Source: Methylacidiphilum caldifontis (GTDB lineage: Bacteria; Verrucomicrobiota; Verrucomicrobiia; Methylacidiphilales; CAMAQI01). From it: 37,189 nucleotides of DNA. Where the stretch lies: the NCBI GenBank assembly GCA_945877805.1, contig CAMCSM010000018.1, positions 1 through 37,189 of the forward strand, written 5' to 3'. The translations under genes were made by a program, and so were the position numbers. The notes under the pieces are model-generated. The model ran no database searches, was not told the origin of the DNA, and worked only from the letters and a program-made list of their open reading frames with translations. Shown here one piece after another: positions 1 through 37,189 of the stretch. Position 1 is the first letter of the stretch. Each line of letters opens with the position of its first letter.

Positions 1-98
1 CTGTGCCTCATCGGACGGGGAAAAGGCTCGTAAAACGAGAAGATCTCTCCGCTGGAAGCGGAAATAATTTTGGTACGGAGGGAGGAGGGGGTACAACT

Positions 99-122
99 GC
101 AGCCCCGACCTGTCGGGGCTGC
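99..122. repeat. Perfect 11-bp inverted repeat (hairpin)
   Basis: Arms GCAGCCCCGAC (99-109) and GTCGGGGCTGC (112-122) are perfect complements around a 2-nt centre. G-rich (about 83-91) and C-rich (123-128) flanks could extend the stem. It lies just past the 3' end of the minus-strand gene that ends at 230, so it could end transcription, but neither strand has a T-tract next to it, so it is not a classical intrinsic terminator. It may be a dispersed palindromic repeat. I see no coding region in the rest of 1-229. Confidence 0.6.
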
Positions 123-229
123 CCCTCCAGTTCTAATGCAAGAAATGGGTTAATATCCTAAGATGGACGCGGCATCGAATGACTAATCCAAATTTTGGGA
201 GTCGAATCAGAATCCATATCGTTCCTCGG

Positions 230-1951
230 CTATTTCTTCTTCATCCAACGAGGACTATCCGAGAAATAAATATAGGCATCCTCTTGTGAGGCGAGCTTAG
301 GAGGAAGTCCTGTTGTCACTCCCCATGGAAAATTCGCTGGCATCCCTGAGCGAGTTAAAATCTTTTCATAATCGACCAATAAGGGGGACTTCAGATCGCT
401 GATCTTTTGATCTAAAGAGATCGGGCTAATCAATACTGCTGAAATCGGGGTGGTATAATCATGGATCTTATACAAATCCTTAATATTTACAGGAAGCCAC
501 AACGAGATCCGACCTCCATACCAAGCGGTCGCCCAAGGCATATCGGTAGCAATCACTTCATTTGGCTCACTCCACTCGGAGGAAATCTTGATGATGAGCG
601 GGTAGTAGGGAGGAAAACGGACGGGAGGCTCTTTGGGAGGGGCTATGGTCAAAAGATAAGGAATCGCATTTAAGAAAATAAAGAGCCCGATGATCGCTTT
701 TCCAATGGAGGGATGAGGAAGTTCGATCCGATCAAGTAAGATATAGAAAAATGCCGTGCCACAAATAATCAACAGCGGCAGAAGAAAAATAGCCATATTC
801 CAGACGCTCGTTTGCGTCGGAAAGGGACTGACAAAGGAGCCCCCCAGAATTAAAAACGGGAGAAGAATGAAAATTCCATATTGAAAAATCCGTGCACGTT
901 GACGTCGAAAAACGTGAAATACAGCAGCGAACCCAAGAATCGCAGCAAAGCTTCCTCCCCAGATCCCTTGTAAATTTTGCGTCGTATGACTCGCTGCCTG
1001 GACCATATGCACAACCACCATTTTTAAATAGGAAAAGGTTTGCTCCGATTGCAGCATCCGAAGTTCTGTATCGGCCATACTATTACTACTCCCCCACCCC
1101 CCCATCACACTTCCACTCAACATCTGATTTCGAATGAGATACGGAATGATCAAGAGAGCAAAAGCCCCTCCGTAGATAAACAGAATCCAAAGTCTCTGTC
1201 GAAAAGCGATCGCTGAAAGTAAAAGCATCGGAATCAAAATCCAAATTAATGAGAGGCGAGTCAAAACAGTAAGGCCTAATAGGAAGCCAGATAATGCCAT
1301 CATCGCAATCAATTCCCATAAATTATCTTTTTCTTGAGCCATCATCCCTTCGTTGAAAAAAAGCCAAGAGGCAGTCAAGAGAAGAAGGACGAAAGAGGTT
1401 GAAAGGCCTGATATTGAAAAACTCCAGATCAAATTAGAAACTAAAAACAGACCTGCCGATAAGATCCCCACACGCCCATCAAATAAACGTGTCCCTAAAA
1501 TTAAAATTAAAAATCCGGTGAGATAGGTGCAAATCACATTAAAAAAACAGATCACCCATTCTGCTCGAAAAGGGGAATCTCGGAGATCGGCCTCACTCAC
1601 CTCATAAGGTTTCCCAGTCACTCGAAAGAGAGCTCCCAAAAGATAGGGGTACAGAGGGGCCTGATAAATTTCAGGAAAAGAGTCCAATTTATTTTCGCTC
1701 TTACTTTTTATTTTTTCTTCAAAGATCGTCATTGCTTGAGGACGAATCCAATGCGTTGTAAATCCCTTTCCCTCCGCAATCTGCCTTCCCACCTGCGCGG
1801 CATCCATCGCCTCTCTCTCTTTAAAACCGTGAAACTCCGAAACAAGATACCACAGCGACAGGGTCCCGATCAGCATCGCCATCAGCAGCTTGTTCATCCA
1901 GGCTTTGCCTTTGCCTAATTCAAATGAATATAAAAGCTCGTGTAGTGTCAT
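230..1951 (-). CDS. GT-C type membrane glycosyltransferase (PMT/ArnT-like)
   Basis: A 573-residue integral membrane protein with about 10-12 hydrophobic segments. Near the N-terminus an acidic loop (EAMDAAQVGRQIAEGKGF, about residues 47-64) precedes a QAPLYPYLLGALFRVTG segment; this layout is typical of the GT39/GT83 and PMT_2 families, which move a sugar from a polyprenyl-phosphate carrier to a lipid or protein on the outer face of the inner membrane. The acceptor cannot be told. The start at 1951 is chosen because its ATG overlaps the TGA of the upstream sigma-54 regulator (ATGA), which indicates translational coupling. A second Met at residue 18 (MNKLLMAM) directly before the first membrane helix is an alternative. 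Coupling to a regulator suggests that expression of a surface glycan step is tied to that regulator; this is inference. Confidence 0.8.
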   Translation of the reverse strand: MTLHELLYSFELGKGKAWMNKLLMAMLIGTLSLWYLVSEFHGFKEREAMDAAQVGRQIAEGKGFTTHWIRPQAMTIFEEKIKSKSENKLDSFPEIYQAPLYPYLLGALFRVTGKPYEVSEADLRDSPFRAEWVICFFNVICTYLTGFLILILGTRLFDGRVGILSAGLFLVSNLIWSFSISGLSTSFVLLLLTASWLFFNEGMMAQEKDNLWELIAMMALSGFLLGLTVLTRLSLIWILIPMLLLSAIAFRQRLWILFIYGGAFALLIIPYLIRNQMLSGSVMGGWGSSNSMADTELRMLQSEQTFSYLKMVVVHMVQAASHTTQNLQGIWGGSFAAILGFAAVFHVFRRQRARIFQYGIFILLPFLILGGSFVSPFPTQTSVWNMAIFLLPLLIICGTAFFYILLDRIELPHPSIGKAIIGLFIFLNAIPYLLTIAPPKEPPVRFPPYYPLIIKISSEWSEPNEVIATDMPWATAWYGGRISLWLPVNIKDLYKIHDYTTPISAVLISPISLDQKISDLKSPLLVDYEKILTRSGMPANFPWGVTTGLPPKLASQEDAYIYFSDSPRWMKKK

Positions 1952-3351
1952 GATTCCTCAATTTTATAGTCGTTTAGTTTTCGATGCAATGTTCTTCGGC
2001 TAATTCCTAATTTTGTCGCAGCCTCCGTCTTATTGCCATGACTTGACCGGAGTGCTACTAAAATCATCTTTTTCTCCATCTCCTCTAAATTAAGACTCTC
2101 AGGACTAAAACTCGATAAACTCTTCAAATTCACCGGGGCCGCGGTAAAGATTCGCTCCGGCAAATCCTGCACCCCAATCTTCTCTCCTCTTGCTAAAACA
2201 ACTCCATGCTCGATCGCCATCCGAAGCTCTCGGACATTTCCCGGCCAACGATACTGAAGCAGGGCTTGCAACGCCTCACCACTCAATCCCGCGACACTCT
2301 TCCCGTTCTCTTTTGATAAAATCTTAATAAAAGAATCCACTAACAGCGGAATATCCTCTTTTCGTTCTCTTAAGGGGGGCAAAACAATCCGAATCACATT
2401 CAATCGGAAAAATAAATCGTCACGAAATTTCCCCTCCTCCACGAGCTTCTCCAAATTGCGGTTCGTCGCCGCAATCACCCGAACATCAACCGACAAGGTT
2501 TGATTGCTGCCGACTCGCTGAATCGTTCTCTCTCCAAGGACACGCAACAGTTTCACCTGTGTTGAAGGATCGATCTCCCCGATCTCATCGAGAAAAATCG
2601 ATCCGTGATTCGCCTCTTCAAACCGTCCAAGCCGTTTCTCCATCGCCCCCGTAAAAGCCCCTTTCTCATGCCCAAAAAGTTCGCTCTCTAAAAGCTGTGG
2701 AGAAAGGGCCGCGCAATGAACCGCTGAAAAATGATTTTCACAGCGGCTACTCAATTGATGAAGCGCCTTTGCCACGAGCTCTTTCCCTGTTCCACTCTCC
2801 CCCTCAATAAGAATCGTCGCTCTTGAATTAGCCACTTGCTGAATTTTATCGAACACCTGACGCATCACCGCCGAGGATCCAATTAAATTTTCCAAACCAA
2901 ATTTCTGTTGAAGGGCCTGCTTTAAATCTCGGTTTTCGCTCTCCACCCGCTTCGATTTTAAAGCCCGAAGCAACGTCATCTCGATCTCATCTAAGTTGAG
3001 TGGCTTCGTCACATAGTCGTAAGCCCCCTTCCGCATCGCCTCAATCGCTGTCTCTACCGACCCATAGGCGGTCATCATCACACAAAGTGGCGGCTTCGGA
3101 AGAGTCCGAAGTCGAGTCAACAGATCCAACCCATTATCCCCCCCCAGCTTAATATCACAAAGTACGAGATCCAAGGTTTCAGCCTGTAAAATATTCCACG
3201 CCGAAGCAATATCAGGAGCCAAATAGACCTCAAAATGATCGGCAAAAGCGCGCCGCAATCCATCTCGGGTATTTTTCTCATCCTCCACGATCAATAAACC
3301 GGGAAGATTTGCAGGAAATTCAGCAGTCATTGAGAGACAATTTGTCTCCAT
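1948..3351 (-). CDS. Sigma-54-dependent response regulator (NtrC family)
   Basis: The protein has three parts. Residues about 17-130 form a receiver domain with acidic pocket E23/D24, phospho-acceptor D66 (LVLCDIKL) and a TKPL lysine. Residues about 150-390 form an AAA+ domain with Walker A GESGTGKE and the sigma-54 contact loop ESELFGHEKGAFTGA. The C-terminus is a Fis-type helix-turn-helix (KTEAATKLGISRRTLHRKL). At 467 residues it has the usual length of the family. It should activate sigma-54 promoters when phosphorylated by a histidine kinase, and no kinase lies in the window. The start could be 3351, with AGGGA just before it, or the ATG eight codons in at 3330 (MTAEFPAN); between them lies a perfect palindrome (3334-3348). 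Relatives (PrsR) control exosortase/PEP-CTERM genes, and an exosortase sits 10 kb away, but I found no sigma-54 promoter to link them. Confidence 0.93.
   Translation of the reverse strand: METNCLSMTAEFPANLPGLLIVEDEKNTRDGLRRAFADHFEVYLAPDIASAWNILQAETLDLVLCDIKLGGDNGLDLLTRLRTLPKPPLCVMMTAYGSVETAIEAMRKGAYDYVTKPLNLDEIEMTLLRALKSKRVESENRDLKQALQQKFGLENLIGSSAVMRQVFDKIQQVANSRATILIEGESGTGKELVAKALHQLSSRCENHFSAVHCAALSPQLLESELFGHEKGAFTGAMEKRLGRFEEANHGSIFLDEIGEIDPSTQVKLLRVLGERTIQRVGSNQTLSVDVRVIAATNRNLEKLVEEGKFRDDLFFRLNVIRIVLPPLRERKEDIPLLVDSFIKILSKENGKSVAGLSGEALQALLQYRWPGNVRELRMAIEHGVVLARGEKIGVQDLPERIFTAAPVNLKSLSSFSPESLNLEEMEKKMILVALRSSHGNKTEAATKLGISRRTLHRKLNDYKIEES
3334..3348. promoter_or_regulatory. Palindrome GAGACAATTTGTCTC at regulator start
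   Basis: Perfect 7-1-7 inverted repeat between the two possible start codons of the sigma-54 regulator. If translation starts at 3330, the palindrome is in the 5' leader and could be an operator or an mRNA hairpin covering the start. If translation starts at 3351, it is coding. Role inferred only from symmetry and place. Confidence 0.4.
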
Positions 3352-3430
3352 TCCCTAGTAAATCAAGAAAATCAAATTATTAAATTGAATTTTCCTCTAT
3401 TGCCTTTGGTCCTTTACAGTATTTACCTTG

Positions 3431-3470
3431 AATTCGTTGGCGTCCTTTGCTTTTCCTTGGCGGTTAGGTT
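3431..3470 (+). repeat. Dispersed repeat family B, copy 1
   Basis: The stretch contains TTGGCGTCCTTTGC and then TTTTCCTTGGCGGTTAG. It matches the reverse complement of 15525-15564 and the plus strand of 8641-8680 (shared core CTTGGCGGTT preceded by CTTT-rich units). It lies in the 269-nt gap between the divergently placed regulator and the TPR gene end. I see no gene in that gap. Confidence 0.6.
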
Positions 3471-3620
3471 GACGCCTATGCGCAGCAGCGGGGAAGAGAT
3501 TGCAGCTCCGAAAAAGGATCGGGGCAGGGACGCAAACCGAATGAGAGGGGCGTCGAATGAGTCAACATGGAGTTGGGGATAGGCTCAATGTATCGGCCTC
3601 CACCTACGTTTTCTTTCTGT

Positions 3621-3926
3621 CTAAATTTTCGCTAAAATCTCTCGAATCTCCGCCTCAGGTCCCTCATGCTTTTGCGAAATCGCTAACTGCAATCCTTTTT
3701 GATAATAGTCCTTCGCTTGTTCAAGCTCCCCTTTTTGCAGCAACAGTTTTCCCAGCAGCATCACCACCACCATCCAATCCGGTTTCTTCGCAAGACAGAA
3801 TTGTAAATGAGGGATCGCAGACTCCTCCTGATGTTGATCCATCAATCCTTTCGCCAAACTAAACCGGAATAGTTCATTCTCCGGAAATTTCTGAACCCGC
3901 TGCTCTAATTGTTGAAGATCGCTCAT
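3621..3926 (-). CDS. Small TPR-like protein
   Basis: A 101-residue soluble protein of two to three helix-turn-helix units with the TPR spacing of small and large residues (NELFRFSLAKGLMDQ, then WMVVVMLLGKLLLQKGELEQAKDYYQKGLQLA). Such proteins are protein-binding scaffolds and the partner is unknown. It begins 10 bp after the terC stop on the same strand, so the two are probably cotranscribed. There is no signal peptide and no strong Shine-Dalgarno before the ATG. The pattern is clear enough for the fold, not for a role. Confidence 0.75.
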   Translation of the reverse strand: MSDLQQLEQRVQKFPENELFRFSLAKGLMDQHQEESAIPHLQFCLAKKPDWMVVVMLLGKLLLQKGELEQAKDYYQKGLQLAISQKHEGPEAEIREILAKI

Positions 3927-3936
3927 GAGAAGAATC

Positions 3937-4959
3937 TTAAATTGTATTTTTTTTTCGGGTTTTCCAGAGTGAAAGGACTATGGAGAAAGTGAGGATGCCA
4001 AGAATAATTCCGAGTGACCAGGAAATCGAGAATTTTCCGCCAAACTGATCGTTGAGCCAGACCATTTTCAATCCGACAAACATCAGGATGATCCCCAACC
4101 CATATTTTAGGTAGAGGAAACGATGAACAAGATCGGCGAGGAGAAAATACATCGATCGAAGACCCAAGATCGCAAACATATTCGAGGTGAAGACGATAAA
4201 AGGCTCATTGGTCAGGGCAAAAATCGCCGGAACGGAGTCGACGGCAAAGATGATGTCGGAGACCTCAATTAAGACAAGCGCGACGAAGAGGGGGGTGGCT
4301 GCCTTTTTTCCATTTTCGAGAGTAAAGAATTTTTGACCATCAATTTTTGTGGTAATCGGAATCAGTTTCTTGAGGCCTCGATAGATCCAATTCTTTTCAA
4401 GATCTTGTGTCTGTTCTGTGGGCGCAAAGAGGATTTTTACCCCTGTTGCCATCAAGAGAACTCCAAAGAAGATCACGACCTCTTTGTGCTGCATAAGGAC
4501 GGAGCCTAAGGCAATGAAGATAATTCGAAAAATAACGGCCCCGATAATTCCGAAAAAAAGAACGCGATGTTGGTATTTAGGAGGGATCGCAAGGAAACTA
4601 AAAATAACAACGAAGACAAAGATATTATCGACCGCAAGCGACTTTTCGACGACGTACCCGGTGAGATATTCGAGGAGTACCTGTTTCGAGGACTGTTCCG
4701 GATTAAATCCCGGAAAGGCGAGAAGCCGGGCATCTTGGGCAAAGGAGTGAAGGCTATATTGATAGAGTCCAAATCCAAAGAGGAGGGATAATACAACCCA
4801 AACAACGCTCCAGATCGAGGCCTCTTTGAGGGTGACAACATGGCAATCTTTATGAAAGACCCCTAAATCCAGAACCAAAATAGCGGTCATCAGGACTAAG
4901 AAAAGGCCGTAAAGCCACCAATAATGTTCGAATGGAAAGAGAGCGATAGAGGAGTTCAT
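3937..4959 (-). CDS. TerC family membrane protein
   Basis: A 340-residue protein with about nine membrane segments. It carries both acidic signatures of the TerC/Alx family inside helices: EKSLAVDNIFVFVVIF and LIEVSDIIFAVDSVPAIFALT. The family is linked to manganese export, metal loading of exported proteins and tellurite resistance; which applies here cannot be told. Length and topology match Alx/YgjT-like members (about 320-350 residues). The TPR gene follows after 10 bp. The ATG at 4959 is the first in frame and leads directly into the first helix, so the start is likely right. No manganese riboswitch was recognised upstream. Confidence 0.9.
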   Translation of the reverse strand: MNSSIALFPFEHYWWLYGLFLVLMTAILVLDLGVFHKDCHVVTLKEASIWSVVWVVLSLLFGFGLYQYSLHSFAQDARLLAFPGFNPEQSSKQVLLEYLTGYVVEKSLAVDNIFVFVVIFSFLAIPPKYQHRVLFFGIIGAVIFRIIFIALGSVLMQHKEVVIFFGVLLMATGVKILFAPTEQTQDLEKNWIYRGLKKLIPITTKIDGQKFFTLENGKKAATPLFVALVLIEVSDIIFAVDSVPAIFALTNEPFIVFTSNMFAILGLRSMYFLLADLVHRFLYLKYGLGIILMFVGLKMVWLNDQFGGKFSISWSLGIILGILTFSIVLSLWKTRKKNTI

Positions 4960-5045
4960 TATTTTTGTTGGAGAAAATTATGCGGGAATTTCAAAAAAGC
5001 AAAAAATAGTTTCTTTTATTTTTTAAAAATGAGAAAAGCCTACAC

Positions 5046-5441
5046 TTATCGAACCTTGAGTCCGTACTTTTGATATCTCTCAATTTCTCGATCCCGGGTC
5101 AGAAGGGTATAATTGTTTTGAATCGCTTCCCAAATTAAAAGTCGATCAAAGGGATCTTTATGAATATCAACTGGAAGTCGATAAAAGGTCGAATAAACCT
5201 CTACTCCCACCTCTTTTATTTGATACCCCGCACTTTGTAACGCCTCCGGGATTTTGTCGGGGGTCGTATGCGATAACTCTAACTTTCCTATCGAATATTT
5301 AAGACTGATCTCAAAAATGGAGATCGAACTAAAAACAATCTCGTTCGACTCATCATTCAGAATCTTTAACTCTGACTGATTTAATCGCTTCGAATCAAAC
5401 AAGATCCATAACAATAATTGGGTATCCAACAAATAGATCAT
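5046..5441 (-). CDS. PIN-domain toxin, VapC type
   Basis: A 131-residue PIN-fold ribonuclease. The metal-binding acids can be placed: D6 (YLLDTQLLLW), E44 (SIFEISLK), D99 in HKDPFDRLL and D117 in LLTRDREI. The HxDPFDR motif is typical of the VapC subgroup paired with Phd/YefM-type antitoxins. Such toxins cut tRNA or rRNA when the antitoxin is lost. The ATG overlaps the antitoxin TGA by 4 bp, so the pair is translationally coupled. The protein is full length with all catalytic residues, so it is probably active. Confidence 0.92.
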   Translation of the reverse strand: MIYLLDTQLLLWILFDSKRLNQSELKILNDESNEIVFSSISIFEISLKYSIGKLELSHTTPDKIPEALQSAGYQIKEVGVEVYSTFYRLPVDIHKDPFDRLLIWEAIQNNYTLLTRDREIERYQKYGLKVR

Positions 5442-5674
5442 AATCCCAACATCTCTTCCGAAGAGATTTTAAAATCCCCGACAATACGATAGGAGGCCTT
5501 TTTCTCTAAAACCCCGACCTTTCGTTTCTTTGGTTGATACTTATGAAAAGGAACGATCACCCCTAATTTCTGATGGTTCTTCCCATACTCAATCAGAATC
5601 TCCTCGCCCCTACGAAGATCCTCAATCACACTTGAAAATTGTGCCTTCAAAAGAGCGACCGTCATGGTTTTCAT
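5438..5674 (-). CDS. Phd/YefM-like antitoxin
   Basis: About 78 residues. The N-terminal half (MTVALLKAQFSSVIEDLRRGEEI) has the Phd/YefM DNA-binding pattern; the charged C-terminal half should wrap the toxin. The open frame extends upstream to 5785, but the promoter at 5682-5710 lies inside that extension, so the start must be at 5674 (MKTM) or 5665 (MTVA). The first would sit at or next to the predicted transcription start, giving a nearly leaderless mRNA. The second has GAGGAG nine bases before it, though part of that may not be transcribed. It overlaps the PIN toxin by ATGA and is likely autoregulated through the palindrome at 5695-5711. Confidence 0.85.
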   Translation of the reverse strand: MKTMTVALLKAQFSSVIEDLRRGEEILIEYGKNHQKLGVIVPFHKYQPKKRKVGVLEKKASYRIVGDFKISSEEMLGL

Positions 5675-5681
5675 CTCCTCT

Positions 5682-5711
5682 ATTTTAAGCTTTTGTTGAC
5701 ACGTTGTCAAC
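5682..5711 (-). promoter_or_regulatory. Toxin-antitoxin promoter with overlapping operator
   Basis: On the minus strand there is a consensus -35 TTGACA (5705-5710), 17 bp, and TAAAAT (5682-5687). A perfect inverted repeat GTTGACACGTTGTCAAC (5695-5711, arms of 7 around CGT) covers the -35 box and part of the spacer, the expected place for the antitoxin to repress its own operon. The transcription start would fall near 5675, at the ATG. Confidence 0.75.
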
Positions 5712-5838
5712 AATCTCATCGATCTCATCCTTTCTCCATGGGAGATCAGGAGAAAGTCGTCAATTCCACTAAAATAAATCGCCACAGGGTAAACTTACTT
5801 CCTTGACGACTAACTCCCTTTCTCCCACGGAGAGAGTT

Positions 5839-8466
5839 ATGGCTCTCTTTGGAAATCTCTTTGGCTGGAAAGGAAACATGAGCGGTCGCTCGATTGCGAC
5901 CTATCACCCCTTTTGTGAACTCCTCCCCTATCGCGACCTGATTCAACAGATGATCGTCGATCGCTACGGATGCCTTCACGCGCTCTATGAAATCGATGCC
6001 CTCGAAATTGGGGTCGCTTCAACCGATCTCCTCATCCAACTCCAAAATTCGCTGGTCGCCGCGACCGATAAACTCCCGGAACGGGTCGTTCAACTGGAAT
6101 ATCATTTCACGACAAACGGCGATCTTGCTCCCGTCATCGAAGCCCATGGAAATTATGAATCCGATTGGGAGCTCACGGACTGGCTCCGAAAAAATCGTCG
6201 GCAACGCCTACGGGAAAAAATGCAACGTCGAGAGCTCGTTCAATCGAATACGATTCTCGTCGTTACGGTCCGACCTCCAGATCAACCCTCTCATCGTCCG
6301 ATCGATCTGCTTTCGAAAAATTCTCCCTCTCCAGATCGACTCCTCCCTCGACCCCTCAGTCATGAGGAGTTTCAAGATGCCGTTCAGCTCCATCAAATCG
6401 CTCTGAGCACTCTCTCCGATACCCTCGGCAGAGTGGGGATTCGACTCCGTGCGATGAACGATCGAGAGATCTCCGGTTATTTCTATCGGTTGATGAACCC
6501 AGACCTCGCTGTGGAGCAAGGAATCCCCCTTCACTTTGATCCTGATTCCACTCCCTTTCTCGACTCTTGGCTCTGCCACGAAATCGAACTCCACGACCGC
6601 TCTTTTCGCTGGGGAAATTATCATCACGGAATGATCTCGATGGTTGCGAAACCGATCGAGAGCCGACCCGCGGAAATCGCCCAACTCACCACCTCACTCC
6701 CTTTTTCCGATACTCGAATCACGCTCAAAGTTCGTCGTCTCGACAAACAACAAGAGATGGAATCGTTGCGGATGAAGCAGATGCTCGCCTTTGATAAATC
6801 ACAAAAATCGCCTCATGTGATCGATCAATTCATGACCCCTTATCAAAAGGAGTCCTCCAACCCCTCAATGCACTACGAAGCACAAGAGCAGATGGAAGAG
6901 GCGAATGAACTCCTTCGACTGATGCGTTCTGGCCACGAATCTCTGGTACAGATTCAACTCACGGCCCACACCTGGCATCGTGATCCGCAAGAGCTCCAAA
7001 AACGCCGTGAGATTTTAATGGGTCGAATCGCAGGCTGGAATCGGGCCCGTCCTTGGCTCGATACTTTTTCAACCCTCCCTGTTTTTTGCAATTCGCTCCC
7101 TGCTGTTTACGAGCCGTTTGAGCGCCCTTTAAAAGTGAAATCTCACATGATGGCCGATCTCGTTCCGCTCTCCAAGGGATTTGAAGGAGGAGACCCTCCT
7201 CTCGCCCTCTTGAGAAATTCCTCGCAAGGGCTGATCTCCCTCAATCTCTGGCACCTCAAAGAGACCTCTGCACCGCTCGCTTTTGTTTCCGGCGAAACCG
7301 GCTCCGGAAAAAGCGTCCTGATTCTTTACCTTCTCCTTCAACATCTTGCCCATGACAAGCCAACCGAAAACGATCCTATTCTCCTGATGCTCGATGTGGG
7401 AGGAAGTTATCGGCCCCTCATCGAACTCGCCGGTGGAGACTACATCCCCCTCGATTTCCAAAACCCGATTCTCTTTAATCCGCTCCAAGTCTATCGATTC
7501 AACGACCGTCACTCCTCCGAGCCAACACTCGAGGAACGGTCTATGATTCTCGACCAATTAATCCCAATTCTTTCCTCCCCCTCCGATCCTGAAGGAGAAC
7601 TCCCCACGCCGCTTAAAAACCTACTCAACACCGCGCTCGAACTCACCTTCAATGTCGCCGCAAAACGTCAGATCCGCTGCGTGATTCTTGATCACCTCTT
7701 TGAACAACTCGGAAAAATGGGGGCTGATACCGATCCGCTGATCGAGCGACTCCGTCCCTTTGTCACCGGAGGAGAACTGGCCGGTTGGTTTAACGGCCCG
7801 ACTCAGATCCATCTCGAAAGTCGCGCGATCTGTTTTGACCTCAAAGGGGTTCAGCAACATCCGACTCTCGCTCGCTCCTTAATTCCGATGATTATTAATC
7901 TCTATAAATCGATGATCTGGGCAAACCGTTCCGAAAGAAAAATTCTTGTTCTCGACGAGCTCTGGCAATTCCTCGAAACCCCTGCCCTCGCCGACTTTAT
8001 TCGTGAAGCCTGGAAAACCTTCCGGAAAGAAAACACAGCGATCATCGGAGGGAGTCAATCTCTTGCTGACCTCACCAAACTCCCCGCCATCGCCGATGCG
8101 ATTCTCCAAGGAACCCAAACCTGGTTTCTCCTCCCTCAAGGAAACTCCGATAACAATCGAGTCGCCGCCGAATTCCTCAGCCTCACCGAAGGACAAATCG
8201 AGCTCCTCCAACATCTTGAAAAAAAAGAGGGACTCAATCCGTTTGGTAGCTACGAGAATCACCGCGAATGCCTCCTGCTTCGTGGCAAAGGAAAAAATCA
8301 ACGCAGTGGCAAAGCCCTCATCCAACTTCAACCGGAGGAGCGCTGGATTGCGACTCTGAACCCTAAAGAGGATCAACTCCGCCGCGAAACCTTCGAACGC
8401 TTCAACCACGACCCGGTCAAAACTCTCACTTGGCTCGCCGAACAATATCCGAGGGGGATCGCATGA
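5839..8466 (+). CDS. VirB4-like type IV secretion / conjugation ATPase
   Basis: 875 residues. The N-terminal half resembles the CagE/TrbE/VirB4 N-domain. The C-terminal half is a RecA-like motor with Walker A GETGSGKS (residues 485-492), a LMLDVGGSYRPLIELAGG segment, Walker B ILVLDELWQF (D706, E707) and a later GGSQSLADL motif. VirB4 proteins drive pilus assembly and substrate transfer at the inner membrane. The frame opens at a TTG (5803), but the ATG at 5839 has GGAG six bases upstream and starts the homologous-looking MALFGNLFGW, so 5839 is preferred. The next gene overlaps by ATGA. No VirB, TraG, relaxase or integrase gene is nearby, so this is an orphan motor or part of an element that extends no further here. 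Codons favour C in third position (CTC, ATC, GAC), unlike downstream genes. Confidence 0.87.
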   Translation: MALFGNLFGWKGNMSGRSIATYHPFCELLPYRDLIQQMIVDRYGCLHALYEIDALEIGVASTDLLIQLQNSLVAATDKLPERVVQLEYHFTTNGDLAPVIEAHGNYESDWELTDWLRKNRRQRLREKMQRRELVQSNTILVVTVRPPDQPSHRPIDLLSKNSPSPDRLLPRPLSHEEFQDAVQLHQIALSTLSDTLGRVGIRLRAMNDREISGYFYRLMNPDLAVEQGIPLHFDPDSTPFLDSWLCHEIELHDRSFRWGNYHHGMISMVAKPIESRPAEIAQLTTSLPFSDTRITLKVRRLDKQQEMESLRMKQMLAFDKSQKSPHVIDQFMTPYQKESSNPSMHYEAQEQMEEANELLRLMRSGHESLVQIQLTAHTWHRDPQELQKRREILMGRIAGWNRARPWLDTFSTLPVFCNSLPAVYEPFERPLKVKSHMMADLVPLSKGFEGGDPPLALLRNSSQGLISLNLWHLKETSAPLAFVSGETGSGKSVLILYLLLQHLAHDKPTENDPILLMLDVGGSYRPLIELAGGDYIPLDFQNPILFNPLQVYRFNDRHSSEPTLEERSMILDQLIPILSSPSDPEGELPTPLKNLLNTALELTFNVAAKRQIRCVILDHLFEQLGKMGADTDPLIERLRPFVTGGELAGWFNGPTQIHLESRAICFDLKGVQQHPTLARSLIPMIINLYKSMIWANRSERKILVLDELWQFLETPALADFIREAWKTFRKENTAIIGGSQSLADLTKLPAIADAILQGTQTWFLLPQGNSDNNRVAAEFLSLTEGQIELLQHLEKKEGLNPFGSYENHRECLLLRGKGKNQRSGKALIQLQPEERWIATLNPKEDQLRRETFERFNHDPVKTLTWLAEQYPRGIA

Positions 8467-10865
8467 CCTTCTCCAAAAGTAAAAAACTAAAAACAAATTC
8501 ATTTGCCTTTTGGGAGGAGCCTTGGGGAACTTTGCGACTCTACGAAGCCCCTTCTCACCCCCGCTTCTGGTTGCCTGCCCTCAGCTCTCCAATTTGCTTC
8601 CCGTTTGTATTTGCGTTATCACGCAGGGAGTGTGTGAGACAGTGTCTTTGTCTTTATCTTTGCCTTTATCTTGGCGGTTCAATCTTTGCCTTTTCCTCTC
8701 CTCTTACCGATTTCGACAATCGCCCCGAATGGCCCGCACTCTTTAACAAAGATCGATTCCTCCCCCATCTGATCGAAACCGGCTCGCCTGCCTCCTCCTC
8801 GATTCACCGCTCCTGGCTCGAAAACGAAATCGCCCCCCTTCTCCGTCAACCGCTCTTTCTGAGCTCCCTCCGTCAATCCCTTCTCCAAGGGGATAGCGAT
8901 CTCTACGAAACGATGCTCGACTCCCTTCTCTCCCTCAACCTTCCTTCTGATTACGCGCGCGCCCATCTCATGGACTGGATCCTCGGCTCTGAGAACTCCC
9001 TTTGCTCTCCCCTCCTTCAATTCCCGACCGCTCCCGCGGTACGCACCCGTTTTGCCACCTATCTTCTGCATCACTCTCGAAACTCTGATCACACCGCTCA
9101 ACTTATTCTTAAAGCCTGTGAAACCCAAGATCCCTATCTCGAACGCCTCCTTCGAAAAAACAGCGATTCCGTTGAATCAATCGATTGGACCCTCCTTAAA
9201 CGATACCCCCAACTCTCTCCTCAAGCGCAACTGGAGTTTCGCTATCTTCTTTTTCGCGCTCATTCCAAAAAAAGAAATGACATTCACTCCCCCCATACAA
9301 ATGAAAAAAAAGAGCCCCCCTTTGCCTCCCTTCTTTGGGATCATCTCCTTAAAAAAATTGAACTTTCCCCCGTTCTTCGCAACGACTATCAAACCGGAAT
9401 CACTCAACGCAACGAGCCGGAACAATGGACACGCGAGGCCCTCACCGAGGCCCTTCGCCAAAATGAAGCGGACTCTTGGTTTCAATCCTATCTTCAAGCG
9501 GCGCAAATCCCGCACAGTCGCTATCAAGCCGTTTTTCTTGCCCTCACCCAAAACCGTGCTGAGAAAAAGGCACGCCCCGAACTCATCGCCGAATCAAGCC
9601 AAGAGCGAACCCCTTGGCGCGCTCGGCTTGTCCAACTCATTCAAAACGATCCCCGTTGGTCTGCCTACTTTCTCTGGCACCTCACTCGCGCCGCAGAACC
9701 GATCACCCTCCAATGGCGACGCTCCCTTCCCGCACTCTTCGCTCAACGAGAAACCGTCACCCTCGATTGGCTTCGATGGACTCCTCACGCTCCGACCTCC
9801 CTCTCCTCTGCTGAACTCAAAGCTTGGGGAATTCATTGGGGAGAGACCTTGCGAGATCAAGATCAGGAATGGAAAAAATTATGGAGCCATCACGATCTCG
9901 TCACTCAATCGCTTCTTCAAAAAACGCTCATTGCCTCCCTTGAATCGAACCCGACCCTCGTCACAACTTGGGTCGCCATCCTCCAGGAGCATCAACCCTC
10001 CCTTCAAAATTCCTTTGCCCTTTGGACTCAACAAAATACCCCCCACCCCGATCTCATTCATCTCCCGGTTTTTATGAATCGACTCACCGCCTCCCTCCAA
10101 CGCAAAGAGTGGGTCGGCAATCTTGATCTCGCCCTCTTTCGAGTCGCTTTCAGTAACTTCCTTCGCTCGCAAGAGGGGTGGAATCAACTCTCGTGGCGCA
10201 TCGGACTCGAATCCTATCAAATCGCGCAACCGCTCCGAGAGCTCCTCCTTCAACACTGGCGCCAACATCCAGAAAATTTCTGGAAACTTCTCAGCTGGAG
10301 AACCGTTTACTCCCCTGATCCCCAAGCCGAACAAAAACGACTGCTTTGGATTCGATCCCATAAAATTTCCGAGAAATCGCTCCTCGCCCTCTCAAAGCAA
10401 AATCCGGAGATCCAAACCGCTACCGGCTCACTCTGGCTCGATCTTTTTCAATCCAATCTCACTTTCCAAAATGCCCTGAAAAGCAAAAGAGCCACCCCCG
10501 CACAACAGGATGACCTCGATCAACTCCTCGCCTCCATTCCTTCTCTTGAAAGCCCCTCCCTAAAAACCTCCATCGAAACCCTCCTCCTTTGCGGGGGAGA
10601 TTCCGCCCTCGCCGATTGGATCCTCCGTCGCGCCGATCTTCAAAAAATTTGGATCACGCAATTCGAAACGAAACTTCTCCAAGAACCGCTTTTTCTCCAA
10701 CAAATGACCGAATCTCTTTTGAAAGAGAAACAGCTCTCCCCCGATTCCTTATCGGAACTCATTACCCTTCTCCTCGAAGATCGTTACCTCTTCGAAACCG
10801 TTCTTTCCGATCCCACCCTCGGATTTAAAACAGCAACCTCCACTCCTCACTGCCCTTCGGATTGA
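8463..10865 (+). CDS. Large helical-repeat protein coupled to VirB4-like ATPase
   Basis: Not recognised. 800 residues, coupled to the ATPase by an ATGA overlap, which fixes the start at 8463. After residue 90 the protein is strongly helical, rich in Leu, Gln, Arg and Trp, with recurring units of the form LLxxPLFLxxxxxSLL (LLRQPLFLSSLRQSLL and LLQEPLFLQQMTESLL) and many NPxL/DPxL turns, suggesting an alpha-solenoid. Near residues 48-80 lies a Cys/Leu-rich hydrophobic segment encoded by a dispersed repeat (8620-8682); it could act as signal or membrane anchor. An in-frame GTG at 8634 preceded by AGGGAG is an alternative start that would give a short signal peptide. Context suggests a partner of the motor, perhaps on the envelope side; this is inference. 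Confidence 0.7.
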   Translation: MTFSKSKKLKTNSFAFWEEPWGTLRLYEAPSHPRFWLPALSSPICFPFVFALSRRECVRQCLCLYLCLYLGGSIFAFSSPLTDFDNRPEWPALFNKDRFLPHLIETGSPASSSIHRSWLENEIAPLLRQPLFLSSLRQSLLQGDSDLYETMLDSLLSLNLPSDYARAHLMDWILGSENSLCSPLLQFPTAPAVRTRFATYLLHHSRNSDHTAQLILKACETQDPYLERLLRKNSDSVESIDWTLLKRYPQLSPQAQLEFRYLLFRAHSKKRNDIHSPHTNEKKEPPFASLLWDHLLKKIELSPVLRNDYQTGITQRNEPEQWTREALTEALRQNEADSWFQSYLQAAQIPHSRYQAVFLALTQNRAEKKARPELIAESSQERTPWRARLVQLIQNDPRWSAYFLWHLTRAAEPITLQWRRSLPALFAQRETVTLDWLRWTPHAPTSLSSAELKAWGIHWGETLRDQDQEWKKLWSHHDLVTQSLLQKTLIASLESNPTLVTTWVAILQEHQPSLQNSFALWTQQNTPHPDLIHLPVFMNRLTASLQRKEWVGNLDLALFRVAFSNFLRSQEGWNQLSWRIGLESYQIAQPLRELLLQHWRQHPENFWKLLSWRTVYSPDPQAEQKRLLWIRSHKISEKSLLALSKQNPEIQTATGSLWLDLFQSNLTFQNALKSKRATPAQQDDLDQLLASIPSLESPSLKTSIETLLLCGGDSALADWILRRADLQKIWITQFETKLLQEPLFLQQMTESLLKEKQLSPDSLSELITLLLEDRYLFETVLSDPTLGFKTATSTPHCPSD
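8620..8682 (+). repeat. Dispersed repeat family B, copy 2, inside a gene
   Basis: CTTTGT, CTTTAT, CTTTGC and CTTTAT units followed by CTTGGCGGTT, the same core as at 3431-3470 and (inverted) 15525-15564. The left part, GTGTGAGACAG, resembles the GTGTGAGACAGG end at 15706-15716. It lies in frame in the 800-residue protein and encodes its only strongly hydrophobic stretch. Confidence 0.6.
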
Positions 10866-10922
10866 GGCTCATTGGCCGATGGACTAATTGGCTATTGGGT
10901 TTAAGCCAGTTTTTGCATTTTT

Positions 10923-10947
10923 TATCACCATTTTGGTGATATCTTTT
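10923..10947 (+). terminator. Hairpin after the VirB4-like operon
   Basis: Perfect 8-bp stem TATCACCA / TGGTGATA (10923-10930, 10934-10941) with a 3-nt loop, followed by TCTTTT. It lies 58 bp past the stop of the 800-residue protein. The stem is AT-rich and the T-tract short, so termination would be weak. Confidence 0.5.
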
Positions 10948-11022
10948 GAGAGGTAAACCGATTCCTATTGCATGATCTGGGTTAAATTGACGACTCGAGG
11001 GGGGATCTCCCAAGGCAATTGA

Positions 11023-11532
11023 ATGACTATCCCTCTTCAAGACTCTCCAAACAGATTCAGCAACCCTCGTCACCTCCTCCTGCTCCTTTTTCTTCATTTC
11101 TTCATCTCCTGTTCAAACACCCCTTATCGACAGAACGAATCGATGACCCGCCAAGCCACCGATGGGGCGGTGCGTTATGGCTCGATTGCGGGAGGGGGAG
11201 CGGCCGGCTATTTTGCCGGAAAAGAGATCGGCGGAAGCCCCGAAGCCGGAATCGCCGGGGCCGCGATCGGCACCGGATTAGCCTACGGACTGAATAAATT
11301 CTACGACAAAAAAAGAGAGGATGCTTTCGAAAAAGGGAAACAGATCGGAGCCGAAGAGGCCCGTGCCGAACAACTCAACGAAACATGGAAACGGGAGGCA
11401 ATCTATGGAATCAAAGAGAACGGAATCGGAAAAACCAATCCCTCCTACCGGACCGTTTATATCCCCTCACGGACCGTCGATGGGGTGAAACAGAACGGAC
11501 AATACCAAACCGTTAAAACCTATCGTCAATAA
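11023..11532 (+). CDS. Glycine-zipper lipoprotein candidate
   Basis: 169 residues. A basic start and Leu-rich core end in FISC (C30), a near-lipobox (Phe at -3 is unusual), so it is probably a lipoprotein. Residues about 50-90 form a glycine-zipper-like segment (GSIAGGGAAGYFAGKEIGG, then GIAGAAIGTGLAYGLNKFY), seen in outer-membrane and pore-associated lipoproteins. The C-terminal part is charged and soluble. AAGG lies nine bases before the ATG. It follows the VirB4-like operon by 157 bp across a hairpin, so it may or may not belong to it. Small glycine-zipper lipoproteins occur in secretion systems, but no specific family is recognised. Confidence 0.75.
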   Translation: MTIPLQDSPNRFSNPRHLLLLLFLHFFISCSNTPYRQNESMTRQATDGAVRYGSIAGGGAAGYFAGKEIGGSPEAGIAGAAIGTGLAYGLNKFYDKKREDAFEKGKQIGAEEARAEQLNETWKREAIYGIKENGIGKTNPSYRTVYIPSRTVDGVKQNGQYQTVKTYRQ

Positions 11533-11697
11533 AACTCCAGCGAATAACTCTTGAAAAAAATTGTGATTTATTCTGTGACCTGTATCACTCCAGGAAGTAA
11601 TTGAATCGTCGATTTGATCGTTCCATTCACCTGTTTTTGCGTTCTCTGTGCCTAAATTCATTGTTTTAATGTGTTTAGATTTCGTTATTTTAACAGG

Positions 11698-12888
11698 ATG
11701 TCATTGATTCAGGAATCCGATTTACTCGTGATTGGAGCAGGAGCTGCGGGGCTCTTCTGTGCCTCGGTGGCCGGGGGGCTGGGCTCTTCTGTGACCGTTC
11801 TCGAGCGAAATGAACGAGTGGGGATGAAGATTCTCATCTCAGGAGGGGGGCGCTGTAATTTTACAAATCTTGGGGCTGGGCCGAAAAACTATCTCTCCTC
11901 GAGCCCCAATTTCTGTAAGTCCGCACTTGCGCGCTATCGACCGACCGATTTTATCTCCTTAGTGAATAAACATCAGATCGCCTACCATGAAAAAAAACTG
12001 GGACAACAGTTCTGCGATGATAACTCCCGGAAAATCGTCGATCTTCTTTTGTCGGAATGCGCAGCGGCTAAGGTTAAAATTGAATGTGGGGTCAAAGTCG
12101 ATGCCGTCGAAAAAAAGGACTGTTTTGAGGTTCAAACTTCCCAAGGACTTTATCGTGCAAAATCATTGGTCATTGCCACGGGGGCTCTCTCCTTTCCGAA
12201 ATTGGGGGCGACCGATTTTGCCTATCGAATCGCTCGGCAATTTGGAATTCCATTAACGACGACCGTTCCCGGGTTAGTTCCCCTCACTTTCTCCGATCCT
12301 GAATTACGGTTGATGTGTGATCTTTCCGGATTATCGCTTCCCGTTAAAATCACTCACGGAAAACAGTTTTTCTTGGATGATCTGCTTTTCACCCATCGTG
12401 GGCTCAGTGGTCCTGCCGCTTTGCAAATCTCCTCTTATGCAAAACCGGGGGAGGAAATTGAAATTGATCTTTTGCCAGGGCTGAATGCCGCAGAATGGTT
12501 AGCGGAAAAACATCAAGATCGAACACAACTTTCGACCGTTCTAGGGAGTAAGCTGCCGACTCGTTTAGCAAAGGCTTGGGTGGAGCGACTGAAGATTGCG
12601 GCTCCGATCGGACAGATTGGCAGTCGTCGACTTCGAGAAATTGGCACGGAACTGAATCGCTGGAAATTGATCCCGACAGGAACCGAGGGCTACCCAAAAG
12701 CAGAGGTGACAGTAGGGGGCATTGACACGGAGGCAATCTCCTCGAAGAGAATGGAGAGTCGAACGGTGGCGGGACTTTATTTTATTGGCGAGGCGTTGGA
12801 TGTCACCGGACATCTTGGCGGCTACAATTTCCAATGGGCTTGGGCCTCCGGTTATGCCGCAGGAACCGCCGTGGGGAATCCAAAATAA
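11698..12888 (+). CDS. HI0933/YhiN-like FAD-dependent oxidoreductase
   Basis: 396 residues. The N-terminus has a Rossmann dinucleotide motif (VIGAGAAGLFCA) and VLERNERVGMKILISGGGRCNFTN, the signature of the HI0933/YhiN flavoprotein family. The C-terminus has the second FAD motif with GLYFIGEALDVTGHLGGYNFQWAWASGYAAG. Length matches the family (about 400). The physiological substrate of this family is not firmly known. The frame opens at a GTG (11671), but MSLIQESDLLVIGAG at 11698 gives the usual short lead to the Rossmann fold. The GH5 gene starts 1 base after the stop, so the two are probably cotranscribed although unrelated in function. Confidence 0.9.
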   Translation: MSLIQESDLLVIGAGAAGLFCASVAGGLGSSVTVLERNERVGMKILISGGGRCNFTNLGAGPKNYLSSSPNFCKSALARYRPTDFISLVNKHQIAYHEKKLGQQFCDDNSRKIVDLLLSECAAAKVKIECGVKVDAVEKKDCFEVQTSQGLYRAKSLVIATGALSFPKLGATDFAYRIARQFGIPLTTTVPGLVPLTFSDPELRLMCDLSGLSLPVKITHGKQFFLDDLLFTHRGLSGPAALQISSYAKPGEEIEIDLLPGLNAAEWLAEKHQDRTQLSTVLGSKLPTRLAKAWVERLKIAAPIGQIGSRRLREIGTELNRWKLIPTGTEGYPKAEVTVGGIDTEAISSKRMESRTVAGLYFIGEALDVTGHLGGYNFQWAWASGYAAGTAVGNPK

Positions 12889-12889
12889 A

Positions 12890-13945
12890 ATGATCTCGCT
12901 TAATCCACTCTCGCTCCTGCTCCCTTTTTTCAGCCTCCTTTTTTTTGTAGGGCTCTCCTCGATGAGCTTCGCGAGCGATCAGAGCTCCTTTCCTGATATC
13001 TTTCGCCAATCCTACCTCCTTGAGCAAGGGGTCAATTTGGGGAATGCCCTGGAGGCCCCTCAGGAAGGGGATTGGGGAATCAGGCTCGAAGAGCGCTACT
13101 TCGATTTAATCAAGGCGGCCGGATTTAAAACCGTTCGCCTCCCGGTTCGTTGGTCGGCACATGCTCAGGAAATCCCCCCTTATACGATTGATCCCGCTTT
13201 TTTCGAACGGATCGACTGGGCGATCGATACTGCGACCGAGCGAGGGCTCAATATCGTGATTAATCTGCATCATTTCGATGAGCTATTCAAAACCCCTTCG
13301 GTTCATGAGCCGCGCTTTTTCGCCATCTGGGCGCAAATTTCCGCTCGTTACCAGAATCGTCCTGCAAACCTTCTTTTCGAATTGTGTAACGAGCCGCACG
13401 ATATCGATTCGGCTCGATGGAATCAAATGATCCTGGAGGTTCTTCCAATCATCCGATCGACCAATCCGCGGAGGGGAATTATCATCGGTGGAACCGATTG
13501 GAATTCACTGAAAAAACTAGCGGAGCTAAAACTTCCGGAGTCGGACCGCTTTCTTATTGGAACCTTTCATCTCTATGCCCCTTTAAAGTTCACTCACCAA
13601 GGGGCAGAATGGATTCCTGGAAGCAAGGCTTGGCTGGGAACTCAATGGCTCGGATCAAGTGAGGAGAAGGAGTCTATTCGCATCGAGCTCGATCACGCGG
13701 TTGATTGGTGGGAAAAGAATCGAAGGCCGATTTGGATCGGCGAATTTGGCTCCTATTCAAAAGCAGGTCTTCCCTCGCGCTGTCGATGGACCGAGTTCAT
13801 CGTTCGCGAGTGTGAATGGCGACATCTCCCTTGGGCCTATTGGGAATTCGGTGCCGGCTTCGGCCTCTACGATCGACTCCAAAAAAAGTGGAATCTTCTG
13901 CTGCTACGGGCTCTCTTCCCATTTTTTGCATTTCCTAAAGTCTAA
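12890..13945 (+). CDS. Secreted GH5 family glycoside hydrolase
   Basis: 351 residues with a signal peptide (Leu/Phe-rich core ending SMSFA before SDQSS). The GH5 TIM-barrel signposts appear in order: GVNLGNALEAP, VRLPVRWSAHA, INLHHFDEL, the acid/base LFELCNEPH (E168) and the nucleophile PIWIGEFGSY (E285). Enzymes of this type cut beta-1,4-linked glucans or mannans; the exact substrate cannot be read from sequence. The start at 12890 follows the previous stop (12888) directly; the longer frame from 12722 overlaps the flavoprotein and is rejected because it would bury the signal peptide. It is exported, fitting the other hydrolases in the window. Confidence 0.92.
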   Translation: MISLNPLSLLLPFFSLLFFVGLSSMSFASDQSSFPDIFRQSYLLEQGVNLGNALEAPQEGDWGIRLEERYFDLIKAAGFKTVRLPVRWSAHAQEIPPYTIDPAFFERIDWAIDTATERGLNIVINLHHFDELFKTPSVHEPRFFAIWAQISARYQNRPANLLFELCNEPHDIDSARWNQMILEVLPIIRSTNPRRGIIIGGTDWNSLKKLAELKLPESDRFLIGTFHLYAPLKFTHQGAEWIPGSKAWLGTQWLGSSEEKESIRIELDHAVDWWEKNRRPIWIGEFGSYSKAGLPSRCRWTEFIVRECEWRHLPWAYWEFGAGFGLYDRLQKKWNLLLLRALFPFFAFPKV

Positions 13946-13965
13946 AACCTGGGTATGATCTACGT

Positions 13966-15528
13966 ATGAGTTCCTCTTTTCAACGAAGTTTTGCGTTGGC
14001 AGGGGCTGCTCTCTTTTTAGGGTTTCTGCTTTGTTGTGCCTGTGCCCCGGAATGGAGAGTGAATCCACAATATGGTTATGGCTGGTTTGTTCCCTTGATC
14101 CTTTTTTATTTGCTCTTGGTTCGCTTGCGAGAGTTTTCCGAGCAGGAGTCCCCTCCCCGATTAAGGAGCTCAACCGTGGCGATGGTCGGGGGATTACTTT
14201 TGCTCGCATTAGCGGTGGAGTGGACTCGACTTCAACATCCGCCGATGCGGTTGATCATGGGGATGCAAGGGGGGATTTGGTTTCTTTTCCTGATTTTCGC
14301 GTGGAGAGATTTTTCGATCGGAGTTCGTCGGGGGATGCTCTTTCCGGCGCTTTTACTTTTGACGGTGATTCCATGGCCGACCCGAATCGAGGAGCCGTTG
14401 ACGCGAGCCTTGATGTCGTGGGTGACGGGGATTGCGATGGAGTTGATCCACTTTGCGGGGATTGCGTCGCGCCGCGAGGGGGAGTTGATTATTTTGTCCA
14501 ATGGAGTTGTGGGGGTCAGTGAGGCTTGTAGTGGGATTCGGTCGTTGCAGGCCGCTTTTGTTTTTTCGCTGATATTAGGGGAGTGGCGTCAGGGGTCGAT
14601 CACGAGAAGAGGGGAGCTTTTTTTGGTGGGGATTGGATTGGCGCTGTTGGGAAATCTTCTGAGGACCTTGGGGCTTTGTGGGATCGCCTCTTTTTATGGA
14701 ATGGAGTCGATGGAGCGATGGCACGATTTTTCAGGGAATCTATTATTGATGACGATCATGGGAGGATTAGTGGGGTGGAGTTTTTGGCGAATCCGACAAC
14801 AGGAGCGAGAGGGGAGTGAGCAGGAGCTGGGAGCGGCGCTGAGGAGATTAGGGCATCATCGTTGCGTGGGGATGACGGTTATTTTGATGCTGGCGCTCTG
14901 TCTCTTGGGGGGGATGCGCGGAGCTGTTTATTTTCAGCAAAAAGCGGAGGGAGTGGAGAGTTCTCCTTCAGTTCAATGGATCCGATCGGAGGGGGATCGA
15001 ACTTTGGGGATCACCTCGGAGGTTTGGAGGAATTTGCGTTGTCATTCAGGGGAGTGGATTGAGCGTCAGGGGGAGGGAATCGATTTTGAGAAAATGGAGT
15101 TTTACCGTTTTTATTGGAAACCGATTCGAGACTCACAAGGGGTGCGGTTGCATCGACCGGATTGGTGTATGAAAGGGTTGGGATGGAAGCGCGTGGGGGA
15201 ACCGATCGCAGGGGAGATGGAGGTAGAGGGAGGGAAACTGCACGGATATTGGATTCACTATCGGAAGCCGGGGGGGGAGGCGATTCAATTTTGGACCTTG
15301 CTTCGAAATCAGGAGCGAGTGGAGGTCGATTTTAATACGGCGTCATTAGTCGAGGAGATGAGTTTGCGCACTTTTTTAATTCCTCGGGAGGAGCGTTCGA
15401 GTTGGGAGATGATTTCGCTGGTGGTTTCGAGTCCCTGGATGGTTCCGGAGCAGAAGCAGGTGGAGGAGATCGGGAGAAAGAGAATCCAGAAAATTTCTCT
15501 AAGGGAGGCAGGAAAGCAGGAAAATTAA
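13966..15528 (+). CDS. Exosortase fused to EpsI-like domain
   Basis: 520 residues. The first 290 residues carry about eight membrane segments with the exosortase catalytic residues: C188 in SEACSGIRSLQ, R233 in NLLRTLGL and H253 in RWHDFSGN. Exosortases process proteins with a C-terminal PEP-CTERM-like tail at the inner membrane. The last 200 residues form an EpsI (DUF3485)-like domain with LHRPDWCMKGLGW, fused here rather than separate. It starts 20 bp after the GH5 stop. No protein in the window has a recognisable PEP-CTERM tail, so the substrates lie elsewhere. The stop codon coincides with the start of a family B repeat. A run of eight G (15270-15277) lies in the EpsI part. Confidence 0.92.
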   Translation: MSSSFQRSFALAGAALFLGFLLCCACAPEWRVNPQYGYGWFVPLILFYLLLVRLREFSEQESPPRLRSSTVAMVGGLLLLALAVEWTRLQHPPMRLIMGMQGGIWFLFLIFAWRDFSIGVRRGMLFPALLLLTVIPWPTRIEEPLTRALMSWVTGIAMELIHFAGIASRREGELIILSNGVVGVSEACSGIRSLQAAFVFSLILGEWRQGSITRRGELFLVGIGLALLGNLLRTLGLCGIASFYGMESMERWHDFSGNLLLMTIMGGLVGWSFWRIRQQEREGSEQELGAALRRLGHHRCVGMTVILMLALCLLGGMRGAVYFQQKAEGVESSPSVQWIRSEGDRTLGITSEVWRNLRCHSGEWIERQGEGIDFEKMEFYRFYWKPIRDSQGVRLHRPDWCMKGLGWKRVGEPIAGEMEVEGGKLHGYWIHYRKPGGEAIQFWTLLRNQERVEVDFNTASLVEEMSLRTFLIPREERSSWEMISLVVSSPWMVPEQKQVEEIGRKRIQKISLREAGKQEN

Positions 15529-15564
15529 CCGCCAAGGTAAAGGCAAACAACGCCAAGAAAGGCT
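15525..15564 (-). repeat. Dispersed repeat family B, copy 3
   Basis: TTAACCGCCAAGGTAAAGGC followed by AAACAACGCCAAGAAAGGC; its reverse complement closely matches 3431-3470. The TTAACC end contains the TAA stop of the exosortase gene (15526-15528). Confidence 0.65.
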
Positions 15565-15568
15565 AATC

Positions 15569-15595
15569 GACTGTGGGGCTGATGGGAGGAGGTGA
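15569..15595 (+). repeat. Dispersed repeat family C, copy 1
   Basis: GACTGTGGGGCTGATGGGAG followed by GAGGTGA. The reverse complement of 19761-19786 reads GACTGTGGGGCAGATGGGGG followed by AGGTGA, so the two differ by a few positions and one indel over 27 bp. Neither lies in a gene. Confidence 0.65.
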
Positions 15596-15632
15596 CGACT
15601 CGCAAGGGGTCTAATCCTAGCCTAAAACAAAT

Positions 15633-15728
15633 CTCACACCAAGACACTAAAACACAAAGTTTTGTTCAGGGATAAATGCCTTTTCCTTTGCGTCTTTGGG
15701 CCTTCGTGTGAGACAGGTATTCAATGCC
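15633..15728. repeat. Imperfect long hairpin, family B-related
   Basis: The left arm 15633-15659 (CTCACACCAAGACAC, then TAAAACACAAAG) pairs imperfectly with the right arm 15686-15712 (CTTTGCGTCTTTGG, then GCCTTCGTGTGAG) across 26 nt. The right end AGACAGGTATTCAATGCC (15711-15728) recurs as AGACAGGTATTGAATGTC at 19713-19730, differing at two positions. It looks like a short mobile palindromic element. Confidence 0.6.
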
Positions 15729-15734
15729 TTTAAC

Positions 15735-15796
15735 CCGTGTTCATCAGCGTCCATCCGCGGTTAAAATGGTTTTGAATTGTGCTGATCAGCGGTTCC
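15735..15796 (+). repeat. Dispersed repeat family A, copy 1 (plus a shortened copy)
   Basis: 15735-15766 reads CCGTGTTCATCAGCGTCCAT followed by CCGCGGTTAAAA; 15779-15796 (GTGCTGATCAGCGGTTCC) looks like an internally deleted copy in the same orientation. Related copies are at 22155-22187, 23251-23284, 23361-23393 and 35098-35131. When translated it yields the VHQRPSAV stretch that falsely extends the GH2 frame. Confidence 0.65.
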
Positions 15797-15855
15797 TTTT
15801 TCTGTATCGTTATTTGTCTTATCGACGGGATATGGTAGCTTTCTTTAAGGCTTGC

Positions 15856-18789
15856 ATGAATAAAGCGATTTTAGGCTTATGGATGGGTCTTGTTTGCTGC
15901 GGCTTTGCAGAGCAGGGAGGGAGTGAGAAAGTCGCTCCGCTTCGGGAGCGTTTATTGATGGATGAGGGATGGCGGTTTTGGATTGGAAAAGGGGAGACGG
16001 GGGAGAAAAGTACGGCGAGTGGATCGACGATTGATCCGTATCAAACTTTCGGTTCTTATTCAAAAACAGGATGGGCCGGGGGCCAAAATCAGTCGGTCTC
16101 TCCCGCAGGGGCTCGGTTCGATGATTGGGGCTGGCGTCAGGTCGATCTCCCCCACGACTGGGCGGTGGAATTACATTTTACGGAGCAAGGGGATGTGGGA
16201 CATGGCTGTAAGATGATTGGACCACAATTTCCGATCACTTCGGTGGCCTGGTACCGTCGTTCATTTACGGTTCCAAAATCGGATGAGAAACGGAAGATTT
16301 CGATAGAGTTTGATGGGGTCTATCGAGATTGTGAGGTTTATCTTAATGGACATTATCTGGGACGAAATTTTAGTGGGTATGCCCCTTTTGCTTTTGATCT
16401 CTCACCTTATCTGAATTATGGGAAAACAAATTCACTAGCGTTAAAGGTCAATGCGACAGGATTTGAGGGATGGTTTTATGAGGGGGCAGGAATTTATCGT
16501 CACGTCTGGCTTGTGAAGCATGCACCGATGCATATCACTCAATGGGGGACCACGGTCAGGAGTGAGATTCAAGATCAAGATGCGGAGGTGACGATTCTGA
16601 CGGAGGTTAAAAATAGTCAGGAGAAACGGGGGCGAGTGGCGGTGAGAAGTCGACTTCTCGATGCCAAGGGAGCGGAGGTTGGATCAAGGCGATCGGATTC
16701 CGTTTGGATTGAGGCGGGGGAGTCGAGAGAGATCAAGCAGCGGATCGATCTGGATGAGGTCCAGCTCTGGTCGTTGGAAGATCCTTATTTGTATCACGTT
16801 GAAAATACGATTTTGCTTGATGGGGTGGCGGTCGATCAGACGCGGACTCCCTTTGGTTTTCGAACGATCCGGTTTGATGCCGAGAAAGGATTTTTTCTGA
16901 ATGGGAAGCGGCTCTTTATTCGCGGGACCTGCAATCATCAAGATCATGCGGGGTTAGGAGTGGGATTGCCGGATCGCGTGAATGAATGGCGCTTGGAGCG
17001 ATTGAAAGAGATGGGGTGTAATGCCTATCGCAGTGCGCATCATCCACCGACCCCTGAGATATTAGAGATTTGCGATCGACTGGGGATCATGGTGATGGAT
17101 GAGACGAGAACGGTGGGGGCGACGGAGGAGGCGCTGTCGCAACTCGATCGATTGATCCGTCGTGATCGGAATCATCCTTCGGTAATTCTTTGGTCGTTGG
17201 GAAATGAGGAGATGGAAATTCAAGGAACGACAGTCGGAAAGAAGATTCTCGAAAAAATGAATCAACTGACGAAGCGATTGGATCCGACGCGTCCGACAAC
17301 GATCGGAATGAATGGGCAATGGGGGAAAGGGTTCTCGGAGGTTGTGGACGTGCAAGGGGGAAATTATATGAAGTCTGGAAAGGGCTTCGATCATTTTCAT
17401 CAGAATTATCCGAAGATGCCGGTGATTGGATCTGAGGAGTACAGTGCGACGACGACGCGGGGGGTCTATGAGAATGATGAGAAGCGACAGTATGTGCATG
17501 CCGATGAGATGAAGTCGGTGCAGCCGAACTGGGCAAGTCCAGCAGAGGAGTGGTGGAATTACTATCGTGAGCGACCGTTTATGGCAGGAGGATTTGCGTG
17601 GACCGGATTTGATTATCGAGGGGAGCCGACGCCGTATCATTTTTGGCCGAGTATTAGCTCTCATTTTGGGATTATGGATACGTGTGGATTTGCGAAAGAT
17701 GTTTTCTACTATTATCAATCGTGGTGGGGAAATAAACCAGTTTTGCATCTGCTTCCACACTGGAATTGGCCGGGGAAAGAGGGGGAATCGATCGAGGTTC
17801 GCTGTGATGGAAATGCTGAGGAGGTGGAGCTATTTTTAAATCAGAAGAGTCTCGGTCGAAAAGCGATGCCTCCCCATCGCCATCTCACCTGGCAGGTCGC
17901 TTACACCCCAGGGACATTAATAGCGAAAGGGTATACGGGAGGAAAAGAGGTGAGTACGGAAAAAATAGAAACCACGGGAGAGGCCGTGGCCGTTCGCTTG
18001 TTGCCCGATCGAAAAACGATCGCTGCGGATGGGGAGGACGTAACGATGGTGACCGTTGCCGTTACTGATGAGAGGGGGAGCGCGGTTCCTACGGCAGGAA
18101 ACCAGATTTTTTTTGAAATCGAAGGGGAGGGGAAAATTATTGGGGTCGGGAATGGAGATCCCGGCTGTCATGAACCAGATCAATATGTCGAGGAGCTCCC
18201 TCGCTCTGCGAATGTCGAGGAGTGGAAGGTGAAGAAATTAGGGAAGAAAGGATTTGATCTTAAAGAGCTTGAGCTCACGGTTTTAGGTGAGGAGTGGGAG
18301 GAGGCCTATTTTAATCATGAGCGAATGTTGATTCAGGAAAAGAAGGGTCAAGTAGTCTACCGGGGGGAGATTAAATTAAATCCAACGCTTTTAGAGAGGA
18401 GTGAGGCAAATCTTCATTTAGGTCCGATTGAGGGAAAAAGTTATCTTTTCGTGGAGGGAAAGTTGATCGGAAAGTTTGAGCCGGGTCATATTCGATCTGT
18501 AGTGCCGGCTTCGCTGCTTCAAAAAGAGAAAGCCGTTGTCTACGTCGTGGTGACGGCAACTGAAGAGAGCGGAGGGATGTTGAAAGGGGGGAAGATGGTT
18601 TTCCGTCCTACCGATCGGTTGCCATGGAAGCGGAGTTTATTTAACGGACTGGCTCAAGTGATTGTGAAGTCGACAAAGCAGTCGGGGGAGATTCGATTAA
18701 AAGGGATCGCTCACGGATTGTCCGTGAGTGAGGTCCAAATTCGATCCCGTGCAGTGACCCCGCGGCCTTTTGTAAAAGCCGATTACTAA
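15856..18789 (+). CDS. Secreted GH2 family hydrolase (beta-galactosidase-like)
   Basis: 977 residues. A signal peptide (MNKAILGLWMGLVCCGFA) is followed by the GH2 sugar-binding jelly-roll domain (to about residue 230), an immunoglobulin-like domain, and the TIM barrel with IRGTCNHQDHAG, YRSAHHPP, acid/base E451 (SLGNEE) and nucleophile E528 (IGSEEYS). After the barrel come a DUF4982-like domain and an Ig-like domain (DRKTIAADGEDVTMVTVAV); a further jelly-roll-like segment interrupts the C-terminus. It should release beta-linked sugars, probably galactose, from oligosaccharides outside the cytoplasm. The frame opens at 15724, but those residues come from a dispersed repeat. The ATG at 15856 has AAGG six bases upstream; 15832 is an alternative. 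Confidence 0.9.
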   Translation: MNKAILGLWMGLVCCGFAEQGGSEKVAPLRERLLMDEGWRFWIGKGETGEKSTASGSTIDPYQTFGSYSKTGWAGGQNQSVSPAGARFDDWGWRQVDLPHDWAVELHFTEQGDVGHGCKMIGPQFPITSVAWYRRSFTVPKSDEKRKISIEFDGVYRDCEVYLNGHYLGRNFSGYAPFAFDLSPYLNYGKTNSLALKVNATGFEGWFYEGAGIYRHVWLVKHAPMHITQWGTTVRSEIQDQDAEVTILTEVKNSQEKRGRVAVRSRLLDAKGAEVGSRRSDSVWIEAGESREIKQRIDLDEVQLWSLEDPYLYHVENTILLDGVAVDQTRTPFGFRTIRFDAEKGFFLNGKRLFIRGTCNHQDHAGLGVGLPDRVNEWRLERLKEMGCNAYRSAHHPPTPEILEICDRLGIMVMDETRTVGATEEALSQLDRLIRRDRNHPSVILWSLGNEEMEIQGTTVGKKILEKMNQLTKRLDPTRPTTIGMNGQWGKGFSEVVDVQGGNYMKSGKGFDHFHQNYPKMPVIGSEEYSATTTRGVYENDEKRQYVHADEMKSVQPNWASPAEEWWNYYRERPFMAGGFAWTGFDYRGEPTPYHFWPSISSHFGIMDTCGFAKDVFYYYQSWWGNKPVLHLLPHWNWPGKEGESIEVRCDGNAEEVELFLNQKSLGRKAMPPHRHLTWQVAYTPGTLIAKGYTGGKEVSTEKIETTGEAVAVRLLPDRKTIAADGEDVTMVTVAVTDERGSAVPTAGNQIFFEIEGEGKIIGVGNGDPGCHEPDQYVEELPRSANVEEWKVKKLGKKGFDLKELELTVLGEEWEEAYFNHERMLIQEKKGQVVYRGEIKLNPTLLERSEANLHLGPIEGKSYLFVEGKLIGKFEPGHIRSVVPASLLQKEKAVVYVVVTATEESGGMLKGGKMVFRPTDRLPWKRSLFNGLAQVIVKSTKQSGEIRLKGIAHGLSVSEVQIRSRAVTPRPFVKADY

Positions 18790-18815
18790 TCGGGAGAAAA
18801 GGGAGAAAAATAAAA

Positions 18816-19460
18816 TTAGACGGAAATCAATCCCACCTTAATCGCATATCGTGTCAAACTCGCGATATCATGGATATTCAACTTTTTCATAATATTACTC
18901 CGGTGATTATCCACCGTCTTAATACTCAATGTTAAAATCACCGCAATTTCCTTCGTGCTGTGACCTTCCGCAACCAACTGCAAAATCTCCCGCTCCCGAT
19001 GCGTTAACATCCCCTCATCCGCCGTCGGATTTGCTACCGCATTCCTTAATAGATTTGCGACACAAGGTCCAAAATAACTTCCCCCGTCTGCCACTTGATG
19101 CACCGACTGCCGCAAAAGCTCGATCGTCGCATTTTTCTCAATAAATCCATGAGCTCCCGCTTTCAAAACCCCACGAACAGCCTCCTCAGATGGATGCCCT
19201 GAGATCACCAAAATACGTACTTCTGGACGCTCTCGAAGAAATTGACGAAGTAAATCGATTCCATTCAATCCAGGAAGCATTAAATCCAAGATCACTAAAT
19301 CTGGCTTGAGAGCAGAAAAACTCTCCAACGCCTCACGTCCATCCCCTGCATTGCCGACAATTTCAAATCGTGGATCTTGAACAATCAAACGAGCCAACAG
19401 CTCACGAAACATCGTTTGATCATCAACAATAAGAACTCGAATTTTTGCAATTTCACTCAT
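18816..19460 (-). CDS. NarL/FixJ-type response regulator
   Basis: 214 residues. The receiver domain has D13/D14 and phospho-acceptor D59 (LVILDLMLPG), with a conserved Lys in HGFIEKN. The C-terminal LuxR helix-turn-helix (LTHREREILQLVAEGHSTKEIA, with KTVDNHRSNIMKKL) binds DNA. The frame extends to 19526, but MSEIAKIRVLIVDD at 19460 gives the usual start just before the first strand. There is no partner kinase in the window. The gene is convergent with the GH2 gene, 26 bp apart, and stands alone. Target genes are unknown. Confidence 0.93.
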   Translation of the reverse strand: MSEIAKIRVLIVDDQTMFRELLARLIVQDPRFEIVGNAGDGREALESFSALKPDLVILDLMLPGLNGIDLLRQFLRERPEVRILVISGHPSEEAVRGVLKAGAHGFIEKNATIELLRQSVHQVADGGSYFGPCVANLLRNAVANPTADEGMLTHREREILQLVAEGHSTKEIAVILTLSIKTVDNHRSNIMKKLNIHDIASLTRYAIKVGLISV

Positions 19461-19689
19461 AATTTTATCTAGGTAATTTCCCCAAAAATAGAGCCAGACA
19501 TTAAATTTAGCAACCCTATTTATCAATAAATAACTACCTACATAAATCGGTCAAAGATCGAAACCAAGGATTTATCTCTAATGAAACCATTTTTCCCTCC
19601 ATTCCCATGGCATTGAATTCCGATTTATGAATTTTTAAAATACAGGGCAGTGCCTTCCTCACCTGGAAGAATCTCCTCTTTTTTAAACG

Positions 19690-19730
19690 CTGCGTCTCTG
19701 CGTCGCTGCGGGAGACAGGTATTGAATGTC
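19690..19730 (+). repeat. Dispersed repeat family B-related end, copy 5
   Basis: CTGCGTCTCTGCGTCGCTGC, then GGGAGACAGGTATTGAATGTC. The right part matches the right end of the hairpin element at 15633-15728, and the left part has the same CTTTGCGTCT-type beginning. Confidence 0.55.
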
Positions 19731-19760
19731 TTTTTCTCGCTCTCCGAATATTCCGCTATT

Positions 19761-19786
19761 TCACCTCCCCCATCTGCCCCACAGTC
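19761..19786 (-). repeat. Dispersed repeat family C, copy 2
   Basis: Reverse complement of this stretch matches 15569-15595 (GACTGTGGGGC, GATGGG and AGGTGA blocks). Here it lies on the opposite strand and on the other side of the GAGACAGGTATT element than at 15.6 kb. Confidence 0.6.
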
Positions 19787-19795
19787 CACGCTTAG

Positions 19796-19830
19796 TCCGC
19801 CGTAGTCCCGCAGCGCGGGACGAAGGTGGA
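19796..19830. repeat. Palindromic repeat D
   Basis: 35 bp with inner arms GTCCCGC / GCGGGAC (perfect, 3-nt loop) and outer arms TCCGCC / GGTGGA with one imperfect pair, separated by GTA / GAA bulges. The general form (CCGCC...GAAGG.GG) is one I recall from intergenic DNA of PVC bacteria; I cannot cite a source. It lies just past the 3' end of the HTTM-like gene and could also end its transcription. Confidence 0.55.
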
Positions 19831-19859
19831 TCAGCCGATGAGCCTCTCGTTGCAATTCT

Positions 19860-20816
19860 CTACTTGAAAAACCGAGAGAGAATCGCCGGGGCAAACGGGA
19901 GGTTTCGGATCATCGATCTCAGATGAAAGCCCTCCCCGGCAAAAGGAGAGCAGCCAAAAAAGAGGAGAAGAATCAAAACACTTTGCGGAAAAATAATCGT
20001 AAAGGTGAAATAGGAAAAAATATGAAAGAGAGCAACCCCTATCCCCCAAGCCCGATGCCATACCGGACGTGCCACAAACCAAAGGGAGGCAAATTGCAGA
20101 TAAACTGAACCCAATAAAAAGAGCCAACTCGGATAGGGATGAGAGACAAACCAGGGGCCAAAAAGACTTTGTGTGTTTGTTTGTAAAAGTCGCTCCGCAA
20201 CCATATAGGCCATCGCTTGTGGATGAAGGGCACTCATTTCCCCATTCCACAGATGCAATATCGTCCCCCCCAACTTCCCAATTCCAGCCATCGTATAGGT
20301 CACTCCAATTAAAAGCTGCATCGCGACAAAAATCTGGATCACACGCTGTCTCCCCCCTCTGCCCTGATTCACAGCAGGAAGAAAAATGAAAACAAAAGAG
20401 ATTAAAACCCAATGATGAAGACTATGGCCAATTTTCCCAAAGGAATTATTAAAGGCGGCAAAAAAGAAAAATCCGAGAAAAGCCCATACCCTTGCCCCTC
20501 GACTCTGAGGAAATACAAACCCGATCACCGATCCGCTTAACCACAACACTAAGACCGACAAGACCCCTTCCCTTTGCTCCATCAAAGAGATCCATGAGAC
20601 AGGCCAAAGGAGATCGGCCTTTCCCCGTCCGAGATAACTATGCCACTCCGGAAGCTGAAAGGCCGCGAACATCACCATCACGGCATAAAAGGCCCGAATT
20701 AAAATCTGGATATGCTGAAACTCCCTCGTTTGCCGATGAAAGATCGAGAGGAGATTCTCGCGAGAACTCTCCCCGGCGAAAAAAATTCGAATTTTCTTCA
20801 ATTGAATCGATTTCAT
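19860..20816 (-). CDS. HTTM-like polytopic membrane protein
   Basis: 318 residues with six to eight membrane segments and conserved-looking polar spots (AAFNNSFGKIGHSLHHWVL, and VTYTMAGIGKLGG). This arrangement resembles HTTM (vitamin K-dependent gamma-carboxylase-related) membrane proteins of bacteria, whose function is mostly unknown; the match is by general pattern and not certain. The ATG overlaps the TGA of the upstream 156-residue protein, so the two are made together and probably act together. Three repeats (B, C, D) follow the gene. Confidence 0.65.
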   Translation of the reverse strand: MKSIQLKKIRIFFAGESSRENLLSIFHRQTREFQHIQILIRAFYAVMVMFAAFQLPEWHSYLGRGKADLLWPVSWISLMEQREGVLSVLVLWLSGSVIGFVFPQSRGARVWAFLGFFFFAAFNNSFGKIGHSLHHWVLISFVFIFLPAVNQGRGGRQRVIQIFVAMQLLIGVTYTMAGIGKLGGTILHLWNGEMSALHPQAMAYMVAERLLQTNTQSLFGPWFVSHPYPSWLFLLGSVYLQFASLWFVARPVWHRAWGIGVALFHIFSYFTFTIIFPQSVLILLLFFGCSPFAGEGFHLRSMIRNLPFAPAILSRFFK

Positions 20817-21283
20817 GGTCTCCCTTTTTCAAAAAATCGGATCGATTCCTCCAACACCTTCCCCGTTTGATATCGCTCCACAGGATCGTAGGTCAACTTC
20901 ATCAGCTCGTAGCGTTGAACGCGATTGATTTGATTCTCCTCAAGTGTCCCCCGCATCCGCTGAACCTCTCCCTCCTCTTGACGCTCATTCGCTCTCCCGA
21001 TTTCATCAATCAACTTATTCGCAGATACCGACTTCGGATTCGCATAAGCCTCCGCCGCTGCAAACAATATCGGAGGAGCTAAATCTCGACCATCCACTCG
21101 ATGAATACGGATCGTATACCGAACATGAATTTTTTGAGGAACCTCGGCAAATAAAAACCAAGAAAAAACCGGAAAGAGCTCATTGCTTTTTTTCTTCGCA
21201 ATATCAAAGGTCAGAAACCCCCCAATCCCATAAGCGACAAGCCCGAGCAAAATGGCCCTCCAGATCCTCCGATAGCTTTTCAT
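20813..21283 (-). CDS. Single-pass membrane protein coupled to HTTM-like protein
   Basis: 156 residues, family not recognised. One N-terminal membrane helix (about residues 10-27) is followed by a soluble region (VPQKIHVRYTIRIHRVDGRDLAPP) and a charged helical C-terminus with several Arg/Glu. It overlaps the HTTM-like gene by ATGA. Its start has TAGGGA five bases upstream within the 11-mer TTTACTAGGGA, also found before the sigma-54 regulator start. It is likely the partner or regulator of the HTTM-like protein; this is inference from coupling. Confidence 0.65.
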   Translation of the reverse strand: MKSYRRIWRAILLGLVAYGIGGFLTFDIAKKKSNELFPVFSWFLFAEVPQKIHVRYTIRIHRVDGRDLAPPILFAAAEAYANPKSVSANKLIDEIGRANERQEEGEVQRMRGTLEENQINRVQRYELMKLTYDPVERYQTGKVLEESIRFFEKGRP

Positions 21284-21329
21284 AGTCCCTAGTAAACGTC
21301 AAAAACCTCTTCCAATCAACTCTTATGAT

Positions 21330-21346
21330 GGTTCTGTTGCAAAAAT
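21330..21346 (+). other. Solitary IS6-type terminal-repeat-like sequence
   Basis: GGTTCTGTTGCAAAAAT resembles, from memory, the terminal inverted repeat of IS6-family elements such as IS257/IS1216 (GGTTCTGTTGCAAAG...). No transposase and no matching opposite end were found nearby, so it may be a relic or chance. Confidence 0.25.
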
Positions 21347-21489
21347 CATAAATGAGGGCACGGTGAGGTGCAAGGGGTAAAATTTATCGAAAATGTTTCG
21401 GGATTTTTGTGACTCAACAAAGCATGTTTACTGAAGCAGAGGAATGAGTGTATTGAGTTCATCGGGTAGCGATATGGGGTTCAAGGTCA

Positions 21490-21517
21490 TTGACATTCAT
21501 AATGGATCCATTATGGT
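21490..21517 (+). promoter_or_regulatory. Second toxin-antitoxin promoter and operator
   Basis: -35 TTGACA (21490-21495), 16 bp, weak -10 TATGGT (21512-21517). An 18-bp perfect palindrome CATAATGGATCCATTATG (21498-21515) fills the spacer and reaches into the -10 box. The predicted transcription start is at the ATG itself (21524), and there is no Shine-Dalgarno, suggesting a leaderless mRNA. Confidence 0.7.
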
Positions 21518-21523
21518 TTAATT

Positions 21524-21763
21524 ATGACGATAACACTTAAAAATGTTACTCCAGAGCTTCATTTGGCGCTTAAAGAGAGAGCTGCATCCTCTAAAAGATC
21601 GTTAAATCAAGAGGTATTGTATTGCTTGGAGTCGACGGTTAAAACGACACAAAGGGATGCAAAAGAGATATTGGATCAAGTGAGAAAGATTCGGGAAAGA
21701 TCGATAGGGCCTGAATTGACTCGGGAGTGGATCTTAAAGGGGATTGAAGAAGGTCGGCCATGA
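21524..21763 (+). CDS. FitA-like ribbon-helix-helix antitoxin
   Basis: 79 residues. The N-terminus (MTITLKNVTPELHLALKERAASSKRSLNQEV) has the beta-strand, helix, helix pattern of FitA/Arc-type ribbon-helix-helix repressors with the typical RSLNQE motif. The C-terminal tail should bind the PIN toxin encoded next (ATGA overlap). The upstream palindrome 21498-21515 is its probable operator. There is no Shine-Dalgarno; see the promoter entry. Confidence 0.88.
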   Translation: MTITLKNVTPELHLALKERAASSKRSLNQEVLYCLESTVKTTQRDAKEILDQVRKIRERSIGPELTREWILKGIEEGRP

Positions 21764-22176
21764 TTGTGGCGGATACGAACTTGATTGCGCATCTTTGCCT
21801 CAAATCGAAAGAGGCGGAGGTTGCTGAAAAAGTTTTTATCAAGGATTCTTTCTGGATAGCGCCTTCGTTATGGCGATATGAGATGAAAAACCTCCTTGTG
21901 ACCCGACAGCGATTTACAGGTTGTGATTTGAAAGAGAGCGTTTCGATTTATAAAATGGCGGAGGTGATCGTTCATGAGGATGAGTTAAAAGGAGATCCTT
22001 CCGCTGTTTTCGAAGTTGCGAAAGAGACAGGTCTCTCCGGCTATGATGCCGAATTTCTTATTTTGGCAAGGCGACTACAGGTAAAATTGGTCACTTCGGA
22101 TCAGAAAGTTTTAAAGGCGGATTCAGTGTGGGCTATTTCACCAGAACTATTTTTAACCACTAATGGACACGAATAA
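21760..22176 (+). CDS. PIN-domain toxin, VapC/FitB type
   Basis: 138 residues with PIN active-site acids D5 (VADTNLIAHL), E41 (RYEMKNLL), D96 (SGYDAEFL) and D114 (VTSDQKVL). It pairs with the preceding FitA-like antitoxin (4-bp overlap). The last residues (TTNGHE) and the stop codon lie inside a family A repeat, so the native C-terminus may have been replaced when the repeat arrived; the PIN core ends well before it, so activity is probably kept. Confidence 0.9.
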   Translation: MIVADTNLIAHLCLKSKEAEVAEKVFIKDSFWIAPSLWRYEMKNLLVTRQRFTGCDLKESVSIYKMAEVIVHEDELKGDPSAVFEVAKETGLSGYDAEFLILARRLQVKLVTSDQKVLKADSVWAISPELFLTTNGHE

Positions 22177-22187
22177 ACACGAATGAG
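22155..22187 (-). repeat. Dispersed repeat family A, copy 2, across a gene border
   Basis: AACCACTAATGGACACGAAT then AAACACGAATGAG. It contains the TAA of the PIN toxin (22174-22176) and the ATG of the next glycosyltransferase (22183-22185). It is the reverse-complement orientation of the copy at 15735. Confidence 0.7.
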
Positions 22188-23241
22188 GAATAGTTTTGTG
22201 ACAGATCCATTGCTGACGGTTATTTTACCAGTTTATAATGCGGAGCTTTATCTCAAGGAGTGTTTAGAAAGCCTCAAGGCACAGACATTTCGGGATTTTG
22301 AAGTCCTTATTTTTGATGATGCCTCGACGGATCGTTCAAACGGGATCTTGATGGCTTTTGATGATCCTCGATTTCATGTGGAGCGAAGTCGCAAAAATCA
22401 AGGCTATGCCGTTTATTTGAATCAGGGGATTGAAAAGGCAAGAGGCCGGTATATCGCTCGGATGGATGCGGATGATATTTGCCATCCAGAGCGTTTGCAG
22501 AAACAGTTTGAATTTTTAGAAAGTCATCCGGAGGTCGGAATTTGTGGAACGGGATATCAGGTTTTCGGATCGGTAGAGGAGAAGGAGTTTCAAAAACCGT
22601 TGCAGGATGCGGAGATCCGATGGCGATTGATGTTAGATAATCCTTTTCAACATCCGACGGTGATGATGAGACGCTCGGTTTTGATCGATCATGCGTTGCG
22701 ATATCGGGAAGATTTGATGCCGACGGAGGATTATGAATTATGGAGTCGGCTGTTGGAGGTGACGAAGGGGGCAAATCTTTCGGAGGTATTGCTTCGCTAT
22801 CGATTTCATCCCGGACAGGAAAGCAGTGCAAGGCGAGAGAGACAGTTGGCGATTCATGAAAAAGTCGCTTCTGAAAATGTGAAAGCATTTTATGAAATCG
22901 GGGGAAAAGAGGACTCTCAGGAAAGCATCCCCGATACAAAACTCGGGGGAGACGAATCAGGAAAAGAATTTAATTTGGATGTGAAGTGGGGGATTCGTTT
23001 TCGGATGGGTTTATTGCAAAAGGGGGAGACTGCCGTTGACGATTTGGTCGGATATGGGGACTTTATTGAGAGGTACTTTGATTGTTATCCCGATGGTGCA
23101 GCGAATTTAAAGCGAGAGGAGCAAAAGGAATTAGAAAAGATTTTTACGGAGAAGGGGGAGAGCTGGGTCGTGATGGTTGGGTGGATGCTTTGTTGCCCGA
23201 AAGTGATTCCAGGATTGTTGAGGCGGTGGATGAGGAGATAA
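22183..23241 (+). CDS. GT2 family glycosyltransferase
   Basis: 352 residues. A classic GT-A fold start (TVILPVYNAELYLKECLESL, FDDASTD) is followed by the metal-binding motif RMDADDICHPERL (D95, D97, D98). The C-terminal 100 residues are variable and helical. Such enzymes add sugars from nucleotide donors to a growing cell-surface polysaccharide or O-antigen in the cytoplasm. The likely start lies in a family A repeat and has no Shine-Dalgarno. It is followed by a GT4 enzyme after a 160-bp gap, so the two probably work on the same glycan. Confidence 0.9.
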   Translation: MRNSFVTDPLLTVILPVYNAELYLKECLESLKAQTFRDFEVLIFDDASTDRSNGILMAFDDPRFHVERSRKNQGYAVYLNQGIEKARGRYIARMDADDICHPERLQKQFEFLESHPEVGICGTGYQVFGSVEEKEFQKPLQDAEIRWRLMLDNPFQHPTVMMRRSVLIDHALRYREDLMPTEDYELWSRLLEVTKGANLSEVLLRYRFHPGQESSARRERQLAIHEKVASENVKAFYEIGGKEDSQESIPDTKLGGDESGKEFNLDVKWGIRFRMGLLQKGETAVDDLVGYGDFIERYFDCYPDGAANLKREEQKELEKIFTEKGESWVVMVGWMLCCPKVIPGLLRRWMRR

Positions 23242-23250
23242 AAAGAAGTA

Positions 23251-23393
23251 AACGACGGATTCACACTGATGAACACGGATCGGAACTTTTTTTCTTATTT
23301 TTCTATTCGCCAAAAACAGCAGTTCAACTGTTGTTTCAAGGATGAATTAAACTAAAAAAATCGGTGTGCATCTGCGTTCATCCGTGGTTGAAT
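23251..23393. repeat. Inverted pair of family A repeats (MITE-like)
   Basis: 23251-23284 (AACGACGGATTCACACTGAT, then GAACACGGATCGGA) and 23361-23393 (TCGGTGTGCATCTGCGTTCA, then TCCGTGGTTGAAT) are imperfect reverse complements flanking 76 bp. In the centre lies the hairpin AACAGCAGTT-C-AACTGTTGTT (23315-23335, one mismatch). The whole fills the gap between the two glycosyltransferases and resembles a small non-autonomous element. Confidence 0.6.
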
Positions 23394-23401
23394 TCGTTTT
23401 T

Positions 23402-24631
23402 ATGACTTTAGGTTCTCAAAATATTTTCATCTCGATTCGTCATACGGCGCGCTCCTCGCAGAATACCGGAATTCAACGGGTGGTTCGGGGGTTGACGCGG
23501 TATGCCGTTGAGGATCCCCGAGTTCATCTGGTGGAATGGCGGAACTGGAAAAAGGAATTTTTTGAGCCTGTTCCACGGATTACAAAGGGAATTAGGTTAT
23601 TTGGTGGGCCTCAGGTTTTGCAGACTCCCTTGTTTCTTCCTCTCCCGAGGTCTCTCAGAGAGCTTAAAACAGCGATTGCCTGTCTCGGACTACGTCGTCA
23701 AACCCCCTTAAAGAGACATCCTCATTTTTATGGACAAAAGGGGTGGCTTTTACTGCCTGAGTTGATGACGGCGGAGATGATGAGGGAGGCGATCGATTAC
23801 GGGAAATCGATGGGACTTCAGGTGGCGGTTATTTTGTATGATTGTATTGCGTATTTTCATCCGGAATGGGTCAATGAACGGATTCGAGAAAATCATCGCG
23901 GTTATTTAAATGCAGCGGCAGAGGCCGATCTGGTGATCGCTATTTCAGAAACGACGGCGTTAGATTATAAAAAGTTTTTAAAGACAGAGAATCGGACGGG
24001 GGCTTCTGTTCAGGCGGTTTATTTAGCTGAGGAGTTTTTGGGAATTCCAAAGGGGGGGGTGGAGTTGATAGAGAAATCGAAAGAGGGAAAGGTTTGGAAA
24101 ATTCTTTATGTCTCCACTTTAGATCCCCGAAAGAATCATTTACGTTTATTAAAAGCTTTCGAGCAGGTAAAATTTTCGAGGCCTGATTTACAATGGGAGT
24201 TAACATTGGTGGGGCATCAATATGAGGGAGCTGGAGAGATTGCAGAAGAGGTGGAAAAATTATCGAAGAGCAATCCATCCATTATTTGGAAGCAAGGAGT
24301 CAGCGATGAGGCGCTTGCGGAGCTCTACGAGAAAAGTGATTTCACCGTTTTTCCTTCGTTAGTAGAGGGCTTTGGATTGCCGATCGCAGAGAGCTTGTGG
24401 CGGGGAAAACCGTGTCTTTGCTCGGGAGTGGGATCGATGAAGGAGATTGCGGATAAAGGGGGATGTTTGGAGATCGATCCGATGAGAAATGAGAGTATTG
24501 CTGAAGGATTGATTCGAATGATGAACGATAGAGAGCTTCGTGAGCAGTTGTCCGAAGAGTTAAAATCAAGGGAGTTTAAAATGTGGCAGAAGTATGCGGA
24601 GGAAATTCTAGGGTTGTTGGGACAAGTTTAA
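23402..24631 (+). CDS. GT4 family glycosyltransferase
   Basis: 409 residues with a GT-B fold. The C-terminal half has ILYVSTLDPRKNHLRLLKAF, LTLVGHQ and the donor-binding E-x7-E region (FPSLVEGFGLPIAESLWRGKPCLCS), all typical of GT4. The N-terminal half (SIRHTARSSQNTGIQRVVRGL) binds the acceptor. It should transfer a hexose to a surface glycan. The frame opens at 23366, but the first 12 codons are family A repeat (HLRSSVVEF), so the ATG at 23402 is the start. A run of eight G (24052-24059) lies in the middle of the gene. Confidence 0.9.
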   Translation: MTLGSQNIFISIRHTARSSQNTGIQRVVRGLTRYAVEDPRVHLVEWRNWKKEFFEPVPRITKGIRLFGGPQVLQTPLFLPLPRSLRELKTAIACLGLRRQTPLKRHPHFYGQKGWLLLPELMTAEMMREAIDYGKSMGLQVAVILYDCIAYFHPEWVNERIRENHRGYLNAAAEADLVIAISETTALDYKKFLKTENRTGASVQAVYLAEEFLGIPKGGVELIEKSKEGKVWKILYVSTLDPRKNHLRLLKAFEQVKFSRPDLQWELTLVGHQYEGAGEIAEEVEKLSKSNPSIIWKQGVSDEALAELYEKSDFTVFPSLVEGFGLPIAESLWRGKPCLCSGVGSMKEIADKGGCLEIDPMRNESIAEGLIRMMNDRELREQLSEELKSREFKMWQKYAEEILGLLGQV

Positions 24632-24653
24632 TTAAAAACAATCGATCCAAGTC

Positions 24654-25865
24654 ATGAACGATAAAAAAAAGCTGAATCTCTCAATTGAGTCCACTGATGC
24701 GATGGAGATGATCTTTTCTAAGGTCACCGTCGTTGGTGAGGAGCGAGTTTCGTTGGGAATGGCACGAGGAGCTGTTTTACGGGAGGAGATCTACGCAGAT
24801 CAAGCGATGCCTCCCTTTGATCGTTCAGCGATGGATGGCTATGCGATTCAGGTGGAGGACTCTTCAGAATCTTTAGTCGTTTTAGAAGAGATCGCGATGG
24901 GTAAGGAGCCGATTCACTCCGTGAGTACAGGGAAATGCGCACGGATTTTTACGGGAGGAATGATTCCCAAAGGAGCGAATCAGGTGATTCCTCAAGAAAT
25001 GGTCGAAAGAAAAGAGGATCGAATTCGCGTTCTAGAAAGACCGAACAGTTCCTTTATTCGACTTCAAGGAGAGGACTATCGTCAGGGGGAGCGGTTAATA
25101 AAATCAGGAGAACGATTAGGCCCTGTCGAGCTTTCAATCCTCGCAAGCGTGGGCGCGGTTTATCCTCTGGTGTCGATGCCGGTAAGAGTGGTTCATTTTA
25201 CTTCAGGCAACGAAATTGTCTCTCCAGAGAAGAGACCTGGTCTTGGAGAAATTCGGAATACGAATTCAATCTTGTTCGAGTCGCTGCTTTCGGCTTCTGG
25301 AGCGAGGCTTATCCATCAAGGACATCTCCCAGAAAGTCTTGAGCGATCAGTGGATCAGCTGAAGCAAATTGAGGACTCTGAATTTGATCTTATCTTTATT
25401 TCCGGGGGAGCAAGCGTCGGGGATCACGACTATTCGAAGAGAATCTTTCAAGCGCTCGGGTTTGAATTTATTTTTGAATCGTTAAACCTTCGTCCAGGAA
25501 AGCCCCTTGTGTTTGGAGTGAAGGGAAAACAACTTTGCTTTGCAATTCCTGGAAATCCGGTCGCTCATTTTGTCATTTATCATCGATTTTTGAAGTCGAT
25601 GATTTCAAAAATGGAAGGGGTCCATGAGGAGTTGAGGTGGAGAGAGGGGGTTTTAACAGAGAGCATTTTAGGGGGGGGGAACACGAGGAGTACATTGTGG
25701 CCGATTCGTCTGGAGTGGCGTGATCAACGATATCAGATTACTCCTCTCAAGTGGAATAGCTCTGGAGATTTAAGAGGGCTTTTAGGATGTAGGGGACTTC
25801 TAGAGATTCTCCCAGGGGGGCAGGATTTAAAAAAAGGGGACTCCGGTCGCTTTATTTTGATCTAG
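24654..25865 (+). CDS. moeA: Molybdopterin molybdenumtransferase MoeA
   Basis: 403 residues, the usual length. Family landmarks in order: PPFDRSAMDGYAIQ, GMIPKGANQVIPQEMV, GEIRNTNSILFESLL, the MoCF core FDLIFISGGASVGDHDY and IPGNPVAHFV. MoeA inserts molybdate into adenylylated molybdopterin to complete the cofactor. No other molybdenum-cofactor gene or molybdoenzyme is in the window, so its place behind two glycosyltransferases (23-bp gap) is probably incidental. The tract of nine G at 25671-25679 (GGG of LGGGNTR) is notable. It is convergent with the rhamnosidase gene, only 5 bp apart. Confidence 0.93.
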   Translation: MNDKKKLNLSIESTDAMEMIFSKVTVVGEERVSLGMARGAVLREEIYADQAMPPFDRSAMDGYAIQVEDSSESLVVLEEIAMGKEPIHSVSTGKCARIFTGGMIPKGANQVIPQEMVERKEDRIRVLERPNSSFIRLQGEDYRQGERLIKSGERLGPVELSILASVGAVYPLVSMPVRVVHFTSGNEIVSPEKRPGLGEIRNTNSILFESLLSASGARLIHQGHLPESLERSVDQLKQIEDSEFDLIFISGGASVGDHDYSKRIFQALGFEFIFESLNLRPGKPLVFGVKGKQLCFAIPGNPVAHFVIYHRFLKSMISKMEGVHEELRWREGVLTESILGGGNTRSTLWPIRLEWRDQRYQITPLKWNSSGDLRGLLGCRGLLEILPGGQDLKKGDSGRFILI

Positions 25866-25870
25866 GGGTA

Positions 25871-28864
25871 TTATTTCGTTCGCGCCTCAAGTGTCACGGG
25901 CCCCAATAAGCCTGAGGGGAGGAGCGGTGAATCGGCTTTGTAGAACTGGGTTGAATTCGTAAAGGTGTATCGTCCGGTCTGGATCTTCTTTCCTTCAAGC
26001 AATCCTTCGGGCCATTGAAGCGTTCTCACATTCGCGTCTTCCGGTTGGCTATCGCCAATGAGTCGATTCGGCCATCGATTGACGACTTCGATTTTTAGTT
26101 CGTTCTTCCCTTTTTTAAGCTTTTGGGTCAGCTCCACTTCCCACGGAGCGGTCCAAACGACGCCCAGATCTTTTCCGTTCAAATAAACCCGCGCCATGTC
26201 GTGGACGACGCCCAGATTCAGATAGACTCTTTTATTGGCGTCAGGGGTAAAATTGAAGGTTTTGGAATAGGCGGCGATTCCCGAATAGTATTTGATCCCT
26301 CGTTGATCACTGGTTGTCCAATCGTGGAGAGTTTCAAACGAAGTCTTTTTCGGTCCTCCCCATCGAGGATCAAATGAAACCTCCCATGATTTCGATAGAT
26401 CGAGAACCACTTCCGAGTTTGGAAAATCGATCGTCGAGGGAGAATTGTTTGAGGCGGTGGTTTGTCCATGGTGGAGATCGTTCCCTTTTTTTTGTTTAAA
26501 AAAGATAAAGTAACTCTGATGCGATTCAAAGGGGATCGTGAGAGCGGTCACCCCCCCTTTTTGTTCATAAGAAACCAAAGGGGTTGTTTCGCCGGAGATC
26601 GGATTCCAGAGTTCAGGGGTTCCCGTGGCGACCCGGAACACGCATGGACTCACCGTCTTCTCATTGGTTCGATTGGAGATAAAATAAAACTCCCCATCCT
26701 CCAGTTGATGATGCGCATAGCGGATCTTTCCGTTTCCGATGAAATCTTGAAGGACTCCCCTCGATTTTAAAATTTTCGAGGTCGCTTCATACGAGGGATA
26801 AATCGAGCCCCTAACTTTTGGAATCACGGGAGAATTCAGCTCGCCGCCCCAATAAACACTCCCCAATCCAAAGGGGCGGTGCGTCACTTTCGAAGGAGTT
26901 TTCAGAGAACCCCAAATTTCTTGGGAGAGCTTTCGAACGGTTTGGTCACAGGTCGGATAGTTCGTCAGGCTCGGTGACTTGAGCGGAGGGTTTCCAACGA
27001 TCGTCGCCCCGGACTGTACCAGTTCCTTGATTTTTGTGATGAGAGGGGGAGTCATCATTTTAAGTTTTGGGAGGACTAGCATCGAATAGGAGGCACCCCC
27101 GGGAAAAACGATGCGACCCTCTCGAACGCTCGCTTTTTCGATCAATATCTTGGGCGAACAGAGATCAAACCCGTAGCCTCGCTTATCCAGAATCGGACTG
27201 ACCCCCTCAAAAGCGTCCTCCGGTGGATAGGCACTGCAAGGGGCATCCTCTCCCGTGAGATAGAGCAACTCCGCGGTCGTGGTTCCCTGTTGCATCAGAT
27301 GTGAGCAGCGAGAGAGATAATCATGATAGTCTTCGACCATCGGCCACCATGTTTGACCCCGATTCCAATTCACTCCATAGGGACCAAAGGTCATTCCAGG
27401 TCGATTTTGATCGCCAAAAGGTTGATGGGCGAAGGTATGGAAAAAGAAACGATTAATCCCCATGGTGAGCGCCCAGTCTCCTTGATTTTTTATGGAAGTC
27501 GGATATTCAATCCATGGATCAGCCGCGGATGTGAAAGACTCTGTTGCGACGATCTTTTTTCCCAAGACATGTCCAATCGATGTGGCGTTCCATACGGAGA
27601 ACGAGGAATTGAAAGTCTCTTTCCAAAATTCACCCATCGGGATGTCGGCGCAAGCCCCGAGATTAAAATCCCCGGCAGGATTCATATCATAGGGCTCGAT
27701 AGAAAGATTCATTCCATGCTTGGATCCCCAATTTTTCATGGCGATCGTATGCACTTCCGTCACAAGTTCACTACAGGTTTGACGCACATCCCAAAGAAAG
27801 CGTTCCGATTTTTCGAACTCTTCAATCACTCGACCTGAAAAAATCGGAAGTAAAGGACGAGCATCGTAACCTCGACGTTTATGAAAATCGTTTAAAAAAT
27901 CCTTTGTCCAGTTTTGAGCCCCGACTTCCCAGCTATCGCTATGGAGTGTTTTAATCGGATTTCGATCGACCCCGATTTTTTTAATCAAGGATCCCACATA
28001 ATAATCCAGATGATCCTCAACCGGTTTTGCGCTTAATTTATCGGTCTCCTGACCGATTCCTGCCTCTGGGGCGGGTCTTGTGACGACCCCCGTGTTTCTT
28101 CGGGTCATCCGAAGGATTGTCCAATCCCCTGGAGGAACCTCCCACCGCAATTTGCCTCCGGGTTTTAAGAATTTCGTGAGATCGATCATTGATCGAGGAT
28201 CGATATTTTGACCCTGAACTTTTTCTTTATCACTTCCTGGCTCACTTAAAAAGGGATTCACATTCGGATCGGAGCTGATGGGACCTCGATAATAAAGAGC
28301 CTTTTCCTCAATCTCTCCAATGCGGGGATTACTGCGTGGAAAGGCGTAAACCGCGACATCCTCGTAATAAGGTCTTTCGACCGGAGCCCACTGCGTGAAA
28401 TGTTGTTTTCCCAAGGGAAGTTCACCCTCATAAACAGAAGGACCCTTCACCTCAATTTCGCTGGTGACGAGATGCTGCATGGCCTCTTCCGGTTTGACCC
28501 AGGGCCCTCCCGCTCCGCACCAACCGGGACCTGTTCCCAATACGATATCAATACCCATCTTCTCCGCCGCAATAAAGCTTTTGGAAACGTTATCAAGCCA
28601 AGGCTCGCTCATCATTTTGACTTTCCCTTGGGGAACTCCGACATTGACCTCCAAAAAGAGCGCCCTTCGGAGTCCTGCCTCTTTCATCGAACGAAGATCC
28701 TCGATCATCTCCTTCTCGTTCATATTGCCATCATTAAAGTACCAGTAAACCCCCGGACGCGCCGAATCGGGGGGATGCATGAATGCTTCACGAAGAGACT
28801 CGTCCGCCCCTAATGCGAAAGAAAAGCAGAGTAAAAGGAAGAATAGTTGATTTTTAATTTTCAT
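25871..28864 (-). CDS. GH106-like alpha-L-rhamnosidase, secreted
   Basis: 997 residues. A signal peptide (MKIKNQLFFLLLCFSFALGA) is followed by a barrel domain whose opening (PPDSARPGVYWYFNDGNM, then DLRSMKEAGLRRALFLEV and GPGWCGAGGPWVKPEEAMQ) is typical of the GH106 group. The C-terminal beta-domains include a galactose-binding-like region (VYLNLGVVHDMARVYLNGKD and ELKIEVVNRWPNRLIG). GH106 enzymes remove alpha-L-rhamnose from plant or algal polysaccharides. The frame extends to 29014, but the signal peptide fixes the start at 28864. It is divergent from a sugar symporter gene across 215 bp, suggesting shared control of breakdown and uptake; no operator was recognised there. Confidence 0.85.
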   Translation of the reverse strand: MKIKNQLFFLLLCFSFALGADESLREAFMHPPDSARPGVYWYFNDGNMNEKEMIEDLRSMKEAGLRRALFLEVNVGVPQGKVKMMSEPWLDNVSKSFIAAEKMGIDIVLGTGPGWCGAGGPWVKPEEAMQHLVTSEIEVKGPSVYEGELPLGKQHFTQWAPVERPYYEDVAVYAFPRSNPRIGEIEEKALYYRGPISSDPNVNPFLSEPGSDKEKVQGQNIDPRSMIDLTKFLKPGGKLRWEVPPGDWTILRMTRRNTGVVTRPAPEAGIGQETDKLSAKPVEDHLDYYVGSLIKKIGVDRNPIKTLHSDSWEVGAQNWTKDFLNDFHKRRGYDARPLLPIFSGRVIEEFEKSERFLWDVRQTCSELVTEVHTIAMKNWGSKHGMNLSIEPYDMNPAGDFNLGACADIPMGEFWKETFNSSFSVWNATSIGHVLGKKIVATESFTSAADPWIEYPTSIKNQGDWALTMGINRFFFHTFAHQPFGDQNRPGMTFGPYGVNWNRGQTWWPMVEDYHDYLSRCSHLMQQGTTTAELLYLTGEDAPCSAYPPEDAFEGVSPILDKRGYGFDLCSPKILIEKASVREGRIVFPGGASYSMLVLPKLKMMTPPLITKIKELVQSGATIVGNPPLKSPSLTNYPTCDQTVRKLSQEIWGSLKTPSKVTHRPFGLGSVYWGGELNSPVIPKVRGSIYPSYEATSKILKSRGVLQDFIGNGKIRYAHHQLEDGEFYFISNRTNEKTVSPCVFRVATGTPELWNPISGETTPLVSYEQKGGVTALTIPFESHQSYFIFFKQKKGNDLHHGQTTASNNSPSTIDFPNSEVVLDLSKSWEVSFDPRWGGPKKTSFETLHDWTTSDQRGIKYYSGIAAYSKTFNFTPDANKRVYLNLGVVHDMARVYLNGKDLGVVWTAPWEVELTQKLKKGKNELKIEVVNRWPNRLIGDSQPEDANVRTLQWPEGLLEGKKIQTGRYTFTNSTQFYKADSPLLPSGLLGPVTLEARTK

Positions 28865-29079
28865 AAAATAATCAGGATTTCTCATAAATGAATGAGGGAG
28901 AGAGGGCTCAATTAGTGGGAGGGACCTGATCCTGTGAGATAAGTCCACGCAATCGAAGCAAAGCTTTGCTTTAAAAAAGACGCCTAGAAACGGATTCATT
29001 CTGTAAATATGCACGCGTAATCTCGAAATTCAACTTAAATGATTGATTTTGATCATAAAAAAAATAGAGTGGGATAATT

Positions 29080-30522
29080 ATGAATAATGCAAAGGATATG
29101 CAAAATTCTTTAAAAAAAGTTTCTTTGAGTAAAAAAGTGGCATGGGGTGCCGGGGGACTTGCCGATAATTACATGCTGGGTGTCCCCAATCAGTTGGCGA
29201 TGCCGATCTATAATATTGGCTATGGAGTCAGCGCGGTTTTGATTGGATTCGCTTTGGCGGCGCCTCGGTTGCTTGACGTATTTTTTGATATTCTCGTGGG
29301 GAATTGGTCCGACAATACACGATCCAAGTGGGGTCGTCGAAAACCGTGGATGGTGGCAGGAGTCTCGATTTGCGTCTTTTTATTGCCCCTACTTTGGATT
29401 CCTCCCTTTTCGAGTGAACAGGGGCGGTTTATTTACTTTTTAATTCTCTCATCGCTTTATTTTCTTGGGTATAGTCTTTTCGTTGTCCCTTATACGGCGA
29501 TGGGCTATGAGTTGACGACCGATTATGAGGAAAACACCAAGATTTTGGCGTGGAGAATGTATATCGGATTGATCGGGAGTTTTACGGTTCCCTGGGTCTA
29601 TAAACTCTGCTTTCTGCCGATTTTTGGGAAAAACGATTTGGAAGGGGTGAAATGGGTCGCTGTGATTGTTTCGGGGATTATTATATCGGTCGGGTTGCTT
29701 CCCGTTATTTTTTGTAAAGAGAATGAAAAGACTTTTCATCAAGATAAGATCCCTTTGAAAAAGGCGCTGATCCAGGCATTTAAAAATAAAGCATTCCGGA
29801 TGATTTCAGTGGGTTACATTTTAATCCTATGGGGTCTTGTTTCGTCGATGACGATCTCCATTTATGTCTACATTCATGTGGTTTGTCGGGAGAATAAGGA
29901 GCTAGCTTCCGAGATCGTTGGTTGGTGTGGCTCCGCGACCGCTCTGACTTCTTATTTAAGTCTTCCTCTTGCGGGGTGGTTCTCGGTGAAATTCGGAAAA
30001 AAGGAAGCGATGGTTCTCTCGCTCCTGATTGCGCTTCTCGGTATTTCACTTTATATTTTCGTTCTCAATCCCCATGTCCCCTTTTGGAGCATTCATTGCT
30101 TTGGACGGTTATTTCAGATTCCCTATCTTCAGATGATTCCCGCAATGGTCTTTGGAATGGGGATGCAGGGAGCATGGCTCTTGATTAGCGCGATGATCTC
30201 GGATGTCTGTGACGAGGAGGAATGGATCTCTGGGGTTCGACAAGAAGGGATTTTTAGCGCGGTCAACAGTTTTTCCCAGAAAGTGGCAATGGGTGGCGCG
30301 GCCTTGACGGGAGGACTTTTATTGAAGTGGGCCGGTTATACCACGGGAGTCTCTCCTACCGAGTCAATTGGGCAAAACCTCAAATGGCTTTACATTGGAG
30401 GTCAAGGACTGGGAATTATCTTGGCGATTGTTCTTTTCTGCTTTTATCCCATTTCGCGCGCGCGCGCACTGGAGACAAGGAGGATTTTAGATGAACGATA
30501 TCATAAAAATAATCAATTCTAG
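29080..30522 (+). CDS. GPH family sugar:cation symporter
   Basis: 480 residues with about 12 membrane segments. The N-terminus (KKVAWGAGGLADNYML) and the loop 2-3 motif (DILVGNWSDNTRSKWGRRKPWMVAG) are signatures of the glycoside-pentoside-hexuronide family (MelB, YicJ). These carry oligosaccharides, pentosides or uronides inward with Na+ or H+. Divergent placement from the rhamnosidase suggests uptake of its products. The 3' end includes a GCGCGCGCGC run. The start at 29080 is the first of two close Mets (the other is at 29098). Confidence 0.92.
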   Translation: MNNAKDMQNSLKKVSLSKKVAWGAGGLADNYMLGVPNQLAMPIYNIGYGVSAVLIGFALAAPRLLDVFFDILVGNWSDNTRSKWGRRKPWMVAGVSICVFLLPLLWIPPFSSEQGRFIYFLILSSLYFLGYSLFVVPYTAMGYELTTDYEENTKILAWRMYIGLIGSFTVPWVYKLCFLPIFGKNDLEGVKWVAVIVSGIIISVGLLPVIFCKENEKTFHQDKIPLKKALIQAFKNKAFRMISVGYILILWGLVSSMTISIYVYIHVVCRENKELASEIVGWCGSATALTSYLSLPLAGWFSVKFGKKEAMVLSLLIALLGISLYIFVLNPHVPFWSIHCFGRLFQIPYLQMIPAMVFGMGMQGAWLLISAMISDVCDEEEWISGVRQEGIFSAVNSFSQKVAMGGAALTGGLLLKWAGYTTGVSPTESIGQNLKWLYIGGQGLGIILAIVLFCFYPISRARALETRRILDERYHKNNQF

Positions 30523-30567
30523 TGAAGATCAACTGTCCATCAAGCAAGGTGACTTTAACCCATTTCA

Positions 30568-31155
30568 ATGATAAATATGAGTTGTAAATCCCTAATAGTT
30601 CACTACTTTAAAGGAGTGATTTTCTGCTCTTTTTTTTATTCTAAAAAAGGTTTCGTACCCAATGCTTTTCGCGCTTTTTCATTGATCGAGGTGGTATTGG
30701 CGGTGGGGATTGTCGCGGTGGCGGCGATCCCGCTGATGGGACTTATTCCTGCCAGTCTTAAAAATACGCAGATCTCTTCCGAGGAGACGCAGGCCTTGCG
30801 ATTAATGACGGCTGTGGTGCAGGATTTTCGCTTTACCCCCTTGAGCAAGTCGCGGTCGGAGATTTTCAAGCTTCCATCGCTTCCGTACAATGGGGCGCAG
30901 CTCAACACCGAGAACAAAGTCTGGGTCGATTCCTACTGGATGGTTTATCCTTACAATCAAAAGCCCTCAGGTCAGGCGTTCGAGCTGGAGTGGAAATATG
31001 GCGTGATTCCTGAACAAAATAGTTTTGCGGCGGTGGAGGCGACCTTTGTGGTTCGTTGGCCCGCAACGGTCGATGAGACCTCGGGATCTCAAAAAAAGAA
31101 AAAAGTCGGGGGAGAAGTGAGCTGTCTCGCCGCCTTTCCTCGGCCAAGAGAGTGA
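30568..31155 (+). CDS. Prepilin-like protein (Verru_Chthon cassette B-like)
   Basis: 195 residues. A prepilin motif AFSLIEVVLAVGIVAVAAIPL gives cleavage between A36 and F37 with Glu at +5; Ala replaces the usual Gly at -1. The leader is long from the first ATG (36 residues); a GTG at 30616 after AAAGGA would give a 20-residue leader and may be the real start. The ensuing IPASLKNTQISSEETQALRLMTAVVQDFR resembles the Verru_Chthon cassette B family of Verrucomicrobiota, recognised from memory. Such pseudopilins may assemble into short fibres in type II secretion or type IV pilus-like machines. The second pseudopilin follows after 17 bp. Confidence 0.78.
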   Translation: MINMSCKSLIVHYFKGVIFCSFFYSKKGFVPNAFRAFSLIEVVLAVGIVAVAAIPLMGLIPASLKNTQISSEETQALRLMTAVVQDFRFTPLSKSRSEIFKLPSLPYNGAQLNTENKVWVDSYWMVYPYNQKPSGQAFELEWKYGVIPEQNSFAAVEATFVVRWPATVDETSGSQKKKKVGGEVSCLAAFPRPRE

Positions 31156-31172
31156 TCGATCGGAATTAAAAT

Positions 31173-32000
31173 ATGGCATTAAAATTGAAAAAAGAGAAGA
31201 GCTTCACGCTGGTCGAGCTCTTGGTTGCGATGGCGATCACGTCGGTGCTTGTTTTTCTTTTTGTACAGATGATCGATCTCGTGAGCCGCTCGATCAAGCT
31301 TTCATCCCAGATGATGGACTCCAATGCGAAGGCAAGATTTGTGTTTGATCGGATGGCGATGGATTTTGAGCGGATGCCCAAACGGTTGGATATGGGTTAT
31401 GTGATGACCAATGCGGCTCCCGGAAATGATTTTTTTCGCTTTGTCTCCCGATTGAAAGGTCCCGGAGGGGATCGAACGGTCTCTTTGGTCGGATACAAGT
31501 TGATGAAAGATGCCAAAGGATATTATGGGCTCTATCGGGGGGTTCATGGGTATAACTGGGAGGATCTTGGGTTTATGGGATTGAACGAAAGCGGACAGCC
31601 CCCGGATCTTTTGAACCTCAATCCCGCGATCGCGATAAGGAACGACGATTATGATCTATTGGTTCCTGATCTTTTCCGTGTCACCGTGGCGTTTCAATGT
31701 AAAAACGACGGCAAAATTTATCGGGATCCCCCGCAATTTTCCGATGGAACGGTTCAAATCACCAATATCGCCTCCGTCGTGGTTGGATTGGCGATCATGG
31801 ATAGTAAAACCAAAGGAATGATGACACTGGAACAAGTCGATTTGCTGGCGAGCAAGTTTGTCACGCCTCGGGATGAAGTGCTGCCCTATCAGGCATGGAG
31901 CACGAACCTTGAAAAAGGATTTCCTCAATTCATGGAGGGCTTGCCAAAGCCCGTCGCTCAATCCGTTCACATTTACCAGAATTTCTACCCTTTGGATTGA
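31173..32000 (+). CDS. Prepilin-like protein (Verru_Chthon cassette C-like)
   Basis: 275 residues. The prepilin motif KSFTLVELLVAMAITSVLVFLFVQM has the Glu at +5 but Ser at -1 in place of Gly, so processing by a standard prepilin peptidase is uncertain. The region RFVFDRMAMDFERMPKRLD resembles minor pseudopilins of the GspJ/cassette C type. It follows the first pseudopilin by 17 bp, presumably one operon. The very large cassette A protein and cassette D expected in full sets are not here; a jelly-roll protein and a glycosidase follow instead. Confidence 0.78.
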   Translation: MALKLKKEKSFTLVELLVAMAITSVLVFLFVQMIDLVSRSIKLSSQMMDSNAKARFVFDRMAMDFERMPKRLDMGYVMTNAAPGNDFFRFVSRLKGPGGDRTVSLVGYKLMKDAKGYYGLYRGVHGYNWEDLGFMGLNESGQPPDLLNLNPAIAIRNDDYDLLVPDLFRVTVAFQCKNDGKIYRDPPQFSDGTVQITNIASVVVGLAIMDSKTKGMMTLEQVDLLASKFVTPRDEVLPYQAWSTNLEKGFPQFMEGLPKPVAQSVHIYQNFYPLD

Positions 32001-32089
32001 TGATCGACATCAAGGGTATTTTATTTTGAGACGACTACTTTAGAATAAAAATAACTTTACTTTCCGCAAACCATTGCTTATTTAATTAA

Positions 32090-32815
32090 ATGAGGTTAAA
32101 AATAATATTATTTAAAAGACTTTTGTTAACCGTTTTTTTTACCTCAATCATTCAATTACTTTATTGCGAAGAAGTCATTTTTTTTGATGATTTTAGCAAT
32201 AGCGGCTCGACAGGCAAAGCTTTGATGGGCCGTCTGCCAAAAATGGCCCCTCGGGGAGGGAGTTGGAACGCCCCATCTGTAAATTATGTTAAAAATCAAA
32301 AAGTCTTTACAAGCGATGGTTATGGCGGAGGCTTTCTGACGGTTCCAGAGATAAAGGAGGAGATGAAGAGTTTTCTTTTGACTGGAAAGTTTTATCCGCT
32401 GGGGGACAAGGGTTACATGGTTTTCGGCTTTTTTAGACAAATTGAAATAGATCAGCTCTCATTAGGCGTTACGATCTCAAATAAACCACAATCCGATCTT
32501 GCCTCGTTTCAGGTTCGTTACAATCTTTTAGGGAGTGGTGCTCTGCAAAGCGGGGAAATAAAAAAAGCCACGGATGAGGCTCCGTATGAAGTCTCTATTT
32601 TATATCTCTTTGAGAGTCAAAATTTGAAGGTGACGATTAATGGAGAAGTTGTTTATGAGGGTGGGTTTGAATTTAAAAAAGACTCAACTCAAGTCAAAGA
32701 TGAAAAATCTAAGGATCTTAATTTTTTAGGATTTGTTTTTGAACATCAATACGTTGAAGATCCCGAAGCAAATGCCTATTTTAAAGAAGTAAAATTCGTT
32801 GTGAATCCAGATTAA
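32090..32815 (+). CDS. Secreted jelly-roll-like protein
   Basis: 241 residues, no firm family. A basic start and hydrophobic core (LLLTVFFTSIIQLLYC) form a signal peptide, after which FFDDFSNSG, alternating beta-strands, and LKVTINGEVVYEGGF suggest a concanavalin/LamG-like sandwich as in carbohydrate-binding modules. It lies 6 bp before a glycosidase gene, so it could bind the same glycan or be an accessory to the pseudopilins upstream. Function is inferred. Confidence 0.7.
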   Translation: MRLKIILFKRLLLTVFFTSIIQLLYCEEVIFFDDFSNSGSTGKALMGRLPKMAPRGGSWNAPSVNYVKNQKVFTSDGYGGGFLTVPEIKEEMKSFLLTGKFYPLGDKGYMVFGFFRQIEIDQLSLGVTISNKPQSDLASFQVRYNLLGSGALQSGEIKKATDEAPYEVSILYLFESQNLKVTINGEVVYEGGFEFKKDSTQVKDEKSKDLNFLGFVFEHQYVEDPEANAYFKEVKFVVNPD

Positions 32816-32821
32816 TGAATT

Positions 32822-35011
32822 ATGAAATATTTCCCATGCTTTGTTGTTTTTTGGTTTTTTATGATTCTTTCTCCCAAGATGCCTGCATCTAGCGAGAATA
32901 TTGAAAAAGTGCCCCCTCTTTTTCCGAAGGTGATGTGGCAGGGAGGAGAAAGGGAAAGTGCCTTGATTCAAAAGTTTTATCAAACGCATGATTATTATCT
33001 TTTCAATTTATATGCGACACTTTGGGATGCTTGGCTTCCCGAAATCGCTCTTTCCATGTATGAACGAAAGAACGGGGAAGAAGTCTTAGGTAAAAAAACA
33101 AAATGGCTCCTCGATATCCGCGATATAGATCAATCTGGATATGTTTCTACAATGCAACATCGCGGGTTAGGGCATCCTTTGGGTTGGCCCTTTCCTCTTT
33201 TCACGCAAATAGAGGGACCGGGATGGGTCTTTGGCGCTCCTGGACTCCCCTATGTGGGAGGTCACAACATAGAGCTCATTGAAAATCTGAATGGGTGGGA
33301 GTTGAAAGGCGTTGAAATGGGGGAGCCCACTGAGAATTCAGGAAGAAAATTTAATTTGACCCAAGCAAACGCGGAGATGACGACTCCCTTTATATCATCA
33401 TCCCGGAATGCGGCACCAAATTTCCGTCTCGATTTAAAGCAAATGGATCCAACGATGAAAATCAGACCTTATCTTCAATTGAAAACAAAAAAGAAGATGA
33501 ATTTTGAGAGTTTCAAAAAAGTCTATTTCGAGTTAGCAAAGCGAAATCCGGAATGCGATTATTATTGGGCTCAAGTGCATCCTTTTGTAGATGAGGGGGA
33601 TCTTATCACAGGAATCAAACTGGGCTTTGAAAATAATACCCCGGGGTCGATCGATCTTCAGGTTTTTGCGTCCGCAGTGGATACGCGGCATCCGCTGAAC
33701 AATGCCTCCTATTTGAAGGGGATTTCGGACTATTATCTTTGGACGGGAGATGTTAATTTTCTCTCAAAAAATATAGAAAAAGCGAGAAAAGCCCTCGAAT
33801 ACATGGTCACGGAATTTGATTTGAAATCGGGGATTGGAAAGATTCCTTGGTTCGGCCATAATGGAAAAAGCGGTCTTCGTGTTCAAGGGGGACACGTGGA
33901 AATGATTCCTGGGATGGGGATTGGCTCGAACTACTTCGACTTGCTACCTTGCGGAGGGGATGATTTTTATACGACGATCTATGGCTATTTCGCTTTGAAG
34001 AAATGGGCGGATATCGAGGAGATGATCGAAAAAAACGCTGCATTATCCATCCCGTCCGCCAAGGCCGATTATTCGTCGTCGTCGCTGAGAAAAATAGCCG
34101 ATAATTTGAGAAAGAAGGGGAGCGAAAGATTTTGGGATCCGAAGGTCGGTCGTTTTGTGACTAGTATCGACGTCGATGGTGTTGCCCATGACTATGGATT
34201 TACGACTCTTAACTTGGAAGCGATCCACTACGGTTTTGCGGACAAGGAGAAAAGTGCCTCGATTCTGAGTTGGATCGATGGTGCGAGAAAGATCGAGGGG
34301 GATACCTCCCAGGGATCGGATATCTATCATTGGAGAATGGGGCCCCGCGTCACAACGAAAAGGAACGTTGATTGGTATACCTGCGTGTGGAATGCCCCGA
34401 GTTCGATTCCTTGGGGAGATCAAATTCAGGATGGGGGGTCTGTTATTGGATTTTCGTATTTCGATCTGATGGCGAGGTTGAAAAATTTGGGAAGTGAAAA
34501 CGCGAAGAAACGTGTTTTGGAGATATTGAGTTGGTTTGAAGAGACTCAAAATGAGGGGGGATACCGTGCTTACTATTCTAAACCGGATCGAGGAACACTT
34601 CAAGGAGGGGGACCTCCGGGAGGACTGGGAGTCGACAATGAGTTTTACGAATCGCTCTTGCTCCCACAGGTTTTTCTTCAAGGCTTCTTCGGTTTTGAAC
34701 CGAAAACCGATGGCTTTGCGCTTGATCCTAAAATTCCTTCCGATTGGAAGAACTACGAAGTCTCCGCATTTTCCTGGAAGGGGGGATTGATGCGAATCAA
34801 AGCGATTGACGCCCGTCATTGGGAGATCGAGCGGTTAAGCGGAGATCCGTTGAAAACATTGCTTTATCTCAAGGAAAATCTCAAAGGAACCGTCCTGACA
34901 AAAGGGGGTGATAAAAAAGAGAGTCGCAATGAATTCAAAATCACCGCTGATCACCCCGCTCTTTTAATAGTTCTTGAAATCGGAAAACCTGTTGAAATAC
35001 AAATCGACTGA
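32822..35011 (+). CDS. Six-hairpin ((alpha/alpha)6) glycoside hydrolase
   Basis: 729 residues with a signal peptide (MKYFPCFVVFWFFMILSPKMPAS). The middle (about residues 270-620) is an alternating helical barrel: SYLKGISDYYLWTGDVNFL, KARKALEYMVTEFD and GGDDFYTTIYGYFALKKWAD, with acidic spots and many Trp/Tyr. The C-terminal beta-domain begins FFGFEPKTDGFALDPKIPSDW, the pattern seen at the end of GH65/78/94/95-like enzymes. The specific family and the substrate cannot be decided by eye; a catalytic pair is not assigned. It is in one run with the jelly-roll gene (6 bp). Confidence 0.75.
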   Translation: MKYFPCFVVFWFFMILSPKMPASSENIEKVPPLFPKVMWQGGERESALIQKFYQTHDYYLFNLYATLWDAWLPEIALSMYERKNGEEVLGKKTKWLLDIRDIDQSGYVSTMQHRGLGHPLGWPFPLFTQIEGPGWVFGAPGLPYVGGHNIELIENLNGWELKGVEMGEPTENSGRKFNLTQANAEMTTPFISSSRNAAPNFRLDLKQMDPTMKIRPYLQLKTKKKMNFESFKKVYFELAKRNPECDYYWAQVHPFVDEGDLITGIKLGFENNTPGSIDLQVFASAVDTRHPLNNASYLKGISDYYLWTGDVNFLSKNIEKARKALEYMVTEFDLKSGIGKIPWFGHNGKSGLRVQGGHVEMIPGMGIGSNYFDLLPCGGDDFYTTIYGYFALKKWADIEEMIEKNAALSIPSAKADYSSSSLRKIADNLRKKGSERFWDPKVGRFVTSIDVDGVAHDYGFTTLNLEAIHYGFADKEKSASILSWIDGARKIEGDTSQGSDIYHWRMGPRVTTKRNVDWYTCVWNAPSSIPWGDQIQDGGSVIGFSYFDLMARLKNLGSENAKKRVLEILSWFEETQNEGGYRAYYSKPDRGTLQGGGPPGGLGVDNEFYESLLLPQVFLQGFFGFEPKTDGFALDPKIPSDWKNYEVSAFSWKGGLMRIKAIDARHWEIERLSGDPLKTLLYLKENLKGTVLTKGGDKKESRNEFKITADHPALLIVLEIGKPVEIQID

Positions 35012-35097
35012 TTTTACCGGAAAACCAGCTTTTTTGAGTGCTAAGTTCAAGGAAAAGATTGTATAAAATGAGGGATTTAAGTTAAATTCTCTCCAAA

Positions 35098-35131
35098 GAT
35101 CAGTGTGCATCAGCGAAAATAAGCGGTCCCT
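35098..35131 (+). repeat. Dispersed repeat family A, degenerate copy
   Basis: GATCAGTGTGCATCAGCGAA then AATAAGCGGTCCC aligns with the family A copy at 15735 (GTGT.CATCAGCG..., GCGGT). It lies in the 253-nt gap between the glycosidase and the autotransporter. The gap shows no gene or clear promoter. Confidence 0.5.
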
Positions 35132-35264
35132 TCTCTGACTCTCAAGATCGATTCGCTTTGCACCAAACCCTTTCACTCCCCGTTTCAAGACATTGAAACC
35201 TTTCGTAGCACTGAATTTTTACTTGAAATATGTAAAAAAACACCACATGCTTTATCGAGTTCAT

Positions 35265-37189
35265 ATGAAAACTTTCCGTTTTAAGATTTTTTTTGTTTTT
35301 TATATGATTTTTTTATCTTTCCGACACTCGCTTTTAGGAGCCTCCGTTTATACGGGAGTCGCAGGCGGGGATTTTGCCACGGGGGGGAATTGGAACGCAG
35401 GAGTTCCCATTGCTGATACAGGTTTTATCATCAACGGAAGTTCCACCATTTTATCGACGGTACTGGGCGGTTCTGTTGCGCAACTTTTTATCGGTCATGG
35501 AGGAGGGAATGGAACGCTTACCATTCAAGCGGGGGGAAGCTTAACGACGACCAGTGGTATCAGTTTAGGCCGAGATGCGGCAAGGACGGGAATCATGACT
35601 ATTTCCGGAGGAAGTGCCACGATTAACGGGAATCTGACTATTGGAGATTGGGATGGGGCTGTAAACGGAGGGGCTTCGACCCTTAATTTCAGTTCAGGAA
35701 CATTAAACACCAATACAACTGTTGAATCGGGGAATGGCAATGCAGGGAGCCTGATCGATATGTCGGGTGGAACATGGACACTCACCAACGGAAATCTCGA
35801 TCTGACCCGGCGCAATGCCTCCACTCTGACGATGAGCGGTGGAGCGATGACTTTTGATGCGACACACGGGATCACCTTTGGAGTTGGAGGAGGCACAGGG
35901 GGAATCCTCAACCTCACAGGAGGAACGATCACTCTCGGAACCCAAGGCATCGCCTCGGCAGGAGGATCGCATACCCTCAATTTGGGAGGTGGAACACTCA
36001 AAGCGGGAGCAACATGGAGTTCCTCGATGAATATGGCACTCACAGGAACAGGCGGCGATGTCACCTTTGATACCAATGGAAATCAAATCACGTTGACCGG
36101 AGCGTTGACCGGAACAGGAGGTCTGATAAAAGCCTCCACAGGAACGCTCAATGTCAATGGCACCTCGAACACCTATTCAGGAACCACAACAATCAATGCT
36201 GGAACCGTAAAAGCGGGGGCGGCGAACGCGCTCAGTTCGAGTTCAGCCGTGAGCTTGGCGAACACGGCAGGAGCGATTTTAGATTTAAATAGTTTTAGTA
36301 ATACGATCGGATCACTTGCAGGCGGAGGAACGACCGGAGGAAACGTGACGCTTGGGACCGCAACGCTCACCACGGGGGGGGATAACACAAGCACGACTTA
36401 CGCAGGGGTGATCTCAGGAACAGGAGCGGTGATTAAAAATGGAACGGGAACACAAACCTTTACGGGAACGAATACGACCAGTGGAACGTTGACGATCAAT
36501 GCCGGAACGGGATCGATCGGAACGGCTGCGGGAGGAAGTTGGGCCGGATCTGTGATTGCGAATTCGGGAGGAACCCTCAAAGGACGGGGAACGATCGGAG
36601 GCAACGTGACGATTAACTCTGGAGCGACTTATGCTCCTGGAAACTCTCCAGGGATTCAGTCGATCGTCGGAAACCTAACCCTCGCCTCCGGTTCCCGGAC
36701 GGAGATTGAGATCGATGGAGCGACTCCCGGGAATGGAGCGGGGTTCCATGATCAGATCAACGTCACAGGAACCGTGACGATCCAAGGGGGAACGATCGCT
36801 CCGATGAATCTCTTTAGTGGCTCCAGTGGCTACACCCCTGCCGCAGGTCATCGCTTTGCGGCGATTACAGGAAGTTCGGTCACGGGAACCTTTACGACGA
36901 TTGATAACTCTGGAAACACCGCCGGACTCTCCTTTATTCCAGAATACACTAACAACACCGTTTTTCTACGAACAACCTTTTCAACCTTCGCCAATAACAG
37001 CACCTTGGGACTCACAGGGAATCAGATCCAAGTGGCGGCGCAGCTCGACAGTTTTCGACCGGCCACGATTGTGACGGGAGCCAATGCCACTGATGCCGAT
37101 CGGATTTATGGAGCTTTGACGTTATTGAATAATGAAGGGGTGAAGAGTGCGATCACGCAGATGAGTCCTGAGAAATTAAGCGCAATGCC
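35265..37189 (+). CDS. Autotransporter with beta-strand repeats (3' end beyond window)
   Basis: An open frame from ATG 35265 runs without stop to the window edge (641 codons). A signal peptide (core IFFVFYMIFLSFRHSLLGA) is followed by a Gly/Thr/Asn/Ser-rich passenger. Autotransporter-associated beta-strand repeats are visible (GLIKASTGTLNVNGTSNTYS and AVIKNGTGTQTFTGTNTTSG, each followed by GTxTINAGT). GNVTINSGATYAPGNSPG and the linker QVAAQLDSF...GALTLLNNEGVKSAI precede what should be an outer-membrane beta-barrel beyond the edge. It would be displayed on the surface or secreted. A run of eight G (36374-36381) lies in the passenger. Confidence 0.9.
   Translation, partial: MKTFRFKIFFVFYMIFLSFRHSLLGASVYTGVAGGDFATGGNWNAGVPIADTGFIINGSSTILSTVLGGSVAQLFIGHGGGNGTLTIQAGGSLTTTSGISLGRDAARTGIMTISGGSATINGNLTIGDWDGAVNGGASTLNFSSGTLNTNTTVESGNGNAGSLIDMSGGTWTLTNGNLDLTRRNASTLTMSGGAMTFDATHGITFGVGGGTGGILNLTGGTITLGTQGIASAGGSHTLNLGGGTLKAGATWSSSMNMALTGTGGDVTFDTNGNQITLTGALTGTGGLIKASTGTLNVNGTSNTYSGTTTINAGTVKAGAANALSSSSAVSLANTAGAILDLNSFSNTIGSLAGGGTTGGNVTLGTATLTTGGDNTSTTYAGVISGTGAVIKNGTGTQTFTGTNTTSGTLTINAGTGSIGTAAGGSWAGSVIANSGGTLKGRGTIGGNVTINSGATYAPGNSPGIQSIVGNLTLASGSRTEIEIDGATPGNGAGFHDQINVTGTVTIQGGTIAPMNLFSGSSGYTPAAGHRFAAITGSSVTGTFTTIDNSGNTAGLSFIPEYTNNTVFLRTTFSTFANNSTLGLTGNQIQVAAQLDSFRPATIVTGANATDADRIYGALTLLNNEGVKSAITQMSPEKLSAM

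Follow-up and report, generated by a model that had tools for sequence, protein, structure and literature searches.

The window, that is, the whole 37,189-bp stretch of DNA analysed here, makes up all of contig C18 in the draft genome (2.94 Mb, 96% complete) of a lake bacterium. Three successive genes on its plus strand form the locus of interest: a VirB4-type ATPase gene, a gene for a large helical protein (P0002), and a gene for a small lipoprotein (P0003) (Table 1). The intact motor with both Walker motifs and its overlap with a large downstream gene, as described in the original prediction, are borne out by the open reading frames, the virB4 stop codon and the P0002 ATG sharing 4 bp (8463-8466). 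The ATPase matches Pfam P-loop_TraG (6.7e-28), NCBIfam TraC-F-type (TIGR02746, 2e-44) and VirB4_CagE (TIGR00929, 8e-43), both NCBIfam scores lying under the curated cut-offs; in the PDB it matches the VirB4 chains 4ag5 and TrwK 7o41. This VirB4 occurs in one copy only in the window's genome, on C18, and full-length orthologues are found in 17 further genomes of the same order.

The glycine-zipper lipoprotein proposed at the outset likewise holds up: P0003 matches NCBIfam YiaD_Gzip (4e-4), a lipobox scan places a lipobox-like Cys at residue 30, and homologues occupy the equivalent position in genomes of families f1 and f8. Compared with two congeners, dN/dS is 0.04-0.06 for VirB4, 0.19-0.20 for the helical protein and 0.06-0.20 for the lipoprotein, with internal stops absent. 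Because purifying selection acts on all three, these ratios mark the trio as genuine conserved genes rather than chance open reading frames.

Table 1. Features of the virB4 locus, numbered from the first nucleotide of the window
Feature	Position	Strand	Basis
virB4/traC-type ATPase (P0001), 875 aa	5839..8466	+	Pfam, NCBIfam and PDB matches; orthologues across the order
Walker A of VirB4, GETGSGKS, residues 485-492	7291..7314	+	Sequence; G-GSGKS invariant in the VirB4 alignment
Walker B of VirB4, ILVLDE, residues 702-707	7942..7959	+	Sequence; VirB4 alignment
P0002, ~800 aa, all-helical, probably a periplasmic T4SS-associated subunit	8463..10865	+	Linkage; signal-like N-terminus; AlphaFold models
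P0003, Gly-zipper lipoprotein, 169 aa, 3' of P0002	11023..11532	+	YiaD_Gzip match; lipobox scan; position in relatives

Walker B differs between lineages. In the aligned Methylacidiphilaceae rows (L036-L046) its Asp is changed to Gly (FGEMW), while the Glu is kept and Walker A is intact; unlike these proteins, the window's VirB4 keeps the DE pair. The substitution may be relevant to activity. Further along the window, positions 12722-29014 form a polysaccharide and cell-surface gene island, in which an exosortase EpsH family protein (13966-15528) is encoded near glycoside hydrolases of families GH5, GH2 and GH106. At 30568-32000 and 35193-37187 are genes for two proteins that carry an N-terminal methylation motif, as in pseudopilins, and for an autotransporter-like protein with PATR repeats, which runs off the contig end.

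P0002 is tightly linked to virB4. A homologue lies directly 3' of virB4 in 17 of the 18 genomes with full-length VirB4 (families f1, f7, f8 and f9); the exception is G021, where P0002 is not detected although VirB2, VirB3 and VirB4 are present. The homologue search thus divides the idea that the helical protein always sits beside a VirB4 gene: the pair is conserved, and P0002, as far as homology detection goes, is not universal to VirB4 carriers. Neither Pfam, NCBIfam, PADLOC nor the PDB sequences contain a match to the 800-residue protein, and AlphaFold models show helices only, at pLDDT 68 for the window's protein and 79 for a Methylacidiphilum orthologue. Foldseek comparison of these two models with the PDB gave no match at E<=0.001. 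The description of an unplaceable gene therefore stands, and identity with VirB5, VirB6 or another known subunit was rejected on the same sequence and fold searches. In an even sample of 388 genomes across the phylum, the VirB4 clade and P0002 are confined to the order. P0002 is also absent from 72,556 plasmids, and a phage origin was rejected, as no relative occurs in viral contigs.

The examined homologues begin with a hydrophobic, signal-like segment, which in most exceeds any later stretch in hydrophobicity. Together with the linkage to virB4, this N-terminus suggests that P0002 is probably a new lineage-specific subunit, with a predicted location in the periplasm, at the VirB5/VirB6 position of the operon. 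Such a placement resembles "expanded" type IV secretion systems (T4SSs), which recruit extra subunits (PMC12857230).

The original prediction noted that relaxase, coupling protein, VirB6/8/9/10/11 and integrase are all missing from the window, and searches of its 37,189 bp agree: none of these, VirD4 included, was found there. The label of orphan VirB4 does not survive extension of the search to the rest of the genome, where the other parts lie on other contigs. In relatives from other genera, one or two virB2-like genes and a virB3-like gene usually lie ahead of virB4; profiles built from these virB4 neighbourhoods of relatives and run against the window's genome find two VirB2 genes and a VirB3 gene on C59 (VirB3 E 9e-15, VirB2 2e-13). 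Family matches of these proteins are weak (TrbC 1e-4, TraL 0.06), and their assignment draws on two-TM architecture, B2-B3-B4 order and the own-genome profile matches. VirB10 is on C7 (PF03743 above cut-off, in 16 of 16 genomes), preceded by two genes called VirB8-like and VirB9-like on gene order and architecture: the VirB9 family match is weak (0.19), VirB8/VirB9 profile comparisons are not significant, and F-type TraE/TraK-like rows from relatives are collinear with them at non-significant profile-profile scores. The VirD4 coupling ATPase, encoded with a small membrane partner on C3, scores above cut-off for its families (PF02534/PF10412/PF12696; PF10412 4.8e-14, PF02534 4.7e-12). On C91 a VirB6-like gene (PF04610 1.3e-4, under cut-off) follows a VirB5-like gene and is linked to it and to an ATPase gene, of GspE/PilB type, which on C116 comes directly after the 3' end of a VirB6-like gene.

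In the window's genus these clusters sit on separate contigs, several with unrelated host genes at their flanks (e.g. nuo-subunit-like genes beside VirB10; hisF-like and TPR genes beside VirB2), so the dispersal is not due to assembly fragmentation alone. On this distribution, the apparently orphan VirB4 is best described as part of a complete T4SS dispersed across its genome. The trio too has host genes on both sides and no mobility gene, which does not support the suggestion that it is the edge of an element lying outside. PIN/antitoxin-type pairs flank the virB3/virB4 break in the genus, beside virB4 in the window (5046-5785, minus strand) and after virB3 in G002 (L074:4364-5094).

A reduced motor, solenoid and lipoprotein machine, serving export or defence independently of any T4SS, was the other reading first offered, and in the window's genome the trio does stand alone on its contig. 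That reading is very hard to maintain, since all other T4SS parts are present in the same genome, the trio lies inside the T4SS block of relatives, and PADLOC gives only distant matches for P0001 (best mad8, 9e-14) and none for P0002 or P0003. The finding of VirB2, VirB3, VirB10 and VirD4 on other contigs led to rejection of an orphan or three-part machine, and the PADLOC matches, which are distant and of VirB4/HerA type, to rejection of a known defence system. In the relatives examined, the pair has conserved neighbours: VirB2/VirB3-like genes upstream and, in Methylacidiphilum, a full T4SS block. Homologues of the helical protein do occur inside a full T4SS cluster, the outcome named beforehand as damaging to a separate machine; the part of that outcome which would make it a known component does not apply.

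Four complete Methylacidiphilum genomes, including SolV, Kam1 and V4 (G014 (SolV), G023, G027 and G038 (V4)), carry the full set from VirB5-like to P0003 in one block of ~35 kb, with identical gene order and identical host genes on both sides. Passages of earlier papers report a 45-kb "integrative plasmid" in Methylacidiphilum (PMC2474590, PMC6688271), given for V4 as the "potential integrative plasmid" Minf_1153-1199 (PMC2474590) and placed at the same site in all three strains compared (PMC6688271). In V4, PqqE (about Minf_1237; PQQ cluster Minf_1233-1237) is at 1,159,335 and P0003 at 1,126,866; the PqqE position and the 40 ORFs between put Minf_1199 near P0003. The published element is in all likelihood the T4SS locus, by interpolation rather than by accession. 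The searched passages of those papers contain no description of a secretion system, whereas the present reading is of a core machine, dispersed in another family.

The question is then whether the locus is an integrated resident plasmid, an integrative and conjugative element (ICE) or a remnant of one, as the published label implies. The interpolated overlap with Minf_1153-1199 and the presence of ParB together with T4SS genes at the candidate locus speak for it. Features of mobility such as a variable site or patchy spread are not what is seen: the site is the same in four genomes, three of them matching the published strains and the fourth agreeing, and in family f1 the genes are dispersed. 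In the VirB4 and P0002 trees the rows group by family and genus, following host taxonomy, with long branches limiting the deep nodes. In the window's genus the genes are scattered yet kept under strong purifying selection. The genome-wide relaxase search covered two families, PF03432 and TrwC: PF03432 gave no hit above cut-off in 16 genomes, and TrwC relaxases appeared only in four genomes, each of which has F-type T4SS elements besides, separate from this locus, and so acts as a positive control. No relaxase match was found among the Pfam-scanned locus proteins either. The nearest plasmid VirB4, from Myxococcus stipitatus pYRE (L169), is 23% identical; pYRE has a similar layout, in which ParB and a TraM-recognition protein accompany a small group of B2-B3-B4 genes, but without P0002. 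A plasmid or ICE is accordingly improbable, having been rejected on synteny, on the trees and on the absence of the relaxases searched. Order restriction, taxonomy-following trees, the absence of PF03432 and TrwC, and the absence of P0002 from plasmids and viral contigs instead characterize the locus, at the level of comparative genomics, as a domesticated, chromosomal and vertically inherited T4SS.

The ATPase in the VirB11 place, a class that is not universal among T4SSs, matches PF00437 (2.6e-84) and belongs to the GspE/PilB subtype, with its CxxC zinc motif. In each of the four complete Methylacidiphilum genomes it is the sole PF00437 (T2SSE) ATPase and lies inside the T4SS locus, and these whole genomes yielded no second ATPase of the type IV pilus or T2SS kind; in other families the gene is linked to VirB6 or near VirB4. 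With no T2SSE protein beside it in the four genomes, it probably serves the T4SS, most likely in the role of VirB11, and it could have another role. That it is a type IV pilus motor is disfavoured, as no further T2SSE protein occurs there.

Clues to the substrate come from two Methylacidiphilum genomes, V4 and SolV, the only ones in which HNH/SUKH pairs were observed. Within the V4 block, the stretch G038:C1:1099882-1106300 (L146:2-6300, minus strand) encodes a long protein with an HNH-like motif followed by immunity-type SUKH (SMI1/KNR4) genes and truncated HNH copies in a tandem array; SolV has one HNH/SUKH pair (G014:C1:1342397-1344903, L121) within the T4SS block or next to it. HNH is assigned here from the motif; Pfam gave no match. 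A further locus gene, K32, is present in all four genomes (L121:13785-14486, minus; L146:6336-7028, minus; L149:13896-14591, minus; L122:4838-5557, plus), and its C-terminal ~110 residues are common to the V4 HNH protein. The antibacterial T4SS effectors of Xanthomonadales have a common C-terminal domain behind differing N-terminal parts and are accompanied by immunity genes. By analogy, the HNH-motif proteins with SUKH genes are possible polymorphic-toxin effectors, and the C-terminal domain shared with K32 is a candidate secretion signal.

These pairs and the common domain favour antibacterial effector delivery, which, taken on its own as the function of the T4SS, is evenly poised between right and wrong; the system may thus be a weapon against other bacteria. 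A domesticated conjugation apparatus exchanging cellular DNA, by import or export without a relaxase, is the competing proposal. It would account for the occurrence of VirB4, VirB2 pilins and a TraM-recognition domain in VirD4 where no PF03432 or TrwC relaxase was found, and it has a precedent in the archaeal Ced system, a chromosomal domesticated conjugation system moving cellular DNA (PMC9905601). The HNH/SUKH pairs within the locus point instead to protein effectors, a complete set of parts that spans the envelope and includes VirD4 and VirB10 is reminiscent of exporters, and the Pfam scan of locus proteins revealed no gene for DNA processing, which leaves DNA exchange as a minor, though real, possibility. 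Effector delivery is placed ahead of it as roughly twice as probable, a preference that rests on Methylacidiphilum rather than on the window's lineage. Another reading is a pilus that no longer translocates anything and works solely in attachment or biofilm; two VirB2-like pilins, VirB3, VirB4 and an ATPase would be enough for pili. It is rather improbable, since most members keep a conserved VirD4-type coupling protein, which is not required for pilus assembly (PMC12857230).

The reading preferred here, which is likely although far from certain, is that these three genes encode the motor end of a T4SS that is complete, chromosomal and passed on vertically within the Methylacidiphilum order of Verrucomicrobiota, with P0002 as scaffold or stalk, P0003 as anchor and effectors as the likeliest substrates. 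The parts, which we infer assemble into one complex, would be two VirB2 pilins, VirB3, VirB4, VirB5/6/8/9-like proteins, VirB10, a VirD4-type protein with a separate membrane partner, and a hexameric GspE/PilB-type ATPase. P0002 would be exported to the periplasm as a lineage-specific helical subunit of the channel, and P0003 would be an outer-membrane lipoprotein in a VirB7/TrbH-like role. VirD4 would recruit the substrate, VirB4 and the PilB-type ATPase would supply the energy for handling pilins and for translocation, and the substrate would cross the envelope through the VirB6/8/9/10 channel with P0002 and P0003. The likeliest substrates would be antibacterial nuclease toxins that bear the C-terminal signal, have SUKH proteins as their immunity partners and are delivered to neighbouring cells.

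Set against known systems, this is a variant of the T4SS that had gone unrecognised and that includes new parts, not a new kind of machine. With canonical Gram-negative T4SSs (VirB/D4, Trb, F-type) it has in common VirB2, VirB3, VirB4, VirB10, VirD4, VirB5/6/8/9-like proteins and a VirB11-class ATPase, as well as the gene orders B2-B3-B4 and B8-B9-B10. It differs in the extra ~800-residue, predicted periplasmic helical subunit after VirB4, in a GspE/PilB-subtype ATPase instead of VirB11 proper, in that a PF03432 or TrwC relaxase was not found, and in being chromosomal, vertically inherited and, in the window's lineage, scattered. The X-T4SS of Xanthomonadales is chromosomal, relaxase-free and antibacterial, with effector/immunity genes and a common C-terminal signal domain. 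The present system is similar in being chromosomal and, for the families PF03432 and TrwC, relaxase-free, with candidate effector/immunity genes and a C-terminal domain common to two proteins, and differs in having P0002 and the PilB-type ATPase; the domain of the V4 HNH protein and K32 is not known to be related to XVIPCD. Archaeal Ced/Ted systems are likewise conjugation machinery domesticated on the chromosome (PMC9905601), whereas here there is a diderm envelope with VirB10 and VirD4. The T4SSs of Patescibacteria are also chromosomal, co-opted and relaxase-lacking (PMC12102498); they are of the monoderm MPF-FATA type, in contrast to the VirB10 and candidate outer-membrane lipoprotein here. 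The fullest version of the proposal, an order-wide, vertically inherited antibacterial T4SS of Verrucomicrobiota with a novel ~800-residue periplasmic helical subunit, a PilB-type ATPase replacing VirB11, and nuclease toxins that carry a new signal at the C-terminus and have SUKH immunity partners, functional though scattered, is tentative and falls somewhat short of being probable.

An apparent published "integrative plasmid" of acidophilic methanotrophs is thereby reinterpreted as a core, ancient secretion machine. The T4SS parts list gains a new large subunit family, P0002, and the locus offers a case of a T4SS that seems to use a PilB/GspE-type ATPase. It is also a warning that a VirB4 which looks orphaned in a draft genome may come from a complete machine with dispersed genes. 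Methylacidiphilum strains can be cultivated, so that in Verrucomicrobiota competition with other bacteria, or exchange of DNA, could be tested directly.

What the first reader, a model, noticed from the sequence alone, without database searches (positions are those of the whole stretch)
30568..35011. Pseudopilin pair linked to a jelly-roll protein and a glycosidase
Two prepilin-like genes with Ala or Ser in place of Gly at -1 lead directly into a secreted jelly-roll protein and a six-hairpin glycosidase, in a polysaccharide gene cluster. Full Verru_Chthon sets have A-D members; here only B- and C-like ones appear. They may display or export the carbohydrate-active proteins.
Basis: partly seen in the sequence, partly recalled or inferred. 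Interest (0 to 1): 0.52.

Follow-up and report, generated by a model that had tools for sequence, protein, structure and literature searches.

The report
Secretion-tip pseudopilin pair in polysaccharide locus
Two small pilus-like proteins sit in a sugar-degradation gene cluster, and related sets recur in many such clusters in relatives, which suggests (untested) that each cluster brings its own tip for a shared protein-secretion machine.

Summary
The gene pair is real. Both proteins are prepilin-like, and a model of the second has the fold of T2SS GspJ. They lie in a tight same-strand run: sugar symporter, B, C, secreted protein, glycosidase-like protein. Ala/Ser at -1 is ordinary in this lineage. 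The jelly-roll call could not be verified, and the six-hairpin call is weak. 'Only B and C' holds inside the window. But the contig breaks inside a downstream autotransporter gene whose tail probably lies on contig C51, next to a lone A gene, so an A partner is probably near. The own genome carries nine cassette loci or parts. Of 80 related stretches fetched in the order, 62 hold A plus B, C or D. Their neighbours are enriched in LacI-type regulators (9 of 100 against at most 1 of 114 controls) and include carbohydrate enzymes. Most likely these are extra GspH/I/J/K-type tip sets, one per polysaccharide locus, on shared secretion machinery whose own operon already encodes GspG-K. The cargo step is inferred. 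A 2026 paper reports a pulG-like pseudopilin in an alginate operon, so the theme has precedent; I found none for the cassette-to-tip reading.

The parts
25871..29014 (-). GH106 alpha-L-rhamnosidase, divergent from the operon
   Evidence: PF17132 543 bits
29080..30522 (+). GPH-type sugar:cation symporter, first gene of the run
   Evidence: PF13347 221 bits; TIGR00792 174 bits, under its cut-off of 231
30568..31155 (+). B-like minor pseudopilin (GspI/PilV type); Ala at -1; start codon uncertain, long leader
   Evidence: TIGR02598 44.6 bits, gspI 19.1 bits, both under cut-off; 42-48% identical to B of C60 and C2
31173..32000 (+). C-like minor pseudopilin (GspJ/PilW type); Ser at -1
   Evidence: model pLDDT 79.3, VIA-align Z 9.4-10.2 to GspJ/XcpW/EpsJ and one type IV-like pilin; 51% identical to C of C60
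   Evidence: signal peptide by eye; no family; no relative in 286 genomes of the class except itself
32822..35011 (+). secreted 729-aa glycosidase-like protein
   Evidence: signal peptide by eye; GH65 C-terminal domain 21.9 bits; 32% relative in G045
35193..37187 (+). autotransporter-type passenger (PATR repeats) cut by the contig end; bridge to contig C51
   Evidence: PF12951; its last 400 residues 71% identical to a full-length paralogue on C78

Best explanation
The pair is a GspI/GspJ-type minor-pseudopilin pair of the Verru_Chthon cassette kind, expressed with one polysaccharide locus that is probably rhamnose-related. After cleavage by the genome's single prepilin peptidase, B and C, probably with an A (GspK-like) partner, cap a pseudopilus built by shared T2SS/T4P-type machinery and adapt it to proteins of that locus. 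The gene pair, the GspJ fold of C (on a predicted model), the recurrence and the linkage are shown. Cotranscription, processing, assembly and cargo choice are inferred.
For: C adopts the GspJ fold: of the ten best rows nine are GspJ-type or T2SS pseudopilus or type IV-like pilin chains of this fold class (eight T2SS entries, two entries of the Thermus pilin TTHA1219, all Z 9.4-10.2); the next row is unrelated at Z 3.9. Cassette partners match the other minor pseudopilins: A to GspK, D to GspH, B to GspI/PilV, all under equivalog cut-offs; one own A is a clear TIGR02600 member at 947.6 bits. The own T2SS operon already encodes GspG-K, so the cassettes are surplus sets, and no cassette gene scored best as GspG among those tested. 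One prepilin peptidase. Nine own loci hold cassette genes; six of nine have a Pfam-confirmed carbohydrate enzyme or sugar transporter in the stretch read. Order-wide neighbours: LacI-type 9 of 100 against at most 1 of 114, Fisher p 0.005, plus GH35, GH78, CBM4_9, pectate-lyase-like and MFS_2 families.
Against: B and C miss every curated cut-off of the Verru_Chthon and Gsp models. No A or D in the window. The secreted neighbours differ from locus to locus and the window's has no relative, so no co-inherited cargo is shown. C71, C122 and C70 showed no confirmed carbohydrate enzyme in what was scanned. The neighbour test is a sample, and its table shows only the 25 commonest families. Nothing shows that these pseudopilins are assembled by a T2SS rather than a T4P; the genome has several PilB/GspE-type ATPases.
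Confidence: 0.5

Rival explanations
1. The cassette caps a type IV-type pilus that binds the polysaccharide or particle, so its role is attachment or sensing, not enzyme export.
For: PilV-like N-termini of some B proteins; the fold of C is shared with the type IV-like pilin TTHA1219 of Thermus, a top row; PilT-like genes adjoin the C2 pair.
Against: A T2SS-type GspG-K set exists in the genome; the neighbours include secreted enzymes.
Confidence: 0.25
2. The cassettes are general minor pseudopilins of one secretion system; their place beside sugar genes gives substrate-dependent expression only, with no cargo specificity.
For: LacI/AraC-type regulators nearby; secreted neighbours are not conserved.
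Against: The T2SS operon already has H-K; B and C differ strongly between loci.
Confidence: 0.15
3. The window's pair is a decaying remnant of a cassette that lost A and D.
For: No A, D or E in the window; A on C70 is broken; G001 has a truncated C alone.
Against: B and C are intact and 42-51% identical to C60/C2 copies; the contig end hides the flank; D-B-C sets without A exist in relatives.
Confidence: 0.1

Closest known systems
Verru_Chthon cassette proteins A-D (TIGR02600, TIGR02598, TIGR02599, TIGR02596)
   Same: gene kinds, N-terminal similarity and neighbouring arrangement; one own-genome A is a full member
   Different: window B and C score under the cut-offs; A and D absent from the window; these are subfamily models with no function in the descriptions shown
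T2SS minor pseudopilins GspH-I-J-K
   Same: C has the GspJ fold; A/B/C/D match K/I/J/H models weakly
   Different: several sets per genome in sugar loci, without a recognised major pseudopilin; most A proteins are about 900-1,200 residues against 307 for the own GspK
pulG-like pseudopilin of the alginate cluster of Verruconatronum alginivorum (PMC13274419; section 17 part 1 and passages read)
   Same: a pseudopilin in a polysaccharide cluster reported as upregulated as a single operon on alginate; 67 homologues in the genome
   Different: described as a pulG-like pseudopilin, not a B-C/A-D set; that paper proposes T2SS export of the alginases without a test of the pseudopilin

Membership tests
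Verru_Chthon cassette protein B (TIGR02598) | score at or above 51.4 bits | tested here: not met
   44.6 bits, positions 1-61 of 151
Verru_Chthon cassette protein C (TIGR02599) | score at or above 256.5 bits | tested here: not met
   31.4 bits, positions 1-57 of 361
Verru_Chthon cassette | A and D genes in the same cluster | tested here: inconclusive
   none in the window; contig end cuts the locus; lone A on C51 probably adjacent
T2SS minor pseudopilin GspJ (C protein) | GspJ fold | tested here: met
   predicted model, Z 9.4-10.2 to GspJ-type chains, next unrelated 3.9
T2SS minor pseudopilin GspJ (C protein) | equivalog cut-off of TIGR01711, 64.85 bits | tested here: not met
   17.6 bits
T2SS minor pseudopilin GspI (B protein) | equivalog cut-off of TIGR01707, 44.35 bits | tested here: not met
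   19.1 bits
type IV prepilin / pseudopilin | F+1, E+5 and a hydrophobic helix | tested here: met
   A|FSLIE and S|FTLVE; PF07963 28.1 bits for C, over the 21.2 cut-off, 18.9 for B, under it (B 21.8 and over)
type IV prepilin / pseudopilin | Gly at -1 | tested here: not met
   Ala and Ser; common among related sets
type IV prepilin / pseudopilin | cleavage by prepilin peptidase | not testable with these tools
   one candidate peptidase in the genome
GH65 / six-hairpin glycosidase (729-aa protein) | Pfam cut-off of PF03633, 22 bits | tested here: not met
   21.9 bits
jelly-roll protein (241 aa) | jelly-roll fold | tested here: inconclusive
   model pLDDT 40.9, mostly strands

The most novel reading that the evidence does not exclude
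Verrucomicrobial genomes carry interchangeable GspH/I/J/K-type tip sets, one per polysaccharide locus, which mount on common T2SS/T4P-type machinery and give it a substrate-regulated choice of cargo. A secreted family 'E', coupled translationally behind A, would be a fifth part of many of these sets.
Probability: 0.35. Interest if true: 0.75.

Novelty: new variant of a known kind. Interest (0 to 1): 0.52.

Why it matters
How a type II secretion system chooses its cargo is still open (recalled). Many natural tip sets in one genome, each tied to different substrates and regulators, would let that question be tested by swapping tips. It would also give a function to cassette families known only by name.

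Tried and rejected
Rejected: the -1 residue as evidence of specialised processing. Rejected, by sequence only: homology of the window's secreted 241-aa protein to family E or to the secreted proteins of C60/C1/C2/C70. Rejected: T2SS-only or T4P-only assignment from sequence models, as all matches are weak and shared. A fold for the 241-aa protein was not obtained, so it was not fold-searched. Foldseek alone gave no match under 0.001 for C (best 5.6e-3, XcpV-XcpW); the claim rests on the VIA-align second look. Direct sequence overlap between the window end and C51 was sought and not found; adjacency rests on the split autotransporter and its C78 paralogue. Literature searches without result: Verru_Chthon, TIGR02598; useful listings came.

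Limits of counts: the 80 stretches were chosen from the visible part of a truncated hit list, so they favour loci with a C gene. ORFs were called as longest non-overlapping frames, and B/C/D labels are best-scoring of my own profiles, so architecture counts are approximate. Neighbours: 100 of 173 eligible genes were scanned, those over 1300 aa passed over; controls: 114 of 187.

Full report
What is there. The window is the whole of contig C18 of a 2.94-Mb draft genome. On the + strand run a GPH symporter (29080-30522), a B-like pseudopilin (30568-31155), a C-like pseudopilin (31173-32000), a secreted 241-aa protein (32090-32815) and a secreted glycosidase-like protein (32822-35011), with gaps of 45, 17, 89 and 6 bases and no + strand terminator-like site between them. 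A GH106 rhamnosidase is divergent, and a PATR autotransporter passenger follows and is cut by the contig end.

Identity of the pseudopilins. Both carry the prepilin start. B is nearest to Verru_Chthon B and C to Verru_Chthon C, both under cut-off. A model of C from four sequences (pLDDT 79.3, pTM 0.73) aligns with GspJ-type pseudopilins and the Thermus pilin TTHA1219 at Z 9.4-10.2; the next row is unrelated at 3.9. Other cassette proteins of the same genome match GspK (A), GspH (D) and GspI or PilV (B) weakly. The cassette therefore looks like a set of minor pseudopilins, the parts that form the tip of a pseudopilus (recalled).

The -1 residue. Ala, Ser and Gly all occur at -1 in the related B and C sets, and Ala is common in the genome's other prepilins. 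It is not a sign of special processing.

Copies in the genome. N-methyl and A-profile searches and the stretches read give nine loci: C18 (B-C), C60 (A-B-C), C2 (A, and B-C about 8 kb on), C1 (A divergent, B-C), C37 (D-B-C-A), C71 (B-C-A), C122 (B-C-D-A), C51 (A alone), C70 (broken A). Six of nine have a Pfam-confirmed carbohydrate enzyme or sugar transporter in the stretch read: C18, C60, C2, C1, C37 and C51. C71, C122 and C70 did not, and not every gene there was scanned. The T2SS operon on C95 has its own G, H, I, J and K; GspG passes its cut-off, the others match under theirs. There is one prepilin peptidase and there are several GspE/PilB-type ATPases.

Is A really missing? No A, D or E-like gene was found in six frames of the window. 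The last 400 residues of the window's last gene are 71% identical to residues 24-436 of a full-length paralogue on C78, and a 103-aa fragment at the end of C51 is 86% identical to its residues 667-774. Four autotransporter-domain matches exist, on contigs C78, C58 and C51. The simplest reading is one gene split over an unassembled stretch of about 0.7 kb. C51 then adds a lone A, a LacI regulator, and GH106 and GH78 rhamnosidases. No end overlap was found, so this is inference.

The order. A C profile found matches in 36 of 62 genomes, up to 26 in one; family f7 has 0 of 13. Of 80 stretches fetched, 62 hold A with B, C or D, and 37 of these hold a further secreted family E, mostly overlapping A's stop by a few bases or more as called. 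E has no Pfam or NCBIfam match in the members tested (two for Pfam, one for NCBIfam) and is absent from the own genome. It occurs in 21 of 62 genomes; three of these, in f7, are marginal partial matches. D-B-C sets without A also occur within longer contigs (L077, L092, L094, L135). TIGR02600 gives some match in 156 of 288 genomes of the phylum, over cut-off in 8, and in none of 14 control genomes.

Neighbours against controls. Of 100 sampled neighbour genes, 9 match a LacI-type sensor domain; in 114 control genes that family is not among those with two or more members, so at most 1. Fisher's test with that worst case gives p 0.005. GH35, GH78, CBM4_9, pectate-lyase-like, F5/8 and MFS_2 families are listed for neighbours and not in the visible control list, which does show two GH5-type matches. 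The tables show only 25 families each (of 114 and 151), so this is a coarse test.

Mechanism. Shown: GspJ-fold protein (predicted model), linkage, recurrence, surplus over the T2SS's own set. Inferred: cotranscription, cleavage, capping of a shared pseudopilus, cargo choice. I rate cargo-adapted tips at about 0.5, a pilus tip for attachment at 0.25, general tips with regulated expression at 0.15, and a remnant at 0.1.

Literature. PMC13274419 (section 17 part 1 and passages read) reports a pulG-like pseudopilin in an alginate gene cluster described as upregulated as a single operon, with 67 homologues, and suggests T2SS export of the alginases. PMC12487129 (passages) notes enrichment of pilins and pseudopilins in two Verrucomicrobiae populations. 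The searches named under Tried and rejected found no paper naming the Verru_Chthon cassettes in this library. The theme is therefore partly known, and the cassette-as-tip reading appears new within what I could search.

Noticed in passing
L107:1985-2743 and 38 other loci (family E, alignment A8): Unnamed secreted family of about 230 aa directly behind Verru_Chthon-type A genes, often overlapping their stop by 4-8 bases; no Pfam or NCBIfam match in those tested.
   Followed up: partly
L077, L092, L094, L135: D-B-C pseudopilin sets without A, beside regulators and genes that look like sugar catabolism.
   Followed up: partly
window 13966-15528: Exosortase (PF09721); PEP-CTERM proteins occur near cassettes on C37 and C51.
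   Followed up: no
window 5803-8466: TraG/VirB4-type P-loop ATPase (PF19044) outside any recognised conjugation operon, followed by an 811-aa protein without a Pfam match.
   Followed up: no
L174 (G000:C70) 8815-10689: A-type gene, 50% identical to that of C51, with a stop inside; a secreted 248-aa protein lies beside it.
   Followed up: partly
L022 (G001:C151) and L023 (G000:C1): A cassette shared by two genomes of the genus at 93-99% protein identity, far above their other cassettes; possible recent transfer.
   Followed up: no
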